Assembly (NCBI RefSeq): GCF_000015765.1 | Contig: NC_008942.1 | Location: forward strand, 186,001 to 250,000 | From: Methanocorpusculum labreanum Z | Lineage (GTDB): Archaea; Halobacteriota; Methanomicrobia; Methanomicrobiales; Methanocorpusculaceae | DNA: 64,000 nucleotides | Direction of reading: 5' to 3' | Shown: piece after piece, positions 1 through 64,000 of the stretch | Position numbering within the stretch: position 1 is the first letter of the stretch | Layout of the letters: each line of letters opens with the position of its first letter | Notes under the pieces: generated by a model | Database searches by the model: none | The model's input: the letters and a program-made list of their open reading frames with translations, nothing else | What the model was told of the DNA's origin: nothing | Position numbers and translations under genes: made by a program

Positions 1-122
1 CCAAGCGCCGAACCGGCATACAGATACCAGCCTTTCTGGAATTCCACGGATCCCAGTGCCCCGATTTTGACCTTGCAGGGGTCTGCACACGCGAGGATAA
101 GACAGTAAATGCCCTTATCCAT
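1..122 (-). CDS. DUF123 / Uri-type nuclease-like protein (partial, N-terminus only)
   Basis: Translating the complement from the ATG at 122 gives about 41 residues before the window edge. They start MDKGIYCLILAC and end with GWYLYAGSALG. The KGxYxLIL opening and the Y-x-Y-x-GSALG block are typical of the DUF123 family (GIY-YIG-related, sometimes called Uri-type endonuclease), whose archaeal role is not established. The start overlaps the last 8 bases of the upstream MBL-hydrolase gene on the same strand, so the two are probably co-transcribed and translationally coupled. Family assignment rests on this short segment; the rest of the gene is outside the window. Confidence 0.6.
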   Translation of the reverse strand, partial: MDKGIYCLILACADPCKVKIGALGSVEFQKGWYLYAGSAL

Positions 123-717
123 ATCTTACAACATCGTATTTCGACAGGAGGACATGGCGTTTTGCGTCGGTTACGACCGGCATCTCATGTCCGGGCCAAA
201 GAGATTCCACCGGCAGTTCTGCGATTCGGTTGATGGAACTGACCAGCTCTGCATGGTTTCCTGTCGGCAGATCGTAACGTCCGAATGAACCGTTGGGAAA
301 GATTGTGTCGCCGGAAATCAATGCTCCGTCCGTCTCTCGAAAGAGACAGATGCTCCCGTGTGTGTGTCCCGGCGTGTGATACACGGTGAAGTCTTTGACC
401 CTGTCTCCGTCTTTTAAGATCTCAGCCGGATACTTCGGCGTCTCCCCCCCGAATGTATTCGAGAGGCTGAGTTGAGAATCCTTTAATAACGGCAGATCAT
501 ACTCGCCGATCATGACCTTCGCGTTACAGAACTCCGCGAGTCTGACCAGATTTACCATGTGGTCATAATGTCCGTGCGTCAGAACGATCGTGTCGATCTG
601 TTCTCTGTATGGTTGTACCGCATTGATCGAGACGGCTGCATCGACAAGGATGTTTCCGGCGATATAGGAATTCGCTCTCCAGCCAGTGCCTGGAAGCCAG
701 ATTATCGCTTCGCTCAT
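115..717 (-). CDS. MBL-fold metallo-hydrolase
   Basis: A 200-residue single-domain metallo-beta-lactamase fold protein. The metal-binding H-x-H-x-D-H motif is seen as THGHYDH (H48, H50, D52, H53). It is followed by TPGHTHGS, the SGDTIF aspartate and a late WPGHE histidine, so both metal sites look complete. The size and the PGHTHGS block resemble glyoxalase II/YcbL-like hydrolases, which act on thioesters, but the substrate cannot be read from sequence. No signal peptide, so cytosolic. It is the first gene of a two-gene unit with the overlapping DUF123 gene. thiC is divergent, 80 bases away. Confidence 0.85.
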   Translation of the reverse strand: MSEAIIWLPGTGWRANSYIAGNILVDAAVSINAVQPYREQIDTIVLTHGHYDHMVNLVRLAEFCNAKVMIGEYDLPLLKDSQLSLSNTFGGETPKYPAEILKDGDRVKDFTVYHTPGHTHGSICLFRETDGALISGDTIFPNGSFGRYDLPTGNHAELVSSINRIAELPVESLWPGHEMPVVTDAKRHVLLSKYDVVRYG

Positions 718-797
718 ACCTTGATATTTTAGCTACCCTTGTTTAACTTTCTTTGTATAACCTATAATGCGAAAGGAAACCAAATAGGTAATCACAT

Positions 798-2063
798 ATG
801 CATTCCATCATCCAGAACTGCCTCCACGGAGATTTATCCGATATTTGCGAGGCTGCAAAATCCGAGGGAATGACGCCGGAGGCCCTGTCCAGGAATATCA
901 TAGCAGGCCGGACCATTCTTCTGAAAAACGAGGCACGTGAATATAAACCGTGTGTGATCGGCGAGGGAGCGACCGTCAAGATCAATGTAAATATCGGAAC
1001 ATCCGGCGTCACCTGCGATCCGGCAAAGGAGATGGTGAAAGCAAAGGCGGCGATTCAAAACGGCGCCGATGCCATAATGGATCTGTCCACGGGGGGCGAT
1101 CTTGCCGCCATCCGAAAAGAGATCCTCAAACTCGGTATCCCCGTTGGGACCGTTCCGATCTACGAGGCGGTCCGCCGTGCAGGAAATGTTGTCGACTTAA
1201 CGGCGGATATCCTGTTTTCCGTGATCCTCGACCAGGCAAAACAGGGCGTCGATTTCATGACGCTTCACTGCGGGGTCAATCTGGATGTGCTGGATGCCCT
1301 GACTCTCGACCCAAGAGTGATGGGGGTCGTTTCACGCGGAGGGTCGTTCCACACGGCAATGATGCTTTCAAGCGGCGAGGAGAATCCTCTCTATAAAGAA
1401 TACGATTATCTTCTCGAGATCCTCGATGAATACGAGATCTCGCTCTCACTTGGCGACGGTATGCGTCCGGGAGCATATGTCGATTCAAGCAAACTTGCCA
1501 AGTCCCAGGAGTATCTGACGCTTGGCAAACTTGCCAGACGTGCCAAAGATAAAGGAGTCCAGCGGATGATCGAAGGTCCGGGACACATGGACTACAACGA
1601 GATCTCCTACAACGTGAAAATGATCAAGGAGATCACAGATTTTGCGCCGCTGTATCTTTTAGGTCCGCTGGTTACGGATATAGCTCCGGGGTATGATCAT
1701 ATCACAGGCGCAATCGGCGGGGCAGCAGCAGCCTGTGCTGGCGCCGATTTCCTGTGTATGGTCTCTCCGTCCGAGCATCTCGCTCTCCCCAACGTCGACG
1801 ATATCATCGAGGGGACCCGGGTCTGCAAAGTTGCTGCGCATGTGGGTGACCTTTCCCGCAGAAGAGATGTCGAGCTTCCCCGTCAGGCGAAAATGGCCGA
1901 AGCCCGCAAAAATCTCGACTGGCAGGCTCAGTATGATCTCTCTCTTTTTGGCGGACATGCTAAAGAGATCCATGATCGGGACGGGGAATGCGAAACCTGT
2001 TCGATGTGCGGGGATCTTTGCGCGATAAAGATCGTTGAAAAAGCTCTGGAAAAAAAGATCTGA
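798..2063 (+). CDS. thiC: Phosphomethylpyrimidine synthase ThiC
   Basis: A 421-residue radical-SAM-type enzyme that converts aminoimidazole ribotide to the hydroxymethylpyrimidine phosphate moiety of thiamine. Hallmarks visible: the N-terminal KINVNIGTSG block, GADAIMDLSTGGDL, the VSRGGSF and SLGDGMRPG blocks, EGPGHM, and YLLGPLVTDIAPGYDHITGA. The C-terminal cluster motif is C-SM-C-GDL-C at residues 401-408, the short archaeal form, with one more Cys at 398. Length fits the short archaeal type; the E. coli form has an extra N-terminal domain. Single-gene unit. The thiamine product is relevant because a ThDP enzyme lies at 30 kb. No thiamine riboswitch was recognised in the 80-base upstream gap. 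Confidence 0.95.
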   Translation: MHSIIQNCLHGDLSDICEAAKSEGMTPEALSRNIIAGRTILLKNEAREYKPCVIGEGATVKINVNIGTSGVTCDPAKEMVKAKAAIQNGADAIMDLSTGGDLAAIRKEILKLGIPVGTVPIYEAVRRAGNVVDLTADILFSVILDQAKQGVDFMTLHCGVNLDVLDALTLDPRVMGVVSRGGSFHTAMMLSSGEENPLYKEYDYLLEILDEYEISLSLGDGMRPGAYVDSSKLAKSQEYLTLGKLARRAKDKGVQRMIEGPGHMDYNEISYNVKMIKEITDFAPLYLLGPLVTDIAPGYDHITGAIGGAAAACAGADFLCMVSPSEHLALPNVDDIIEGTRVCKVAAHVGDLSRRRDVELPRQAKMAEARKNLDWQAQYDLSLFGGHAKEIHDRDGECETCSMCGDLCAIKIVEKALEKKI

Positions 2064-2067
2064 AAAT

Positions 2068-4215
2068 CTACACTACTTCTCCGGATGAAACAATGCCGGA
2101 GATACTCCCGCACTCTTCGCGAACCGGGGTATTTCTCCATCTGAGGTTCTTTTCCGTTCCGTCTTTACAGCGGACGACCCCCTCATACACGTAATCATCT
2201 TCGTGGAAATTTCCTGCAATGAGTTTTTGGAATCCGTCGATTCTTCTCTGTCTCGCCTTTTCGGGGATCACGGTCGTAAACCAGTTCCTTCCCATCAGTT
2301 CCGCTTCGGTGTAGCCGAGAATTTTCGTACCGTATTTGTTGAGCATCTCGACGTTTCCGTCACGGTTGACTGCGACAAGCAGAACGCCGGCCACATCGAG
2401 ATAGCTTCTCGTCCGGTCGCGTTCCCGCTGGAGTTTTTCCTGGACCAGACATCTTGATGCAACGGTGCTGATCTGGAATGCGGTGGATAAAAGAAGTGTT
2501 CTCCGGACAGTGTCCGGCGCGAGTGCCGTTTTCGATCCAAGGATCACGCAGGCAACTGCCCTTCCTTCGAAAAGGACCGGCATCAGTACAAGTGATTTTG
2601 CCTGATCCATCGGAGAAACGGTGTTCTCCGGCAGGAGTTTCATCCGGTGTTTGTCGAAGATGACCGGTTCGCCTTTTCTGATGATCCGGTGGATCATGGA
2701 ATTGGTATGGATCGCAGGGGCGAATCTGCCGTTTCTCGACCTGAACATCGTATAGTCATCGAAGATGCTCAACTGATACACTGCCACCGACTCGAAGCCG
2801 GAGATCTTCGGGAGCATATCAAGAAGCGGATCCCACATCTCTTTGGTAGAGGATACGCCTTCCAGAATGAAGGCAAGTTCCCTGCTCATCATCTGCCGCT
2901 GCCGGTCTGCATCCTCTTCGGTGATGTCGTTCACGATCGTCAGCAGATACTGTCGGTCGACCGAGAGATTCATGGGGATGACCTGGGCCGAGATGTATCT
3001 GGTCTCCCCGTTGACCACGATCCTGTCTTCAAAGACTCGTGCCTCTTTGCCGGTCAAAGCCACCGTGTCATGGGCTTCCGTTAAACGGATCGATCCGATT
3101 TTTGCCAGGATCTCTTTTGAAGTCATCTGGGAAAGTTCCGCTCTTGACTTCTGCAGGAACTTCTCGGCGGATTTGTTGACGTAATAGTATTCCCGTGACT
3201 CCATCCCGATTACGGTGATGATCGCAGGGATATTGTTCATCACACCGTCCAAAAACCGTTTCCACCGTTTTGCCCCGAGCTCCGCATCTCTCCGGTCGGT
3301 CACGTCGCGAAGTGCCCCGTTGTATCCAAGGAAGATGGAGTCTTCTTCGAGAAGAACGGGCGATCCGGAAAACTCGCAGTAGATCTTTCGTTTATCTTTG
3401 CAGATAAAGGGGAACTCGGGAAGCATGAATCCGTTTTCCCGGGATACTGCTGACGCAAGTTCCCAGTTGAAACGGGCCGCCGCTCCTGCCGGCATAAATT
3501 CAGAAAATTTGCGCCCGGTAAGTTCCTCGGGCGAGTATCCGGTCACATTGGTAATTTGCGGACTTATGTACTGGATACAGAAATTTTCATCCAGCGACCA
3601 GATGACGTCATGGATCGTTTCAACGAGACGCCGAAACATCGCTTCGCTTTGTTCGAGAGCATCCGCCGAGTTTACATTTTCCGTGATATCGTCCCAGACG
3701 ACCGTTACGCCGGGTCGTCCGTCGGGAAGGACCATGGGATATATTCGCTGATCAAGATAACAGTCTGTCCCGTTCTTCAAAAGGCGCAGTTCACTCCTGA
3801 CCGTCTCTCCCTGAAGGGCTGCTCTTATCTGGTCGGTGAGCACATCGTTGCAGAACGTTTTGCAGGCACTGTCGTACACATATTTTCCAACGATATCATC
3901 GGCTTCTGCGGAGAGAAACGATACTAATGACTCATTTGCCTGAATGACTTTGAGATCGGCATCGATCAGGAGCACCATCTCGGAGGAAAGGTTGAGCATC
4001 GCGGATACTGGGACCCTTTTTGATAAGAAAAAGACTTTGGCTTTTCCGAAGGTGCGCATTTCGACCCGTCCGGACACGAGCAGGTTATCCATATATCGTG
4101 CTATGGTGTTCCGGTTCAGGTGCGTGGCATCGGCGATCTCTGTGACGGACATCCCTCGCGGGTTCTCTCGTAAAAGTGTAAGAATTTCGGAGAATTCGCC
4201 TGTCTGCTCTACCAT
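2068..4215 (-). CDS. HTH-PAS-PAS-PAS-GAF-PAS sensor/regulator without kinase domain
   Basis: 715 residues. An N-terminal winged-helix segment (about 8-68, with MSVTEIADATHLNRNTIARYMD as recognition region) is followed by PAS domains near 75-190, 190-310 and 318-435. A GAF-like segment lies near 440-585 and a last PAS/PAC ends the protein (EEDAD and WRNTPV-type PAC signatures). There is no H-box, HATPase or receiver domain, so it looks like a one-component DNA-binding sensor rather than a histidine kinase. Cytosolic, no membrane helix. A TATA-like element about 26 bases upstream of the ATG implies a leaderless transcript. A perfect inverted repeat further upstream could be its own operator. 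Signal and targets are unknown. Confidence 0.8.
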   Translation of the reverse strand: MVEQTGEFSEILTLLRENPRGMSVTEIADATHLNRNTIARYMDNLLVSGRVEMRTFGKAKVFFLSKRVPVSAMLNLSSEMVLLIDADLKVIQANESLVSFLSAEADDIVGKYVYDSACKTFCNDVLTDQIRAALQGETVRSELRLLKNGTDCYLDQRIYPMVLPDGRPGVTVVWDDITENVNSADALEQSEAMFRRLVETIHDVIWSLDENFCIQYISPQITNVTGYSPEELTGRKFSEFMPAGAAARFNWELASAVSRENGFMLPEFPFICKDKRKIYCEFSGSPVLLEEDSIFLGYNGALRDVTDRRDAELGAKRWKRFLDGVMNNIPAIITVIGMESREYYYVNKSAEKFLQKSRAELSQMTSKEILAKIGSIRLTEAHDTVALTGKEARVFEDRIVVNGETRYISAQVIPMNLSVDRQYLLTIVNDITEEDADRQRQMMSRELAFILEGVSSTKEMWDPLLDMLPKISGFESVAVYQLSIFDDYTMFRSRNGRFAPAIHTNSMIHRIIRKGEPVIFDKHRMKLLPENTVSPMDQAKSLVLMPVLFEGRAVACVILGSKTALAPDTVRRTLLLSTAFQISTVASRCLVQEKLQRERDRTRSYLDVAGVLLVAVNRDGNVEMLNKYGTKILGYTEAELMGRNWFTTVIPEKARQRRIDGFQKLIAGNFHEDDYVYEGVVRCKDGTEKNLRWRNTPVREECGSISGIVSSGEVV

Positions 4216-4237
4216 TACACTTTATTTGGCCCCGGAA

Positions 4238-4247
4238 ATTATAATGC
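4238..4247 (-). promoter_or_regulatory. TATA-like element of the PAS/HTH regulator
   Basis: On the minus strand this reads GCATTATAAT, centred about 27 bases before the ATG at 4215. Transcription would then begin at or next to the start codon, giving a leaderless mRNA, which is common in archaea. Position and sequence support it; no start-site data. Confidence 0.45.
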
Positions 4248-4261
4248 TTTGCACCGTGTGT

Positions 4262-4286
4262 GGCATTGATGCACAACATCAATGCC
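4262..4286. promoter_or_regulatory. Perfect 10-bp inverted repeat, candidate operator
   Basis: GGCATTGATG, a 5-base spacer CACAA, then CATCAATGCC: a perfect 10-bp dyad. It sits directly upstream of the minus-strand TATA element of the HTH-PAS gene and about 18 bases upstream of a plus-strand TATA-like element, which is where an operator controlling both directions would lie. The adjacent gene encodes the only DNA-binding protein nearby. Confidence 0.5.
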
Positions 4287-4303
4287 GTGCATTGGTGGAT
4301 ATG

Positions 4304-4313
4304 TTTAAATATA
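4304..4313 (+). promoter_or_regulatory. TATA-like element, plus strand
   Basis: TTTAAATATA, close to the archaeal consensus. The expected start site would be near 4336, immediately before the hairpin at 4338-4358. No protein gene follows on this strand until 6817, so if active it would drive a non-coding transcript. Confidence 0.4.
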
Positions 4314-4335
4314 TGAATAACAAATAGTATTGTAG

Positions 4336-4662
4336 CAGCTTGTGAGAAGAGCACAAGCGGCAAACAGACCCGTGAACAAAATCAGTTCTGTAAAATGGGA
4401 AACAAGGATACACCACACACACCGGCCTTTTCCACAGAATATACACCTCACAAAACACACCACACCACTACTGTTTTCGGGTCTGTTCCATACAAATACT
4501 CAGGTTAATGACACGTACCACTCTCTTAAAACCTCTCCAAAATTTTTAGTATGTTTTTCCCTTCTTTGCCGGAAGCGGAAAAACAATGTTTACCTAATTT
4601 TTCTTCATACTTATTTTTCTGCACCAGTTTAGTTCAATAACTCTGTATGGAACAGTTTTTCT
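4336..4662 (+). ncRNA. Candidate non-coding RNA (speculative)
   Basis: Built from a TATA-like box at 4304-4313, a predicted start near 4336 and a 5' hairpin (GCTTGTG/CACAAGC, 7-base loop, 4338-4358). An 11-base long-range inverted pair (CTGTTCCATAC at 4483-4493, GTATGGAACAG at 4645-4655) is followed by TTTTT. It runs toward the 3' end of purF, so it could also be simply an untranslated region. No family recognised. Confidence 0.2.
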
Positions 4663-4687
4663 CTAAAAAAAGTGATTTTGGATATTT

Positions 4688-6091
4688 TCAGGGGCAGGAG
4701 TAGGAGTCTACCATCTCTATCTCGCGGTCGTCCTCTTTTTCTCCCGGAATTGCCAGCGGGTATTTCCCGGTCAGACATCCAAGACAGAGATCCTGTCGCG
4801 GAATGCCGATCGCTTTGATGAGTCCGTCAAGCGAGATGTGCGCAAGACTGGTTGCATCGATCTCTTTTTCCACTTGGCTGACCGATTTCGTCGAAGCGAT
4901 CAGTTCATCCCTTGTTGGAAAATCCGTTCCAAGATAACAGGGGGCGATGATCGGTGGTGATGCGATTCTGAGATGGAGCTCCTTTGCACCGAACTCGCGC
5001 ACAAGAGACAGGATCTTTTTCGAGGTCGTTCCTCTAACGATGCTGTCGTCGACTAAGACCACGGATTTGTCTTTGATATGACCGCGAACCGGATTTAGTT
5101 TCATCCGAACAGCGATCTCGCGTTTTTCCTGGCTCGGCATAATGAATGTCCGGCCCGTGTACCGATTTTTGATCAGGGCTTCACGGAAAGGGGTGCCCGA
5201 TTCACGGGAAAATCCAGTCGCCGCCGCCGTTCCCGAATCCGGAACGGGCGAGATAAGATCCGCTTTTGCCGGCGCTTCCCTTGCGAGGAGTGCTCCGGTT
5301 TTTCTGCGCACATCGTAGACCGAGACCCCGTCAATGACGGCATCGGCCCGTGCGAAGTAGACATACTCGAACATGCAGTGAGCGCAGGATTTTGCTTTCA
5401 TCACTTGCCTGGAAAAAACTTCCCCACCCTGCAGTCTAACGCTCTCGCCGGGGCGGATGTCTCTGATAAATTCGGCCCCGATCGCATCCAATGCTACGCT
5501 TTCGGAAGCGAGAACATGCCCTCCCGTCTCGGTTTTTCCGAGGCACAGTGGTTTGATGCCGAGCGGATCACGGAAAGAATACAGAATTCCGTCGAGCATA
5601 AAGATCACGACATATGATCCGCTGATCTTTCGCATACAGTAACTGATCGCTTCGTCAGGCGTGTGGTCGTGGATGATCTCGTTTGCGATGATCGCTGCAA
5701 TGACTTCGGTGTCTGAAGTCGTTGAAAAAATGTGGCCGTGTCCTTCGTATTCATATCTGAGTTCGTCGGTATTGATCAGGTTCCCGTTGTGGACAAGCGA
5801 CAGAGAATGGTCCCGAAACATAAAATGGAACGGCTGGATGTTCTCCGGTTTCGATCCCCCGGTCGTTGGATATCTCACATGACCAATGCCTGTTTTCCCT
5901 CTCAGCCCGTCAAGGATTGGACCGCTAAATACCTCGGACACGAGCCCGTATCCTTTGTATCTATGTACAGTCTCACCATCATACGTACAAATGCCTGCAC
6001 TCTCCTGACCCCGGTGCTGGAGTGCATATAATGCCAAGTACAATGATCCCGATACATCTGTAGAATCGGTAATGCCAGTGATGCCGCACAT
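4688..6091 (-). CDS. purF: Amidophosphoribosyltransferase PurF
   Basis: 467 residues from the ATG at 6091. An upstream in-frame extension of 34 codons is rejected because the N-terminal nucleophile must be Cys2 (MCGITG), exposed after Met removal. An N-terminal Ntn glutaminase domain (about 1-230, with LQHRGQES and GHVRYPTTG) is followed by a type-I phosphoribosyltransferase domain carrying the PRPP motif VVLVDDSIVRGTTS near 350. It catalyses the first committed step of purine synthesis (PRPP plus glutamine to phosphoribosylamine). It follows pdaD by 34 bases on the same strand. Archaeal-type length; no visible defects. Confidence 0.95.
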   Translation of the reverse strand: MCGITGITDSTDVSGSLYLALYALQHRGQESAGICTYDGETVHRYKGYGLVSEVFSGPILDGLRGKTGIGHVRYPTTGGSKPENIQPFHFMFRDHSLSLVHNGNLINTDELRYEYEGHGHIFSTTSDTEVIAAIIANEIIHDHTPDEAISYCMRKISGSYVVIFMLDGILYSFRDPLGIKPLCLGKTETGGHVLASESVALDAIGAEFIRDIRPGESVRLQGGEVFSRQVMKAKSCAHCMFEYVYFARADAVIDGVSVYDVRRKTGALLAREAPAKADLISPVPDSGTAAATGFSRESGTPFREALIKNRYTGRTFIMPSQEKREIAVRMKLNPVRGHIKDKSVVLVDDSIVRGTTSKKILSLVREFGAKELHLRIASPPIIAPCYLGTDFPTRDELIASTKSVSQVEKEIDATSLAHISLDGLIKAIGIPRQDLCLGCLTGKYPLAIPGEKEDDREIEMVDSYSCP

Positions 6092-6125
6092 GTTGTAAAA
6101 ATATTGGTTGTATTCAGATATAGGT

Positions 6126-6626
6126 TTAACAGACGAAGACCGCCGTTGCGACAACGGTTGTCCAGTTGCCGTCTTGATCCGTCTCGGCAGCAATACTGAT
6201 ATTGCTCGTTTTCAGAATATTGCCGCCCTGTTTCTGCATGATTGTATCCAGCATCGTTCTGGCGAGTTCTTCGGCATATGCTCCGCACTGTTTTTCCGAG
6301 AGTCCAACACAGTGATGCTCCGAAAGGTACCCGTGCTGCTTGTCGTGAATCTGAGGGACAGCAAGTCCGATAGCTGCCGATATTGTCTCATTTGGTTCGT
6401 TTGATGTGTTTTTTGCCATCACACAGTACACGATCTCTCCCGGCCTTAAGGCAGAGAGTCCCTCGTCGCGCGAGACGATTTCTGCGTCCGGCGGCATAAT
6501 GGAAGATACGTAGACCAGATTGAATGGGGCGATTCCTGCGTTTCTTAGGGCCATCTCGAAGGAAACGAGCTGATCTTTATGCACGCCTTTTCCTCGGGTG
6601 AAAAATACTTTTTTGGGAACTACCAT
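6126..6626 (-). CDS. pdaD: Pyruvoyl-dependent arginine decarboxylase
   Basis: 166 residues. Converts arginine to agmatine. The proenzyme self-cleaves between Ser41 and Ser42 in the VSS-IMPP segment, generating the pyruvoyl cofactor on the new N-terminus. The block MPPDAEIV, the PGEIVYCVMAKN segment and the length match the archaeal family. Agmatine feeds archaeal polyamine synthesis and is the substrate with which TiaS modifies tRNA-Ile2; a TiaS-like protein is encoded at 54.6 kb. Upstream of purF with a 34-base gap, so probably co-transcribed. Confidence 0.93.
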   Translation of the reverse strand: MVVPKKVFFTRGKGVHKDQLVSFEMALRNAGIAPFNLVYVSSIMPPDAEIVSRDEGLSALRPGEIVYCVMAKNTSNEPNETISAAIGLAVPQIHDKQHGYLSEHHCVGLSEKQCGAYAEELARTMLDTIMQKQGGNILKTSNISIAAETDQDGNWTTVVATAVFVC

Positions 6627-6742
6627 CTTGGTTAATTGGTCTCTTTAACTAACTCATAAGGGTTGTGCTAGAGGATGTGTTTTGATGTGCTTTGATTTGA
6701 GTGGATTAAAATACGGTGATGTCCTATTAATTCTTAAGTACG

Positions 6743-6783
6743 AAAAGCTCAGTTGGGGTACAGCACACCTAACTGGGCTTTTT
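6743..6783 (+). promoter_or_regulatory. Strong leader hairpin upstream of nrdJ, attenuator-like
   Basis: AAAAGCTCAGTT (6743-6754) pairs with AACTGGGCTTTT (6771-6782), 12 bp with a single G-U. The stem can extend inward by about three more pairs, and the second arm ends in a T run. A TATA-like ATTAAAATAC lies about 35 bases upstream, so the hairpin would form at the 5' end of the nrdJ leader, 34 bases before the start codon. It looks like an intrinsic terminator or attenuator. No cobalamin riboswitch core was recognised. Confidence 0.5.
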
Positions 6784-6816
6784 GACCCATACACCAGTAA
6801 ATCGAGGGATTAATTG

Positions 6817-9027
6817 ATGGCGGATTCAGTAGTTGACAGTATTTTAGCGGCGAGATATTATCGCACCGGTGAGGCATCGTTCGAAGATGTCTGTAGAAGA
6901 GTTGCAGATGCATTGGGTGAAACACCGGAAGAGACGAAGGAATACTTTGACGCCATGATGTCGTTGTCGTTCCTGCCGAACTCTCCGACACTGATGAATG
7001 CAGGAACACCTCTTGGGCAGCTTTCCGCCTGTTTCACGCTGCCGGTGAACGATTCTCTCCCGGAGATCTTCGATGCGATCCGCTGGGGGGCGATCATTCA
7101 TCAGTCGGGGGGAGGGACCGGCTATAACTTTTCCCACCTTCGCCCGGAGGGTTCTCCAGTCCGTTCAACGGACGGCGTAGCATCCGGTCCGGTCTCATTT
7201 ATGCGGGTGTTCAACGCAGCAACCGATGTCATCAAACAGGGCGGCAGAAGACGCGGGGCGAATATGGGTATCCTGAACGTCTGGCACCCGGACATCATGA
7301 AGTTCATCAAAAGCAAAGCCAAGGAAGGCGACTTCAGCAACTTCAATATCTCCGTGATGGTCTCGGATGCGTTCATGGACCTTGTGGCAAAAGGCGAGAA
7401 GGACAAGGTCTGGGTAACCAATACCGATGGCGTGGGCATTACTGTTGGGGAAATCTGGGAAGGCATCATCGAAGGTGTCTGGAAGAACGGCGAGCCGGGA
7501 ATTCTTTTCTACGACACGATCAACCGGAAAAACCCCACCCCCAACCTCGGCGAGATCGACACCACCAATCCCTGCGGGGAACAGCCGCTCCTTCCGTTCG
7601 AATCCTGCGTTCTTGGAAGTATCAATCTGGCGAAGTTCATCCGTGCCGACGGTCTGAACTACGAAGCTCTTGATAAAATGACCCGGATGGGTATCCGGTT
7701 CCTCGATGCAGTCATCACGAAAAACGTCTTCCCGATCCCGGAGATCCGCGATGCCACGAACCGTACGCGAAAGGTCGGTCTTGGTTTGATGGGTGTGCAT
7801 GATGCGATGCTCATGCTCCGGATCCCCTATGATTCGGAAGCCGGCAGAAACTTCTGCATCGAAGTGATGGAACGGATCAACAATGTTGCCGTAGAAGAGT
7901 CCGTCATTCTCGGGAAAGAAAAGGGAACTTTCCCAGCGTATGAAGGAAGTGTCTGGGACAAGCAGGGAATCATTATGCGAAATGCTGCCTTGACGACGAT
8001 TGCGCCGACCGGAACCATCTCGCTTCTTGCCGGCTGTTCGTCCGGTATCGAACCGGTGTTCTCGTTTGCCTACACCCGAAGGAACACGGTCGGCAAAACA
8101 TTTGTGATGGTTCATCCGTACTTCGAGTCGGAACTCAGGCGTGTCATCACAGCAATGGGTCTTACGGGCGCCGAAGCGGAGGCAAAACGCGACGAGGTCA
8201 TTAACCACGTGCATGAAACCGGTTCGGTCCAGGATATTGCATGGCTGCCCGACACGTTCAAAGCGGTGTTCAAAACCGCTCTGGATATCGGATGGAAGGA
8301 TCACGTCTTAATGCAGGCGGCATTCCAGAAACATGTGCACGCCTCGATATCGAAGACGATCAACATGCCGGTCACCGCGACCAAAGAGGATGTCGAGAAG
8401 GCGGTAATTCTTGCCTGGAGAGAAGGTATCAAAGGAATGACCCTGTACCGTACCGGGTCCAGGGAGGATGTCGTTCTTGCTCTCGAGAAGCAGGAGATCA
8501 AACCGGTGGAAGCGTCCCCGGAAATGCCGATCCCCGGCCTTGTCCCGCAGCTGACCTTCACCCGTCCGCGGGAGCTGGTTGGAAGAACCTTCCTTGCCCA
8601 GTCCGGATGCTGCCGTCTGTATATTACGGTGAACACGATGGACGGCAAACCGATGGAAGTGTTTATCAGAACGGTCGGAGCCGGATGCGAGGCAAGCAGC
8701 AATGCGCTTGGCCGGAGTATCAGCACAGGTTTACAGAACGGTGTTCCGTATGAGAAGTTCGTGAAGCAGTTTGCGAAAGTGAACTGTGTCTCGGCGATCA
8801 AGAACAAAAACTCCGAGGGTATGTCCTGTGCCGATGTCGTTGGAAAATGCATCGAGCTTGCGGCAACCAATCAGGCGATCGCGACCTTGGACAACTGGTC
8901 GCTGACGCCGGTCACCCCGGGAGAGAAAAAGAATCCGCCCTGCCCCGAGTGCGGGGAGCCTCTGGATTTCGGCGAAGGCTGTAATCAGGGGATCTGCAAG
9001 CACTGCGGATGGAGCGGCTGCAGCTGA
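6817..9027 (+). CDS. nrdJ: Adenosylcobalamin-dependent (class II) ribonucleotide reductase
   Basis: 736 residues from the ATG at 6817; a TTG one codon earlier is less likely. Reduces ribonucleotides using an adenosylcobalamin-generated thiyl radical. Visible: [20 protein letters not shown] with the first redox Cys, [18 protein letters not shown] with Cys253, the [18 protein letters not shown] phosphate-binding segment and MTLYRTGSR. The C-terminal Cys-rich tail is CPECGEPL...CKHCGWSGC, a zinc-ribbon-like element that supplies the re-reducing cysteines. Monocistronic, divergent from pdaD, behind a strong leader hairpin. It makes DNA synthesis here depend on B12, relevant to the possible corrinoid uptake genes at 56-59 kb. 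Confidence 0.95.
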
Positions 9028-9129
9028 ATTTCAGCCACATCACTTTTTTAAAAAATTTCCCAACGTTCCTGCTTTTGAAAAGAGTTGTATGATTACAGAT
9101 GAGGTTGGCGGTTCTTGCAGTCGATCCGG

Positions 9130-10137
9130 TTATAACCCGGTTCTCTTAAAAAGTCCCAGACACCGTTTTTTGTATTCGTCTTCGGTGATGATTCCGTTCT
9201 CCCGAAGATACTTCAGCGCCTCGAGGGATTTGTCGATCGCTTCGTCATCCAGCCCGTCACGGGGTTCCAGTGTTACCGATGAAGTCGGTTTCGGCTGTTC
9301 AAATTTGGGGGTCTCCGGCTTTTTCGAGACATAGACCTCGGCATCGTCCTCTTCCGGGAGATATTTTGCCTCATCATTGAGATGTTTGTATCGGCCGCCG
9401 CCGACCCGGGTCCGGCCTCCCGGCAGAATCATCGCATCTCCTTTCCCCTCGTCATGCCACTGATCGTCCGTCTTGCCTGAATCCGTCTCGAACACGATCA
9501 CATCGTTCAGCGGTACTTCGGCCTTTTCCTTCGGCTCCTCTTTTTCTGCAGTGGATTCGATCATGCGGGAGACCCAGGCGGCCTTTGCCTCCTCTTTCTC
9601 TTCCTCCGTTATGACCTCTTTCTGCTCGAAGATATCCCCCTCCATATCCGGCGTATCCTCGAACACATCATCCTCTTCCAAAACGGCAGGCCCGGTCGAT
9701 TTTGGTCCCGTCTCTCGTAACAGATACTCTTCGGTAAGCAGATTGCGTTTTACGGCGATGTCCCAGTTTCCCCCGACTTTGCCGTTCATCATCTCTCTCA
9801 GCGTTAAAAGTGCAGCTCTGACCTCCTCCACGGAATTTTTCACACTGTGGAAGATATATTTGTCATTGTTCACCGTTTTCAATGTCAAGGTCGGGGCGAT
9901 CGCCGCCGGGAACCGTACCGAAGCTTCCATGAGGTCGATATAATTCATCTCATAGATCCGGTACACCGTTTGACGTTCGGGATATCCCCAGAGCATGCGA
10001 AGGCGTGTTAAAAGAATCGGGATCAGAAATTTATCTTTACTTCGTGCGTAAATAACATTCAAGACCTCCTCGGTCCTGGGGATATCATCCAGGATCTCGA
10101 TCGGAAGATCGTACTGATACAATATTTCATGACGCAC
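9130..10137 (-). CDS. Conserved hypothetical protein with C-terminal SHOCT-like domain
   Basis: 335 residues, no function recognised. The N-terminal 140 residues look globular. Residues about 150-205 are very acidic (runs such as EEDDVFEDTPDMEGD) and 205-305 are charged and Pro/Lys-rich, probably disordered. The last 30 residues (SLEALKYLRENGIITEDEYKKR) match the SHOCT pattern, a short helical hairpin often found at protein ends and thought to mediate oligomerisation. No signal peptide or membrane helix. Lies downstream of the thermosome gene on the same strand, separated by a terminator-like hairpin, so likely its own transcript. Confidence 0.65.
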   Translation of the reverse strand: MRHEILYQYDLPIEILDDIPRTEEVLNVIYARSKDKFLIPILLTRLRMLWGYPERQTVYRIYEMNYIDLMEASVRFPAAIAPTLTLKTVNNDKYIFHSVKNSVEEVRAALLTLREMMNGKVGGNWDIAVKRNLLTEEYLLRETGPKSTGPAVLEEDDVFEDTPDMEGDIFEQKEVITEEEKEEAKAAWVSRMIESTAEKEEPKEKAEVPLNDVIVFETDSGKTDDQWHDEGKGDAMILPGGRTRVGGGRYKHLNDEAKYLPEEDDAEVYVSKKPETPKFEQPKPTSSVTLEPRDGLDDEAIDKSLEALKYLRENGIITEDEYKKRCLGLFKRTGL

Positions 10138-10203
10138 GGCAGAATCCCTCTGATACTTGTTATATCATTAGTGTTTGAAAATAGTTAAAGTTCCTGAATG
10201 ATG

Positions 10204-10230
10204 AAAAAAACGGAATGGGAGTATTCTCCC
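10204..10230 (-). terminator. Terminator of the thermosome gene
   Basis: On the minus strand, a stem GGGAG/CTCCC (10217-10230) is followed within 10 bases by seven T residues (10204-10210). It begins 16 bases after the thermosome stop codon. Confidence 0.6.
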
Positions 10231-10245
10231 GGGGATTTGATGTAT

Positions 10246-11901
10246 TTACATCATTCCTGGGGGCATGCCGCCCATACCGCCCATGCCTCCGCCCATTGCG
10301 GCCATCTCTTCGGGTGATGGTCCTGCGGACTTTGCGGATGCGATGACATCATCGATTCTGAGAATCATGACTGCGGCTTCTGCTGCTGAGGAAATAGCCT
10401 GGGTCTTTACGCGGAGCGGCTCTACAACGCCTGCTTCCCACATGTCGACTGCCTTTCCTTCAAAGACATCGAGACCGTAGGTCTTCTTGCCTTTCTCGTG
10501 TGCTGCACGGAGCTCTACGAGCTTGTCGATTGGGTCGAGACCTGCATTCTCTGCAAGGGTTCTCGGGATAACTTCAAGGGCGCCTGCGAATGCTTCGATT
10601 GCGAGCTGGATACGTCCGCCCTGGGTTGCTGCGTATTCGCGGAGTCTGAGGGAAAGCTCAACTTCCGGTGCTCCTCCTCCGGCGACGACCTTCTTGTCTT
10701 CAACGACACAGGCAACGACACGGAGTGCATCTTCCAGTGCACGGCCGAGTTCGTCGACAACGTGGTCTGTTCCGCCTTTGATGATGATTGAGACTGCTTT
10801 GGGGTTCTTGCATTTCTCAACGAAGATCATCTCTTCGCCGCCTACTTTGCGTTCTTCAACAATTCCTGCAACACCAAGCTCGTCAGCAGAGATGGCGTCG
10901 ATGGAGGAGATGAGTGCTCCGCCGGTTGCACGTGCAAGTTTCTCCATATCGGATTTCTTTACACGGCGGGTTGCGAAGATGCCTGCCTTGGAGAGGTAGT
11001 GCTGAGCAATGTCGTCGATACCTTTCTGACAGAAGAGGACGTTTGCGCCGGATGCTTTGATCTTCTCGACGATGCCTTTGATCATGCGCTCTTCCTCATC
11101 GAGGAACATCTGGAGCTGATCTGGGGAGGTGATGGAGATCTCTGCATCGACTTCGGTCTTCTTGTATTCGACTGCTGCGTTGAGCAGAAGGATCTTTGCG
11201 TTCTTGACGGATTTGGGCATGCCCGGGTGGACACGTTCCTTGTCGATGATCATACCTTCGATGATCTCGGACTCTTCGATTGAGCCGCCGACACGTTTCT
11301 CGACTTTGACGTTCTCGGTGTCAACTGTTCCATCAGCATCTGCAACGAGCGTGATTGCACGAACGATCAGGTCACAGAGTTTGTCTTTGGAAGCTTCTGC
11401 GTTTTTACCGGTCATTGCGGTTCCGGCGATCTTGGAAAGGATCGCGGTGTCCTTTGCCTTGACGTCGATTGCGATGGTCTGGAGAAGTTCCTGTGCTTTC
11501 TCGGCTGCCTGTCTGTATCCAAGGGTGATGACGGTCGGGTGAACGTCCATCTCGAGAAGTTCTTCGGACTTCTTTAAGAGTTCGCCTGCAATGACGACTG
11601 CGGTGGTGGTTCCGTCTCCGACTTCGTCATCCTGAGTCTTTGCGATCTCGACCATCATCTTTGCTGCCGGGTGTTCAATGTCCATCTCTTTGAGGATGGT
11701 CACACCGTCATTGGTGATAACGACATCTCCAATGGTGTCAACGAGCATCTTGTCCATGCCTTTCGGACCAAGGGTGGATCTTACGGCACCGGCAACGGCT
11801 TTTGCTGCTGCGATGTTCATGCTCTGTGCATCCCGTCCGCGAGTACGGTTTCCTCCTTCTTTGAGGATTAAGATTGGCTGTCCGCCAAGTTGTGCTGACA
11901 T
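10246..11901 (-). CDS. Thermosome subunit (group II chaperonin)
   Basis: 551 residues. ATP-dependent protein folding in a double-ring complex in the cytosol. Recognisable: [19 protein letters not shown] at the start, the nucleotide-binding [11 protein letters not shown] and GDGTTTAVV motifs, and the C-terminal [15 protein letters not shown] tail of the equatorial domain. Full length. A TATA element lies about 65 bases upstream and a clean terminator follows, so it is monocistronic. It is the only chaperonin gene in the window; whether the ring is homo- or hetero-oligomeric depends on genes elsewhere. Confidence 0.96.
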
Positions 11902-11963
11902 AGTATAATCACCTATACCCTGTTTCGACAGAGTAATGTATGGAATATGTTGTTTAGTGGTTC

Positions 11964-11972
11964 TATATAAAC
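11964..11972 (-). promoter_or_regulatory. TATA element of the thermosome gene
   Basis: GTTTATATA on the minus strand, near the archaeal consensus. The predicted start site near 11938-11940 leaves a leader of about 37-40 bases before the ATG at 11901. Confidence 0.5.
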
Positions 11973-12086
11973 ATGATTATTTTTGACGGTCATCTGCGAT
12001 GTTTCCGGGGCGTATCCCCACGACGTAATGGAGGATACCCGATACGCGCCGAAGAAAAAAAGAAGGCAGGTATGGTTTCTCTTATA

Positions 12087-13217
12087 TTAGAGAACAGCTT
12101 CTATTCTGTTGAGTGCTTCTTCCAGTCTTTCGAGGGATGCTGCGTAGGAGATCCGAATCCATCCTGGAGCTCCAAACGCAAATCCCGGGGTTGCCGCCAC
12201 ATGAGCTTTGTCAAGCCAAAGATTTGCTGTTGCCCCATCATCGCCTCCGCAGTTGATGAATGCATAGAATGCACCGTTTGCCGGTGCAGTTTTCAGTCCC
12301 ATGCCGGCAAGTCTGCCGATGACATATTTTTTCCGTATCTCGAACTCTTTTCGCATCGATTCGACACAGGTCTGGTCACCTGTGAGGGCAGCAACGCCTC
12401 CCCACATAGCAAAGGTGTTGACGTTTCCAACCGAGTGCTGCATGACTTTATCCATGTACGGGATAACGTTTTCCGGAGCCGAGATATAGCCAAGTCTCCA
12501 TCCGGTCATCGCGTAGGCTTTGGAAAATCCGTTGATGGTGATCGTGCGTTCATCCATATCCGGCAGGGATCCCATCGACACATGCTCCTGACCATAGACG
12601 AGTTTTTCGTAGATCTCGTCTGAAAGACAATACAGGTCGTGATCGATGCAGGCATCCGCAAGGATCCTGAGCGATGAACGGCCGAGGATCGAACCGGTGG
12701 GGTTCGATGGCGTGTTCACGATGATCATCTTGGTCTTATCAGTGATTTTTTCGTATAGGGACTCATCGACCTGGAAATTTTCGTTGAGAGAATGATGAAC
12801 TGCTTTTCCTCGTGCAATAGTGACGCAAGGGTCGTATGAGACCCACGCCGGATCAAGAATAATCACTTCATCGCCGGGATTTAGGCATGCCATCATTGTG
12901 ATCCGAATGGCATCCTTGGCTCCGCTTGTACAGAGGATTCTGTTCTGATGTGTCGGGATATGGTTTTCCGTATTGAGTTTATCGGCGATCGCTTTGGTCA
13001 GGGCAGGGATGCCACGGGACGGTGCATAATGAGTCTCGCCACGGTGCAGGGCATCTATTGCAGCCTGAGTAATATGAGAGGGCGTAGCGAAGTCCGGTTC
13101 ACCGACGGCGAGGCTGATCACATCAATCCCTTTGGCGACCATATCCTTTGAACGGTTGTTCATCGCCATCGTTGCAGACGGAGGGACTGCAGCGATGTTT
13201 TCTGAAAGAGGCAACAT
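12087..13217 (-). CDS. Class I/II PLP-dependent aminotransferase (aspartate aminotransferase family)
   Basis: 376 residues, fold type I. The N-terminus has the VISLAVGEPDFATP substrate-binding loop. TPSNPTGS and LSDEIYEKLVYG precede the Schiff-base lysine in NGFSKAYAMTGWRLGY. The C-terminal PGFAFGAPGWIRIS contains the arginine that holds the substrate carboxylate. The closest known functions are aspartate or broad-specificity archaeal aminotransferases; exact substrate uncertain. PLP-bound, cytosolic. Between the thermosome promoter and a class V aminotransferase gene; a 59-base gap to the latter allows co-transcription. Confidence 0.88.
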   Translation of the reverse strand: MLPLSENIAAVPPSATMAMNNRSKDMVAKGIDVISLAVGEPDFATPSHITQAAIDALHRGETHYAPSRGIPALTKAIADKLNTENHIPTHQNRILCTSGAKDAIRITMMACLNPGDEVIILDPAWVSYDPCVTIARGKAVHHSLNENFQVDESLYEKITDKTKMIIVNTPSNPTGSILGRSSLRILADACIDHDLYCLSDEIYEKLVYGQEHVSMGSLPDMDERTITINGFSKAYAMTGWRLGYISAPENVIPYMDKVMQHSVGNVNTFAMWGGVAALTGDQTCVESMRKEFEIRKKYVIGRLAGMGLKTAPANGAFYAFINCGGDDGATANLWLDKAHVAATPGFAFGAPGWIRISYAASLERLEEALNRIEAVL

Positions 13218-13276
13218 ACTATCTATGTCTGTTCTGCAAGATATTTAAGGAAAGACGTTGGTCTGAAAAAAAGAGA

Positions 13277-14407
13277 TTAGGATAAGAAATCGACTGCTGC
13301 GGAAAGTCCGTCGCCTTCGAGATTGTAGCCGGCTTTCTTGAAGCACATCTGAACAGCTGCAATGGTTGCGATGATCTCGGGCGTATCGATAATACCCATA
13401 TTTCCGATTCTGAAGATCTTTCCTTTGAACCGATCCTGCCCGCCGGCAAACTCGATTCCCATCTTTTTGCAGGCTCCACGGATTTTTGCATCTTCGACGC
13501 CTTCCGGATAGAAGAATCCGGTGACGGTGTTCGATGCTTTTTGCAGAGCATCGACCTGAGGTACAAGCGAAAGACCCCATGCTTCGCCGGCTGCGCGAAC
13601 GGCGCCGGACATTCTGTGGTGGCGTGCGATCCTGTTTTCAAGCCCCTCTTCTTCGATGAGTCTGCATGCTTCGCGCAGTGCGAGGAACAACGGAACGGCC
13701 GGTGTTGCCGGAGTTTCCATCGGGTTGCCGTCGGCTGATTTCTTTGCCTTCTTTAAGTCGAGATAGAACGGTCTGTTCTCGGAGAGTCTGTCCCAGGCTC
13801 TCTGTGAAACGGAAACGGCGGCAAGTCCTGCAGGGGCTGCCAGACATTTCTGGCTTCCGACGATCGTTACATCAGCGCCCCAGGCATCTGCCTTAACGAC
13901 GTCTCCGCCGATCGAAGTGATCGCATCGAGGATGAACAGTGCATCGTATTTTCGTGCTAGTTTTCCAACCTCTTCGGCTGGATTCAGGATTGCTGCAGAG
14001 GTTTCGTTGTGGACGAGAGTTACGACTTCTGCGCCGTTTTCCAGTTCCTGTTTGAGGGCTTCGAGATTCAGCGCATGTCCCCACTCTGATTCGATCATCG
14101 TGGTCTCGCCGTAGATCTTGGAGATCAGGCCGAGTCTTTCTCCGAACTTTCCATTCACGAGGGATACGATTTTTTTGCCTTTGGCAAACGAGCCGATCGC
14201 AGCTTCCTGACCAGCAGTTCCCGAGCCGGAGAGGACAAGCATATCGTTTGTCGTGCCGAAGATGGGTTTTAAGCCTCTGACAATATCTGCATAGCAGTCG
14301 CCAAACTCCGTACTCCGGTGGTTGATTGCCTGTTTCGTCATTGCATTCCGGACCGTTTCGGGCATCGGAACGGGTCCCGGCATCATGAGCAGTGTTTCTT
14401 TATACAT
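13277..14407 (-). CDS. Class V aminotransferase (alanine-glyoxylate / serine-pyruvate type)
   Basis: 376 residues from the ATG at 14407 (MYKETLLMMPGPVPMP). An 11-codon upstream extension is unlikely because the LMMPGP block normally lies near the N-terminus. PLP enzyme; the lysine lies in VGSQKCLAAPAG and the GSGTAGQEAA cofactor loop is present. The C-terminus (FRIGNMGIIDTPEIIATI) is typical. Methanogen members act as broad-specificity alanine/aspartate aminotransferases, but the exact reaction here is inferred. Divergent from purE with only 64 bases between the starts, so their promoters overlap. Confidence 0.85.
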   Translation of the reverse strand: MYKETLLMMPGPVPMPETVRNAMTKQAINHRSTEFGDCYADIVRGLKPIFGTTNDMLVLSGSGTAGQEAAIGSFAKGKKIVSLVNGKFGERLGLISKIYGETTMIESEWGHALNLEALKQELENGAEVVTLVHNETSAAILNPAEEVGKLARKYDALFILDAITSIGGDVVKADAWGADVTIVGSQKCLAAPAGLAAVSVSQRAWDRLSENRPFYLDLKKAKKSADGNPMETPATPAVPLFLALREACRLIEEEGLENRIARHHRMSGAVRAAGEAWGLSLVPQVDALQKASNTVTGFFYPEGVEDAKIRGACKKMGIEFAGGQDRFKGKIFRIGNMGIIDTPEIIATIAAVQMCFKKAGYNLEGDGLSAAVDFLS

Positions 14408-14471
14408 GGGAAAGTCTGTTACATATATGAGAATAAACATACATATAGTAATTCCATAGAGGTTGTATCAG

Positions 14472-14861
14472 ATGCCAGAAGTCGCAGTTATAGCAGGTTC
14501 GGTTTCGGACCAGGCGATCGTTGATAAGGCAACGGCCGTTCTTCAGTCATACAATATTTCTTTCGATGTTCAGTTTATCTCCGCTCACCGCGATGCCGAT
14601 AAACTGGATGAATACGTGAAATCTTCGGATGCACTGATTTTCATTTGTATCGCCGGCATGTCGGCTGCTCTACCGGGTGTTGTCGCGGCGAGAACGAAAA
14701 AACCGGTGATCGGCGTCCCCGTTTCCGGGAAAATTGCCGGCGGACTGGACGCTCTACTTTCGATCGCACAGATGCCAAAAGGCGTCCCGGTTGCCTGCAT
14801 GGCGGTCGACGGCGGGGAAAACGCGGGACATTTCGCAGCAAGAATTCTTGGCAAAAACTAA
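14472..14861 (+). CDS. purE: PurE, N5-carboxyaminoimidazole ribonucleotide mutase family
   Basis: 129 residues from the ATG at 14472; a TTG three codons earlier is rejected because GAGGT at 14458-14462 sits at a usable distance from the ATG. Moves the carboxyl group in purine biosynthesis to form CAIR. The GSVSDQAI loop, SAHRDADKL with the catalytic histidine, and GVPVSG are visible. Slightly short for the family. No purK is adjacent, and many methanogens use a PurE that works directly with CO2 (AIR carboxylase type), so the class is left open. Second purine gene in the window after purF. Confidence 0.9.
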   Translation: MPEVAVIAGSVSDQAIVDKATAVLQSYNISFDVQFISAHRDADKLDEYVKSSDALIFICIAGMSAALPGVVAARTKKPVIGVPVSGKIAGGLDALLSIAQMPKGVPVACMAVDGGENAGHFAARILGKN

Positions 14862-14951
14862 TTTTTCAGTTGATTCATTCACTTCAGATTTTGGAGTGAC
14901 ACAACATCTTTAAAAAATAAGAGGCTGCCGATTTTGGCACCCGATCTCGAA

Positions 14952-15743
14952 TTATGCTTCGATAATGTACTTTGCTTTAAGTTCGTTCCATTTCTCGGAA
15001 GCCATTAATTTGGTGAGTCCGTCGTTGATGAGTTTCTGAAGCTCGGTGTCGCCGTTTCTCATAGCTACGGCATACTCTTCGCCGGTCGGGATTGTAGCAA
15101 GCATGACAATTCCATCTTTGCCTTTGATGTAGTCTTTGATGTTTACATCATCAAAGATGACAGCCTGCACGAGTCCGTTCTCCAGAGCAACCATCGACTG
15201 CGGGAAGGTGTCGTAGAGTTTGATCTTTCCGTCTTTTACCATCTGGTCATATTTTGCCTGACCGAAGAAGTCATCACTCTGGATATACTGATCAGCAGAG
15301 CAGCTTCTCTGGACACCGATCGTAAGATTTCCTGCCTTGAACTGATCCAGCGTTACGGTAGAACCGTTCTTTACGGCAACACCCTGGTCCACACTCCAGT
15401 ACGGCTTTGAGAAGGTCACCTGTGCAGCACGCTCAGGTGTGATAGTCATTCCTGAGTAGACCATATCGATCTTGTTTGCAAGAAGTGCCGGAATGATTCC
15501 GTCCCATGCGACTGCCTTGATTTCGACATTGAATCCTTCCTGTTCTGCGATCCACTGGATCGATTCAACATCGAATCCGACGAAGTTGCCGCTTTCATCA
15601 ACGTACGAATAGGGCGGGTAGTCTCCGTCGATACCCACGATATACGTTTTTTTCTCAGTTTGGTTACTGACACAACCTGCGGTTAGAACAGCAGATACAA
15701 CAAGAAGGGCTATGATTACCCCAAAAAACACTTTTCTATCCAT
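14952..15743 (-). CDS. Extracellular amino-acid-type solute-binding lipoprotein
   Basis: 263 residues. A signal segment ends in the lipobox LTAGC (Cys23 or nearby), so it is probably lipid-anchored outside the membrane. The rest is a family 3 periplasmic-binding fold (GIDGDYPPYSYVDESGNFVGFDVE, MVYSGMTITPERA, GVQRSCSADQYI), which binds polar amino acids. No permease or ATPase gene flanks it, so it is an orphan binding protein here; the partners must be encoded elsewhere or it may act as a sensor. Single-gene transcript. Confidence 0.85.
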   Translation of the reverse strand: MDRKVFFGVIIALLVVSAVLTAGCVSNQTEKKTYIVGIDGDYPPYSYVDESGNFVGFDVESIQWIAEQEGFNVEIKAVAWDGIIPALLANKIDMVYSGMTITPERAAQVTFSKPYWSVDQGVAVKNGSTVTLDQFKAGNLTIGVQRSCSADQYIQSDDFFGQAKYDQMVKDGKIKLYDTFPQSMVALENGLVQAVIFDDVNIKDYIKGKDGIVMLATIPTGEEYAVAMRNGDTELQKLINDGLTKLMASEKWNELKAKYIIEA

Positions 15744-15842
15744 CTGTTAATCATTTTAATTTATCCTATAAATCACTTACTTCCCATTCAAAAAATGGTG
15801 TGACCTATTAAAAGAAGTGTGTGAAATTGTATTCATATATCG

Positions 15843-16145
15843 TTATTTTTTGAAATACAGGTAACAATGACAGTGACCAAATGCCTCGATGTCTGCAGGT
15901 GCGTCCCTGCAAGGACAGAGATATATCTTATCAGCTTCGGCATCGCCGGTCGGGATACGGCATGGACAGAATCGTTTTCCATATACAAGTTTGTTTCTGG
16001 CAATTCCTTCGATGGTTGAATCGGTTACATCTTTGTTTTCATTCAGGACCCAGCCCTTTTTTACTGCAACTTTCTCGATCGAGGGGCGGATTTGCTCAGC
16101 GACTTCCTTTATTTCCTCGCGTGTTGGAATGAGATTCATTATCAA
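15843..16145 (-). CDS. Ferredoxin:thioredoxin reductase catalytic-subunit-like protein
   Basis: 100 residues. Three cysteine pairs are seen: C60-P-C62, C77-P-C79 and C92-H-C94, the CPC...CPC...CHC arrangement of the FTR catalytic subunit. There they bind a [4Fe-4S] cluster beside a redox disulfide. Spacing here is X14 and X12, unlike the plant X16/X8, so it is a family variant. It would pass ferredoxin electrons to a thioredoxin-like partner, but none is encoded in the window. Follows the deformylase-like gene by 52 bases on the same strand. The start could also be the ATG two codons later. Confidence 0.85.
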   Translation of the reverse strand: MIMNLIPTREEIKEVAEQIRPSIEKVAVKKGWVLNENKDVTDSTIEGIARNKLVYGKRFCPCRIPTGDAEADKIYLCPCRDAPADIEAFGHCHCYLYFKK

Positions 16146-16197
16146 ATATTCCTTTTCAGAAGTTATCAGGGTTTGGTTTATGGAAAATATATCTCCG

Positions 16198-16671
16198 TTA
16201 TTTTTCCAGGGATTTGAGGATCATGCGTTTCTGGATTGGTTTCAGATGATCAAGATAGAGTATCCCTTCATGATGATCTTTTTCATGCAGAAAAGCCCGG
16301 GCAGCAATTCCTTTGAGTTCGGTCTCGATCGTCTCACCGGAAATATCGAGGTATCTGCAGGTGATCTTTCCAGGGCGGCGGACCGGCCGCTGGATCCCTG
16401 GAATACAGGGACTTCCCTCCATTTCTTCAACAAGTGCCCCTTCTTTCAATACTTCCGGATTCGCTCCTTTGATGGTTACCCCTCCGGCATTTACAATGAA
16501 GAGGCGTTTCGATACGCCTATCTGGGGAGCTGAAAGACCAATGCATTTGTTGTGGATCATTGTGTCCCACATGTTCGTCAGGATCTCTAATTCCAGCGGG
16601 CCGATGTTTTGCACCGTTTCCGCATGCAAAAAGAGGACAGGGTCTCCGTATTTTCGTATCTCGCAGATCAT
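16198..16671 (-). CDS. def: Peptide deformylase-like protein with altered motif II
   Basis: 157 residues of the peptide deformylase fold, which in bacteria removes formyl from initiator Met. Motif I is GLSAPQIG (45-52) and motif III is HEKDH (H129-H133) with catalytic Glu130, both intact. Motif II, normally EGCLS with Cys as metal ligand, reads EGSPC (85-89): the usual ligand position is Ser87 and a Cys appears two residues later. Archaea do not start translation with formyl-Met, so the substrate is unclear. Either a transferred gene with a new role or a variant metal site. Divergent from the DUF1805 gene. Confidence 0.8.
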   Translation of the reverse strand: MICEIRKYGDPVLFLHAETVQNIGPLELEILTNMWDTMIHNKCIGLSAPQIGVSKRLFIVNAGGVTIKGANPEVLKEGALVEEMEGSPCIPGIQRPVRRPGKITCRYLDISGETIETELKGIAARAFLHEKDHHEGILYLDHLKPIQKRMILKSLEK

Positions 16672-16726
16672 AGATTTTGTATTATCGCTGGAATTGTTTT
16701 AGTGTTGTGATTACACATACATATGC

Positions 16727-17053
16727 ATGGATCTACAGTATGATCGTCCAGGACATGCATTTGGAACCGTAAACGGGGTCGAACTCGAAGGATTCTGTCT
16801 GCCGGTGCCTCCGTCGAATCTGATATTTATTACGGCTCCGGGCGTATTTCTCGGATGCGGTTTTTTTGATATGCGGACCTTTGACAAACTTGGGATAGCT
16901 GCCGTCAGGATCACAGGTGTATCAACGCTCGAAGAACTTCTTGCAGGCAAGATCGCGGAGCTGACACAATCTGCAGAGACATCGGGTATTCGGGTCGGGA
17001 TGACTGGAAATGATGCACTTCTGCGTATTTGTTCCCCGCATACACACCTCTAA
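16727..17053 (+). CDS. DUF1805 (YunC-like) protein
   Basis: 108 residues of unknown function. The central run of hydrophobic strands (LIFITAPGVFLGCGFFDM) and the small length match the DUF1805 family seen in Bacillus YunC and many methanogens. No catalytic motif is evident, and there is no signal peptide. Its ATG lies 55 bases from the divergent deformylase-like gene. It ends 37 bases before the PEGA protein start. Confidence 0.7.
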   Translation: MDLQYDRPGHAFGTVNGVELEGFCLPVPPSNLIFITAPGVFLGCGFFDMRTFDKLGIAAVRITGVSTLEELLAGKIAELTQSAETSGIRVGMTGNDALLRICSPHTHL

Positions 17054-17090
17054 GCAAAGATTTTTTAGTAATCACTCCGTTGTATTAACT

Positions 17091-18398
17091 ATGAAACAGT
17101 CTGTTCTTACTGTATTAGTAGTATTGGCTGCTCTTTCCTTACTTTGTCTCCCTGCTTTGGCAATCGAGATAGGTTCGGATACTGCAACCATTTATGTAAC
17201 GTCAACTCCGTCTGGAGCAACAGCAACCGATTCCGGCACCGGGAAGACCATTACTACGCCGGGTAATTTTGTCATCTATACGACTGGTACGCCAGTTGAT
17301 CATTACATAACCGTGTCAAAACCAGGGTATTATGATTATCATTATGATGCCGGCTCTGTTTTCACGGTAGGCGATTATGTCACGGTCAATGCCTTATTGG
17401 TTCCGATCCCGACCAACGGTTATCTTTCCGTGTCCTCGAGTCCTTCGGGTGCCCTTGTTTACATTGATGGAGTATACAAAGGAGTCAGTCCTCTCACGGT
17501 TACTCTTGCAGCAGGTTCACACAGTATTAGTATGGTGATGTCCGGATATAACTCATGGTCCGGCTCGACAACGGTGAATGCAGGTCAGACCACGGAGGTT
17601 TCCGCAACCCTGACCCCGTCCGTGACATACGGATATCTTTCCGTCTCTTCCAGCCCGTCGAATGCGGATGTTTACATCAATGGTGTTTACAAAGGTGATA
17701 CCTCATTCACGATCGGTCTGAACCCGGGAACCTATCAGGTCACGGTAAAGAAATCCGGCTACACATCGTATACAACGACAGCAACGGTGAATGCAGGTAC
17801 GACAACATCGGTTTCGGCCAGTCTCCAACCGAGTGCAAATGCTTATGTCCAGATTGCTTCCTATCCGTCCGGTGCTGCCGTCTATATTGACGGAAGTTAT
17901 GTTGGAAACACCCAGTACTCCACGGCATCCAATCCGAACTATCTGAATGCAGGTCCATTTACGCCCGGAACATCTCATACGCTCCTCTTCACCCTTGACA
18001 ACTACAACCCCTACTCTACGTCATTCGTATTGAGTTCAGGTGAGACCAGAACGATTTCTGCAACACTTGTCCCGGTTACGCCAGTCATAACTACTGCAAC
18101 TCTTCAGATTACCTCAGATCCGTCTGGTGCTGATGTGTATGTGGATAATGTGTTCAGAGGAGTTACCCCGGTGAATTTAAACGACATTACAGCCGGTACT
18201 CACACCGTACTTCTCCAGAACACTGGATATGATGACTGGTCCCAGTCCATTTCTTTCTCAGCTGGTCAGACTGTTGAGAGAACCGTTGTGCTGTCTCCGA
18301 AGGTTGTTCCAACGCCAACCTCCACACCTGCCCCGTTCATCGGCCTCCTTGCCGGACTTGGGGTCTGCGGAATTTTGTTCGCTGCAAGACGCCGGTAA
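17091..18398 (+). CDS. PEGA-repeat surface protein with C-terminal sorting-type anchor
   Basis: 435 residues from the ATG at 17091 (MKQSVLTV); the open frame extends further upstream but only this start gives a signal peptide (cleavage after LPALA). Five PEGA-type repeats of about 70-80 residues start near 33 (degenerate), 109, 180, 250 and 336. Each begins with a strand, then SxPSGAxVYIDGxxKG. The end is a PTPTSTPAP linker, a hydrophobic segment (FIGLLAGLGVCGILFA) and ARRR, a tripartite tail like archaeosortase substrates or a plain membrane anchor. Probably exposed on the cell surface; ligand unknown. A strong terminator follows. Confidence 0.85.
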   Translation: MKQSVLTVLVVLAALSLLCLPALAIEIGSDTATIYVTSTPSGATATDSGTGKTITTPGNFVIYTTGTPVDHYITVSKPGYYDYHYDAGSVFTVGDYVTVNALLVPIPTNGYLSVSSSPSGALVYIDGVYKGVSPLTVTLAAGSHSISMVMSGYNSWSGSTTVNAGQTTEVSATLTPSVTYGYLSVSSSPSNADVYINGVYKGDTSFTIGLNPGTYQVTVKKSGYTSYTTTATVNAGTTTSVSASLQPSANAYVQIASYPSGAAVYIDGSYVGNTQYSTASNPNYLNAGPFTPGTSHTLLFTLDNYNPYSTSFVLSSGETRTISATLVPVTPVITTATLQITSDPSGADVYVDNVFRGVTPVNLNDITAGTHTVLLQNTGYDDWSQSISFSAGQTVERTVVLSPKVVPTPTSTPAPFIGLLAGLGVCGILFAARRR

Positions 18399-18411
18399 AC
18401 ATTCCGGTTTC

Positions 18412-18446
18412 AAGACCACTCAATTTTTGAGGGTCTTCCTTTTTTT
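18412..18446 (+). terminator. Hairpin terminator after the PEGA gene
   Basis: AAGACC-A-CTCAA, TTT loop, TTGAG-GGTCTT (18412-18437): 11 paired bases with one bulged A, followed by a seven-T run at 18440-18446, 14 bases after the stop codon. Confidence 0.7.
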
Positions 18447-18544
18447 GCAAATCAATTAAAAGACAACTCTTCAGTGTTCTTTGGAGAATACCATAGGTTC
18501 TGAAGAAGTTGCGTCAGCTGAAATAGAACATACGTAAAAAAAAG

Positions 18545-19429
18545 TTAGATGCAGTCCTTCAAGTGGAACTTGAAGGGACCGAGGTTTCCGCCGTAGTTTC
18601 CTGCGGTGATCTTTACGACACCTGGAACTCTGCATGCTGCCTGAACACCGACTTTCATAGCCTCCTTGACTGCTGCTTCGGAGACACCGTCGATGACGAT
18701 CTCGTAAACTGCCTTGACGCCTTCGGGGATCTCGGTTTCCGGGACCTTCTCGCGGATCGTGGGGCAGAACTTTTCGTTGGTGGATGCACCCATGAATTTG
18801 TATTTCAGGGAACCGACTTTGGATCCTGAGGATACAACTCCGCCGGGGAACGGGGTGATGGTTCCGGGAACACAGCTGATTGCATCGACTGCTGCTTCTG
18901 CTGCGATGAGTGCTGACATCTGAGAGTCTCCCATAATCAGGAAGTTACCGCCGGCAACGCCTTTAATTGCTCCGACTTCTTCTTCTACAACAAAGTTGCC
19001 GCCCATGATTGGGATGGACCAGCAGTTGATTCCGCCAACGACGACTTTGGATTCGTATCCATCGCCGAAGAAGTGGAGTTTTACCGGGATGATCTCTTCA
19101 GAGCCTGCTTTTCCATTGAAAACGGCGGTTGTGGGTGCAGTTAAAACACACTCGGCAATGCGCTCAAGAACCTGCTCTTTAAGTGCCTTCTTACCACAGC
19201 AGAGCATGATTGCATATCCCGGGCGGTTGTCGGGGGTTTCCGATGCCGGAACGAACCGTTCGATTCCTGCTTCGCAGGGGCAGCCGATGGTTGAGGTTGC
19301 AAAACCGGTTGCTTCGGTTGCTGCTTTGTATGCCCACTCTTTCGTTACTGCAGTGATGATTACACGGGCAGCCCACACCGGGAAGCCTTCTGCATATGTG
19401 TCTTCAAGAATTACACCGTTGAATTCCAT
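18545..19429 (-). CDS. ftr: Formylmethanofuran:tetrahydromethanopterin formyltransferase
   Basis: 294 residues from the ATG at 19429 (MEFNGVILEDTYAE), the normal N-terminus; a longer open frame upstream is ignored. Transfers the formyl group from formylmethanofuran, made by the Fwd complex at 36-46 kb, to tetrahydromethanopterin: step two of CO2 reduction to methane. Family blocks visible: GFATSTIGCPCEAGIE, DNRPGYAIM, GGINCWSIPIMGGNF, and the C-terminal AGNYGGNLGPFKFHLK. Cytosolic. A TATA-like CATATAAT directly upstream and nine A residues (T on the coding strand) just after the stop suggest a single-gene unit. Confidence 0.96.
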   Translation of the reverse strand: MEFNGVILEDTYAEGFPVWAARVIITAVTKEWAYKAATEATGFATSTIGCPCEAGIERFVPASETPDNRPGYAIMLCCGKKALKEQVLERIAECVLTAPTTAVFNGKAGSEEIIPVKLHFFGDGYESKVVVGGINCWSIPIMGGNFVVEEEVGAIKGVAGGNFLIMGDSQMSALIAAEAAVDAISCVPGTITPFPGGVVSSGSKVGSLKYKFMGASTNEKFCPTIREKVPETEIPEGVKAVYEIVIDGVSEAAVKEAMKVGVQAACRVPGVVKITAGNYGGNLGPFKFHLKDCI

Positions 19430-19551
19430 ATTATATGAATTGGGCATGGTGGTAAATAGCGTTTGCGGGTTGACACACGCTGCAGCCGGATAATGGAGCA
19501 AGATATGCCGTTGTTCTAAAAAAATAGGGGATGTTGAGGATTCCAACTGAG

Positions 19552-20733
19552 TTATTCAACAGGTTTATGGGTACGGTTAAGCAGTTTCAGCGGATATGGG
19601 AGAGCAATGCAGAGAACGATGGCGGCAACCATCAGCCATACCTGCGAGAATAATGCTGTCGGCATACCTATGGCATCCGCCATAATGCCGATAACCATAA
19701 TCGCCACGGCTGCTAACCCTTGGGGGATGCCGATTATGATTCCGGATGCAAGTCCGACACTTCCCGGCATAAGTTCCTGGACTGTTGCGATTTCAACAGA
19801 GGCAGTCGCCATCATGAAAAATCCGGCAATCACGAGAGATATGACCGACCCAACTCCTGATAGGAGAAATATGCCGAAGTAGGCAGCCGTCGCTCCGATA
19901 TAAGCCGTGAACATAACCTCTTTTCTTCCGATCTTGTCGGATAGAGGTCCGGCGATGAGGGTGCCGAACATTCCTGCAAAGATCATACAGCTGACAACAC
20001 CAGTCGCCAGAAGGTAATCAACTCCTGCATATGTGGTTAGATAGACGGCGGCAAAGGCGAGAAATCCGTAGTAGACCCAAGTTCGAAGTGAACTTATGCC
20101 GAGAACAAAAACGGCGTTTCTCCATTTCGGTTTTACCGTCTCTGTATCCACGGATTTCGGTGGAAGGAACGCCGGTTTCTGCTGGTGTTTCCTCAGTAAA
20201 ACTGCCACAATGACTGCTGGAATAATGAGCCATATAAGTGCCGGGAATCCTCCCCATGCAAATAATGCTCCGGTAACGAGAGGTGCCGCTCCGTATCCAA
20301 AGGATCCACCGACCGAGAAGAGCGAAAGGAACGTTCCGCGATTTGCCGAGGTGGTGAACTGATGGATCTGCTGGTAGGCATTCGGATGGAACATGGAATT
20401 TCCAGCTCCTGCAACCACTGCCATGGTGAGAAGCACCCAGTAATTCTGGGTAAATCCGAATACCGCGATGGCAAGGCCGGTAATAAGAATACACCAGGAT
20501 ATCCCCGGGACCCACCGACCCTTATCGATCATCCAGCCGGTCAATGGCTGGAATATTACCATAGTTAGCGTGACGAGGGTAAACAGACATCCTGCCATTG
20601 CATAGGAGGTGATCCCCTGCTCGGTAAATATCGGAATCAGTGCCGGGAGGATAGCCGGAACCACGGGGATGTAAAAGTCCGCTGCCCCGTGACCTGCGGC
20701 AAGACCGGCAATGCGTTTTGTAAGATCGTTCAT
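19552..20733 (-). CDS. MFS transporter, fosmidomycin-resistance (Fsr)-like
   Basis: 393 residues with about twelve membrane helices. It opens with GLAAGHGAADFYIPVVPAILP and has the loop motif DKIGRKE between helices. The GNSMFHPNAYQ segment in helix 5 is characteristic of the Fsr branch of the major facilitator superfamily. Probably a proton-linked exporter; substrate unknown. It overlaps the methyltransferase gene by 4 bases and is last in an hpt-dph2-methyltransferase-MFS operon. Confidence 0.85.
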   Translation of the reverse strand: MNDLTKRIAGLAAGHGAADFYIPVVPAILPALIPIFTEQGITSYAMAGCLFTLVTLTMVIFQPLTGWMIDKGRWVPGISWCILITGLAIAVFGFTQNYWVLLTMAVVAGAGNSMFHPNAYQQIHQFTTSANRGTFLSLFSVGGSFGYGAAPLVTGALFAWGGFPALIWLIIPAVIVAVLLRKHQQKPAFLPPKSVDTETVKPKWRNAVFVLGISSLRTWVYYGFLAFAAVYLTTYAGVDYLLATGVVSCMIFAGMFGTLIAGPLSDKIGRKEVMFTAYIGATAAYFGIFLLSGVGSVISLVIAGFFMMATASVEIATVQELMPGSVGLASGIIIGIPQGLAAVAIMVIGIMADAIGMPTALFSQVWLMVAAIVLCIALPYPLKLLNRTHKPVE

Positions 20734-21332
20734 GATATTCTCTCTAAACGGATGATCTCAACCGGGATCTCCAGATGTTCTTTTGTGTGGAAAGCGAATT
20801 GTTTTGGAATATTCAGCATGGCTGCCGTTTTTGAGGTGATAACAGCTGTATTTTTTGTGTATGCTTCGAGAAACGGGATGCTGCCTTTGTTGAAGATCCC
20901 ATAGCAGACTGGCGCCGTCAGGAGAGCGAAGTCGATAAACGGCCGGTCGGCATGCTCTTTCTGCGCCCCGAACGGGGGATTCATCAGGACCGTATCTGCA
21001 GAAAGCGGTTCGGCGGTTTCATCGATGCGCATTCGCAGCCATTCGATATCGACCCCGAACTTTTCAGCATTTTTTCTGGCAATTTTCAGGGCAGCTTCGT
21101 CTATATCGACACCAGTGACCGATGCTCCAAGGAGTGCCGCCCCTATCGAAAGCATTCCTGTACCGCAGCCAAGATCTACGACCGTCATGCCTTCGATATC
21201 GCCGGCCAGGGCTGCTTCGTGCAGAAGCCTCGCTGCAAGCGGGGCAGGCGTCATATATTGTTCAAGTTCGGCAACCGGCGAGTGAAATCCCTGTACCTTC
21301 TGCAGGCACATCTCAAGTTGTCTGAGTTTCAT
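20730..21332 (-). CDS. METTL5-like N6-adenine RNA methyltransferase
   Basis: 200 residues, Rossmann-fold SAM-dependent methyltransferase. Motif I is VVDLGCGTGMLSIGA and the catalytic motif IV is NPPFG, the signature of enzymes methylating an exocyclic amino group. The N-terminus (KLRQLEMCLQKVQGF...ELEQYMTPAPLAARLL) matches the METTL5-type family, which methylates an adenine in small-subunit rRNA. Overlaps dph2 and the MFS gene by 4 bases each. Its position beside dph2 fits a translation-related role. Confidence 0.85.
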   Translation of the reverse strand: MKLRQLEMCLQKVQGFHSPVAELEQYMTPAPLAARLLHEAALAGDIEGMTVVDLGCGTGMLSIGAALLGASVTGVDIDEAALKIARKNAEKFGVDIEWLRMRIDETAEPLSADTVLMNPPFGAQKEHADRPFIDFALLTAPVCYGIFNKGSIPFLEAYTKNTAVITSKTAAMLNIPKQFAFHTKEHLEIPVEIIRLERIS

Positions 21333-22279
21333 GGTAAAATTTCATCGATGACATAATCGTCCCAACTGCGTTTTCCAAGAACGATCTCAAATTCGGCAGG
21401 CGAGAGGACCGGCACGGGAAACCGGCTCTGGTCATCCAGAGCAAGTCTCGGGCATGCTGTATTCACATAGGCATCGAAGCCGAGATTTCTCAGCTGCATC
21501 TCGGATATCTCCCGAATCAGAATGACCGTGGCATTTTCGTTCAAGGTGGCAAGCCGTTCAGCAAGTTCACGGCGTGCCTGACCCGATTTGGAAGAGAGCA
21601 GGATCCCGAATGTTTTCGCACTTTTTGCCTTTTCGATCTGAGCAAACCGTTTTCTCAAAAGACGGTCGGCAGAAACTTCCTGCAGGATACCGTCGGCGAA
21701 CGGGTCGAGAGAGAAGGTTGGTTTTTTCGTGGCAAGCGATACGCCGATCGCATGAAAAACGCCGGTCCCGATGAACAGGTATGCTTCGGCGTTTGCATTT
21801 TTTGCCGAAGCATAGGTACATCCAAGAACCTGGCCGTCGAGCGGGGTTCGCGAGGATCCCTCTCCGATCACGGCGTTCACTCCGTGTTCATTCAGCCACC
21901 TGCAGATTGCCTTTGTCTGATGGGCGTGCTGGATCGTCGTTGTGACCCCGACCGATGCATATTTCTTGAGTTGAGGCACGGCGGATTCCAGAATTTCAAG
22001 GGGAATGTCCTGCTGGAATGGGAGATAGATGACGTTTTTTTCCGGAGTCACCGGGGTGTGCCCGACATGGACGAGAACATCCGCCCACTCCAAAGCATCC
22101 AGACTCAGATCGCAGGCTCCCCAGCAGGCATCTCCGCTGATCAGGACATCGAACCCCTCCTCTTTTAGAGCTCTGGAGATCTCCGCTGCTTGTCGTTTCA
22201 GCCCTTCGGGCAGCTGAACTGCGATCCTTTTTGCATTTCGGCTTTTTAGCTGGGTAATAACTTCAGAAAGCTGAATCAA
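21329..22279 (-). CDS. dph2: Diphthamide biosynthesis enzyme Dph2
   Basis: 316 residues. Starts diphthamide synthesis on the elongation factor 2 histidine by moving the aminocarboxypropyl group from SAM, using a [4Fe-4S] cluster in a non-classical radical mechanism. The three cluster cysteines are found in the expected places: C56 in DACWGACDL (C52 is also present), C154 in VLGCTYA and C276 in NTACPRLALDDQ. These correspond to Cys59, 163 and 287 of the Pyrococcus enzyme. Full length. Overlaps hpt by 17 bases and the methyltransferase gene by 4. Confidence 0.93.
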   Translation of the reverse strand: MIQLSEVITQLKSRNAKRIAVQLPEGLKRQAAEISRALKEEGFDVLISGDACWGACDLSLDALEWADVLVHVGHTPVTPEKNVIYLPFQQDIPLEILESAVPQLKKYASVGVTTTIQHAHQTKAICRWLNEHGVNAVIGEGSSRTPLDGQVLGCTYASAKNANAEAYLFIGTGVFHAIGVSLATKKPTFSLDPFADGILQEVSADRLLRKRFAQIEKAKSAKTFGILLSSKSGQARRELAERLATLNENATVILIREISEMQLRNLGFDAYVNTACPRLALDDQSRFPVPVLSPAEFEIVLGKRSWDDYVIDEILP

Positions 22280-22826
22280 TGATCTTCACACCGTTTTCGT
22301 CAACATCGATCGTGACAAGTGTTTTGTAGGGAATGCCGATATCTGGAGATCCTCTGTTCACAACAAAGAGAATATCCACAAGTTCCGCCCCGGCAATTTT
22401 CAGTGCCGGGAGGATCCCTTTGATCGTGCCGCCGGTACTGATGACATCGTCAATGATCACGACTCTGTCGCCTTTATGCACACAGTTCATATAGAGGGTT
22501 CCTTTGGAGTATCCGGTCTCCTGACCGATGACGACTTCGCCCGGCAGACGGTATTCCCGTTTTCTGATAACAACGAAGGGAATGCCGGTCGCAAGAGTTA
22601 GCGCAGTCCCTATGTGGATTCCCATTGCCTCGGATACCACGATCTTATCGACGTTTTTCAGATCGAGGGACACCATCATCGCCGCCGTCACATCACGCAG
22701 AAGTTCCGCCGTGACTTCCGGGATGCCGTCTGTCAGAGGATTGATGAAATAATTATAGACCACCCCGTCTTTTTCCCGTTTGACCATAGGACATGTCAGA
22801 AGGGATTCTTTGAGGATTTCAAGCAT
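22263..22826 (-). CDS. hpt: Archaeal hypoxanthine/guanine phosphoribosyltransferase
   Basis: 187 residues. The PRPP-binding loop VVIIDDVISTGGT is near 120, and RKREYRLPGE plus an N-terminal YNYFINPLTDGIPEV block match the archaeal Hpt / adenine-PRT-like family. Converts hypoxanthine (and guanine) with PRPP to the nucleotide, complementing purF and purE. First gene of a four-gene operon; divergent from a small lipoprotein gene 83 bases away. Confidence 0.9.
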   Translation of the reverse strand: MLEILKESLLTCPMVKREKDGVVYNYFINPLTDGIPEVTAELLRDVTAAMMVSLDLKNVDKIVVSEAMGIHIGTALTLATGIPFVVIRKREYRLPGEVVIGQETGYSKGTLYMNCVHKGDRVVIIDDVISTGGTIKGILPALKIAGAELVDILFVVNRGSPDIGIPYKTLVTIDVDENGVKIIDSAF

Positions 22827-22909
22827 GCCTCATATGTTGACTTTTCTTACAAATACGTCTAACGCCGGCGAGACAAGGTTTTTCTGTTCGTGCCGCTAAT
22901 GCTCTTTCA

Positions 22910-23398
22910 ATGAAATACATTCCGGCTGTTCTTTTGCTGACAGTTTTGCTCGTTTCTAGTGCCGGCTGTATCAGTCTTGGGACACAGACGACCGACATCG
23001 TCATGGGCAATGAAACGGTTGGTCATATTTACGTTACTCCGGTCACCGATAATCTCCTTTCAAACGAATCGGTGACGGAAAAGTTCGATATAACGGTGGA
23101 ACTCTTCGGGTTTACCTTCACCAAAGAAGGCGTAACGCAAAGCGAAACTGAAGATATCATTGGAACCCTTTCATCCGTCAATACGACAGACACCTCTTCA
23201 CTGCTTGATCTTGGGTTCATTCCTTCGCTTGACGAGCTCTCTCCTGACGATCCGGATGATTTCCTGCACCAGATCCTTACCATGCCGGTAACCAATCTGG
23301 AAAATGAGGCAGCACTCGACTCGATCGATTTTGACGGCGCCGGGGCTCGGATCCAGGCATCAGCCGAACGTATCGCCAATCTTTTGGGTCTTGCCTGA
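22910..23398 (+). CDS. Putative secreted lipoprotein, function unknown
   Basis: 162 residues. The N-terminal hydrophobic segment ends in the lipobox VSSAGC, so the mature protein is probably lipid-anchored outside the cell. The mature part is acidic, Thr/Ser-rich, and has no domain I recognise. It ends one base before the convergent mntP gene. Possibly lineage-specific. Confidence 0.65.
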   Translation: MKYIPAVLLLTVLLVSSAGCISLGTQTTDIVMGNETVGHIYVTPVTDNLLSNESVTEKFDITVELFGFTFTKEGVTQSETEDIIGTLSSVNTTDTSSLLDLGFIPSLDELSPDDPDDFLHQILTMPVTNLENEAALDSIDFDGAGARIQASAERIANLLGLA

Positions 23399-23399
23399 T

Positions 23400-23957
23400 T
23401 CACAGACAGTATTCGATTAAAAATTTGATGCCGATCAGAACGAGGATAACTCCTCCCAGAATCTGCATTTTGTTTCCAAGGATACTGCTGAGTTTGTGAC
23501 CCGCGAGGACCCCAAAAAATGAGAACAGAAAGGCGACCACGCCGATGATCACTGCCGGGAGAAGGACTGCCTCGCCGATCAAAGCAAAACTTATTCCAAC
23601 GGCGAGGGCATCTATGCTCGTTGCAACGGCTAAAAGCAGCAGCACTTTCCATCCAATCAGACTGATTCCCTCTTCATCTCCGGAAAAACTGTCCCAGATC
23701 ATTTTTCCGCCGATAAAAAAGAACAGACCTACTACGATCCAGTAGCCGAACGGATCGATCACCTGCGTGATGGGGACCCCGATCCCCCATCCTAAGAGCG
23801 GCATGGCAAACTGGAAAAATCCGAAAAATATTCCGGCAGTCACCGCTGTTTTTACGATATTATCTTTGAGCGCTGCACCGCCGGCGAGCGATACGGAGAA
23901 CGAATCCATCGCGAGGCCGACCGCGATGACCAGTGATGAGAGGAGAAGATCGGTCAT
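23400..23957 (-). CDS. mntP: Putative manganese efflux pump MntP
   Basis: 185 residues with about six membrane helices. Conserved intramembrane acidic motifs are present: GLAMDSFSVSLAGG in helix 1 and ATSIDALAVGISFAL in the repeated half. This internal duplication and the paired Asp residues are typical of MntP. Likely exports Mn2+ from the cytosol. Last gene of a tsr3-DUF1890-DUF1894-mntP unit, sharing one base with DUF1894. Confidence 0.88.
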   Translation of the reverse strand: MTDLLLSSLVIAVGLAMDSFSVSLAGGAALKDNIVKTAVTAGIFFGFFQFAMPLLGWGIGVPITQVIDPFGYWIVVGLFFFIGGKMIWDSFSGDEEGISLIGWKVLLLLAVATSIDALAVGISFALIGEAVLLPAVIIGVVAFLFSFFGVLAGHKLSSILGNKMQILGGVILVLIGIKFLIEYCL

Positions 23958-24241
23958 TAAAAGACGGGTTTTCCGTTTCGGCGAACATGATCGACGCCCT
24001 CAGGATCCTCGACGACGACGACAAACGTGCCGTGACAGGGTTTCGTGTAGGCATAAACGAGTTTTTCATTGGCAACGCCGACGATAAGCGGCGGTATCCC
24101 GATGAGAGCTTTTTCGAGCAGTTTGAATCCGGGAGGGACTTCGTATTTTTCCGTACTATTTTTTCTGATGATCTCCCGTGCTTCTTTGAAACTGCAGTTC
24201 TTTGCCAGAATCTCGTAGTTCATATTTTCAAGACAGCCCAT
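23957..24241 (-). CDS. DUF1894 methanogen protein
   Basis: 94 residues, matching the methanogen-restricted DUF1894 family by length and the segments FKEAREIIRKNS, PPGFKLLEKALIGIPP and KPCHGTFVVVVEDPEG. Function unknown. Overlaps the DUF1890 gene by 22 bases, a pairing usually conserved in methanogens, which suggests the two products act together. No signal or membrane segment. Confidence 0.75.
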   Translation of the reverse strand: MGCLENMNYEILAKNCSFKEAREIIRKNSTEKYEVPPGFKLLEKALIGIPPLIVGVANEKLVYAYTKPCHGTFVVVVEDPEGVDHVRRNGKPVF

Positions 24242-24681
24242 TCGAGTACCTCATCTAATTTTATGAGAAGGGGCCGGGTGTTGTGCGTCACCGGAGCCAC
24301 GACTTTTTCTGTTGGATATTCGATCTCTTCAGCGAGATCATATGCATGTTCGCCGAAAAGCACCGAAATAAGGAGAGATTTCGGGGCTACTGCAGACGTT
24401 GTAGCCGTGTAAGTAAGTCCCGCATCGTTGTGGATCAGGGAAATTATCAGCGGATACTGGACCGTTCCGTCGGCCAGTTCTCCAATGGCTTTCTCGACGT
24501 CTTTGTATTCCGAGACATAATGACTTTTCGGATCACTGGTTTTTACGAGCTGCTTTGCTGACGGATTTGCCGCAACGACCGGATGGTGCCCAGCATCCTG
24601 CAGAAAGTCTGCGATGTACAGAACAAGCGGGGACTGTACAGGGATCTGGGGACAGCCGATTAAAATGAGCACCTCTCCCAT
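24220..24681 (-). CDS. DUF1890 methanogen protein
   Basis: 153 residues, DUF1890 family. It begins VLILIGCPQIPVQSP and has a Rossmann-like alternation of strands and helices, with LISLIHNDAGLTYTATT in the middle. Function unknown. Restricted, as far as I know, to methanogens and their close relatives and typically found with DUF1894. Lies 50 bases after tsr3. Confidence 0.75.
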   Translation of the reverse strand: MGEVLILIGCPQIPVQSPLVLYIADFLQDAGHHPVVAANPSAKQLVKTSDPKSHYVSEYKDVEKAIGELADGTVQYPLIISLIHNDAGLTYTATTSAVAPKSLLISVLFGEHAYDLAEEIEYPTEKVVAPVTHNTRPLLIKLDEVLEWAVLKI

Positions 24682-24731
24682 AGTAGCTATTCATCTGTTT
24701 TGTTAAGGTATAAATATTGGTTTGAGGGTGA

Positions 24732-25238
24732 TTATCCGATATATTCGCTCTGTATTTTAAGAACTTCTTCGCTGTTTTTTGCGTTGGCATACTCTTCCAG
24801 TGGCTCTTCGTTGAGTTTGAGGAAATTCAGCCCCCAGTTGAATTTTTCCAGAATACGTACGGCCTGCTCCTGCTCTCCGAGAATCACGAGAGCTGCCGCT
24901 ATTGCCTCGACCGAGGTAAGCGTGAAGGGTTTTCCAAAATTCACCGGGTTTGCGGCAACGAGAAACGGCAGGGCACGCCGGTTTTTCCAGGGATTGAGGT
25001 TGGTAGTATCAAGCACGATCCATGAGCAGTCCAGTGCCGTGATGGATGTGACCCATTTTCTATCCGGGGGTGATATTACGTATTCGGCGGTGGGGTCAAG
25101 GAGGAGCGTGGTTTTAGGCACATGAGTGATTTTATTAACGACATTGATCATCCCGAATTTTTGCAGTTTTTTGACAGTACATTTTTTCGGATCACAGGAG
25201 TTGTCGCGGTATGCAATGAGTGAGATCAGAATGCCCAT
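24732..25238 (-). CDS. tsr3: 16S rRNA aminocarboxypropyltransferase Tsr3
   Basis: 168 residues. Transfers the aminocarboxypropyl group of SAM to a hypermodified uridine in the small-subunit rRNA. Hallmarks: DPKKCTVKKLQKFG, LDPTAEYVISPPD, ALDCSW and the SAM-binding RRALPFLVAANPVNFGKP with LTSVEAIAAAL. Length normal for archaeal Tsr3. Same strand as DUF1890-DUF1894-mntP. Divergent from the TudS/NDT fusion gene 39 bases away. Confidence 0.9.
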   Translation of the reverse strand: MGILISLIAYRDNSCDPKKCTVKKLQKFGMINVVNKITHVPKTTLLLDPTAEYVISPPDRKWVTSITALDCSWIVLDTTNLNPWKNRRALPFLVAANPVNFGKPFTLTSVEAIAAALVILGEQEQAVRILEKFNWGLNFLKLNEEPLEEYANAKNSEEVLKIQSEYIG

Positions 25239-25277
25239 GATCTTTATTTATGTCTTCCTGATACAAATAGTATACTC

Positions 25278-26108
25278 ATGTTTATCCTCGCTTCACCCTG
25301 TGTTTTGCATGAAAATCTTCGTGCTGACGGCATTACAACCGATGAAGACCGTGAGGTTTTCATAAAATGCAGAAAAAGATGCGAGGAGTTCGGTATCGAT
25401 ATTGTTCCGCTGCCGTGTCCGGAGACGCTGTATCTTGGAACTCCCCGATCCCCCGGGTCATTTACCGAAAGGCTTGATACCCCGGAGTTTTCGGCTCTTC
25501 TCGATCGATTGGAGGAGGAGGTAAGGGACCTGATTTCGGTGAAAGGCGAGCCTATCTGCATTCTTGGCGTAAACTCATCTCCGACCTGCGGGGTAACAAC
25601 CACATATTTCACGAATGAGAAGTCTGTTGGTCCGGGTGTTTTTCTGAAAAGATTCTCCCACTTCTGCGCGGTTGACGCTCGTGTTTTTGCAAAATACCGG
25701 ATATATCTGGCATCGCCGCTTTTTTCGGAGGCCGAACGCCGGTATAATGCCTATCTTGTTGAAGTTCTTCGACAGAATTTCTTTTTCGTGTATCTCCCTC
25801 AGGAGGCCGCTGACACCGAAGACGGTAGAGAGGGATCCCGTGAACAAATTATCTATGAAAAAAATCTATCTGAACTGAAAAGAGCGGATATCGTTGTCGG
25901 GGTCATCGACGGATCGGATGCGGATTCTGGGACCGCCTGGGAAATGGGATATGCATTTGCATCCGGAAAACGGGTGATAGCTCTCAGGACGGATTTCCGG
26001 AAGTTCAGCGGGAATGAACGGGTGAATCTCATGCTCGAGATGGAGGCAGAGGTCGTTTTGAACGTCGACGAACTCGTTTCGGCACTGGGCTTTCATCCGC
26101 TTCCCTGA
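25278..26108 (+). CDS. TudS-like desulfidase domain fused to nucleoside 2-deoxyribosyltransferase domain
   Basis: 276 residues in two parts. Residues 1-120 resemble DUF523/TudS (thiouracil desulfurase-type) proteins, with cysteines in LASPCVLHENLRADG, PCPETLYLG and SSPTCGVT at the three positions that hold a [4Fe-4S] cluster in TudS. Residues 135-276 are a nucleoside 2-deoxyribosyltransferase fold: YLASPLFSEAERRYN, LKRADIVVGVIDGSDADSGTAWEMGYAFASGK, with the catalytic Glu in the last block. The pair suggests processing of a thiolated or modified nucleobase; this is inference. Monocistronic. Confidence 0.72.
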   Translation: MFILASPCVLHENLRADGITTDEDREVFIKCRKRCEEFGIDIVPLPCPETLYLGTPRSPGSFTERLDTPEFSALLDRLEEEVRDLISVKGEPICILGVNSSPTCGVTTTYFTNEKSVGPGVFLKRFSHFCAVDARVFAKYRIYLASPLFSEAERRYNAYLVEVLRQNFFFVYLPQEAADTEDGREGSREQIIYEKNLSELKRADIVVGVIDGSDADSGTAWEMGYAFASGKRVIALRTDFRKFSGNERVNLMLEMEAEVVLNVDELVSALGFHPLP

Positions 26109-26134
26109 TTTTTGAGCTTTCGCTCATACTGAAA

Positions 26135-26980
26135 TTACACGGCCAGTCTTCGTGCGACGGCCAGGTTATCTTTATCGGTCCTGATTTCGTCAGAGGGGGT
26201 CTCCATAATGAAGGCGCAGTGCGAGATCTTTGGAAACGTCAGGACATCATGAATGGTCTCTTCTCCAAGATATCCAAGCCCCAGATGTTCGTGTCGGTCC
26301 AGATGGGAACCGACCCCGCCTTTCATGTCGTTGAGATGAATGACTTTGAGTCGATCAAGGCTTCCTGCCTCATCATTGAACCAGCCGAACACGGTCTCCG
26401 CCCCGTGACCTTTCAAATCGTAGCCGGCTGCTGCTGCATGACAGGTGTCAAAACAAAATCCGACCCTTCGTTCGTTTGAAAGAGCGTCGGAGATCACGCC
26501 TATGTCCGTGAATGTTCCCCCAACGGTATTTTTTTCGTTCGCGGTGTTTTCGAGCAGGATCATTGTCTCGCCTTCCGACTCATCCAGCGCCTGACCGATC
26601 GCCGCGATGACTTTCTCCTGACCTTTTTTATGTCCGTCTTCTTTTCCGTGATGACCCAGATGGGTCACGAGATAGGGGATTTTGAGCTGATCGCAGCGGT
26701 CAAGCTCTTCGGTCATGGTGAAAATCGATCTTGCATATATCTCGGGTTTTTCTGCTGCCGGATTTGGAAGGTAGGGCATGTGATCAACGACCGGCCCGAT
26801 TCCCGAAATGTTTAATGCATCGATAAACGCTTCTGCAATCGAGGGTTCAATCGGTTTGGCAGCCCAGACACGCGGACTCCGCGTAAATATCTGGAAGGTG
26901 TCGCATCCCGCTTCCTGGGCCCTGGACACGGCAAGAGGTAAGGAGCCGGCGATCGATACGTGGAATCCGAGTTTAATCAT
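26135..26980 (-). CDS. nfo: Endonuclease IV (AP endonuclease)
   Basis: 281 residues, TIM-barrel Zn enzyme that cuts DNA 5' to abasic sites. Metal ligands are visible in LGFHVSIAGSL, YLVTHLGHHGKE, ILLENTANEKN, GFCFDTCHAAAAGYD, VIHLNDMKGGVGSHLDRHEHLG and the C-terminal METPSDE. Complete. Overlaps the upstream gene of unknown function by 8 bases, forming a three-gene unit in which the other two have no known role but may share a repair context. Confidence 0.95.
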   Translation of the reverse strand: MIKLGFHVSIAGSLPLAVSRAQEAGCDTFQIFTRSPRVWAAKPIEPSIAEAFIDALNISGIGPVVDHMPYLPNPAAEKPEIYARSIFTMTEELDRCDQLKIPYLVTHLGHHGKEDGHKKGQEKVIAAIGQALDESEGETMILLENTANEKNTVGGTFTDIGVISDALSNERRVGFCFDTCHAAAAGYDLKGHGAETVFGWFNDEAGSLDRLKVIHLNDMKGGVGSHLDRHEHLGLGYLGEETIHDVLTFPKISHCAFIMETPSDEIRTDKDNLAVARRLAV

Positions 26981-27779
26981 TTCGTTCTCTCCATTCTTTT
27001 ATCATTGCAAAAAGTGCATCGGCAATGGTTTTCGGGTTTGCTCCCCAGTGAACCACTGCGCCGAAGTATCCGTTGTACATGCCTATCCCGCTGTTTTCCG
27101 CACGGCAGCACCGTGCGATGAACGGCTCTCTGTTTACCTGCGTGATCGGGCAGATGTCTTCGAACTCGAAATCGTAACCGTAATTTTCGTGACAAATCTG
27201 TCTGCCGGTCCGGCAACAGGCGATCCGTGATCCTTTCGGCGGGATGTCCCGGTCCAGCGTATGGGGAAATCCGCCGGCTCTGCAGGGATAGACTTCCGTG
27301 TCGAGTTTACTGATGTCTCTGATGTGGTGATCGAAGACGATGTTTTCGGTTTCGAAAAAGCCGAGCGATTCTAGCCCGTTGAGCGTATCGACAAGGGAAG
27401 GATTCGGCGGCGTGATGTCGAAGACGTGGACCGTTTCAAACGTTGAAAGGTCGGGATCACACACGAATGTCATGTGATCGTCCTCTTTTCCAAAGACGGT
27501 GCATCGTTTCTTTGTCGAAAGCGCTTTTCTGACCAGACCTGCCCGGTCATGGGTATTTACCTCTTCTTTCCATACAACGGTATCCTCTGGTCCTGCGACG
27601 AGTTCCACCGATTCGATCTCCCGCATGAGTCCAATGCCGTCTTTCGGCAGTATTTTCAGCACCTCAACTCCGTCCAGCGTCGGATGGATCAGATATTCTG
27701 TGAGGAAATACACCTTCTCGCCGAGGGGAGATGTGGCGGCATTGCCCACGAATTTACACTCTTTTGGGAATATCATCAT
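26973..27779 (-). CDS. Cys-rich conserved hypothetical protein
   Basis: 268 residues, family not recognised. The first 100 residues are a mixed alpha/beta region. Residues 185-250 hold many cysteines and conserved-looking residues (RIACCRTGRQICHENYG, EDICPITQVNREPFIARCC, NGYFGAVVHWGANP), which could bind metal or an Fe-S cluster. Residues about 140-155 include VFDHHIRDIS. No signal peptide. Overlaps nfo by 8 bases and the small upstream gene by 4, so translation of all three is coupled. Confidence 0.65.
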   Translation of the reverse strand: MMIFPKECKFVGNAATSPLGEKVYFLTEYLIHPTLDGVEVLKILPKDGIGLMREIESVELVAGPEDTVVWKEEVNTHDRAGLVRKALSTKKRCTVFGKEDDHMTFVCDPDLSTFETVHVFDITPPNPSLVDTLNGLESLGFFETENIVFDHHIRDISKLDTEVYPCRAGGFPHTLDRDIPPKGSRIACCRTGRQICHENYGYDFEFEDICPITQVNREPFIARCCRAENSGIGMYNGYFGAVVHWGANPKTIADALFAMIKEWRERND

Positions 27780-28009
27780 TCAGGTCTTTCTATTTTTGCC
27801 AGTACTTCGATGAATTTGTAGGTGAGTTTGACCGTCCCCCCGCCGATGTGACGGATGGTGATCGGCGATTCCGGGGCCGTTTTTATTGCGAGTTTATTTC
27901 CTTCGTAGACAAAAATGATTTCATTATTGTTTATGTAGGCTGAAGCATCCGCCCCGGTCATTTTCACACAGCCGATTTCCTGTATCTGTTCTTTTAACGA
28001 GTCCCACAT
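27776..28009 (-). CDS. Small conserved hypothetical protein
   Basis: 77 residues. Alternating beta-strand pattern (IIFVYEGNKLAIKTA, ITIRHIGGGTVKLTYKFIEVL), a compact domain of unknown function. First gene of the unit with the 268-residue protein and nfo, overlapping the former by 4 bases (ATGA). Its coupling supports it being a real gene despite the size. Confidence 0.6.
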   Translation of the reverse strand: MWDSLKEQIQEIGCVKMTGADASAYINNNEIIFVYEGNKLAIKTAPESPITIRHIGGGTVKLTYKFIEVLAKIERPE

Positions 28010-28107
28010 GATTGATAGTAAATTGGGCTTTGGAGGATTAGTATTTTATCCAGCCGTGATTTTTCAGGCTCAACACAAATCCTTATATCCGGTCAGGCAC
28101 ACATATT

Positions 28108-28135
28108 TGTTAACGAGATTTTCGTTTACGAAAAT
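28108..28135 (+). promoter_or_regulatory. Inverted-repeat element in the leader of the MMP11-aks operon
   Basis: TGTTAACGA (28108-28116), then a perfect dyad ATTTTCGT-TT-ACGAAAAT (28118-28135). It lies about 20 bases downstream of the TATA-like CTTATATC near 28082-28089, around the expected transcript start, and ends 27 bases before the ATG. The 12-mer GTTTACGAAAAT recurs with one change (GTTAACGAAAAT) in the leader of the second MMP11-like gene at 36 kb. Confidence 0.5.
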
Positions 28136-28162
28136 ATCGGCTACAAAAATCTGCTGATACCT

Positions 28163-29050
28163 ATGACTGAAGAACCCTGTATAATCGACAATCCCTATTC
28201 CATATCCTATCCTGAGATTCTTGCACTCGCATCAGAAGACGGCAAAACAGTTGAACTTATTGAGAGGTTCGACTGTATGGGCGGGGCGATGTGGGTGAAA
28301 AATCATTATGCGAAAAGTCCGCTCGTCAAAAGTTCCCGCATCGTTTCCAATACCCAGCGGTTTATGCTTGATACCGGCGATGTCAGCCTCAAGCTTGAAG
28401 GGTCATACTTTCCTGCAGGAATTTGCGGAGCGGAAGTAACCGAGTCGGAAATCGCCGTCTCCTACCTCGGCCTTGGAGGCGGAGGCGTCGGGGCAAGTAT
28501 CTGCCGTGCGACCGCCGGAGGTGTCTTGCGTCATACCTGTGATGTCTGCGGAGGGGGTAAAGTCGCCGGCTCGACCATTTATCTGCCGAGATATACTAGG
28601 GTCATCATTGGTCTCGACGACACGGATACGCCGGAGGAGGGGGCGACTTGGACGCTTGCCCACAACATATCGAAGGCTGTTGAAACACCCAGCTCCCGTT
28701 ATCTCTCCCACACGATAACCCAGCTCTTTCCTGTTCCCTACCGGACCAAAAACTGTGTCGCTCTCGCCTGCGAATTTGCCACTATGGAACCCGAGAAACT
28801 CATCGACCGGTTCGAAGCTCTGGTCAGGAAATACACGCTTTCGGATGAGACCGGTCTTTGTGCCTACATCGGTTTTGATCCGTCAGCGATCATGCCGTAT
28901 GCAAGAAAAGTCAAAGCCGGTGAGGTGACCTTGGATGATTTTGCGGCAGTTCGCCCTCATCTGGATGTACGGATCGAAGGACGGGGTATCATCGGAGCAG
29001 CGGCGGCGATACCCTTTTACACGAATTACGCCGAGGCCCTTTTGATATGA
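28163..29050 (+). CDS. Methanogenesis marker protein 11
   Basis: 295 residues. An N-terminal half with VELIERFDCMGGAMWVKNHY and the glycine-rich YLGLGGGGVGASICRATAGG is followed by a domain starting VIIGLDDTDTPEEGATWTLA. That DDTD block resembles the ATP-binding start of TiaS-type kinase-like domains. The C-terminal GRGIIGAAAAI closes the domain. The family is used as a methanogen marker, but its function is unknown. It starts a run of seven overlapping genes ending in aksF; stop and next start overlap as ATGA. The context suggests a role in coenzyme B synthesis or its regulation (inference). A paralogue lies at 35-36 kb. Confidence 0.8.
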   Translation: MTEEPCIIDNPYSISYPEILALASEDGKTVELIERFDCMGGAMWVKNHYAKSPLVKSSRIVSNTQRFMLDTGDVSLKLEGSYFPAGICGAEVTESEIAVSYLGLGGGGVGASICRATAGGVLRHTCDVCGGGKVAGSTIYLPRYTRVIIGLDDTDTPEEGATWTLAHNISKAVETPSSRYLSHTITQLFPVPYRTKNCVALACEFATMEPEKLIDRFEALVRKYTLSDETGLCAYIGFDPSAIMPYARKVKAGEVTLDDFAAVRPHLDVRIEGRGIIGAAAAIPFYTNYAEALLI

Positions 29051-30078
29051 CCAGCGTCTCGAAGACTGCAGATACACATAAGCTTGGCCGAATCAAACAC
29101 CAGCTTTTAGCCGTCGGTTCGGCAAAAGTGACCGGCATCCCGCTTCCTGCTTCGCTCTCGTCCACCGCAGGTCCGGGTTCCGGCAAAGGAGGGTCGGTGT
29201 TTTTCTCCGATGGGGTTTCCCGGATACGTCTGACGCTGGATGAGGGGAGCCCAGTTCACATCGTAAATTTTGGGGACTCTGCGGTTCTTACGTTCGATGG
29301 GCCGAAAGGTCCGGTTTCCGTTGACGGTTTTGTGGAAAAAACCGGCTGTCACTGCCCAAAGCAGGCGTATATCACGATAAATGAGGGCTGCATTTTTTCA
29401 TGCCGGTATTGTAATGTTCCAAACCAGGAAAAACACACAAAAACCCCGGATGAAATCGTTTCTCTGATTACGGATGCATGTTCCCGGGATACGATTGAGT
29501 GCATATCTCTTACGAGCGGTGTTGTCGGGACGATGAAGGAGGAGGACGAACGTCTCTTTACGATTCTCGAAAAGATCCGCGTTTTTGATCTGCCGATCGG
29601 CGTCTCGGTTTATCCGACCCCCGGTCTTTCCAAAAAACTCTTCGAGCTCGGCGTTTCTGAGGTGAAGTTCAATCTTGAGACCGCGACTGAAAAACTGTTT
29701 GCCGAGATGTGTCCTGGACTTGATCGGGATGTCTTGTGGGATTCTCTCAATGAAGCGGTCGGAATTTTTGGAAAAAACCGTGTCTATACCAACATCATTC
29801 TGGGTCTCGGCGAATCCAAAGCCGAGATGAAACGGTGCATCATGCAGTGTCTTGAAAACGGGATCATTCCGATCATCCGTCCGTTGACTCCCTCGTCAGA
29901 ACTTTCTGATTACTCGCGTCCTTCGGCGGCCGACATTCTCGGCATTGCTGAATTCCTGAAAAGTGAACTTCTGCGTTTCGGCCTTGACCCGTCAGAGGCC
30001 AGGACGATGTGCGCAAAGTGTATGGGCTGTGATGTTGCTCCAATGACGGATTTACGTGCGGAGGAGGTGACGGCATGA
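29047..30078 (+). CDS. Radical SAM protein with extra cysteine motifs (coenzyme B operon)
   Basis: 343 residues. The radical SAM cluster motif is C115-x3-C119-x2-C122 (CIFSCRYC), followed by the usual barrel with TSGVVGTM and VGVSVYPTPGLS-type strands. Additional cysteines occur just before it (C101, C103) and in a C-terminal triad C322-x2-C325-x2-C328, possibly an auxiliary Fe-S cluster. Residues 1-95 form a separate beta-rich domain. Family unassigned by me. Overlaps MMP11 and the ThDP enzyme gene by 4 bases each. Because aksADEF follow, it is a candidate for a coenzyme B step such as thiol introduction; that is inference only. Confidence 0.8.
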   Translation: MTSVSKTADTHKLGRIKHQLLAVGSAKVTGIPLPASLSSTAGPGSGKGGSVFFSDGVSRIRLTLDEGSPVHIVNFGDSAVLTFDGPKGPVSVDGFVEKTGCHCPKQAYITINEGCIFSCRYCNVPNQEKHTKTPDEIVSLITDACSRDTIECISLTSGVVGTMKEEDERLFTILEKIRVFDLPIGVSVYPTPGLSKKLFELGVSEVKFNLETATEKLFAEMCPGLDRDVLWDSLNEAVGIFGKNRVYTNIILGLGESKAEMKRCIMQCLENGIIPIIRPLTPSSELSDYSRPSAADILGIAEFLKSELLRFGLDPSEARTMCAKCMGCDVAPMTDLRAEEVTA

Positions 30079-31202
30079 AGGCGGAAGATGGATTTGCCTC
30101 GGCAGTTTTAGAAGCGGCGGATGCTTGTTACGCAGTTCCCGGCTATCCGGTCACGGATCTTGCAGAAAAATGTGATGCCGAGTACACGGTCAATGAAAAA
30201 ATTGCTCTCGAGTATGCTCTTGGCATGTCTCTTTCCGGGAAGAGAGCTGTGGTCATCGTCAAAAATGCCGGCATGAATACCCTTGCCGATCCCCTGGTCT
30301 CAGCAACCTATCAGGGACTTAAGGCAGGTGTCGTGATTATTGCAGGAGACGATACCGAGGTTCGCGGATCCCAGACCCGGCAGGATTCAAGAATATACGG
30401 TGAGGTTGCCTCGGTCCCGGTCCTTGAACCAGCGGCAGATGAACTCTGCTTTTCAGTTGAAGCGGCCATGCAGAGTTCGGAAACCTACTCGAGGGTTGCG
30501 ATCATCCGGGTCACTCCGGCAGTTTTGGATGCCAAAATATCGGATGTTTCCCTTCCAAAACGAAGAAACGGATACGGGATACTCTTCCCGGATGATCTGA
30601 CGATGAGAGGGAAATGCGAATACGCAGAGAACATCACTGCCGTTATGAAAAGTGACATGATCCGTGAAAAGATCGTCCCCGAGACGTTCGCGTCCCGGGG
30701 TCATTACCGAACGGTCTGCAGAAACTGTCCGTATAAACCGTTGTTTTCTTTCCTGAAAAACACGCTCTCTCAGAATAATACTGCCGCGATCTGCGATACC
30801 GGCTGTTCGCTTCTCTCCAAGAATCCGCCGTTTTCCTATTCTCTTGCGAACTACGGACTCGGTTCTTCTCCGGCGGTAGCTTTGACGAGCACGAAGATTG
30901 CCCTCATGGGTGATTATGCGGTTTTGCACTCGGGGCTGAATGCCCTCATCGATATTTACGAAAAGCACCGCTCTCTGTTCTGTATTATTTTGAAAAACAG
31001 AAAACTGGGCATGACCGGCGGCCAAGACTGCCCGGATATTCTGCCCTATCTGGCCCCGTTTACTCCCACGGTCGTTTCGGCTGATGATCCTCGTCTTGCA
31101 GAGCTGATTGAAAAAGGAATCAATGAAAAAACCGGCCTTGGAATTCTGGTCGTTGAAGGGGAATGCCCCTCTGGAGAAAATCATGAAACCATTGAATGTT
31201 GA
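30075..31202 (+). CDS. IorA-like ThDP-dependent enzyme lacking ferredoxin domain; candidate 2-oxosuberate decarboxylase
   Basis: 375 residues. The N-terminal pyrimidine-binding domain (YTVNEKIALEYALG, probable catalytic Glu41) and the NTLADPLVSATYQG block look like indolepyruvate oxidoreductase alpha subunit. The ThDP domain has GD at 279-280 and N308 in KNRKLGMTGGQD, a GD-x27-N cofactor motif. IorA is normally about 600 residues with C-terminal ferredoxin domains; these are missing and no iorB lies in the window. That suggests a non-oxidative decarboxylase. It overlaps aksA by 20 bases. Coenzyme B synthesis needs a 2-oxosuberate decarboxylase, so this is a strong context candidate. Not demonstrated. 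Confidence 0.75.
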   Translation: MKAEDGFASAVLEAADACYAVPGYPVTDLAEKCDAEYTVNEKIALEYALGMSLSGKRAVVIVKNAGMNTLADPLVSATYQGLKAGVVIIAGDDTEVRGSQTRQDSRIYGEVASVPVLEPAADELCFSVEAAMQSSETYSRVAIIRVTPAVLDAKISDVSLPKRRNGYGILFPDDLTMRGKCEYAENITAVMKSDMIREKIVPETFASRGHYRTVCRNCPYKPLFSFLKNTLSQNNTAAICDTGCSLLSKNPPFSYSLANYGLGSSPAVALTSTKIALMGDYAVLHSGLNALIDIYEKHRSLFCIILKNRKLGMTGGQDCPDILPYLAPFTPTVVSADDPRLAELIEKGINEKTGLGILVVEGECPSGENHETIEC

Positions 31203-32349
31203 AATATGCGATGTAACGCTCAGGGATGGTGAACAGACGCCTGGGGTGTCTTTTACCTGCGAAGAAAAACAGGATATCGCCCAGCGCCTTTCCGATATCG
31301 GCATCGATATCATCGAAGCAGGGTTTCCCAGCGTATCCGAATACGAAAAACGCAGCGTGCGTTCCATCGTCGAGATGGATCTGCCGTCAGATATCTGCTG
31401 TTTATCTCGCTGTGTCCAAAGCGATATCGACGCAGCGATAGACTGCGGCGTCGATCTTGTCAGTCTGTTTTTCGCGACATCGGATCTGCATCTCCGTATA
31501 AAATACAAGAAGACCCGGGAAGAGATGCTTGATCTCGCTCTTGGCATGCTGGATTATGCTCTTGATCACGGAATTAAGGTTCGATTCTCTGCAGAGGATG
31601 CGTCGAGAACAGATACGGCATTTTTGAAAGAGATGTATGCGAAAGGAGCTGACCGGGGAGCCTCCTACAGCAGTTATGCCGATACGGTCGGCTGTATGAC
31701 GCCTCTTTCGATGTACGAGACCGTACGTGTACTGTCCACCTGGCTGAAAAACCCTCTGTGTGTTCACTGTCACAATGACATGGGTTTTGCGAGTGCCAAC
31801 ACGTTTACCGCAGCCCAGGCCGGGGCATTTCAGCTTCACACGACCGTTAACGGAATCGGCGAGCGTTGCGGGAACGCTTCTCTTGAAGAAGTTCTCGTCG
31901 CACTCAGAATGCAGGGGGGCGTCGATCGGTATGATCTCTCTGCTCTTCAGACTCTTTCGAGAACTGTGGAAACCTATTCCGGTATCAAAATCGCAAAGAC
32001 AAAACCTGTTGTGGGCGAACATGCCTTCTGTCATGAGAGCGGGATCCACATCGCGGCTTTGATTCAGGACAGAAATACCTACGAGTATTATCCGCCTGAG
32101 ATGGTCGGGGCCGAGCAGAAGTTCATTCTCGGCAAACATACCGGAAGAAAAGGACTCGAGTATATTCTGACGACCCTTGGATACAACCCGGTCCCAGGCG
32201 AGGTCGATGTAATTCTTGAGCGGATCAAATCGATCAGCGAGACAAAGCAGAGCATCACTCATGATGTTCTTCTCTCGGTAATTTCCGAGACAAGGCAGGA
32301 GACTGAATTGAAAAAGACATCGGGCTCTGATAAAGCCAGGACGGGATGA
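31183..32349 (+). CDS. aksA: (R)-homocitrate synthase family, AksA
   Basis: 388 residues from the ATG at 31183 (MKPLNVEICDVTLRDGEQ), preceded by GGAG; a longer open frame would run back through the ThDP gene. DRE-TIM metallolyase: DVTLRDGEQTPGVSF, metal-binding VHCHNDMGFASAN, GERCGNASLEE, and a C-terminal GKHTGRKGLEYIL segment. It condenses 2-oxoglutarate with acetyl-CoA and extends to longer homologues. The family also contains isopropylmalate and citramalate synthases; AksA is chosen because of the downstream homoaconitase-type subunit and the shortened C-terminus without a leucine-binding regulatory domain. Overlaps aksD by 4 bases. Confidence 0.82.
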   Translation: MKPLNVEICDVTLRDGEQTPGVSFTCEEKQDIAQRLSDIGIDIIEAGFPSVSEYEKRSVRSIVEMDLPSDICCLSRCVQSDIDAAIDCGVDLVSLFFATSDLHLRIKYKKTREEMLDLALGMLDYALDHGIKVRFSAEDASRTDTAFLKEMYAKGADRGASYSSYADTVGCMTPLSMYETVRVLSTWLKNPLCVHCHNDMGFASANTFTAAQAGAFQLHTTVNGIGERCGNASLEEVLVALRMQGGVDRYDLSALQTLSRTVETYSGIKIAKTKPVVGEHAFCHESGIHIAALIQDRNTYEYYPPEMVGAEQKFILGKHTGRKGLEYILTTLGYNPVPGEVDVILERIKSISETKQSITHDVLLSVISETRQETELKKTSGSDKARTG

Positions 32350-33599
32350 AGATGGCAGACACACTTTCCGAACGGATTCTCGGCTCGGCCGAAGGTACGT
32401 ATGTCGACCGGATGGTTGATCGGGCATTTGCCCACGACGGGACCGGTGCCCAGGCACTGGTCGCATTCGAAAATTTCCGGATCCAAAACAAGTCCGTTGT
32501 CAATCCTGAAAAATTATCTATAATATATGATCACATCTCGCCGGCGAACAACTCGGTTACGGCCGATCTTCAGGGAGATCTTCGGAAGTTTTCCCGACAG
32601 AACGGGATGCATTTCCACGAGGTCGGCTGCGGGATCTGTCATCAGATAATGAGCGAAGGAGTCTGCCTACCGGGTGAGATCGTTGTCGGGGCGGATTCGC
32701 ATTCCTGTACTCTCGGGGCACTCGGCGCATTTTCAACCGGTGTCGGAGCAACCGATATGGCGGGGATCTGGGCGACCGGCGGGACCTGGTTTAGAGTTCC
32801 CGAATCTATTAGTATAGTGCTGTCCGGCAAACTTTCCGGTCATACCGAGCCGAAGGATGTCGCACTATCTTATGTAAAGGCACTTGGGATGGACGGCGGG
32901 ACCTACAAAGCTCTGGAGTTTATCGGTGACGGAGCCGCCGGCATGCCGGTCGAAGGAAGACTGACGTTATCTAACATGGCCGTCGAGACCGGGGCAAAGA
33001 CCGGATTATTCTATGCTGATGCGTTGACCCGCGAACATTTGATAACCTACGGAGCGGACGAGAAAACAATTTCTCTGCAGAAACCCGAAGACTGCAGTTA
33101 TGAATCCGAGATTTACCTTGATCTTGACGATATTGAACCGCTTCTTGCCATACCTCACCGGGTCGATAACGCAGTACCCGTTACAGAGTATTCGGGCACC
33201 CAGATCGATCAGGTATTTATGGGTACCTGTACAAACGGACGGTTTGAGGATCTCAAACGGTTCGCTGAAATCGTCAGAGGTAAAAAAGTCGCCGTCAGGA
33301 CGATCGTTACGCCTGCTTCGAAGGATGCATATGCGAAGGCTCTGTCGACTGGTGTCCTGTCCGACATACTTGAGGCGGGCTGCGTAATCTGTCCGCCCGG
33401 CTGCGGCCCCTGTCTTGGGGCACATATGGGTGTCCTTGGGGGAGGCGAGGTGGGTCTGTCCACAGCGAACCGGAATTTCAGGAATCGGATGGGGGTTGGT
33501 GCCGAGTATTATCTCTGTTCTCCGTCGACGGCTGCTGTTAGCGCTCTTTGCGGCGAGATCAGGTCGCCGGATGAATGGAAGGGAGGTTTGAACCGATGA
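32346..33599 (+). CDS. aksD: Homoaconitase large subunit AksD
   Basis: 417 residues, aconitase superfamily, LeuC/AksD type. Signatures: VVGADSHSCTLGALG, GVGATDMAGIWATG and the three cluster cysteines in FMGTCTNGRFEDL and CVICPPGCGPCLG. Catalyses dehydration and rehydration of homocitrate and its longer homologues with AksE. Sequence alone does not separate it from LeuC; the small subunit does. The ATG at 32346 overlaps the aksA stop; an in-frame ATG two codons later is possible. Overlaps aksE by 4 bases. Confidence 0.85.
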   Translation: MKMADTLSERILGSAEGTYVDRMVDRAFAHDGTGAQALVAFENFRIQNKSVVNPEKLSIIYDHISPANNSVTADLQGDLRKFSRQNGMHFHEVGCGICHQIMSEGVCLPGEIVVGADSHSCTLGALGAFSTGVGATDMAGIWATGGTWFRVPESISIVLSGKLSGHTEPKDVALSYVKALGMDGGTYKALEFIGDGAAGMPVEGRLTLSNMAVETGAKTGLFYADALTREHLITYGADEKTISLQKPEDCSYESEIYLDLDDIEPLLAIPHRVDNAVPVTEYSGTQIDQVFMGTCTNGRFEDLKRFAEIVRGKKVAVRTIVTPASKDAYAKALSTGVLSDILEAGCVICPPGCGPCLGAHMGVLGGGEVGLSTANRNFRNRMGVGAEYYLCSPSTAAVSALCGEIRSPDEWKGGLNR

Positions 33600-34072
33600 T
33601 CATATCTGGACATGCCGTTGTGATCGGGGAGGATGTGGATACCGACATGATCATCGCCGGTCGTTATCTTAGGACGATCGACCGGTCGGTGTGGGTGGAG
33701 CATGCCTTCGAAGATTATGATAAGAGTATTGCCGGACGACTGAACGGCGCCGTGTTGGTTGCCGGGAAAAATATCGGCTGCGGATCATCCCGCGAGCAGG
33801 CTGCTGCTGCTCTCAAGGAAGCGGGGGTACGTGCCGTCGTCGCTCCGTCTTTTGCGAGGATCTTTTTCCGAAACTGTGTTAATCTTGGATTGTATGTCTT
33901 TGAGGCGGATGTTGTGTGCGAAAATGGTGATATCATTTCCTTTGACACCGATGATTCGTATGTCAAAACATCAAATGCCGTTTATCAGGCAAAGCCGCTC
34001 TCGAACCGTATGAAGGAGATACTGTCTGCTGGTGGGCTGAATGCCTATCTCTCCATGCAGGGTGAACCATGA
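33596..34072 (+). CDS. aksE: Homoaconitase small subunit AksE (YLRT loop)
   Basis: 158 residues from the ATG at 33596, which overlaps the aksD stop. The upstream extension in frame is rejected because VVIGEDVDTDMI should lie near the N-terminus. The substrate-specificity loop reads Y24-L25-R26-T27. In Methanocaldococcus the homoaconitase small subunit has YLRT, with Arg26 reading the longer distal carboxylate, whereas isopropylmalate isomerase has YLVY. GCGSSREQAAAAL completes the swivelling domain. This motif is the main evidence that the operon makes 2-oxosuberate for coenzyme B. Confidence 0.9.
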   Translation: MIISGHAVVIGEDVDTDMIIAGRYLRTIDRSVWVEHAFEDYDKSIAGRLNGAVLVAGKNIGCGSSREQAAAALKEAGVRAVVAPSFARIFFRNCVNLGLYVFEADVVCENGDIISFDTDDSYVKTSNAVYQAKPLSNRMKEILSAGGLNAYLSMQGEP

Positions 34073-35079
34073 GCCTTCGTATCGCTGTCGTGAACGGGGA
34101 TGGTATCGGGCCTGAGGTTATCCCTGAAGCTCAAAAGATTCTTGAGCATTTTCTTCCCGATGCGGATTTTTATGAGGTCGAACTCGGCCTTGCCAAATGG
34201 GAGAGAAGCGGGTCCGCCTGTTCCCCGGATGATATTCGTGAACTGAAAGGGGCAGACGCGATTTTATTCGGGGCCGTGACAACCCCTCCTGACCCGAATT
34301 ACCGGAGCGTTCTTTTGCAGATCAGACACGAACTCGATCTGTATGCAAATCTTCGTCCCATCAGACCCCTTCGTTCATCGGGCCAAGGGTCACCCGCCGA
34401 TATGATGATCGTCCGGGAGAATACCGAGGGACTTTATTCAGGCATCGAGGAGATTGGTGAGGAGAGGTCGACGACCCTCCGTGTGGTGACGAAGGCAGGT
34501 TCCAAACGAATTGCAGAGAAAGCCTGCTCTCTTATTTTGGAACGAAATTCTAAAAGTCCGCTCGTTATCGGATACAAAGGGAACGTGCTTAAATCGGATC
34601 TGCTTTTCAGGGATACCTGCAGCGAAGTCGCTGCGTCATTTGGGATACAGACAAAAGCGGTGTTTATCGATGCTTTGTGTCTTGATGTTTTGCAGCATCC
34701 GAAAAATTATGATGTGATCGTTACGACAAACATGTTTGGTGATATCTTAAGCGATGTCTGCGGGTATCTCACAGGAGGACTTGGCATGCTTCCGAGTGCG
34801 AACATAGGGGATACGCATGCATTTTTCGAGCCGGTCCACGGGAGTGCTCCGGATATTGCCGGTAAGGGTATAGCAAATCCAGTTGCTGCGATCCGAAGTG
34901 CGGCAATGATGCTTGAGTATTTCGGGATGAAACGTGAAGCTTGCCTCGTCGAAGAATCGATTGCCGATTTGATTAACAGCGGTGTATGCACGCCCGATCT
35001 TGGAGGCTGTGAATCAACTTCATCGTTCGGCAACCGTTTGCTTGCAGCCGTCTGTAAAAAAGAAGAGAGACAAATATAA
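34069..35079 (+). CDS. aksF: Homoisocitrate dehydrogenase AksF
   Basis: 336 residues, beta-decarboxylating dehydrogenase. NGDGIGPEVIPEA, the catalytic region MIVRENTEGLYSGIEE, IGYKGNVLKSD (Lys) and the metal aspartates in TTNMFGDILSDVCG are present, with FEPVHGSAPDIAGKG for NAD binding. It oxidises and decarboxylates homoisocitrate and homologues to the next 2-oxo acid. Overlaps aksE by 4 bases; last gene of the operon, ending four bases from the convergent MMP11-like gene. LeuB is the alternative on sequence alone, rejected by the aksE motif. Confidence 0.87.
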   Translation: MSLRIAVVNGDGIGPEVIPEAQKILEHFLPDADFYEVELGLAKWERSGSACSPDDIRELKGADAILFGAVTTPPDPNYRSVLLQIRHELDLYANLRPIRPLRSSGQGSPADMMIVRENTEGLYSGIEEIGEERSTTLRVVTKAGSKRIAEKACSLILERNSKSPLVIGYKGNVLKSDLLFRDTCSEVAASFGIQTKAVFIDALCLDVLQHPKNYDVIVTTNMFGDILSDVCGYLTGGLGMLPSANIGDTHAFFEPVHGSAPDIAGKGIANPVAAIRSAAMMLEYFGMKREACLVEESIADLINSGVCTPDLGGCESTSSFGNRLLAAVCKKEERQI

Positions 35080-35083
35080 TTTT

Positions 35084-36040
35084 TTATGGTGTCTCGCCGT
35101 AGAGACCAGCGGCCTCTACACCACCATCTGCCCAGAGAAGTGCTCCAAGAGCTCCGATCCTTCCTTTTCCGTTTGCACTGTCGATAAAGGTGATGCCGAG
35201 TTTTTCTGCCTCGGTTACTGCCTCTTCGCGTGTCAGCAGTTCGGTCTTTACTCTCTTTGCATATGCTGAGTCCGGAAGACGGATGCCGGCAAAATAGCAG
35301 ATGCCTGTTGTTTTACTCATCGTTTTTTCTTCGATGAACGCTTTGACGAATGCAATAAGCTCGGCCTTTTTTTCCGGCTTTACTGCGAAGGTGATCACTG
35401 AACCTGTACAGTTGGTGGTCTTTTCAGGGGCTTTCGGGTTGAGCTGGATGATCCGCATTCCAAGGAAGGTGGCTCCGTCGATAGAACAGGCTTCGCCGCA
35501 TTTCAACGCAAGGACCCAGGTTGCTCCTCCTTCTTTCGTATCGGTATCATCTATTCCGAAAGTGATCTTCTCATATTTCGGCAGAATAATAGTGCTTCTG
35601 CAGATTCGTGCACCGCCAACTTTCAGATCTTCTTCACTCGCATATTCTGTTCTGAGGACACCGGGAGCCTGAGATAAACAGGCAGCGACCCCTACTCCTG
35701 CTCCTGCTGCTCCTGCCCAGGAGGTTCGTACTTCATTTCCCTCTACAACAACTGCTTCAAGTGCTTGTCCCCCGAGTTCCGTATCCGAGGGTCCAAAGCT
35801 GATGGGATACGAGCCGATTTTTGCGATCATCGTCATTGAGGTTCCTTCGGTTTTTGCAGAGATGAGTGCCCCTTTCGCTCTTCTCCGGTTCATATGATCC
35901 CATTCGATAGGGCCTCTTGCATGACATTGTTCATGTATTTCGGCAATGCCGTTTTTTTCATCGGTCATTACAAGGAGTCGGTGACAGAACATCGGTCCAA
36001 ATTTTTCTTTTATCTGATCTGGGGTTAATGTGATTGTCAT
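35084..36040 (-). CDS. Methanogenesis marker protein 11 paralogue
   Basis: 318 residues from the ATG at 36040 (MTITLTPDQIKEKFG); the 24 codons upstream are not a plausible start. Same architecture as the protein at 28.2 kb: a glycine-rich AGAAGAGVGVAACLSQ block, then ITFGIDDTDTKEGGATWVLALKCGEA, and a C-terminal GRIGALGALLWADGG. Function unknown. Convergent with aksF with a 4-base gap. The leader holds GTTAACGAAAAT, as in front of the other copy. Which of the two is the canonical marker protein I cannot decide firmly; the first fits slightly better. Confidence 0.75.
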   Translation of the reverse strand: MTITLTPDQIKEKFGPMFCHRLLVMTDEKNGIAEIHEQCHARGPIEWDHMNRRRAKGALISAKTEGTSMTMIAKIGSYPISFGPSDTELGGQALEAVVVEGNEVRTSWAGAAGAGVGVAACLSQAPGVLRTEYASEEDLKVGGARICRSTIILPKYEKITFGIDDTDTKEGGATWVLALKCGEACSIDGATFLGMRIIQLNPKAPEKTTNCTGSVITFAVKPEKKAELIAFVKAFIEEKTMSKTTGICYFAGIRLPDSAYAKRVKTELLTREEAVTEAEKLGITFIDSANGKGRIGALGALLWADGGVEAAGLYGETP

Positions 36041-36499
36041 ATTTTTTGATACCAGAATTTTCGTTAACAGAAAGATCGGTCGTATGAGTATAAGATATGT
36101 TCGATGTGACACGCCTTATAAATCACCCACTGATATTAACAAGCATTGGATAAACAAAGATGGTTGATATCGCTTTGGCTTTAATCATATTCAGAAATAT
36201 GTTGTCCGTTGAAAAAACGCGCATAAATTGGCCTTTAACTCAAAAGAAGCTTGAATAATTGATTGTTTCCTTAACCTCCTTTAATTTGAAGGGATATACG
36301 CGGACGTTATTTTGATCAATATTTGTGGGTTATTTCATTCATACACCATTAACAATACGTTATAAGTAAATTATTATATTTTATTGCTGGAATTTTAAGC
36401 TGAAATTGAGCTTCTTTCTATTGAGAACCTTTATCTATCATCTTACTCAAACCATATCAGTAATTGATTTCGATCGATATAGGCTGGTGCATATAAGCA
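36041..36499. other. AT-rich divergent intergenic region upstream of the fwd-hdr cluster
   Basis: 459 bases without a convincing gene. On the minus side: the GTTAACGAAAAT element (36057-36068) and TATA-like sequences (TTTATAAG near 36116-36123, CTTATACTC near 36087) for the MMP11 paralogue. On the plus side: a TATA-like run near 36366-36382 that would give a leader of about 95 bases for fwdG. A 32-codon frame (36160-36258) has no ribosome-binding site. Confidence 0.55.
36057..36068 (-). promoter_or_regulatory. GTTAACGAAAAT element, second copy
   Basis: Minus-strand 12-mer ending 16 bases before the ATG of the MMP11 paralogue. It matches 11 of 12 bases of the element in the leader of the MMP11-aks operon (28124-28135). 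Confidence 0.45.
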
Positions 36500-36781
36500 A
36501 TGGCATTTGCAATGCATATTAACATGGAGCGATGTACCGGTTGTAACAATTGTGTGGTCGCATGTCCCGTGAACGCACTCGAGCTCAACACAGTAGATCC
36601 GGCAACGACCGATAAGATCTACCTCGTCGTTGACGGCAAGGCTAAAATCCTTGACGTGAAACACGAGCTCTGTGCGGGCTGCGGTGTGTGTGTAGAAGCA
36701 TGTCCGTACAACGTTATTCGACTGGTAGGACCGCAGGAAGGAGCCACTGCAGCAAAAGCTGTAGTTGGAGTCCACCACTAA
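36500..36781 (+). CDS. fwdG: FwdG-type 2[4Fe-4S] ferredoxin subunit
   Basis: 93 residues with two ferredoxin motifs: CTGCNNCVVACP near 12-23 and CAGCGVCVEACP near 55-66. Small electron-carrier subunit of formylmethanofuran dehydrogenase, feeding low-potential electrons to the FwdB active site. The assignment to FwdG rather than a free ferredoxin comes from fwdF immediately downstream (22-base gap) and the fwd genes later in the cluster. First gene of the cluster, after a long AT-rich leader. Confidence 0.8.
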   Translation: MAFAMHINMERCTGCNNCVVACPVNALELNTVDPATTDKIYLVVDGKAKILDVKHELCAGCGVCVEACPYNVIRLVGPQEGATAAKAVVGVHH

Positions 36782-36803
36782 AAAAATTGGAGAGGATTAA
36801 TAC

Positions 36804-37967
36804 ATGGCAATGAGCACAATGTATCCAAAATTCTCCACGAAGACTGATGGAGACAACGTCATTATGGAGCAGAAGCTCCTCGCGAAAGTTTCCCACCTCG
36901 TGTTGAAAAAGAATGTATGTACCGGGTGTGGTATTTGTTCTGAAGCATGTCCAAAAGAGGCAATTGTCCTTGGACTTGTAGGAGCAGTCCGCCGTGGTGC
37001 AGTGACTACCGAAGCACCGATCTCAGTAGATCCGGCAAAGTGTTCTTACTGTGGTGTGTGTGTTATTTTATGTCCGTTCAATGCTCTTGGATTAGAGATT
37101 GACGGTGAACCGAGTCTGCCTATTCTTGAACAGGAAGGTTTCCCGCAGTATGATATTACTGCTGAGATCGACGAGTCCAAGTGTAACCGCTGTACTGTCT
37201 GCCATGAGGTCTGTCCAAACGATGCAATCATCCGTGATGTTCCGACCTTTGAAGGTGTGGATGCTGCAGATGGTAAGAAGCGTCAGGCAGCCCTTACCGG
37301 AAAGACAACCTTCGTGGTTGACAAAGAAAAGTGTACCGTCTGTGGTATCTGTGCGGCACTCTGCCCGGCACTTTCCGTAGACCGTGTTCCATTCAACGCT
37401 GAGACGGTTAAATCCCTCGGTGACATTGTCTGGGATGAAAAACTCTGTAACGCTTGTCAGGTCTGTGCCCTTGCATGCCCAACTGAGGCAATCAAGGTTG
37501 ACCGCGTTGTTGAGTCCAACAAACTTCCAGGCAAAGTAACCATTGATATTGACAACTGCTGCACCTGTGCATGGTGTGAGAACACCTGCCCAACCGAAGC
37601 AGTCACCATCAAGAAGTTCTTCGATGGAGAAATCAGCTTCAACGCAGAAAAATGCCCGGCTGGCTGTTCGACCTGTATCGAAGTGTGCCCGTGCAAAGCA
37701 ATTTATCTGCCCTCCCCTGCCTCTGCTGTAGGTATGAAGAAGGAGAAGGAAGCAGTTATCGCTGTCAGCAAGGAACTCTGTATTTACTGTGGTGCCTGTG
37801 TCAATGCATGCCCGTCAGAAGATGTTATCACTCTTAAGAGAACCGCGATCAGAGTCAAAGGACCCGAGACCGATCTCTTCAAGAAGATCGCAGACAAACT
37901 CTACGTCCCCAGAACCTCCAAAGTACGTGAGGCATCAGGTCACGTTGAAGTAAAAGAACTGGAGTGA
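36804..37967 (+). CDS. fwdF: FwdF polyferredoxin
   Basis: 387 residues containing eight C-x2-C-x2-C-x3-C type motifs spread over the whole length (for example CTGCGICSEACP, CSYCGVCVILCP, CNRCTVCHEVCP, CTVCGICAALCP, CNACQVCALACP, CTCAWCENTCP, a variant CPAGCSTCIEVCP and CIYCGACVNACP). That is enough for eight [4Fe-4S] clusters, as in the known FwdF. It forms the electron wire between electron donors (here probably HdrA) and the FwdB site. Good ribosome-binding site (GGAGAGG). Six bases before hdrC. Confidence 0.9.
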   Translation: MAMSTMYPKFSTKTDGDNVIMEQKLLAKVSHLVLKKNVCTGCGICSEACPKEAIVLGLVGAVRRGAVTTEAPISVDPAKCSYCGVCVILCPFNALGLEIDGEPSLPILEQEGFPQYDITAEIDESKCNRCTVCHEVCPNDAIIRDVPTFEGVDAADGKKRQAALTGKTTFVVDKEKCTVCGICAALCPALSVDRVPFNAETVKSLGDIVWDEKLCNACQVCALACPTEAIKVDRVVESNKLPGKVTIDIDNCCTCAWCENTCPTEAVTIKKFFDGEISFNAEKCPAGCSTCIEVCPCKAIYLPSPASAVGMKKEKEAVIAVSKELCIYCGACVNACPSEDVITLKRTAIRVKGPETDLFKKIADKLYVPRTSKVREASGHVEVKELE

Positions 37968-37973
37968 ACCAAT

Positions 37974-38558
37974 ATGACTAGTGCAAAAGCATACAAAGAT
38001 GCTGCCCTCGCAGCACGCCTCTCTGACCGGTACTACCGTCCAAAGCAGGACAGCGACCCGTCGTTCACTGCCGAAGTTGAAAAGATCGGAGGAACCGAAG
38101 CTCACATCTGTTACCAATGCGGAACCTGTACAGGATCCTGCCCATCAGGTGCAAGAAGCACTTACCGGATCAGAAATTTCATGCGCAGAGTCAATCTCGG
38201 TATGAGAGATGTTTGTCTCAACGACCCGGATCTCTGGCTGTGTACAACCTGTTATACCTGTTCTGACCGCTGCCCAAGAAATCTCATCCCGACCGATGTT
38301 ATCATGGCAATGAGAAATATTGCAGCAAGACAGGGCATCGTTCCTAAAAACTTCCTTGCAACGGTGAACTTCATCTACAACACTGGTCACGGTGTTCCAA
38401 ACAGTGATGCAAACCGTGCAGCCCGTGTCAAGTTAGGTCTTGAAGCCGAGCCGGAAACCACCTGCAAATATCCCGAATATATTCCGGCAATCCGGAAAAT
38501 CCTCGAGGCATATGGAACCAAGCAGCTCGCAGATAAAGTCCTTGCGGAGGGTCAGTAA
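37974..38558 (+). CDS. hdrC: Heterodisulfide reductase subunit C
   Basis: 194 residues. Two [4Fe-4S] motifs: CYQCGTCTGSCPSG near 44-57 and CTTCYTCSDRCPRN near 86-99. HdrC passes electrons from HdrA to the HdrB active site in the soluble HdrABC complex. Soluble type, with no membrane anchor like HdrE partners. It ends three bases before hdrB and sits between fwdF and hdrB. Confidence 0.93.
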   Translation: MTSAKAYKDAALAARLSDRYYRPKQDSDPSFTAEVEKIGGTEAHICYQCGTCTGSCPSGARSTYRIRNFMRRVNLGMRDVCLNDPDLWLCTTCYTCSDRCPRNLIPTDVIMAMRNIAARQGIVPKNFLATVNFIYNTGHGVPNSDANRAARVKLGLEAEPETTCKYPEYIPAIRKILEAYGTKQLADKVLAEGQ

Positions 38559-38560
38559 TT

Positions 38561-39487
38561 ATGTCACACGAGACGCACAAATACGCATTCTTCCTCGGAT
38601 GCATTGCTCCGAACCGGTATCCCGGTATCGAGGCATCTGCTATCCGTACCGGTAAGAATCTCGGTATTGAGCTTGTTCCGTTAAAGGGAGCATCTTGCTG
38701 TCCGGCACCTGGAGCATTCGGGTCCATTGACCTCAATGTCTGGTATGCAATGGCTGCAAGAAACCTCATCTTAGCAGAACAGATGAATATGGATATCGCC
38801 CTCATTTGTAACGGCTGTTACAAATCCATCTGGGAAGTCAACCACAAACTGAAGCACAACGATGAACTCCGTGACTCAGTCAACGAAGTCTTAAAGGAAG
38901 TTGATATGGAGTACAAAGGTACTACCAACGTCTACCACCTCGCTGAGCTTTACTACAATGATGATGTTTGCGGTCTTGACAAACTCAGAGACAGCGTCAA
39001 CACACCCCTCACCGGCGTGAAGGTTGCCTGCCACTACGGCTGCCACTTACTCAAACCTGCAAAGGACCGTGAGTTTGCCGGAGGAGCTATCGGCGATTCC
39101 GAACACCCGATGTGGTTCGAAGAACTCGTGGACGCTCTTGGTGCAGAGGCAGTTGAATACCGCAATAAGATGCAGTGCTGTGGTGCAGGCGGAGGAGTCC
39201 GCGGATATGATATCGCTCACGCTCTTGATATCACCAACGAAAAGCTCACCAATATGGCTGCTGTCGGTGCTGATGCAATTGTCGACACATGTCCGTTCTG
39301 CCAGCTGCAGTTCGACCGCGGTCAGTTTGAAATTGGCCAGAAGTTTGGTATTGAGTGGAGTATTCCGGTTCTTCACTTCTGTGAAATGCTCGGTCTTGCA
39401 CAGGGCATGACTCCGAATGAACTTGGTCTTGACCTTCACCAGATTTCTTGTCAGCCATTCCTTGACAAACTGAAGGGAGGACAGTAA
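38561..39487 (+). CDS. hdrB: Heterodisulfide reductase subunit B
   Basis: 308 residues. Two CCG domains: the first with GASCCPAPGAFG near 45 and the second with MQCCGAGGGVRG near 205, plus partner cysteines (LICNGCYKS, CHYGCHLL, DTCPFCQL). They hold the two noncubane [4Fe-4S] clusters that reduce the CoM-S-S-CoB heterodisulfide. Begins with HKYAFFLGCIAPNRYPGIE, typical for HdrB. Cytosolic. Ends one base before hdrA. Confidence 0.95.
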   Translation: MSHETHKYAFFLGCIAPNRYPGIEASAIRTGKNLGIELVPLKGASCCPAPGAFGSIDLNVWYAMAARNLILAEQMNMDIALICNGCYKSIWEVNHKLKHNDELRDSVNEVLKEVDMEYKGTTNVYHLAELYYNDDVCGLDKLRDSVNTPLTGVKVACHYGCHLLKPAKDREFAGGAIGDSEHPMWFEELVDALGAEAVEYRNKMQCCGAGGGVRGYDIAHALDITNEKLTNMAAVGADAIVDTCPFCQLQFDRGQFEIGQKFGIEWSIPVLHFCEMLGLAQGMTPNELGLDLHQISCQPFLDKLKGGQ

Positions 39488-39488
39488 T

Positions 39489-41528
39489 ATGGCATATACA
39501 GGTAAAAAAGAGGCATCAACTCCTACAGCTGAAGAACCAAGAATCGGTGTCTTCATCTGCCACTGTGGTACCAACATCGCAGGTTCTCTGGACGTTCCTG
39601 CAGTAAAGGAATATGCTGAAACCATTCCTCACGTCGTTGTTGCTCAGAACTATGCATACATGTGTTCGACCCCGGGTCAGAACATGATCAAAGAAGCAAT
39701 CGAGCAGTACCACCTTACAGGTATCGTTGTTGCAGCATGTACTCCCCGTCTCCACGAACAGACCTTCAGAACTGCCACTGCAAACGGTGGTCTGAATCAG
39801 TTCAGATTCGAGATGGCCAACATTCGTGACCAGGGCTCATGGGTCCACATGCACGACTGGGAAGGCGGAACGGAAAAAGCAAAAGATGCAGTCCGTATCG
39901 CTGTTGCCAAAGCAACAAAACTCGAAGACCTTTATCCGATGGCAGTACCGGTTGAACACCGTGCATTAGTCGTTGGTGCAGGTATCGGCGGTATTCAGGC
40001 ATCCATGGATCTTGCCGCAGCCGGTATCGAGACCTACTTAATTGAGAAGGAACCGACAATCGGTGGTCGCATGTCCCAGCTTGACAAGACCTTCCCGACC
40101 CTTGACTGTTCTCAGTGCATTCTGTCTCCGAAAATGGCAGAGGCCGGCAGAACGCCGAACATCAAACTCTACACTCTCGCTGAAGTCGAGAACGTAGAAG
40201 GATACATCGGTAACTTCGACGTAACCATCCGCCGCCACGCCCGTGGTGTGCTGACCCCAACAGAAGCCGCTGCAAAAGGCATTGTTGGTGGAGGATGTAC
40301 CGGATGTGGTGACTGTGCAACTGTGTGTCCAGTCGTTAAACCCAACACCTGGGAATTTGGAATGTCACCTCGCAAGGCGATCTACATCCAGCACGCACAG
40401 GTTGTTCCGCTCATCTACACCATCGACTTCGATGCATGTGTGAAATGCGGTCTCTGTATTACTGCCTGCGGAACCAAGAAAGCCATCGACCTTGAAATGG
40501 AAGATGAACTCTTCACGATCAAAGTTGGAACCGTCATCATTGCAACCGGTTACGAAACCTTCCCGATCGAGCAGAAGAGAGAGTGGGGTTACAAACTCTA
40601 CGACAACGTCATCACCTCTCTTGAGTTCGAGCGTCTGATTTGTGCATCCGGTCCAACAATTGGTCACCTTGTCCGTCCTTCCGACGGTGAGACCCCGATG
40701 TCTGTCGCGTTCGTCCTTTGTGCAGGTTCCCGAGACAACACTGGTATCGGCAAGCCGTACTGTTCCAGATTCTGCTGCATGTACTCGCTGAAGCACGCTC
40801 ACCAGGTCATCGAAAAGATCCCCGGTTGTAAAGCATACATCTTCTACATGGACATCCGTTCCTTCGGTAAGGCATACGAGGAGTTCTACTACCGTATCCA
40901 GCACGAAGGTGCCAAGTTCATCCGTGGACGTGTTGCCATGATTCAGGAACTTCCCAACAAGAACCTCCTGGTCATCGCTGAAGACACGCTCCTTGGTATG
41001 CCTGTTGAGATCGAAGTTGATCTTGTTGTCCTTGCAGCTGCTATTCAGCCGACTGCAGAAACGGAAATCGTCCGCAGACACTTCGGTGTTTCGTGCTCGA
41101 TTGACAAATGGCTCCTTGAGGCCCACCCGAAGCTGAACCCCTGTGGAACCACCACCGCTGGTGTGTACCTTGCAGGTGTCTGTCAGGGTCCAAAAGACAT
41201 TCCAGATACCGTAGCCCAGGCAGAAGGTGCCGCATCTGCAGCATCCATCCCAATCCACGCAGGTCAGGTCGAACTTGAGCCTTACTATGCTCAGTGTATG
41301 CAGGATATCTGTGCAGGCTGTGGTATGTGTACTAACCAGTGTCCATACTCTGCTCTGTCCATGACTATCGTTGATGGCAGAACGGTTATGGAAGTAACTG
41401 CAGCAAAGTGTAAAGGCTGTGGTACCTGTGGTGGTTTCTGCCCAGGCGGTGCAATCAAGATGCAGCACTTTACGAGCCCCCAGATTCTGGCTCAGATTGA
41501 TGCATTCTTCCTTGGAGGTGAACAGTAA
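39489..41528 (+). CDS. hdrA: Heterodisulfide reductase subunit A (electron-bifurcating flavoprotein)
   Basis: 679 residues. N-terminal domain with FICHCGTNIAGSLD, then an FAD-binding domain starting VVGAGIGGIQASMDLA near 160 with IGGRMSQLDKTFPTLDCSQCILSPKM. Four ferredoxin-type motifs lie near 270, 314, 609 and 640. The FAD bifurcates electrons from H2 or formate (through MvhD) to ferredoxin and to HdrBC. Cys, not selenocysteine, occupies the DCSQC position. Its stop overlaps the mvhD start (TAATG). Confidence 0.96.
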   Translation: MAYTGKKEASTPTAEEPRIGVFICHCGTNIAGSLDVPAVKEYAETIPHVVVAQNYAYMCSTPGQNMIKEAIEQYHLTGIVVAACTPRLHEQTFRTATANGGLNQFRFEMANIRDQGSWVHMHDWEGGTEKAKDAVRIAVAKATKLEDLYPMAVPVEHRALVVGAGIGGIQASMDLAAAGIETYLIEKEPTIGGRMSQLDKTFPTLDCSQCILSPKMAEAGRTPNIKLYTLAEVENVEGYIGNFDVTIRRHARGVLTPTEAAAKGIVGGGCTGCGDCATVCPVVKPNTWEFGMSPRKAIYIQHAQVVPLIYTIDFDACVKCGLCITACGTKKAIDLEMEDELFTIKVGTVIIATGYETFPIEQKREWGYKLYDNVITSLEFERLICASGPTIGHLVRPSDGETPMSVAFVLCAGSRDNTGIGKPYCSRFCCMYSLKHAHQVIEKIPGCKAYIFYMDIRSFGKAYEEFYYRIQHEGAKFIRGRVAMIQELPNKNLLVIAEDTLLGMPVEIEVDLVVLAAAIQPTAETEIVRRHFGVSCSIDKWLLEAHPKLNPCGTTTAGVYLAGVCQGPKDIPDTVAQAEGAASAASIPIHAGQVELEPYYAQCMQDICAGCGMCTNQCPYSALSMTIVDGRTVMEVTAAKCKGCGTCGGFCPGGAIKMQHFTSPQILAQIDAFFLGGEQ

Positions 41529-41956
41529 TGTCTGATGAGTGGAAACCAAAGATTATCGGTATCATCTGCAACTGGTGTTCATATGCCGGAGCAGACGGTG
41601 CTGGATCAGCCCGTACCCAGTATCCTCCTGACATCAGAATTGTCCGTGTCATGTGTACTGGTCGTATCGACACCCTGTTTGTTCTGAAAGCTTTCGCTGA
41701 CGGAGCAGACGGTGTTCTCGTGTCCGGCTGTCACTTTGGTGACTGCCACTACCTTGCAGGAAACTTCAAGGCAGCAAAGAGAATGTTCCTTGTAAAGAGT
41801 ATTCTCAACAACATGGGTATCGAACACAGGCGCTTCCGTATGACCTTCGTGTCAGCATCGGAAGGTGCAAAGTGGGCAGTCGTAATTACCGACGTGATTA
41901 ATACTATCAAAGAGATTGGTCCGAGCCCCATCGCGGAGTTTAACAAAAGGAGCTAA
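41528..41956 (+). CDS. mvhD: MvhD-type iron-sulfur subunit (hydrogenase/FDH to Hdr adaptor)
   Basis: 142 residues. Conserved cysteines in CNWCSYAGADGAG, MCTGRIDT and VSGCHFGDCHY bind a [2Fe-2S] cluster. MvhD links HdrA to a partner, the F420-non-reducing hydrogenase MvhAG or formate dehydrogenase FdhAB. Neither partner gene is in this cluster, so the electron donor cannot be read here. Followed two bases after its stop by a strong hairpin and a T run. Confidence 0.92.
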   Translation: MSDEWKPKIIGIICNWCSYAGADGAGSARTQYPPDIRIVRVMCTGRIDTLFVLKAFADGADGVLVSGCHFGDCHYLAGNFKAAKRMFLVKSILNNMGIEHRRFRMTFVSASEGAKWAVVITDVINTIKEIGPSPIAEFNKRS

Positions 41957-41957
41957 T

Positions 41958-42007
41958 GTGTGGGCAAAGATAATTTAATGAAAAATTATCTCCACACGTA
42001 TCTTTTT
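41958..42007 (+). terminator. Intra-operon hairpin between mvhD and fwdD
   Basis: GTGTGG (41958-41963) pairs with CCACAC (41992-41997). After a 4-base bulge, AGATAATTT (41968-41976) pairs with AAATTATCT (41983-41991) around a 6-base loop. TCTTTTT follows (42001-42007). It lies directly after the mvhD stop, inside an otherwise tight gene string, so it may be a partial terminator, an RNA-processing site or a stability element separating the hdr and fwd parts. A TATA-like GAATATAATA at 42021-42030 could restart transcription. Confidence 0.6.
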
Positions 42008-42045
42008 GGCAAACTCAGCAGAATATAATAGGAGCACATGAGTTT

Positions 42046-42441
42046 ATGAACACGATTACTCTGAATCTGATCACCGGAAGGACGATCCAGCAGGGTGTTT
42101 CCATGGAGTCCGGAAAAGAAAAGACTGACTACATGAAAGCCTGCGGAATCATCGAACTGGATCCTTCAGATATCAAAAAACTCGGCATCTGGAAAAATAC
42201 CAATGTCCGCGTTACCAGCGAGTATGGTAGTATTATCGTCAAAGCCATCGAGGCAACTCAGGGTCCCCACCCGGGAATCGGATGGATTCCAATGGGTCCC
42301 TGGGCCAACATGGTAGTTGATATCAATACCTACTCCACAGGAATGCCGACATTCAAAGGTACCAAAGTTACCGTTGAACCTGCAGAAAATGAGACGGTTC
42401 TCGACTCATTATCTGTCGTTCTTAAAGCATGTGGACAGTAA
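42046..42441 (+). CDS. fwdD: Formylmethanofuran dehydrogenase subunit D
   Basis: 131 residues, molybdopterin-dinucleotide-binding beta-barrel domain that in related oxidoreductases is the C-terminal part of the catalytic chain. Here it is split off and pairs with FwdB. Visible: LNLITGRTIQQGV, VRVTSEYGSIIVKA and GIGWIPMGPWANMV. GGAG lies 11 bases before the ATG. First gene after the hairpin; 13 bases before fwdB. Confidence 0.92.
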   Translation: MNTITLNLITGRTIQQGVSMESGKEKTDYMKACGIIELDPSDIKKLGIWKNTNVRVTSEYGSIIVKAIEATQGPHPGIGWIPMGPWANMVVDINTYSTGMPTFKGTKVTVEPAENETVLDSLSVVLKACGQ

Positions 42442-42454
42442 GAGGTGTAAAACT

Positions 42455-43771
42455 ATGTCAAAACTGGTTACTGATGTAATCTGCCCGTTCTGTGGAACGC
42501 TTTGCGACGACCTTGAAGTCGAAGTAAGCGATGACGGAAAACAAATCCTGGAGGTTCGCAATGCATGCGCAATTGGAGCCACCAAATTCCTTCACTCACA
42601 GGCATCGGACAGAATTATCCGCCCCCGCATGAAACAGGATGATGGGACTTGGAAAGATATCAGCTACGCAGAAGCAGCAAAATATACTGCAAAAATCCTC
42701 TGCGAAGCAAAGAAACCGTTAATGTACGGTTGGTCCTCAACATCCTGCGAAGCACAGGCGACCGGTCACATGATCGCAGAACAGGTTGGAGGTATTGTTG
42801 ATAATACCGCAACCGTCTGCCATGGACCATCTCTGATTGCAGTCCACGATGTGGGTATCCCGTCATGTACACTTGGTGAAGTTAAGAACCGTGCTGATCG
42901 CATCGTCTTTTGGGGATGCAACCCGGCACATGCTCACCCCCGTCACATGTCCAGATACTCGATTTTCCCGAGAGGTTATTTCACGGGAAAAGGATCCAAG
43001 AGCAGAAAAATTATTGTTGTTGATCCCCGCCCGACCGACACAGCATCCCTTGCTGACTATCACATCCAGATCGAACAGGGTCGCGACTACGAACTGCTTG
43101 ACGCACTTCGTGTAGCCTTTAAAAACGGCCCTCTGCCGGATGTTGTTGCAGGCGTTCCCAAAGACAAGATCTATGAAGTAGCCCGTCTCTTAAAGAGCGG
43201 AAGATTTGTTACGATCTTCTTCGGAATGGGTGTCACCCACTCCCTTGGTAAGAACCACAACATTGATGAAGCAATCGCGGTTACCCGCGATTTGAACGAA
43301 TACACCAAAGCATCCATCATTCCAATGCGTGGCCACTATAATGTGACCGGCTCTGGTCAGGTGCTTGGCTGGCAGTTCGGCTTCCCGTTCTGTGTTGACT
43401 TATCCCGCGGCTTCGCCCGGTACAATCCGGGAGAAACAAGTTCGAACGATCTCCTTCTCCGAAATGAAGTTGATGCATGCTTCGTTCTTGGTAGTGATCC
43501 GGGATCCCACTTCCCCAACAAATCCGTTCAGGAAATCTACAAACTCCCGTCAGTATGTATCGATCCGCATATTACCCCGACCGCAGCCGTCTCCAAGTGC
43601 CACGTTCCAGTAGCATTTGTTGGGGTTGAAGTTGGCGGTTCCTGCTATCGTATGGACAACGTCCCAATCGAATCAAGAAAGGTCGTTGACCCGCCGGCAG
43701 GTATGCTTACCGATGATGAGTTCCTGAAACTTGTTCTGGCAGAAGTAATGACAATTAAAGGAGCTGCATAA
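42455..43771 (+). CDS. fwdB: Formylmethanofuran dehydrogenase catalytic subunit B
   Basis: 438 residues from the ATG at 42455 (MSKLVTDVICPFCGTLC). N-terminal cluster cysteines C10, C13, C17 and C38 bind a [4Fe-4S] cluster. The molybdenum or tungsten bis-pterin site reduces CO2 to formate, which is then passed to FwdA. Cys98 in STSCEAQ is at the position I take to be the metal-ligand Cys (Sec in some methanogens); VDPRPTDTA and MRGHYNVTGSG are cofactor-binding blocks. Mo versus W form not decidable. Ends five bases before fwdA. Confidence 0.94.
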   Translation: MSKLVTDVICPFCGTLCDDLEVEVSDDGKQILEVRNACAIGATKFLHSQASDRIIRPRMKQDDGTWKDISYAEAAKYTAKILCEAKKPLMYGWSSTSCEAQATGHMIAEQVGGIVDNTATVCHGPSLIAVHDVGIPSCTLGEVKNRADRIVFWGCNPAHAHPRHMSRYSIFPRGYFTGKGSKSRKIIVVDPRPTDTASLADYHIQIEQGRDYELLDALRVAFKNGPLPDVVAGVPKDKIYEVARLLKSGRFVTIFFGMGVTHSLGKNHNIDEAIAVTRDLNEYTKASIIPMRGHYNVTGSGQVLGWQFGFPFCVDLSRGFARYNPGETSSNDLLLRNEVDACFVLGSDPGSHFPNKSVQEIYKLPSVCIDPHITPTAAVSKCHVPVAFVGVEVGGSCYRMDNVPIESRKVVDPPAGMLTDDEFLKLVLAEVMTIKGAA

Positions 43772-43776
43772 GAACC

Positions 43777-45489
43777 ATGACTGAAATCCTCATTAAAAAC
43801 GGATTCGTCTTTGACCCTACCCTGGGAATAAAAGGCGATAAAAAAGATATTGCTGTCAAAGACGGCAAGATCGTTGACAAGGTTTCCAGCTCAGCAAAGG
43901 TTATCGATGCAACCGGAATGACCGTCATGGCTGGTGGTGTGGATATCCACACTCACGTTGCCGGAGCAAAGGTCAACGTTGGCAGAAACTTCCGTCCCGA
44001 AGACAAGCTTCAGTCGGTCTACGAACCAACACGCGGTGTTCGCCACATGTCTGGCGGATACTCGGTTCCGACCGTCTTCAAGACTGCATATAAGTATGCA
44101 GACCTTGGATACACTACTGTCTTTGAGGCAGCAATGCCGCCACTGTATGCCCGCCACACGCACGAAGAGATGCGTGACACTCCGATTCTTGATCAGGGTG
44201 CGTTCCCGATGTTTGGTAACAACTGGTTCATGCTCGAGTATCTCAAGAATGGCGAGTATGACAATGCGGCTGCATACATTGCCTGGCTTCTTCGCTCTAC
44301 CAAAGGATATGGTATCAAATGTGTCAATCCCGGTGGAACTGAAGCATGGAGCTGGGGTCTCAACTGCCTTACTGTAAATGATCCGGTCCCCTACTTTGAG
44401 ATCACGCCGCGTGAAATCATTGGTGGACTGCTTAAGGCAAACGAAACTCTCCACCTTCCGCACTCACTGCACCTTCATGGAAACAACCTCGGAAATCCGG
44501 GGAACTACACGACCACGCTTGATTCGCTTAAAATTGCCGAAGGCATAAAAGCCGACAACAAGTTTGGCCGTGAGCAGGTTCTTCACCACACCCACATCCA
44601 GTTCCACTCATATGGCGGAACAACGTGGGGAGACTTCGAGTCCAAAGGTCCTGAAGTCATGGACTACATCAACAAGAACAAGAACATTACCTGTGATATC
44701 GGTTTTGTAACTCTTGACGAGACGACAACCATGACTGGTGATGGTCCATTCGAGCACCACCTGACTGCCTTAAACCACCTTAAGTGGGCAAACACTGACG
44801 TTGAAGTTGAATGCGGTTCGGGAATCGTTCCGTACATCTACAGCAAGGATGTTTACGTCTGCGGTGTTCAGTGGTCCATTGGTCTTGAAATGGCGCTCCT
44901 TGCCAAAGACCACATGAGATGCTACCTGACAACCGACCACCCGAATGCAGGTCCGTTTACCCGGTACCCGCGTGTAATGAAGTGGCTTATGAATCAGGAA
45001 TCACGTGAGGCTCTCCTTCATACCATGAAGAACGAAGATAAGGTTCGGGACAGATCGAGTCTTTCCTCCATTGACCGTGAACTGACTCTCTACGAGATTG
45101 CCATGATGACTCGTGCGGGTACTGCCAAGGCTCTCGGTCTTGCAGACCGCTGCGGAGGTCTTGGAATCGGTATGCAGGCAGATATCGCTGTGTATCCATT
45201 TAACCCAGATACCGACGGCAACGATGCCGAGAAGATCGAGTGGGCATTTGGCAATGCAACCTATCTTATTAAAGATGGACACATCATTATCAATGACAGT
45301 GAGATTGTCAGCAACGGTAACAAGAAGACCTACTGGGTTGATGTCGCAACCAATCCGAACAAGCAGGTCGAGCGTGATATCAGTGAAATGTTCACGAAAT
45401 ATTACACCGTTACCGAGAAGAACTACGAAGTTGAAGAGCACGCATTCATGAAGAATCCCTGCGTCATTAAAGTTGATGCAACACAGTGA
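43777..45489 (+). CDS. fwdA: Formylmethanofuran dehydrogenase subunit A (amidohydrolase)
   Basis: 570 residues, amidohydrolase fold with a binuclear zinc site. VDIHTHVAGAKVN gives the first metal histidines, HLHGNNLGNPGNY and HHTHIQFHSYGG later ones, and TTDHPNAGPFTRYP the catalytic aspartate region. It condenses formate, delivered through an internal tunnel from FwdB, with methanofuran. Complete. GGTGTGG-rich N-terminus as in homologues. Nine bases before fwdC. Confidence 0.95.
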   Translation: MTEILIKNGFVFDPTLGIKGDKKDIAVKDGKIVDKVSSSAKVIDATGMTVMAGGVDIHTHVAGAKVNVGRNFRPEDKLQSVYEPTRGVRHMSGGYSVPTVFKTAYKYADLGYTTVFEAAMPPLYARHTHEEMRDTPILDQGAFPMFGNNWFMLEYLKNGEYDNAAAYIAWLLRSTKGYGIKCVNPGGTEAWSWGLNCLTVNDPVPYFEITPREIIGGLLKANETLHLPHSLHLHGNNLGNPGNYTTTLDSLKIAEGIKADNKFGREQVLHHTHIQFHSYGGTTWGDFESKGPEVMDYINKNKNITCDIGFVTLDETTTMTGDGPFEHHLTALNHLKWANTDVEVECGSGIVPYIYSKDVYVCGVQWSIGLEMALLAKDHMRCYLTTDHPNAGPFTRYPRVMKWLMNQESREALLHTMKNEDKVRDRSSLSSIDRELTLYEIAMMTRAGTAKALGLADRCGGLGIGMQADIAVYPFNPDTDGNDAEKIEWAFGNATYLIKDGHIIINDSEIVSNGNKKTYWVDVATNPNKQVERDISEMFTKYYTVTEKNYEVEEHAFMKNPCVIKVDATQ

Positions 45490-45498
45490 GGTCAAAAG

Positions 45499-46299
45499 AT
45501 GAACACTGTTACAATCACTATTACAAAACAGCCGGCGTTATTTATTGAAGCCGAGTGTTTTACCCCCGACGCAATTGCAGGCAAGTCTGCTGACGCCATC
45601 TCCAAACTCCCGATCTACATTGGTAAAACCACAGAAACCGTCGGCGACTACTTTGCTGTCGATGGAAAAGCCGGAGCTACCGCTGCTGATACCAAACTGG
45701 TAATCAAAGGCGACACCAGCCGTGTCAAATATATCGGCTCGAAGATGACTGCAGGCGAAGTCGTGATCAACGGCAACGCAGATATGTATGTTGGAGCCTT
45801 CATGTCCGGCGGCAAAATTACTGCCAAAGGAGATATCGGTCACTTTGCAGCTACGTCCATGTCCGGCGGCGAGATCATCGCAGAAGGAAATGCCGGGAAC
45901 TACCTCGCAGCCTCCTATCGTGGAGACTGGAGAGGTATGTCCGGCGGCAAGATCACTGTGCTTGGCAATGTTGGCAGCGACTGTGCTACCTTCATGACCG
46001 GCGGTGAGATCATCATCGGCGGAAATGTCGATGTTCATGTCATGACCCATGCAGACGGCGGTAAAGTTGTCATCAAAGGAAATGCAAAGAGCCGCCTCGG
46101 CGGTCAGGCTTCCCGCGGTGAGATTTACCTCTTTGGAACTGTTGACGTTATGATGCCAGGTTACGCATACTTTGAGGATGCAGAACTCGAAGTTGCAGGA
46201 ACCAAGGCAAAGTTCGCAGTATACAACGGCGATCTTGGTGAGCGTCACCCGACGCGCAAAGGTCAGCCGATCTATGCCAAACTGTATCTGAAGAAATAA
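45499..46299 (+). CDS. fwdC: Formylmethanofuran dehydrogenase subunit C
   Basis: 266 residues, right-handed beta-helix made of GxxGxxx-type repeats (MSGGKITAKGDIGHF, MSGGEIIAEGNAGNY, MTGGEIIIGGNVDVH and more), the fold shared with the C-terminal domain of glutamate synthase. Structural subunit holding FwdA and FwdB together. Last gene of the cluster; followed by tandem hairpins and a T run. No fwdE is seen in the window. Confidence 0.93.
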   Translation: MNTVTITITKQPALFIEAECFTPDAIAGKSADAISKLPIYIGKTTETVGDYFAVDGKAGATAADTKLVIKGDTSRVKYIGSKMTAGEVVINGNADMYVGAFMSGGKITAKGDIGHFAATSMSGGEIIAEGNAGNYLAASYRGDWRGMSGGKITVLGNVGSDCATFMTGGEIIIGGNVDVHVMTHADGGKVVIKGNAKSRLGGQASRGEIYLFGTVDVMMPGYAYFEDAELEVAGTKAKFAVYNGDLGERHPTRKGQPIYAKLYLKK

Positions 46300-46314
46300 T
46301 TTTCTCAGATCGAC

Positions 46315-46368
46315 ACAACCTTTTTTGGTTGTGGCAGAGACGATTCTATCGTCTCCCTCTCCATTTTT
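46315..46368 (+). terminator. Tandem hairpin terminator after fwdC
   Basis: Two hairpins: ACAACC-TTTTTT-GGTTGT (46315-46332) and GAGACGAT-TCT-ATCGTCTC (46337-46355), followed by CTCTCCATTTTTT. They start 16 bases after the fwdC stop. Confidence 0.65.
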
Positions 46369-46428
46369 TCGGGCATCTTTATTGCAGATACCGGTAGGTA
46401 TTAACTGTTCTCTGACTAACTTTCCTTT

Positions 46429-47352
46429 ATGAACATATTCAGAGAGTATGGTGATTCCGGCATACATGTTTTGGGCGGCGTGATTACTCAGAAGAATGCT
46501 GACTATTGTACGGTGCGTATCCGTCTTCCCGCAGGGGTTGTTACCGTCGAGCAGGTCCGCGGTCTTGCCACTATCGCCAAAAAATACGGGGACGGGACGC
46601 TCCATGTTACGGCTCGCCAGACATTCGAGATCCCCAATGTCAAGCCTGATACTCTCGATAAAATGAATGCTGCTCTTGAGAAAAACGGGACGCCGATCGG
46701 TGCCGAGTTCACTGAGGTGGTGAATGTCACGGCATGCCCGGGAACCCTCCGGTGTAAATATGCCAACATAGACAGTGTCGGCCTTGCAAAAAAAATCGAT
46801 GAAAAATATTTCCGAAAAGAACTCTCAATCCGGGTCAGAATTGCTATTTCGTCATGTCCAAACTCCTGCGTATCCAGCTGGGAAAGTGATATCGGTATTA
46901 TCGGCATTCAAAAACCCATTCGCAATCCGAATCTCTGTTCCGGCTGCGGGACCTGCGTGGCATATTGTAAAGAACATGCCCTTTCCGTTCGTCAAGGGGC
47001 CGTCAGTCTTGATCATGATATCTGCAATACATGCGGGAACTGTATCGAGACCTGCCACTATCATGTAATCCAGGGGGAACCCCTCGGCTATCAGATCATG
47101 GTTGGAGGCAGTCATGGACGCACTCCGCATATCGGCAGATACCTTATCTCCGTATCGTCGGAAGAGGCTCTTCTGGTCGTTGTGGATGGGATTATCGACT
47201 GGATCCGCCGCTATGCAAGATCAGGCTCCCGTTTCCGGGAACAGATCGAAAGCGAAGGTTTCGATGACTTCAAAGCATTTGTTCTGAAAAAAGCAGACCC
47301 TGCCTTCTTTGTTGGCATTGAAAATAAACGTCTCATCTCCGATACTAAATGA
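46429..47352 (+). CDS. Small sulfite-reductase-like protein (Dsr-LP) with 2[4Fe-4S] insert
   Basis: 307 residues. Nitrite/sulfite reductase fold: an N-terminal ferredoxin-like half-domain, the LHVTARQTFEIPN block, then C-PGTLR-C (C-x5-C) and C-PNS-C (C-x3-C), which bind the siroheme-coupled cluster. Two further ferredoxin motifs (CSGCGTCVAYCK, CNTCGNCIETCH) are inserted before the C-terminal part. Single-copy small enzymes like this occur in many methanogens; proposed roles include sulfite or nitrite reduction, but they are largely untested. Followed by a small Cys protein and rubredoxin, a possible electron donor. Just after the fwd terminator. Confidence 0.83.
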   Translation: MNIFREYGDSGIHVLGGVITQKNADYCTVRIRLPAGVVTVEQVRGLATIAKKYGDGTLHVTARQTFEIPNVKPDTLDKMNAALEKNGTPIGAEFTEVVNVTACPGTLRCKYANIDSVGLAKKIDEKYFRKELSIRVRIAISSCPNSCVSSWESDIGIIGIQKPIRNPNLCSGCGTCVAYCKEHALSVRQGAVSLDHDICNTCGNCIETCHYHVIQGEPLGYQIMVGGSHGRTPHIGRYLISVSSEEALLVVVDGIIDWIRRYARSGSRFREQIESEGFDDFKAFVLKKADPAFFVGIENKRLISDTK

Positions 47353-47397
47353 TCTGATTCAAAAATCTTATCTTTTTATCCGTTCAAATTACAGCGT

Positions 47398-47601
47398 ATG
47401 TCACTCGAAAAAGTCGAAGATGCGTTTTTAAGAGAGGGAATCACTACCGAGATCACTTGCGCCAAAGCTCATGAAATAAGTGAAAAGTACGCGATACCGA
47501 TTACCATGGTGGGAAATTACTGCAATGTGCATAATATAAAAGTACAGGCATGTATGCTGGGTTGTTTCTCTGGCAAAAAACACCACTCACCCAAAGAGTA
47601 A
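47398..47601 (+). CDS. Small conserved protein with HTH-like fold and C-terminal cysteines
   Basis: 67 residues. The pattern ITCAKAHEISEKYAIP-ITMVGNYCNVHNIKV looks like a helix-turn-helix, followed by CMLGCF and a basic tail. I recall similar short proteins in methanogens but no function. Cys at 21, 42, 52 and 56 could bind metal. Lies between the sulfite-reductase-like gene and rubredoxin on the same strand with short gaps, so possibly a redox-responsive regulator or a small redox protein; unproven. Confidence 0.55.
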   Translation: MSLEKVEDAFLREGITTEITCAKAHEISEKYAIPITMVGNYCNVHNIKVQACMLGCFSGKKHHSPKE

Positions 47602-47645
47602 CCTGAAAGTCAGGTTCATATCTTTGCCATACAAAATTATAGTAA

Positions 47646-47858
47646 ATGGCAAAGTGGTACTGTATTTATTGTGGCTGGATTTATGATGAAGAGAAAGGTG
47701 ATCCTGCTCACAATGTTGCTCCCGGCACGAAATATGAGGACATTCCGGATTCCTGGAAATGCCCGCTCTGTTTGATACCCAAGACAAAACCAGGGTTATT
47801 CAAAATGATCGTGGGAGATCAGCGTGATGAGACCGCCGAGTTCTCGTTAAAAAAATAA
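47646..47858 (+). CDS. Rubredoxin
   Basis: 70 residues. Iron-binding cysteine pairs are YCIYCGWIYDEEKGDP near 6-9 and WKCPLC near 39-42, with the aromatic core residues (W, Y, Y, W) in place. Slightly longer than minimal rubredoxins owing to a 25-residue tail. Soluble one-electron carrier, often used in oxidative-stress defence or as donor to reductases. Its position after the sulfite-reductase-like gene makes it a possible partner. Confidence 0.92.
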   Translation: MAKWYCIYCGWIYDEEKGDPAHNVAPGTKYEDIPDSWKCPLCLIPKTKPGLFKMIVGDQRDETAEFSLKK

Positions 47859-47907
47859 TTTTATATGGTCGTCTGCCGGATATCTGCCGGCCGACAAAAA
47901 AATTCAT

Positions 47908-48333
47908 TTATCTCTTCTTTGGGACGTAGATGTCGAAGAGCTCGCGTTTTGCAAAAATTTCTTCGGCTGTAGCTTCGCGAAGAACGACATTTTTCCCCTC
48001 GATATCTCCAAGGACTACTGTAGAGAATGACTCCTGTTTAAACCCTTCGACCACTGCATAGTCGTATCCTTTCCATGCATAGAAATCCAGAATATCGCGT
48101 ACGTCTGTGGTTCTCATGCTGAGCACTGTTTTCTCCAGATCGATCCCTGCAGATATTTGTGCCCCTGTTTCAAAGTGAATTGTGGTATCCTTTCCTTCGG
48201 GTAATTGCCACGAGTGGTGCCCCATGTGTTTTATCGTTGCTACACTGCCGACTGCGGAAAGGAGGGGGATGAGCCTGGTTATCAGCGTCGTCTTTCCCGA
48301 GTTGGAATGGCCGATAATATTGATAATACGCAT
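47908..48333 (-). CDS. mobB: Molybdopterin-guanine dinucleotide biosynthesis protein MobB
   Basis: 141 residues, P-loop NTPase with GHSNSGKTT near 8-16 and the KHMGHHSW block with DTTIHFETGA typical of MobB. It helps attach GMP to molybdopterin, the cofactor form required by FwdB/FwdD encoded 2-6 kb away. Convergent with the rubredoxin gene. Single gene. No mobA in the window. Confidence 0.9.
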   Translation of the reverse strand: MRIINIIGHSNSGKTTLITRLIPLLSAVGSVATIKHMGHHSWQLPEGKDTTIHFETGAQISAGIDLEKTVLSMRTTDVRDILDFYAWKGYDYAVVEGFKQESFSTVVLGDIEGKNVVLREATAEEIFAKRELFDIYVPKKR

Positions 48334-48404
48334 AATCCTTACATCATATGTCTTGTGACGGCATAATAAGTTCGTCCAGACTCAAATCACCTTTGGTGAT
48401 TAAA

Positions 48405-49367
48405 TCACCGATTGCCGTTTTTTCTGAAAATGACTGCAGCACCGCAGATACCTGCTCCGATTCCGCACAACCCGATCGGATTTTTTGGAGTATCCTGTTG
48501 GTTTTCTGTCTCTTCCGTTGGGGAATATTCCTCGGATGAAACTGTGGTGATAAATTCTCCTGAATCCGGCGAGAGACCGCTTCCTAAAACAGTATAGCCG
48601 CTTGAACCGCCCTTTCCGTCGTCAACGACACGGTTTGTCCAGGAAATTCCCTCTCCCTCGTTTGACTGATTACACCATGCATAAGCATTGAAAACAGCAC
48701 TACCGCTGAGATTTTCGAATGCATACTCGATCTTGACCGCTCCCTGATCGCGAAGACCGGTAAGGCCGCTGTTTACTCCAAGATTGCCAGCTTTCGTATC
48801 AAAAAAAAGGATGGAAAATCCATTCGATGCGTCAGATGTATTTTGTCCGAAGTAGATTGGATAATTTTCGATACCTGCCGGCTTCCATGTCTGCGAGGCA
48901 TATGTGAAATACTCCGCAGTCAAGGTTGTCACTGCCGCCTGCTCTGCATAAGTCAGATCGTCATATGCCGGCCCGATGTTTAGGATTGGTGTTGGGCTCC
49001 ACTGATATCCGCTGGAGATAAGGTGGAGAGCAAAATCATCGGAGATGGACCCATTCACGGCAATCATCAGAATGATTCTGTCATTGAATCCTCTGCCGCC
49101 GGTATAGGAAACATAGATCGTCCCCGTCTGGCGGTTCGTTGTTGTTACCTGACCGTAAGGTTCTTCCGGGATTGTCGTAAGATGCAATGAATTCAGTCCA
49201 CCCTCATCATCGAATCTGACTGTGTATATTGTTCCGTCGGATGTTGAGATATCCACCTGTTTGTATGAGGGAAGAACCTCACCTGCGGTATCCGCGGCAA
49301 ATGCCGGCCAACATCCAACGACCATCAGGAGGAGCACTGTGTACAATATTTTCTCTACTTTGTTCAT
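48405..49367 (-). CDS. Secreted surface protein, two-domain family (order A-B)
   Basis: 320 residues. Signal peptide ending near PAFA. Domain A (about 45-125) contains LNSLHLTTIPEEPYGQVTTT, GTIYVSYTGGRG and NGSISDDFALHLISSGYQW. Domain B (about 150-265) contains EYFTYASQTWKP, GFSILFFDTKAGN and VKIEYAFENLSGSAVFNAY. A Thr/Glu/Gln linker leads to NPIGLCGIGAGICGAAVIF plus basic residues, a C-terminal anchor. Family unnamed. Paralogues at 49.4 and 55.3 kb, the latter with the domains swapped. Probably exposed on the cell envelope. Confidence 0.72.
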   Translation of the reverse strand: MNKVEKILYTVLLLMVVGCWPAFAADTAGEVLPSYKQVDISTSDGTIYTVRFDDEGGLNSLHLTTIPEEPYGQVTTTNRQTGTIYVSYTGGRGFNDRIILMIAVNGSISDDFALHLISSGYQWSPTPILNIGPAYDDLTYAEQAAVTTLTAEYFTYASQTWKPAGIENYPIYFGQNTSDASNGFSILFFDTKAGNLGVNSGLTGLRDQGAVKIEYAFENLSGSAVFNAYAWCNQSNEGEGISWTNRVVDDGKGGSSGYTVLGSGLSPDSGEFITTVSSEEYSPTEETENQQDTPKNPIGLCGIGAGICGAAVIFRKNGNR

Positions 49368-49388
49368 GCAGGCTCCAAAATCCAGATT

Positions 49389-50285
49389 TTACTTTCGTCT
49401 CGCAACCAGATATGCTGATCCCATAATGCCGGCAATGATAAGGAATGCGCTGATCGGTGACTTAGTCGGCTCAGTTACCGGGGTATCGGTACATTCCACT
49501 GTTATTCCTTCGGTGCTTGCGGCCGTCCATCCGAGAACCTGCTTTGGATCATTCTTTGGAATGTCGCGGTATCCGTATGGAATAAAGGTGACCTCACCCG
49601 TGACTCCGGAGATCTCGTAATCAATCTCGGCACATCCGTTGTTTATCAGATTGCCGTTTGCTATGGTACATGTTCCAACATCAAGATCCACAAGCATTAC
49701 ATAGAACTTTTCATTCGTTGTCTGTGTTGGATAGAAGGTTAATCCTGCAGCATCAGCCGGTCTGAGAGACACTGGTCCGTACAGAAGATCGGATTTATCA
49801 AACGAGGTTGATATGGCGTTGGTCTTATATGTCGCTACAGATGCGAAATCAAGAGATTTGAAGCTGTTTTGGGCAACCGGTTCCCAGACATAACCGCTGG
49901 ATGAGATTTTTATCTTGAAGTCATCGGAAATATCTCCCGACACACCTACCATTAAAACCACATCATCGATGTATCCGGCACCCCCTGTTTCATAGACATA
50001 GAAGGTCCCGGATTGGTTGTTTGTTACTACTGCCGGATTGGAAGAGCTCTTTTGGGAACTCTCAGAAATGTGCATACTTTCTGTTCCAAGGCTTGTTGGA
50101 AGATAATATGTGTTGTTTCCGGTATTGTCGAATCTGACATCATTTGATATCTTCAGGAAAACATCCTCTGTTCCGGGGAATGGGCCGTTTTCTGCAAACG
50201 CTGCTGATCCGGCACCAACTAAGAGAAGGGAGATCAGGATAATTGATGCCAGGATGATTTTTCTGATATGAGAATTACCAATCAT
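49389..50285 (-). CDS. Secreted surface protein, two-domain family (order A-B), second copy
   Basis: 298 residues. N-terminal hydrophobic signal (IILASIILISLLLVGAGSAAFA). Domain A with GTFYVYETGGAGYIDD and SGDISDDFKIKISSSGYVW; domain B with FYVMLVDLDVGT and AEIDYEISGVTGEVTFIPYGYRD. It ends SPISAFLIIAGIMGSAYLVARRK, a Pro-led hydrophobic anchor with basic tail. Tandem paralogue of the preceding surface gene (21-base gap), so probably co-transcribed and of duplication origin. Function unknown. Confidence 0.72.
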   Translation of the reverse strand: MIGNSHIRKIILASIILISLLLVGAGSAAFAENGPFPGTEDVFLKISNDVRFDNTGNNTYYLPTSLGTESMHISESSQKSSSNPAVVTNNQSGTFYVYETGGAGYIDDVVLMVGVSGDISDDFKIKISSSGYVWEPVAQNSFKSLDFASVATYKTNAISTSFDKSDLLYGPVSLRPADAAGLTFYPTQTTNEKFYVMLVDLDVGTCTIANGNLINNGCAEIDYEISGVTGEVTFIPYGYRDIPKNDPKQVLGWTAASTEGITVECTDTPVTEPTKSPISAFLIIAGIMGSAYLVARRK

Positions 50286-50405
50286 ACTTTACTATTTATC
50301 TCATTTTCTGGGGGATATAGATTATGAGTTGTGTTAAATAAATGTAGTTAATATTTTGGCAGATATCTCATATATCTGGCGCGACAAACATTACTATCAA
50401 GTATA

Positions 50406-51356
50406 ATGGAGAGCGGTACAGTGGATCCCGGCATATCACAGGATATTTTAAATCTGAAATCCCAGTTACGGAAAATTATTGTAGGGCAGGAAAATGCTAT
50501 CGAAAAAACATTACTTACGTTCCTTGCCGGGGGTAATGTCCTGCTAGAAGGAGTCCCCGGCGTCGCTAAAACCCTGCTTGCACGTTCTCTTGCTGGCTCT
50601 ATCAACGGCAGTTTCTCCCGCATTCAGTTTACTCCAGATCTTCTCCCCTCGGACATTACCGGAACCGTCGTGTTTAATCTCAAATCGAATGAGTTTACCA
50701 CCGTGTTGGGCCCCGTTTTTCATCATATCATATTAGCAGATGAGATCAACCGTGCCCCTCCCAAAGTACAGTCTGCTCTTCTTGAAGGAATGCAGGAACA
50801 TCAGGTGACGATTCAGGGGACTACCTTCCCCCTTCCGTCACCGTTTTTTGTTATTGCAACGGAAAATCCTCTCGAGTCGGAAGGAACCTACCCGCTGCCG
50901 GAAGCCGAGACCGATCGGTTCATGACAAAAATCATCATGTCCCTCCCGTCGGTGGAAGATGAGATAAAAATTCTGGAACGGGTGTGCGGTGAGCAGGCTC
51001 CTTTGGCAGAACCTGTTATTTCGATTGAAAGAGTAATGGCTGTACAAAACTCTGTTAAAAAAATCTACGCAAACGAAAAAATTCACCGATACATTGCTGA
51101 AATCGTCGGGGCAACACGAACAAACACGCCTTTTATCACCAGCGGCGCTTCACCCCGGGCTTCCATTGGTCTCTTGATGTGTGCGAAGGCCCATGCTCTT
51201 ATGCATGAGAGAAGTTATGTAACGCCCGATGATGTGGTCCGGGTCGCATACGAGGTTCTTCGCCACAGAATCAGATTAAGTTTCGAGGCACAGATAGACG
51301 GCATCACACCTGATTCCGTAATCACGAATATTCTGAAAACAGTCTCTATTCCATGA
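50406..51356 (+). CDS. MoxR-family AAA+ ATPase
   Basis: 316 residues. Walker A GVPGVAKTLLARSLAG near 45 and Walker B ILADEINRAPPKVQSALLEGMQEHQVT match the MoxR group closely, with a C-terminal lid domain (SGASPRASIGLLMCAKAHAL). MoxR ATPases act as chaperones that mature or assemble complexes with VWA-domain proteins. First gene of a coupled MoxR-DUF58-VWA-BatD-like operon (ATGA overlap with the next gene). Divergent from the surface-protein pair. Confidence 0.92.
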   Translation: MESGTVDPGISQDILNLKSQLRKIIVGQENAIEKTLLTFLAGGNVLLEGVPGVAKTLLARSLAGSINGSFSRIQFTPDLLPSDITGTVVFNLKSNEFTTVLGPVFHHIILADEINRAPPKVQSALLEGMQEHQVTIQGTTFPLPSPFFVIATENPLESEGTYPLPEAETDRFMTKIIMSLPSVEDEIKILERVCGEQAPLAEPVISIERVMAVQNSVKKIYANEKIHRYIAEIVGATRTNTPFITSGASPRASIGLLMCAKAHALMHERSYVTPDDVVRVAYEVLRHRIRLSFEAQIDGITPDSVITNILKTVSIP

Positions 51357-52216
51357 ATCAGCGTTTATCCGAGCTTCTCGAAAAATCCCGACCTGTTGCG
51401 GCCCATTTCAGCAGACCCCAAGGTGTGTCAGGTTCGTTCCTTTCCCAAAGAGCAGGGGTCGGTACGGAGTTTGTCGATCTGCGTGAGTATCAGTGCGGCG
51501 ATGATGTACGTGCCCTCGATAAAAATGTCACTGCACGGACCGGAATTCCGCACATCCGAATTCACGCTGAAGAACCGGATCTGACCCTGTATGTCGGTGT
51601 TGATTTGTCAGCATCCGAACATTTCGGTTCGGATATGAGTAAATGCATGACGGCAAAAATTGCTGCAGCATCAATTCTTCTCTCAGCGGAAAATGCCCAT
51701 ATTCCTCTTGGACTCTTCCTCTTTACCTCCTCTGTGGAAACGTTCATCCAGGCCAAACGTGGTTCAGCTCACCTGTATCTTCTTCTCACTACTCTTGCAG
51801 AAGCCGATGGACAAAATACCCGGACCGATATCCAGTCCGTCTGCTGTGACCTGGCATCCAGAATAGCCAAATCCTCTTCCATCGTTTTCATATCAGATTT
51901 TCAGGATAATAATTTCTCAGCAGGAATTCGGCTTCTTGCAGAGAGGCATCGTCTATCTGCCATTCGTGTTTCCGATTCCCGAGAATACGTTCTGCCCGAT
52001 GTCGGTAGAATCATTCTCGAAGATCCTGAATCAGGCAGACAATATCTGGTCAATACTTCGGATCCTGATGTTCGCAGAGGTTTTTCTGCCGCTGCAAAAG
52101 ATGCTGAGAATACCTGTAATGGTATTTTTCATTCTTCCGGGGCTCAGATTATCCCCCTGAAAACTGACGGATCAGTTGTCAAGACGCTTCAGCAGGTATT
52201 TTTCAGAGGTGTATAA
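51353..52216 (+). CDS. DUF58 domain protein (VWA-like)
   Basis: 287 residues. The DUF58 signature EYQCGDDVRALDKNVTARTG is near residue 43, followed by a von Willebrand A-like fold with YVGVDLSASEHFG giving the metal-site DxSxS. Cytosolic, no transmembrane segment. DUF58 proteins accompany MoxR and BatA-like proteins and are thought to be MoxR clients or adaptors. Overlaps the MoxR gene by 4 bases; the stop shares a base with the VWA start (TAATG). Confidence 0.9.
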   Translation: MNQRLSELLEKSRPVAAHFSRPQGVSGSFLSQRAGVGTEFVDLREYQCGDDVRALDKNVTARTGIPHIRIHAEEPDLTLYVGVDLSASEHFGSDMSKCMTAKIAAASILLSAENAHIPLGLFLFTSSVETFIQAKRGSAHLYLLLTTLAEADGQNTRTDIQSVCCDLASRIAKSSSIVFISDFQDNNFSAGIRLLAERHRLSAIRVSDSREYVLPDVGRIILEDPESGRQYLVNTSDPDVRRGFSAAAKDAENTCNGIFHSSGAQIIPLKTDGSVVKTLQQVFFRGV

Positions 52217-53157
52217 TGGCAGGTTTTTCTCATCCATTGTATCTTCTTCTGCTTCTTGGTTTGCCGATATTGTGGTACTGGTACCACAAAGCTGTAGCTG
52301 AAAAGAAACGAAAAGCCGTGATATTTTCATCTCACCCTTTTCTGCATGAGGCCCAGCATACTGATCTGAAAAAACGGGAGAAACTTCTCTTTCTCGTTTT
52401 TCTCCTGATACTGGGATGTGTAGTCGTCGGAGCTGCCGATCCTCATATCCCTCTTGTTTCTGCCTCAGAAAATGTGAATCTTGTTGTCGCTTTGGACGTT
52501 TCTGCGAGTATGTCGGCATCTGATTACAGCCCGACCCGGGTTGAAGCTGCAAAAGGTTCCTCAGAAATCCTGATTCGCTCGTTAAGTGAATCGGATACTG
52601 CCGGCGTTGTTATTTTTGAGTCGGGTGCATCGAGTGCCGCATACCTGAGTTCTGATAAAAATCGCGTTGTTTCACGTCTTGAACAGGTATCCGTGAAGAC
52701 CGGAAAAACTGCACTTGGAGATGGGCTTGCTCTGGCCGTCGATATGGTTACTGCGATACCTGCCGGAACCTATATTGTGGTCCTGCTCTCCGACGGAGTC
52801 TCCAACTCCGGCATGATAACCCCGCAAGAGGCGGCAGAGTATGCGAAAAATTCCGGTGTCGTTGTATATACAATCGGGGTTGGAAGCGAGTCCCCGGTGG
52901 AAGTCTCTTCTGACGGGGTCCAGCAGTATGCTTCGCTCGATGAGGAAACGCTTAGATCGATTGCGGAAATCACCGGTGGAGAGTACTTCCGCTCGGTTGA
53001 TGAGAAAACGCTTGTACAGATTCAGAATACTATTCAAACATCTATTATAAGAGAGCCGGTCGAGACCAGTATTCAGTCCTGGTTCTTCTGGCCGATTCTC
53101 CTGCTGCTTTTATTGGAAGGCTACCTCAGGTATGGGGGCAGACGGGTGATTCCATGA
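52216..53157 (+). CDS. Membrane-anchored VWA domain protein (BatA-like)
   Basis: 313 residues. Two N-terminal membrane helices (LYLLLLLGLPILWYW near 7-22 and LLFLVFLLILGCVVVGAA near 56-73) are followed by a VWA domain with an intact metal site DVSASMS near 95 and VVLLSDGVSNSG. A third helix (WFFWPILLLLLLEGYL) closes the protein. This is the BatA/Aerotolerance layout, with the VWA domain probably facing outward. Partner of the upstream MoxR and DUF58 proteins. Overlaps the next gene by 4 bases. Confidence 0.9.
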   Translation: MAGFSHPLYLLLLLGLPILWYWYHKAVAEKKRKAVIFSSHPFLHEAQHTDLKKREKLLFLVFLLILGCVVVGAADPHIPLVSASENVNLVVALDVSASMSASDYSPTRVEAAKGSSEILIRSLSESDTAGVVIFESGASSAAYLSSDKNRVVSRLEQVSVKTGKTALGDGLALAVDMVTAIPAGTYIVVLLSDGVSNSGMITPQEAAEYAKNSGVVVYTIGVGSESPVEVSSDGVQQYASLDEETLRSIAEITGGEYFRSVDEKTLVQIQNTIQTSIIREPVETSIQSWFFWPILLLLLLEGYLRYGGRRVIP

Positions 53158-54581
53158 GATTGAGATTTATTCTCTTCCTTATATTAATTCTCGCTCTGCT
53201 TGCCGCTCCTGTGTCAGCTGAGGTGATCTTCACCTCCGAAGCCCAGGAATTTCACGTCGATCCTGGAATATCCTCCACACTAACATTAACCCTGCTGCAG
53301 GATGCCGGATATGATATCCCGGGCAAGCTTACGATCAGCGACGTGTGGATATCTGGAGAATCGGTTTATCGCGAATCACGCGTGACGGATCGAACGGTAT
53401 TTTCCGATGCCTCTACATTTCCCGTCAATATCCCTGCCCTATCCGAAGGCGAGGAACTTATAGTAAATCTGATATTTACCTACACAGATTCCTCCGGCAC
53501 TTTGCGCGATGTAACCTTGCCGTCTGTAACATTTCGCACTGATCCAGTTGTAACTCAGTCGGTAACGATCTCGAGTACCGAATCCGTTCATGTTGTAACG
53601 CCCGCCGTCTCAGTTGGAAGCGGTACAACGTCAAGTTCCTCCTCCCAAACAGCAGGATCCGTGACTTCTGAGTATGGAGATCAGATTCCTGATCTCTCTT
53701 TGAATCAGACAGAGAATCATGACGAGGAATTTACTTCATATCTGCAAACAGTTCCCGATTTCATTTTTCTTGAGGAGTCAATCACCAGCTATGGTTATTT
53801 GGCAGTTGATACCTATATCCGCTCCTCTGAATATAATACCGGGACGTTCTCACTTCATTATTGGGATACAGCAGGAAACGAAGCTGAGCTTTCCGGAAAT
53901 ATTTCCGGGACGCAGAGTAATATTTCATCCACAGCCGATGCTCCGGCAGGCATCCCTATAATTCTGCAAAAGGATACCCGGTATCTCTCGGCAGTTTCGG
54001 ACATGAATGCCGAAGGTTATCTTCATTCATATACCCAAAGTGATGCCAGTGATGGAGAGATAGTTATTATGGTCCATCTCACGGATTCCAATGGAAGATC
54101 TGCAGAAATTATTTCGCATCTGACAAGCGACAATGTGACCTCGGTTGAGACTCTGTATGAGACAGACCTCTTTTCACCATGGATGGTGATTGTTCTCGTT
54201 CTTGTTCTCTCCATTGCTGGTATTCTATACTGGAGAAGAAGGCATACGCATATTTCCATACCCCCGTCCTCCACGGTAACGAACGGTCTAACCCGCGCTT
54301 CGCTTTCGGATGAGTATCTGATGCAGGCTAAAACTGCCTTTGACGAAGGGTTGTATCCTGATTCTGCGTCCTATGCCGGCAAAGCGCTGAGGTATCATCT
54401 GGCCGGTGATTTAGAGCTTACAACCGATATGCTTCTTGCACAAAATATCCCGCAAAGTGCATCGGATCTTTTGCTGAGATGCCGGAGTGCCGGATTTTCT
54501 GACGGAGAAACAACGAGAGATGATTCGGAGAAATTAATTAACGATGTTGAGATGTATATCTCATATGGTTATAACAATTGA
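53154..54581 (+). CDS. BatD-like secreted/membrane protein with cytosolic C-terminal domain
   Basis: 475 residues. Signal peptide (LFLILILALLAAPVSA), a beta-rich extracellular part (about 24-340; Ser/Thr-rich between 135 and 175), one membrane helix (WMVIVLVLVLSIAGILYW near 345-362) and a helical cytosolic domain of about 110 residues (FDEGLYPDSASYAGKALRYHL) reminiscent of TPR or HEPN-like bundles. Position after MoxR-DUF58-VWA is where BatD proteins usually sit. Assignment is by context and layout; sequence similarity was not tested. Confidence 0.65.
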   Translation: MRLRFILFLILILALLAAPVSAEVIFTSEAQEFHVDPGISSTLTLTLLQDAGYDIPGKLTISDVWISGESVYRESRVTDRTVFSDASTFPVNIPALSEGEELIVNLIFTYTDSSGTLRDVTLPSVTFRTDPVVTQSVTISSTESVHVVTPAVSVGSGTTSSSSSQTAGSVTSEYGDQIPDLSLNQTENHDEEFTSYLQTVPDFIFLEESITSYGYLAVDTYIRSSEYNTGTFSLHYWDTAGNEAELSGNISGTQSNISSTADAPAGIPIILQKDTRYLSAVSDMNAEGYLHSYTQSDASDGEIVIMVHLTDSNGRSAEIISHLTSDNVTSVETLYETDLFSPWMVIVLVLVLSIAGILYWRRRHTHISIPPSSTVTNGLTRASLSDEYLMQAKTAFDEGLYPDSASYAGKALRYHLAGDLELTTDMLLAQNIPQSASDLLLRCRSAGFSDGETTRDDSEKLINDVEMYISYGYNN

Positions 54582-54603
54582 ATAACAGACATTACTCTTA
54601 CTT

Positions 54604-55308
54604 ATGACAATATATGTTGGAATGGATGACACAGACACCCTCGATTCACGAGGCACCGGCAGACTAGCACGGGAGGTTGCCGCGTTTATCGCAAAAAAAT
54701 GGCCGGTAAGTGGTGTAACCCGACATCAGCTCTATGTCCATGAGTCGATTCCATTCACCTCCCACAACAGTTGTGCCGTGGTTCACGTCGAGACCGAGGG
54801 ACGGGAGGCTGCGGATGAATTATTCGCTCTCACCGAAGAAGTGATGCTCGGTGATTTTATTCCCGGCAGTGATCCTGGTCTCGCAGTTGCCGAGGATTGG
54901 CAGATCACTCCCGCCCTGATTGCTTACGGCCGCGATGCCCAGTCTACTGTCCTCAATCAGAATATTGCCCGGACGCTTGCAAAAAATCTTGGGATCCGAT
55001 TGAAAGGACTTGGCGGCACCGAGGATGGGGTGATAGGATCTCTTGCCGGCCTTGGACTTGCCGCGATGAAAAGCGACGGCCGGTACCTTTTGGTAGGCAG
55101 TATCCGAAGTATGACGGGTCCGGTAAGTGTCGAACAGGTTCTTGCTGCTGGAGTAGACTGCGTCCAGACAATCGACGGTGAGCTTCTTACGACCGGGCTC
55201 ATCATGGAGCAGGAAGGAAAATCAGTAAAACCATGTCCCATCGGGGGAAAAATCACGCTTCTCGTCAGACGGGAAAACGGGAATATACTTCCAATAAAAC
55301 GAGGATAA
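54604..55308 (+). CDS. Stand-alone TiaS-like DDTD-domain protein
   Basis: 234 residues. It opens YVGMDDTDTLDSRGTGRLAREVA, the ATP-binding opening of TiaS, the enzyme that attaches agmatine to C34 of tRNA-Ile2. LGGTEDGVIGSLAGLGLA near 138 matches the second TiaS-like block. Full TiaS is about 430 residues with OB and zinc-ribbon domains; these are missing here, so this is a core-domain paralogue of unknown substrate. Two other proteins in the window (the MMP11 pair) share the DDTD core. Followed after one base by the surface protein at 55.3 kb. Confidence 0.7.
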   Translation: MTIYVGMDDTDTLDSRGTGRLAREVAAFIAKKWPVSGVTRHQLYVHESIPFTSHNSCAVVHVETEGREAADELFALTEEVMLGDFIPGSDPGLAVAEDWQITPALIAYGRDAQSTVLNQNIARTLAKNLGIRLKGLGGTEDGVIGSLAGLGLAAMKSDGRYLLVGSIRSMTGPVSVEQVLAAGVDCVQTIDGELLTTGLIMEQEGKSVKPCPIGGKITLLVRRENGNILPIKRG

Positions 55309-55309
55309 G

Positions 55310-56110
55310 ATGATTACAGTTCGGGGAAGGCTAATTATTGCTCTCAGCATTTTGGGTGTAATTATTGCCGGATTTGCCGTGGCAGAATACTCTTTTGCTA
55401 CGTATGAATCTGATCTTCCGGACGTTGTCACCACTTCCAAACAGATACTTACTGCTGACGATTTTACCTATGGGCCGGTAAATTATCGTCCAGGATATCT
55501 TCCAATTCCGATCTATGCTGATTCTGGTCTGTATGATTCTGAAGACTGGATCGTTTTGTTTGCCGCGGTGAATGAAACTCCGGTGAACGGGAATCCATTT
55601 CTTGTCCGCCCGGGCTCGGTAAAAATCGATTATGCATTTGAAAATCTTACCGGAACTGCTGTGTTTCAGGTATATGGACTTCGGTATGATTCCGGGCAGA
55701 CCTGGACTACCCACCAATTTCATTCGCCTGCATCCGGCTACCGGGTCATAGCTTCCCCGCAGTCAGGGACTCTGCCGGATCTCGCTGAGTATTCCGAAGA
55801 AAAACCGCTGATAGTTTCGGTTTCGAATCTCTATTACTCTCCGGACGGTGATATGGAGATTGGTGTTCCCTTTGCCCTGCCGTTTCCAAAAGATGAGCAA
55901 AACGGTCTTTCTGCACTTCATCTGACAGTGGATCCGGATGTACTCCGGGGGCAGGTTACCACCACCTCCGAGTTGAACGGCACGTTCTATATCACCTACA
56001 CCGGGGGGGACACGGTTCGCAGAATTCTTCTGATGCTTGCCGTCAACTCTCCCCAGACCGACGACTTTTCATTCACATTTATGAGCAGTTTCGTTCCACG
56101 GGAGGCCTGA
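55310..56110 (+). CDS. Surface protein related to the 48-50 kb pair but with swapped domain order (B-A)
   Basis: 266 residues. One N-terminal hydrophobic segment (IIALSILGVIIAGFAVAEY) acts as signal or anchor. Domain B comes first (FTYGPVNYRPGYLPIPIY, IVLFAAVNETP, VKIDYAFENLTGTAVFQVYGL, about 45-150). Domain A comes last (LSALHLTVDPDVLRGQVTTT, GTFYITYTGG, LMLAVNSPQTDDFSFTFMSS, about 200-262). There is no C-terminal anchor, unlike the paralogues. The start lies one base after the TiaS-like stop and the stop abuts the ECF S-component ATG, so it is probably part of the transporter operon. Confidence 0.75.
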   Translation: MITVRGRLIIALSILGVIIAGFAVAEYSFATYESDLPDVVTTSKQILTADDFTYGPVNYRPGYLPIPIYADSGLYDSEDWIVLFAAVNETPVNGNPFLVRPGSVKIDYAFENLTGTAVFQVYGLRYDSGQTWTTHQFHSPASGYRVIASPQSGTLPDLAEYSEEKPLIVSVSNLYYSPDGDMEIGVPFALPFPKDEQNGLSALHLTVDPDVLRGQVTTTSELNGTFYITYTGGDTVRRILLMLAVNSPQTDDFSFTFMSSFVPREA

Positions 56111-56659
56111 ATGAAACCATATTTCAAACTTCATGAGATCGCTTTGCTTTCGCTTTTCGGCGCCTTAGTCTTTGTATTGCGTCTTATTTTCAAGATCCCA
56201 ATACATGTTCCCGGCAGTTCGGGTCTTGTGTGGGTTCTTCCCTTAATTATTGGGGTGGGGATCGTTAGAAAACCCGGAGCCGGATTGTATATGGGTTTTA
56301 TTTCAGGGATACTCGCCTCATTTTTTGGTGTAGGCGCTCTGCATGTTCTTGATATTTTCAAGTATCTCGCAATGGGGTTGTCGATTGATCTGACGTCCAT
56401 GTTATTCCTGTATCGTTTCAGTAATCCCGCAGTAGGGTTCGTCGTCGGCGCAGTTGGTAATCTCACCAAGATGCTGGTTAACTATGGTGTTCAGCTGTTG
56501 TTTGGCGTTCAAGCGGCATTTATTCTTGTTGGAATAACCGTATCAACGGCCACACATCTGATATTTGGCGGAATTGGCGGGGTTCTTGCCGTGTTGATAT
56601 TGTCGCGTCTGAGGCGTGCCGGAGTGATTACTGAGGATGAAGAAAACACCGATAATTGA
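56111..56659 (+). CDS. ECF transporter substrate-binding (S) component
   Basis: 182 residues with about five to six membrane helices. The first is LHEIALLSLFGALVFVLRLIF, an ECF S-component opening with the small residues that contact EcfT. Loop glycines (GSSGLVWVLPLIIGVGI, GAGLYMGFISGILASFFG) fit the fold. The EcfA and EcfT genes follow directly. The substrate is not identifiable; a cobamide-type cargo is suggested only by the DUF4430 surface protein downstream. Overlaps the ATPase gene by 23 bases. Confidence 0.83.
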   Translation: MKPYFKLHEIALLSLFGALVFVLRLIFKIPIHVPGSSGLVWVLPLIIGVGIVRKPGAGLYMGFISGILASFFGVGALHVLDIFKYLAMGLSIDLTSMLFLYRFSNPAVGFVVGAVGNLTKMLVNYGVQLLFGVQAAFILVGITVSTATHLIFGGIGGVLAVLILSRLRRAGVITEDEENTDN

Positions 56660-58046
56660 GGTGAAGAATCTCACCTACACTTATCCTCGTCAGCCCGGTG
56701 GGCGACGTCCGATTCCTTTTCACGATTTGAATCTTACCATTTTTGCGGGTGAACGAATTCTACTTACCGGCGATTCCGGTTCCGGGAAATCAACATTTCT
56801 CAGATGTCTAAATGGTCTGATCCCTCATTCCGATTCCGGTAAAATGAAGGGGTCTGTCAAAGTTGCGGGCATTGATACACGTTCTGTTGGTCTTTCCGAT
56901 CTGGCTTCTCATGTTGGGATGGTGTTTCAGGATCCTGACTATCAGTTATTCTGTGCCGATGTTGTGAGTGAAATTGCCTATGGTCTTGAACAGCAGGGAA
57001 TTTCACCCGCCGAAATGCAGATACGAATCGGTGAAATCATTGGTTTATTGGACATCACGCATCTTCGCGGCCGAATGATGAACACGCTTTCGTGGGGAGA
57101 ACGTCAGCGTGTTGCCATCGCCTCGGTTTTGGTGATGAAACCGGAGATACTGCTTCTTGATGAACCCTGTTCCGGGCTCGATGAATCCTCTGTCAAAAAT
57201 CTGCTTGATGTTTTGAAAAACCTGAATGAACGGCTTGGTTTAACCATCATCATAACCGAGCACAGGATCGCCAGTCTCGGTGATTTTCCAACACGCCAGA
57301 TTCGTTTCGGTGCCCCCCCTTTTTCGGGTGACGCCGTTGTCCGATCTCCATCCAAATCCAGCACGCAGGATGCCTCGCTCTCTTTCTCCCATGTGAATTT
57401 TGCATATGATGCATCGGATAGCTTTGTTTTGTCCGATATCACCCTTTCGTTCTATTCAGGGATGATTACCGTTCTGATGGGGCATAACGGTTCTGGAAAA
57501 AGTACGCTGATCCGGCATGCGAACGGCCTTCTTCGGCCGAGTTCCGGAGATGTGTATGTTCATGGTGAGAACATTCTCGGCAGAACCGTGGCGGAGATCT
57601 CATCAAGCGTTGGTATTTGTTTCCAGCATGCCGATTACCAGCTTTTTGAAGAGACGATTCTCGACGAGCTGCTGTGTACTCCTCGCATCCGGGGATATCC
57701 GCTTGAACCTGCAAAGGATCAGGCACGTCGTATTCTTGAAAACGTCGGGCTATCTCCTCTTGGCGAAAAATCCTCTCCGCTCAAAGCATCGGTTGGCGAG
57801 AAACAAAGAATCGCTATCTCTACCTTACTGATGATGGAAACCGGCATTATGATTCTGGATGAGCCTACACTTGGACTTGACGCAGTCTCGAAGCGAACGC
57901 TTGCATCGATTCTGCAGAATGCCCGCGATCATGGAAAAACCGTTATTGTGGCAACCCATGACAGGAGTTTTGCCGATTTATGCGCAGACCGCATTGTAAC
58001 GCTCTCCAGCGGAAGAGTAGTTGCCGACACCGGAGTCATACAATGA
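56637..58046 (+). CDS. ECF transporter ATPase, two fused ABC domains (EcfA-EcfA')
   Basis: 469 residues with two complete nucleotide-binding domains. The first has Walker A GDSGSGKST near 43, signature LSWGERQRV and Walker B EILLLDEPCSGLD. The second has Walker A GHNGSGKST near 282, signature ASVGEKQRI and IMILDEPTLGLD. The two ATPases that are usually separate EcfA and EcfA' are fused, a form seen in many archaea. It powers uptake with EcfT and the S component. ATGA overlap with the EcfT gene. Confidence 0.93.
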   Translation: MKKTPIIEVKNLTYTYPRQPGGRRPIPFHDLNLTIFAGERILLTGDSGSGKSTFLRCLNGLIPHSDSGKMKGSVKVAGIDTRSVGLSDLASHVGMVFQDPDYQLFCADVVSEIAYGLEQQGISPAEMQIRIGEIIGLLDITHLRGRMMNTLSWGERQRVAIASVLVMKPEILLLDEPCSGLDESSVKNLLDVLKNLNERLGLTIIITEHRIASLGDFPTRQIRFGAPPFSGDAVVRSPSKSSTQDASLSFSHVNFAYDASDSFVLSDITLSFYSGMITVLMGHNGSGKSTLIRHANGLLRPSSGDVYVHGENILGRTVAEISSSVGICFQHADYQLFEETILDELLCTPRIRGYPLEPAKDQARRILENVGLSPLGEKSSPLKASVGEKQRIAISTLLMMETGIMILDEPTLGLDAVSKRTLASILQNARDHGKTVIVATHDRSFADLCADRIVTLSSGRVVADTGVIQ

Positions 58047-58843
58047 AAATCTCAAAAAAAGTGATTCAGTATGTCGATGCCGATACCATTTTTCATCGTC
58101 TCGATCCCGGAACAAAGATCATCCTGATTTTGTTTTTCAGTATCATTGCCCTTCTGATCAATACCCTTCCGGCAATTTTTCTGCTCATGATTTTCATTTA
58201 TCTGCCGGTGATACGGGAACACCTCGTTTTGCCCCTCATACGTTCTTTGAGATTTCTTCTTCCCGTCTTTATCTTCATCTTCTCCATCAATCTGTTCTTC
58301 CCGCAGGTCACATCAGCGGACCCGTGGGCAATATATACCTTTTTGACCGTTACCGGCTCTCTTTCATTGGAGGGTATCGGGTTTGCCTGTCTGATGACTC
58401 TTCGTTTATTTGTCATAGCGACGGTCTCTACGCTGTTTATTATGACAACGACCAGTAATGCTTTCGTGCACCGGCTGAAATCCGTCCACATCCCGGAAAC
58501 TCTGGCCTTTTCGTTGGGATATGCCATGAAATCGATTACGACGCTGAGTTCTGATCTGAAAAACATAATGGATGCACAACGATCTCGAGGAATAGAATTT
58601 GAAAAAGGGAATCCTGCAGATAAAGGCTTACATTACATGGCTCTAGGGATACCGATCACCATCTCTGTTATGCAGAGGTCCAAACAGACGGCCGACGCAA
58701 TGCAGTGCAGGGGGTTTGGACGTGCCGGAAAAAAAACTCTTTATCAACCATGCAGGATGGGTAAGACTGATTATCTGGCTCTCATGATCTCGATAGTTGT
58801 TGGATTGGTTTTGCTATATTTTTCATTTGCTATATTTTCATAA
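58043..58843 (+). CDS. ecfT: ECF transporter transmembrane protein EcfT
   Basis: 266 residues from the ATG at 58043, which overlaps the ATPase stop. About four to five membrane helices, and two cytosolic coupling-helix motifs with conserved Arg: DAQRSRGIEFEKG near 175 and DAMQCRGFGRAGKK near 220, both typical for EcfT. Completes S-AA'-T in one unit. A T-poor, AT-rich gap of 127 bases follows before the DUF4430 surface protein. Confidence 0.92.
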   Translation: MKISKKVIQYVDADTIFHRLDPGTKIILILFFSIIALLINTLPAIFLLMIFIYLPVIREHLVLPLIRSLRFLLPVFIFIFSINLFFPQVTSADPWAIYTFLTVTGSLSLEGIGFACLMTLRLFVIATVSTLFIMTTTSNAFVHRLKSVHIPETLAFSLGYAMKSITTLSSDLKNIMDAQRSRGIEFEKGNPADKGLHYMALGIPITISVMQRSKQTADAMQCRGFGRAGKKTLYQPCRMGKTDYLALMISIVVGLVLLYFSFAIFS

Positions 58844-58970
58844 TGTGACAATGTGTAAATTTAATTAAGTTAACATGATAACGTTATGTATTTGTGGATA
58901 TGGCGGAAATAATAATGATACTCACGTCTGGCCTTTGCTCGACCCAATAGTGAGTGTGGAGAACAATCAT

Positions 58971-59891
58971 ATGAAGAAATCATCCCTAGTTGCAGTGATT
59001 ACCTTTACCGTAATCTTTGCATTCTTGTTCGTTCCGGCCGTCAGTGCCGATACTGTTGAAAAGACCGTGGTTATTGAGAGCGGTGATATTGTGATTCCAA
59101 TGGCCAATTTTGACGGAGGCACTGCTGATGTTACGGTCCCAAAAGACTCGGTTGCAGGTATTATTTATCAGGCATATCCGGATGTTGAGTTCTGGTTCAA
59201 ACCCGGAAGTACAAAGACATGGTTCAACCTCAACACTCTGGAAGGTCGTACCCATAAAGACGGTGGGGAATGGACCCTTTATGTTGGCGGCGTTGAACAG
59301 ACCACGGATATGGTTAATGACTGGTCAGACGTTATCGTAACCCCAGGAGATACAGTAAAACTGATCTATGACACAGACGGTTACACCGTGAAGATTAAAA
59401 CTACTGTAGCAAACACGGCAACTCCGGTTAGCAAAACCATTTCCGGTGTTATCAAAACAGAAAATGTCACTATTCCCGCATCACAGATCTCCGGTTCGGA
59501 TACGGCAATCACTGTCGCCGGCGATTCTCTCATAGGCGTTCTTGCCAATTCACTCTCCAATGTTGAATTTTATATGGGCGGAACACAAAATTTCTTCAAT
59601 CTGAATACATATGATGGACATACCCATAAGTCTCCGAACAAGACCGATAAGTGGTATGCATATATCGACGGTAAAGAAGTATCAGTACCTGACTGGAGTA
59701 CCGTTAAAGTAACCGAAGGTCAGGTTATAACCTTGAAGTTCGATGATATCACCAATGGAGCGATCTACGAATATACCATTACCACTTCGACCTCATCGGG
59801 AGTGAGTGGAACCCAGTCTCCAATCCCGGTTGCCGGTCTTCTGATAGGCCTTGCGGCAGCTGGATTATTTGCGGTCTCACGCAAATTCTAA
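58971..59891 (+). CDS. Secreted protein with two DUF4430-like repeats and C-terminal anchor
   Basis: 306 residues from the ATG at 58971, chosen because it opens a signal peptide (LVAVITFTVIFAFLFVPAVSA). Two repeats of about 105 residues follow, each with FNLNT..GxTHK...WxxYxxG (first near 85, second near 205), resembling DUF4430, the domain found at the end of transcobalamin-type proteins. It ends in a Thr/Ser linker, SPIPVAGLLIGLAAAGLFAV and SRKF, an anchor. Directly downstream of an ECF transporter, so a surface substrate-capture protein is likely; cobamide as ligand is inference. Confidence 0.75.
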   Translation: MKKSSLVAVITFTVIFAFLFVPAVSADTVEKTVVIESGDIVIPMANFDGGTADVTVPKDSVAGIIYQAYPDVEFWFKPGSTKTWFNLNTLEGRTHKDGGEWTLYVGGVEQTTDMVNDWSDVIVTPGDTVKLIYDTDGYTVKIKTTVANTATPVSKTISGVIKTENVTIPASQISGSDTAITVAGDSLIGVLANSLSNVEFYMGGTQNFFNLNTYDGHTHKSPNKTDKWYAYIDGKEVSVPDWSTVKVTEGQVITLKFDDITNGAIYEYTITTSTSSGVSGTQSPIPVAGLLIGLAAAGLFAVSRKF

Positions 59892-59947
59892 TCCTCTTTT
59901 TTGCTTCGTGTGAAATCTATAATAGTTCACAATGAGAATATGTAGGT

Positions 59948-60271
59948 ATGGTCACCGTCCCCTGTCAGGAAATAGTATGGGACATCATTCCTGCAATACA
60001 GGCAGCTCTTGCAGCAGAACTGGTGAGTCTCGGCGTCTCCCAGATCCAGGTTGCTAAATATCTCTCCCTTGCTCCGTCTGCCGTATCTCAGTATTTGTCC
60101 GGGAAACGCGGATACAGAATAGTTTTCGATGATGAGATCAAAGAGGTCATCGCAAAACTGGCTGAAGAGATAAAATCCGGGTCCGTTACGGATGACGATC
60201 TTGCAGCTAAATTCTGTGTCATCTGCCGCTCATTGAGAGGGTGCAGTGAATGCAGCAGTTCTCCTGAATGA
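59948..60271 (+). CDS. Small HTH (XRE-like) regulator with C-terminal Cys cluster
   Basis: 107 residues. A helix-turn-helix at about 33-55 (LGVSQIQVAKYLSLAPSAVSQYLSG) and a C-terminal Cys group C-x2-C-x6-C-x2-C (FCVICRSLRGCSEC) that could bind an Fe-S cluster or zinc. Predicted archaeal transcriptional regulator; the Cys group suggests metal or redox sensing. Lies between the DUF4430 protein and carbonic anhydrase on the same strand. Its operator is not evident. Confidence 0.8.
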   Translation: MVTVPCQEIVWDIIPAIQAALAAELVSLGVSQIQVAKYLSLAPSAVSQYLSGKRGYRIVFDDEIKEVIAKLAEEIKSGSVTDDDLAAKFCVICRSLRGCSECSSSPE

Positions 60272-60328
60272 AAACCCAAAAACTCATAAGCGTATAGAGT
60301 CAATTAAACTTCTATCGGGGTTTTACTC

Positions 60329-60913
60329 ATGATAGAAACTTTTATTGAAGGAAACAAGATCTTCCAGGAACAGGATTTCGAGCGGAAGAAAGATCGATAC
60401 ATGCAGCTGACCAGTACCCAGCACCCGACGGTTTTATGGATCGGCTGCTCGGATTCCCGCGTCAATCCGGAACGTATTACTCACTGTCGTGCCGGCGAAC
60501 TCTTCACACACAGAAACATCGGCAACATTGTCCCGACACATGACTGGAATTTTGCCACCGTCTTAGAATATGCAGTGAAGCATCTCAAGGTCAAAGATAT
60601 CGTGATCTGCGGTCATTCAGACTGTGGGGCCCTCAACGCTCTGGACGTTGATATGTCAAAGGATGCCTACATCCCTCTTTGGATCAACAATGCACGCGAG
60701 GCTCAGACGAGAGTTGATGCCCGTCTTGGCGAGGCAAAGACACCTGAAGAAAAGGCCATCCGTAAAAAAGAGATTGAGTTTGAAAACGTCAGACTCCAAC
60801 TCGAACATCTCAGATCATATCCGCTTGTTTCGATGGCTGAAGAAAAAGGCTGTCTGAATCTGCATGGATTGTATTATGATCTGAAAACCGGTGCTCTTTC
60901 AAAGATCGCCTAA
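60329..60913 (+). CDS. Beta-class carbonic anhydrase
   Basis: 194 residues. Zinc ligands C40 (GCSDSRV), H96 and C99 (CGHSDCGA) are present, and the D42/R44 dyad is intact, so an active beta-carbonic anhydrase is expected. It interconverts CO2 and bicarbonate, which in this organism would supply CO2 to formylmethanofuran dehydrogenase and carboxylases. Cytosolic. The 57-base gap after the HTH regulator could hold its promoter. Convergent with the HAD gene, overlapping it by 4 bases. Confidence 0.94.
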   Translation: MIETFIEGNKIFQEQDFERKKDRYMQLTSTQHPTVLWIGCSDSRVNPERITHCRAGELFTHRNIGNIVPTHDWNFATVLEYAVKHLKVKDIVICGHSDCGALNALDVDMSKDAYIPLWINNAREAQTRVDARLGEAKTPEEKAIRKKEIEFENVRLQLEHLRSYPLVSMAEEKGCLNLHGLYYDLKTGALSKIA

Positions 60914-61545
60914 CTTTTTTTTATGAGTTCGAGAAACTCGGCCGGTGAATCGACAGCACATATTTTATCCCGTTTGTCAACCGAGCCGAAGGTCGCATGC
61001 ACTCCTTTGATACCCAGCTCACGCGGCGGCCGTACATCCCGGTCCTTTTTGTCCCCGATCATTACTGTCTCTTCGGGAGAAACACCAAGTGCTTCAAGCG
61101 TTTTCTGATAAACCTCAGGGTTCGGTTTTTTTACACCGAATGTTTCGGGTGTGACGACCAGTTCGAAATACTGTTCATAGCCAAGAGCCTTCATGCGTTT
61201 TTCCATATCGGGTCGGTCCGCATTTGAGATGACGGCCAGGCGGACCCCTTCCGATTTTAAATCGCTCAGCATCTCCTCGATCCCTTCGAATGGAGAGATA
61301 CAGGCAAGTTCCAGCGTATGATAAAGCCAGGTGCACTCCTCGAAATCGCCGTCCACTCCGTCTGCCAGATATTGGGTAACGGCGTCTTCGATCAGAGTAG
61401 GGGGATTTTTGTTCAGAGAATACATATGCAGGTCGCCGAAAATCCCGCAGTATGCCATTAAAGCATCGGCAGCACAATGGCGTGCCCGACGCAGATCGTG
61501 CAGCGTGTTATCCATGTCGAAGATTACTGCACGCGGAAGGTTCAT
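60910..61545 (-). CDS. HAD-superfamily hydrolase (phosphatase)
   Basis: 211 residues from the ATG at 61545, one base after the iscU stop; a longer frame into iscU is rejected. HAD motif I is VIFDMDNTLHD, motif II is VISNADRP and the late motif is VMIGDKKDRDV. An alpha-helical cap lies between about 20 and 85. Likely a phosphatase acting on small phosphorylated metabolites (phosphoglycolate-phosphatase-like); substrate unknown. Co-transcribed with iscS-iscU. Confidence 0.85.
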   Translation of the reverse strand: MNLPRAVIFDMDNTLHDLRRARHCAADALMAYCGIFGDLHMYSLNKNPPTLIEDAVTQYLADGVDGDFEECTWLYHTLELACISPFEGIEEMLSDLKSEGVRLAVISNADRPDMEKRMKALGYEQYFELVVTPETFGVKKPNPEVYQKTLEALGVSPEETVMIGDKKDRDVRPPRELGIKGVHATFGSVDKRDKICAVDSPAEFLELIKKS

Positions 61546-61546
61546 C

Positions 61547-61978
61547 TCAGAGTTCACACGTATCACAGTCATGTCCGCAGGAGCTGCATTCTTCATCTCC
61601 CCACGGTTCTCTGCCGGACTTTACCAGATAATCGTTGATTGCTTTGTGGATTGTTTCCTCGGCTAGGACCGAACAATGCATTTTGTTCGGCGGTAATCCG
61701 TCCAGCGCCTCTGCCACTGCTTTGTTTGAAAGGGTCCATGCTTCTTCCAGGGTTTTTCCTTTGATCATCTCGGTAGCCATGCTGCTGGAGGCAATCGCAG
61801 CACCACAGCCGAATGTCTGGAATTTTGCATCCACGATGATGTCGTTTTCGACTTTCAGATACATTTTCATAATGTCGCCGCAGGAGGGGTTCCCCTCTTC
61901 GCCGACTCCGCTTGGGTCCTCGATCATACCCACGTTTCGCGGGTTAGTGAAGTGATCCATTACTTTTTCACTGTACAT
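61547..61978 (-). CDS. iscU: IscU/NifU Fe-S cluster scaffold with Cys-rich tail
   Basis: 143 residues. Scaffold cysteines C33 (PSCGD), C58 (GCGAA) and C102 (MHCSV), with D35, are intact. The tail adds four cysteines (C131, C134, C138, C141 in CSSCGHDCDTC), not part of the ordinary scaffold. Receives sulfur from IscS, whose gene overlaps upstream by 11 bases, and builds clusters for the many Fe-S proteins encoded nearby. The Cys-rich tail resembles the start of the Mrp protein at 63.4 kb. Confidence 0.93.
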   Translation of the reverse strand: MYSEKVMDHFTNPRNVGMIEDPSGVGEEGNPSCGDIMKMYLKVENDIIVDAKFQTFGCGAAIASSSMATEMIKGKTLEEAWTLSNKAVAEALDGLPPNKMHCSVLAEETIHKAINDYLVKSGREPWGDEECSSCGHDCDTCEL

Positions 61979-63158
61979 TTCTCAGCTCCTTTGGAGTAAG
62001 GGGGGACATTGCCCTGAGTTTTGCCACCGTTTCTGTGAGTGCGGTGATCACATATTTCACATCGTCTTCCGTCGTCCGTTCGCCGACGGTAAGCCGGATG
62101 GACCCGTGTGCGATCTCGTGGGATATTCCCATGGCGGTTAAGACATGAGATGGTTCAAGGGATGCCGAGTTACAGGCACTTCCGGTCGAAGCACAGATGC
62201 CCTTCATGTTCAGAAACAGAAGAATTGATTCTCCTTCAATATACTCGAAGATAATGTTCGTGTTGTTTGGAAGACGTTTTGTCGGATGGCCGTTTAAGTG
62301 TGTTGCCGGGATTTTGAGAAGTTCACGAGTAAGTTCATCACTCAGAGATGCAAGTCGTTTCGTCTCCACCGGCATCATTTTGATTGCCCGTTCTACCGCA
62401 GCGCCGAGGCCCACGATGCCGGGAACATTTTCAGTACCTGCCCGGCGTTTTTTCTCCTGAGCCCCGCCGTGGATAAAGTTCTGGATCCGCGTTCCTTTCC
62501 GGATGTAAAGGGCTCCGGTACCTTTCGGTCCGTAGAATTTGTGACCGGAGAGCGAGAGAAGATCAATATTTTCGGCAACCACATCTATTGGAACATGGCC
62601 AACTGCCTGAACCGCGTCGGTGTGGAAATATATTCCATGATCTCTCGCGATCTTTCCGATCTCGGCAATCGGTTGAATCGTTCCGACCTCGTTGTTTGCA
62701 TACATAACCGAGATGAGAATCGTGTCCGGGCGAATCGCTTTTTCGACCGCCTCTGGAGAAACCATACCGTATTTGTCTACCGGAAGATAGGTTATTTCAA
62801 ATCCGCGTGATGCGAGCCATTCACAGGAATGCAGAATTGCATGATGCTCAATCGCTGTTGTGATGATATGTTTTCCTTTTCTTTCATTGGCAAATGCCAC
62901 ACCTTTCAGCGCCCAGTTGTCCGATTCGGTCCCGCCGTTGGTAAAGAAAATTTCATCAGGCTGAGCATTGATCGCTGATGCCACCTGTTTTCGGGCTAGA
63001 TCAATGACACTCTTGTTGGACTGCCCAATAGAATAAACTGAAGAGGGATTGCCGAATTGTTCGGAGAAATAAGGTAGCATTGCCTCTACGACCTCTTTTG
63101 CGGTGTAAGTCGTAGCAGCATGGTCCATATAGATGATTTTTTTACCCATGGTGTTCAC
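61968..63158 (-). CDS. iscS: Cysteine desulfurase (IscS/NifS)
   Basis: 396 residues; the ATG at 63149 (MGKKIIYMDHAATT) is an alternative start. PLP enzyme that releases sulfur from cysteine. The PLP lysine is in LSLSGHKFYGPKGTGALY and the catalytic Cys in CASTGSACNSASLEPS. HTDAVQAVGH and HHAILHS are cofactor contacts. Some methanogens lack cysteine desulfurase and use sulfide, so its presence is informative. Overlaps iscU by 11 bases. Divergent from the Mrp gene. Confidence 0.93.
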   Translation of the reverse strand: MNTMGKKIIYMDHAATTYTAKEVVEAMLPYFSEQFGNPSSVYSIGQSNKSVIDLARKQVASAINAQPDEIFFTNGGTESDNWALKGVAFANERKGKHIITTAIEHHAILHSCEWLASRGFEITYLPVDKYGMVSPEAVEKAIRPDTILISVMYANNEVGTIQPIAEIGKIARDHGIYFHTDAVQAVGHVPIDVVAENIDLLSLSGHKFYGPKGTGALYIRKGTRIQNFIHGGAQEKKRRAGTENVPGIVGLGAAVERAIKMMPVETKRLASLSDELTRELLKIPATHLNGHPTKRLPNNTNIIFEYIEGESILLFLNMKGICASTGSACNSASLEPSHVLTAMGISHEIAHGSIRLTVGERTTEDDVKYVITALTETVAKLRAMSPLTPKELRNVQ

Positions 63159-63374
63159 GCCGTGAATTTCCTTACTATATTATTTCGCCGTTATTATATC
63201 TAAATATTCGTGACAGGAACATGTTGGATGTCGTGTGAAAGCGAATGCTTCTTCCTACTGGATCGGAAAGGCCTGAATTTTTGAACCCGATTACTCAATC
63301 CAAAAAGACTATACTGTAATCCACACAACAGATAATGCAATAAGTTATATAGACTTACAATTCAGGAGAAAATC

Positions 63375-64000
63375 ATGAGCGATCAGCCAGAAGGATGTGA
63401 TGGTCACTGTGATAGCTGTTCACAGAAGACCGATACCTGCCAGAAACCCAAAAAAGCCGATATCAGCGTTAAACATGTAATCTTAGTTCTTTCAGGAAAG
63501 GGTGGTGTTGGAAAGAGTACGGTCTCCGTCAACCTTGCATATGCCCTTTCGAACCACGGATATCAGACCGGTCTTCTTGATCTGGATATTCACGGTCCAA
63601 GTATTGGAAAGATGCTCGGTATCGAGGATCTCCGCCTTCAGGCAATAGGAAACAAGATCATGCCGGTCAAAATCACCGGCTCGCTGAAAGTAATCTCCAT
63701 GGCGCTTCTCTTAAATGAGACCGACAGTCCGATCGTCTGGCGTGGTCCCATGAAAGCCGCTGCGATTCAGCAGTTCCTTGGCGATGTTGAATGGGGCGAT
63801 CTCGATTATCTCGTTGTTGATCTCCCGCCCGGAACCGGTGACGAGGCATTGAATATTGTGCAGTTTGCGCCGAACGTTGAAGGAGCAGTCATTGTTACGA
63901 CTCCTCAGGATGTTGCGGTTTTGGATTCCACCAAAGCGATCAAGTTCGTTGAAATGATGGATCTCCCGGTTCTCGGTGTCATCGAGAATATGTCTGGAAT
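63375..64000 (+). CDS. Mrp/NBP35-family Fe-S carrier ATPase (partial, 3' end beyond window)
   Basis: About 208 residues are present. Deviant Walker A GKGGVGKS begins at residue 41, with LDLDIHGPSIGKMLG and VVDLPPGTGD following, all typical of the Mrp/ApbC family, which carries and delivers Fe-S clusters. The N-terminal 25 residues hold C8, C12, C15 and C22 (CDGHCDSC...TC), as in NBP35-type proteins that bind a cluster there. AGGAG precedes the ATG. Divergent from iscS-iscU, with which it forms a functional Fe-S group. Confidence 0.92.
   Translation, partial: MSDQPEGCDGHCDSCSQKTDTCQKPKKADISVKHVILVLSGKGGVGKSTVSVNLAYALSNHGYQTGLLDLDIHGPSIGKMLGIEDLRLQAIGNKIMPVKITGSLKVISMALLLNETDSPIVWRGPMKAAAIQQFLGDVEWGDLDYLVVDLPPGTGDEALNIVQFAPNVEGAVIVTTPQDVAVLDSTKAIKFVEMMDLPVLGVIENMSG

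Follow-up and report, generated by a model that had tools for sequence, protein, structure and literature searches.

An aks operon of Methanocorpusculum labreanum with three candidate genes for missing steps of coenzyme B biosynthesis

The window analyzed here is a stretch of 64,000 nucleotides from the genome of Methanocorpusculum labreanum Z. According to the ORF list, it carries seven plus-strand ORFs between 28163 and 35079, in the order MMP11a, a radical SAM gene (rSAM), a ThDP enzyme gene (ThDP), aksA, aksD, aksE and aksF (Table 1). Every junction overlaps: MMP11a/rSAM by 4, rSAM/ThDP by 4, ThDP/aksA by 20, and aksA/aksD, aksD/aksE and aksE/aksF by 4 bases each. The 20-base overlap is counted from an ATG at 31183, read from the sequence as the aksA start, while the aksE start (ATG 33596) was chosen from the 4-base overlap and from homologues. 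An earlier sequence-only reading had described a seven-gene operon with overlaps of 4-20 bases, which held; it had overlooked a second MMP11 paralogue (MMP11b) and a DUF7714/XcbA-type gene, which flank the block here and are operon members elsewhere. The true start of MMP11b probably lies about 25 codons further in than the ORF start. The block encoding ferredoxin, polyferredoxin and Hdr-like subunits adjoins the aks operon in many relatives too, as seen in their gene neighbourhoods.

Table 1. Features of the aks locus of M. labreanum (positions within the window)
Feature	Position	Strand	Assignment and family evidence
DUF7714/XcbA-family protein	26973..27779	-	PF24830 287 bits; NF052538 54 bits, below cut-off
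MMP11a	28163..29050	+	methanogenesis marker protein 11; TIGR03280
rSAM	29047..30078	+	radical SAM, lipoyl/biotin synthase-like kind; Radical_SAM domain
ThDP enzyme	30075..31202	+	IorA relative without ferredoxin domain; candidate 2-oxosuberate decarboxylase
aksA-type homocitrate-family synthase	31183..32349	+	HMGL-like; LEU1_arch family 430 bits
aksD-type (homo)aconitase large subunit	32346..33599	+	IPMI_arch 470 bits, above cut-off
aksE-type (homo)aconitase small subunit	33596..34072	+	LEUD_arch 149.7 bits, above cut-off
aksF-type (homo)isocitrate dehydrogenase	34069..35079	+	LEU3_arch 392 bits; AksF_Meth 302-312 bits, under AksF_Meth cut-offs
MMP11b, MMP11a paralogue	35084..36112	-	TIGR03280 211 bits, below cut-off
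ferredoxin, polyferredoxin, Hdr-like C, B, A subunits	36500..41528	+	ORFs; HdrABC names read from sequence

The operon is real and beyond chance, its order recurring over the Methanomicrobiales and outside them. The standard order in Methanomicrobiales is MMP11b-MMP11a-rSAM-ThDP-aksA-aksD-aksE-DUF7714-aksF, with MMP11a directly 5' of rSAM in 65 of the 66 scorable loci and ThDP directly 3' of rSAM in 59 of 68. Methanocella has a related cluster, MMP11a-(rSAM)-...-ThDP-aksADEF-DUF7714, the genome G390 has ThDP-aksA-aksD, and ThDP adjoins MMP11a in M. acetivorans, Methanotrichaceae-type and ANME-2-like (f31) genomes. The best 80 matches of the genome scan were all Methanomicrobiales. The proposal made from the sequence alone was to be refuted if the arrangement was unique to this genome, or if the three front genes were absent from most coenzyme B producers. 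As run, these checks gave no refutation and one partial exception: the arrangement is standard in Methanomicrobiales, with parts of it in Methanocella, Methanosarcina, Methanothrix-type and ANME-2-like genomes, and of the MCR-bearing genomes sampled across the phylum the majority carry the MMP11a, rSAM and ThDP genes, the exceptions being four deep MCR-bearing lineages (f10, f12, f15 and f18) that lack ThDP and mostly lack rSAM. Because of these lineages, ThDP and rSAM cannot be the sole enzymes for coenzyme B. Class I methanogens are excluded from the ThDP/rSAM comparison and were searched for MMP11 only.

Nearly all the methane made by living organisms comes from methyl-coenzyme M reductase (MCR), for which coenzyme B serves as electron donor; AksA, AksD, AksE and AksF build 2-oxosuberate. 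Their role in the M. labreanum operon was assigned by family membership. A separate leucine/citramalate gene set is present in the genome (C1:573637-579969), hence the leucine genes lie outside the operon; the orthologues of the operon copies are distinct from the Leu genes and are missing in the genome inferred to be that of the coenzyme B-requiring Methanomicrobium mobile. Alternatively, these genes could yield a different product (e.g. homocitrate for nitrogenase), in which case the operon would not serve coenzyme B at all. In favour of this, the families are common to these enzymes and LeuA, NifV and LysS, and AksA and AksF fall under the strict NCBIfam equivalog cut-offs; with the models NF040619, NF040626 and NF040615, the Aks proteins score 302-415 bits against cut-offs of 500-550; other methanogens may have been the basis of these models. 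We consider this alternative very unlikely, as the losses fit a coenzyme B-requiring methanogen, the leucine/citramalate genes exist separately, and M. petauri is without this set yet has a further homocitrate-type paralogue. That paralogue, a 51-52% AksA-like match, was considered as aksA and rejected, since it is another synthase of the homocitrate/isopropylmalate type and lies in no aks cluster.

The enzymes acting after 2-oxosuberate were given as unknown in 2023 and 2025 (PMC10384328, PMC12068725), in agreement with the statement of the sequence-only reading that these steps are unassigned, and no assigned 2-oxosuberate decarboxylase was found in the literature searched. The ThDP protein meets the criterion for a ThDP-dependent 2-oxo acid decarboxylase, a catalytic Glu with a GD...N cofactor motif: E41 is present in 99 of 99 sequences, and G279, D280 and N308 in 98 of 99 each. 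The family is closer to IorA than to any decarboxylase. With IorA (TIGR03336, IOR_alpha) it shares the PYR and PP domains, the catalytic Glu, the GD...N motif and four cysteines (C215, C218, C244 and C364, each found in 98-99 of the 99 sequences and common to the IorA of the same genome), which probably hold a proximal [4Fe-4S] cluster. Membership of IOR_alpha is not met, however (146 bits, cut-off 650.9); the homologues score 146-280 bits and the real IorA of M. labreanum 812. IorA has a C-terminal 2x[4Fe-4S] domain that is missing here, the long homologues ending at position 474 of the 595 of the profile. Unlike IorA, the gene is linked to aks and MMP11 and not to iorB; no IorB-type gene was noticed in the clusters compared, in which some unlabelled neighbours remain unidentified. 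An analogous step is known from the coenzyme M pathway, where the ThDP-dependent sulfopyruvate decarboxylase ComDE converts a 2-oxo acid to an aldehyde, the substrate of the subsequent thiolation; the ThDP protein has only 18% identity to ComDE, which lacks the four cysteines and is encoded, as a fused protein, elsewhere in the M. labreanum genome (L006).

We propose that the ThDP enzyme would follow the Aks enzymes and take the 2-oxo carboxyl group off 2-oxosuberate, a substrate that is inferred, and that 7-oxoheptanoate, formed by non-oxidative decarboxylation, would be its likeliest product. This route is favoured because, of the IorA domains, PYR and PP are kept and the ferredoxin domain is lost, and because the operon encodes no IorB. 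An oxidative route to pimeloyl-CoA is not excluded, because the four IorA cysteines are still there, and they speak against a plain non-oxidative decarboxylase. The ThDP protein could then be an oxidoreductase that relies on free ferredoxin and borrows an IorB-like subunit, its pimeloyl-CoA being later reduced or thiolated. This remains a less likely possibility, supported by the cysteines shared with IorA and not with sulfopyruvate decarboxylase and by the closeness of IorA to the family; against it stand the absence of a ferredoxin domain, the lack of any noticed IorB-type gene in the clusters and 7-oxoheptanoate being the published intermediate (PMC10384328). White's labelling work is reported to support 7-oxoheptanoate as an intermediate of the pathway.

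The Radical_SAM superfamily criterion is met by rSAM with a CxxxCxxC motif (C115, C119 and C122, invariant in 100 sequences). Together with a C-terminal CxxCxxC and two further cysteines, eight cysteines are invariant in the same sequences. Its closest solved sequences are lipoyl synthase, biotin synthase and RimO, and LipS2 (NF053743) is among the best subfamily matches without its cut-off being met (1.2e-17, 64 bits, cut-off 270). These sulfur-inserting enzymes (LipS2/LipA, biotin synthase, RimO) are thus among its closest sequence relatives and belong to the same fold class; like them, rSAM carries extra conserved cysteines, potential ligands of an auxiliary cluster. The fold search identified the general radical SAM class only, HydE, ThiH and MqnE fitting equally well, and rSAM stays far under the family cut-offs for lipoyl synthase, biotin synthase and RimO; its sulfur chemistry is inferred only. 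The idea that rSAM is restricted to Methanomicrobiales was discarded, homologues being found in Methanosarcinia at 38-43%; the operon forms make up their own clade, and a second copy in some Methanomicrobiales groups with the Methanosarcinia. In our proposal rSAM would work after the ThDP enzyme, most plausibly making the terminal thiol, on an inferred substrate.

A rival for this step, which we can neither prefer nor set aside, is that COG1900 proteins (MMP16 or L-ASST) make the coenzyme B thiol, rSAM having another coenzyme B-specific role or maturing a partner. COG1900 proteins convert aldehydes to thiols in coenzyme M and homocysteine synthesis, the same chemistry has been suggested for coenzyme B, and a double mutant was unobtainable even when coenzyme M and methionine were given (PMC12068725). 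Two COG1900 proteins are encoded in the M. labreanum genome, and an aldehyde-to-thiol step needs no radical SAM chemistry. This rival leaves the linkage of rSAM to aks and MMP11a, and their joint loss, unexplained.

MMP11a meets the curated cut-off of TIGR03280 (300.5 bits, cut-off 255.8), while MMP11b (210.8 bits) does not. The C-terminal half of MMP11a has the TCKD (ATP-dependent kinase) fold of TiaS, the tRNA(Ile2) agmatidine synthetase, with a TiaS_TCKD domain match; in the AF2 model (pLDDT 91) TiaS chains are the sole Foldseek matches at E<=0.001. The DDTD motif common to both proteins (residues 152-155), along with T162, is nearly invariant in 104 sequences. Only the TCKD part fits TiaS: the full-length TiaS model is not met (20-36 bits, cut-off 600), and no known match was obtained for the N-terminal half, the substrate of MMP11 being inferred to differ from that of TiaS. 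No function of MMP11 was found in the literature searched. We propose that MMP11a, also working after the ThDP enzyme, would activate 7-mercaptoheptanoate for the (phospho)threonine amide or phosphorylate threonine; these substrates are inferred. The domains, folds and conserved residues described bear out the chemistry types (ThDP, radical SAM and ATP-binding DDTD) that had been read for the three front genes, while which protein carries out which step is inferred.

The link to coenzyme B finds its strongest support in gene loss. Throughout Methanocorpusculum, ThDP is present exactly where an aksA orthologue is (nine genomes, absent from the rest), aksD agrees in the genomes tested, and the marker tree forces at least four separate changes in ThDP/aksA presence. 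Several host-associated species, including M. petauri, have lost ThDP and aks and kept MMP11a and rSAM; others have lost both. This nested order of loss places ThDP with the aks steps and MMP11a and rSAM later. In two further genomes (G114 and G116) the loss is an in situ deletion: MMP11a-rSAM-ThDP-aksA-aksD-aksE and aksF are missing, and MMP11b and DUF7714 remain, with the Hdr/Ftr and EndoIV flanks on either side intact. The set deleted in G114 corresponds exactly to the seven genes singled out by the sequence-only reading, the interleaved MMP11b and DUF7714 being spared. G114 is inferred to be M. mobile, a species dependent on branched-chain acids, indole and coenzyme B (PMC10658910); in line with these needs, LeuA/LeuC and TrpA are missing from G114 as well. 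To our knowledge, no other methanogen needs coenzyme B as a growth factor. A second COG1900 protein, assigned by its lower score to the MMP16 (CoM synthase) type, persists in G114, hence the losses look coenzyme B-specific. Three MAGs (G112, G149 and G151) were left out as loss evidence, their whole locus being missing and G149 lacking MCR as well, and G017, an apparent case of aksA without ThDP, was dismissed since its contig ends 9 bases beyond aksA. The co-loss with aks is thereby shown, including in situ in the presumed M. mobile, with the qualifier that some species without aks still hold MMP11a and rSAM.

Operon neighbours can be lost jointly without a common pathway. MMP11a, rSAM and ThDP could serve another methanogen process (e.g. 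MCR maturation) and have been lost with aks only as neighbours; the losses do fall in host-associated reduced genomes, and some aks-less genomes still hold MMP11a and rSAM. We regard this as unlikely: the deletions in G114 and G116 leave the interleaved DUF7714 and MMP11b, the linkage is found again, in varying gene arrangements, in several taxonomic orders, and G114, G026 and G032 keep MCR. Our preferred reading, to which we assign a probability of roughly 0.72, is that the operon covers most of coenzyme B biosynthesis, with the ThDP enzyme decarboxylating 2-oxosuberate and rSAM and MMP11a acting later; its chemistry, substrates and products are inferred. The original idea, that the three front genes are candidates for the unassigned steps, is supported to this extent. 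A bolder version, in which every unassigned reaction is encoded in the operon, is as a joint claim rather more doubtful than credible: an Fe-S ThDP decarboxylase, a thiol-making lipoyl synthase-like rSAM and a TiaS-like MMP11, a new kind of ATP-dependent ligase or kinase, joining the acid to (phospho)threonine, with M. petauri-type species living on an imported seven-carbon intermediate. The preferred reading singles out three genes as strong candidates for the missing steps and predicts the order in which they act, with natural knockouts available in the M. mobile-like and M. petauri-like genomes; each step is therefore testable by assay and feeding. If true, methanogenesis marker protein 11 would gain a function, and methane formation new targets for its inhibition.

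The two additional genes at the locus were rejected as coenzyme B-specific. DUF7714 is a distant relative of XcbA of bacterial coenzyme M synthesis (54-85 bits with NF052538, cut-off 150), and in most relatives its gene separates aksE from aksF; it is not coenzyme B-specific because the aks-less G114, G116 and G032 retain it. MMP11b, which heads the operon in most relatives, is likewise kept where aks is lost.

The seven ORFs of the operon, MMP11a (methanogenesis marker protein 11), rSAM (radical SAM protein), ThDP (IorA-like thiamine-diphosphate enzyme), aksA, aksD, aksE and aksF, sit where the sequence-only reading had placed them, with junction overlaps of 4, 4, 20, 4, 4 and 4 bases. The proposed gene identities also held in family searches: MMP11a matched TIGR03280, rSAM is a radical SAM protein, ThDP resembles IorA, and the four aks genes encode enzymes of the AksA, AksD, AksE and AksF types. 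The window is C1:186001-250000 (C1 being the contig) in a complete genome of 1,804,962 bases. The observation is confirmed and extended: the claim that the operon holds unassigned steps of coenzyme B synthesis is supported as to pathway membership, the individual reactions of the proteins being inferred. We consider it likely (probability about 0.72) that the operon encodes most of coenzyme B synthesis, with every substrate and product inferred.

Positions of the features discussed (plain ranges are window positions; L-numbers are extracted loci; G000 is the window's genome)
Feature	Position	Strand	Remark
Seven-gene operon	28163-35079	+	
MMP11b, second MMP11 paralogue	35084-36112	-	flanks operon
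MMP11b, extracted locus	L048:2537-3492		
DUF7714/XcbA-type gene	26973-27779	-	flanks operon
TudS/2-thiouracil desulfurase-like N-terminus, nucleoside deoxyribosyltransferase-like C-terminus	25278-26108	+	syntenic neighbour across genus
Small DDTD-motif protein, 234 aa	54604-55308	+	weak similarity to MMP11/TiaS kinase domain
Third MMP11-like paralogue, ~411 aa	G000:C1:454221-455051 (L189:4225-5052, -)		~100 bits
Aldehyde dehydrogenase beside operon site, M. mobile-like genome	L183:9413-10930; L050:1534-2934		
MMP11 and rSAM amid cobamide nucleotide-loop genes, Methanocella	L176:1392-7752		includes CobD (threonine-phosphate decarboxylase)

Genomes G114, G116 and G117 form a reduced-genome clade adjoining G113, G115 and G118 in a tree of the COG1900a marker. 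The relatives G113 and G115 have the order MMP11b-[MMP11a-rSAM-ThDP-aksA-aksD-aksE]-DUF7714-[aksF]-..., and the same site in G114 and G116 reads Hdr-Ftr-MMP11b-DUF7714-aldehyde dehydrogenase-EndoIV (Ftr named via a homologue). Exactly the seven genes singled out by the sequence-only reading are thus deleted, on both sides of the retained DUF7714 gene; since the flanks are intact and two assemblies agree, this absence is not an assembly gap. G114 keeps methyl-coenzyme M reductase (MCR) and two COG1900 (MMP16/L-ASST-type) proteins, which points to lost coenzyme B synthesis and not to lost methanogenesis or coenzyme M synthesis. No match to LeuA/CimA, LeuC or TrpA was found in G114, in line with the fact that M. 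mobile must be given branched-chain acids and indole; G114 is equated with M. mobile by inference and not from a name. The coenzyme B requirement of M. mobile was shown in 1991 (PMC10658910, table and reference list). Other Methanomicrobiaceae have similar-sized genes at the position of the aldehyde dehydrogenase.

In Methanocorpusculum, the same nine genomes carry both ThDP and the aksA orthologue, all others having neither, and aksD matches this distribution where it was sought. Three states occur: a single locus with all genes (the window's clade), a split over two loci (ThDP-aks at one and MMP11b-MMP11a-rSAM-DUF7714 at the other, in G023 and G027) and loss. Gene loss is nested: G020, G022, G026 (which we take to be M. 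petauri MG), G037, G040, G041 and G043 keep MMP11a and rSAM and lack ThDP and aksA, while G025, G030, G031, G032, G033 and G034 keep MMP11b and DUF7714 and lack all four. Several loss-state genomes are incomplete MAGs, the best ones (G026, G043, G031, G032) being 90-99% complete. At least four switches between aks-bearing and aks-less states are required on the COG1900a marker tree; because the genes are linked, their co-loss is partly non-independent. A second COG1900 protein (MMP16/ComF type) is also absent from the six genomes of the more advanced loss, and these could possibly require coenzyme M too; a single COG1900 copy was also seen in two aks-bearing genomes, G028 and G029.

We propose that AksA/D/E/F would generate 2-oxosuberate, that ThDP would decarboxylate it and that rSAM and MMP11a would act thereafter, an order inferred because the losses are nested; the division of the later steps among rSAM, MMP11a and the COG1900 proteins is undecided. 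Retention of MMP11a and rSAM in species without 2-oxosuberate synthesis and ThDP is expected if a later intermediate is imported. The medium used to isolate and grow M. petauri was BRN-RF10 (PMC10035134), taken from its name to contain rumen fluid. COG1900 proteins have been proposed for coenzyme B thiol formation in a pathway called unknown (PMC12068725), and the enzymes around 7-oxoheptanoate, 7-mercaptoheptanoate and 7-mercaptoheptanoylthreonine are given as unknown (PMC10384328).

The catalytic Glu of ThDP is conserved in 99 of 99 distinct homologues and the GD...N motif in 98, as are C215, C218 and C244 (99/99) and C364 (98/99). All four cysteines are present in IorA and missing from sulfopyruvate decarboxylase, whereas the ferredoxin domain of IorA is absent from ThDP; a genuine IorA, above the curated cut-off, is encoded elsewhere in the window's genome. 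This suggests, by inference from sequence and without activity data, that ThDP is an IorA-derived decarboxylase retaining a proximal iron-sulfur cluster. The closest sequence and structure relatives of rSAM include lipoyl synthase, biotin synthase, RimO and HydE, and its eight cysteines invariant across 100 sequences would suffice to bind both the SAM cluster and a second, auxiliary one. The MMP11a structure model is confident (pLDDT 91), and its sole Foldseek matches at E<=0.001 are chains of TiaS, over ~150 residues. TiaS phosphorylates a carbonyl oxygen of cytidine with ATP, and agmatine then displaces the phosphorylated oxygen. This chemistry would offer, by analogy, a reasonable parallel for MMP11a using ATP to form an amide or phosphoester.

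Gene order is conserved well beyond the genus. The usual Methanomicrobiales operon (20 neighbourhoods within the order) is MMP11b-MMP11a-rSAM-ThDP-aksA-aksD-aksE-DUF7714-aksF, often with an EndoIV-type gene 3' and an Hdr cluster close by. Among 68 further loci, those with a scorable rSAM from named genome records, MMP11a lies immediately 5' of rSAM in 65 of the 66 not ending there, and ThDP immediately 3' in 59. At four loci, those of M. petauri, Ca. M. faecipullorum, a Methanocalculaceae MAG and Ca. Methanorbis basalitermitum, DUF7714 directly follows rSAM at a site that has lost ThDP and aks; judging by names and PMC10035134, these carriers are host-associated. The Methanocella genome G247, which we take to be M. 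paludicola (PMC3146512), has cobD-cbiB-cobS-cobY-MMP11a-rSAM-cobT-ThDP-aksA-aksD-aksE-aksF-DUF7714, and G239 and G254 have a similar cluster; this cobD acts on threonine phosphate, a compound common to cobamide and coenzyme B synthesis. ThDP-aksA-aksD occurs in G390 and ThDP-aksA-aksD-aksE-aksF-DUF7714 in G232. ThDP immediately adjoins MMP11a in 13 genomes of families f8, f21 and f31, including G466 (taken to be M. acetivorans C2A). The Methanosarcinia-type genomes examined carry rSAM as a gene of its own (37-43% identity), and these copies form a sister clade to the operon rSAMs. Some Methanomicrobiales have a second rSAM (L157, L158, L159, L160) that clusters with the Methanosarcinia copies, suggesting transfer.

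In a sampled search of 80 chosen genomes, 51 had MCR. By our reading of the searches, ThDP and rSAM occur in most MCR-bearing members of families f7, f8, f14, f21, f27, f31 and f32, yet the sampled MCR-bearing genomes of f10, f12, f15 and f18 have no ThDP and mostly no rSAM, and f28 fits neither group clearly; the ThDP and rSAM distribution does not cover class I methanogens. Both genes are absent from most MCR-less genomes sampled (f9 scores are weak, at IorA level); f23 and f24 gave intermediate ThDP scores. An MMP11 match was found in M. jannaschii.

In most relatives the DUF7714/XcbA-family gene belongs to the operon, placed between aksE and aksF, but the aks-less genomes checked retain it as well; M. 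acetivorans has one and M. jannaschii none. It may conceivably serve coenzyme M. MMP11b is likewise kept in aks-less genomes, so its function differs from that of MMP11a; in G042 it is broken by stops or a frameshift. The third MMP11-like paralogue is present in nearly all Methanomicrobiales searched with TIGR03280, aks-less ones included.
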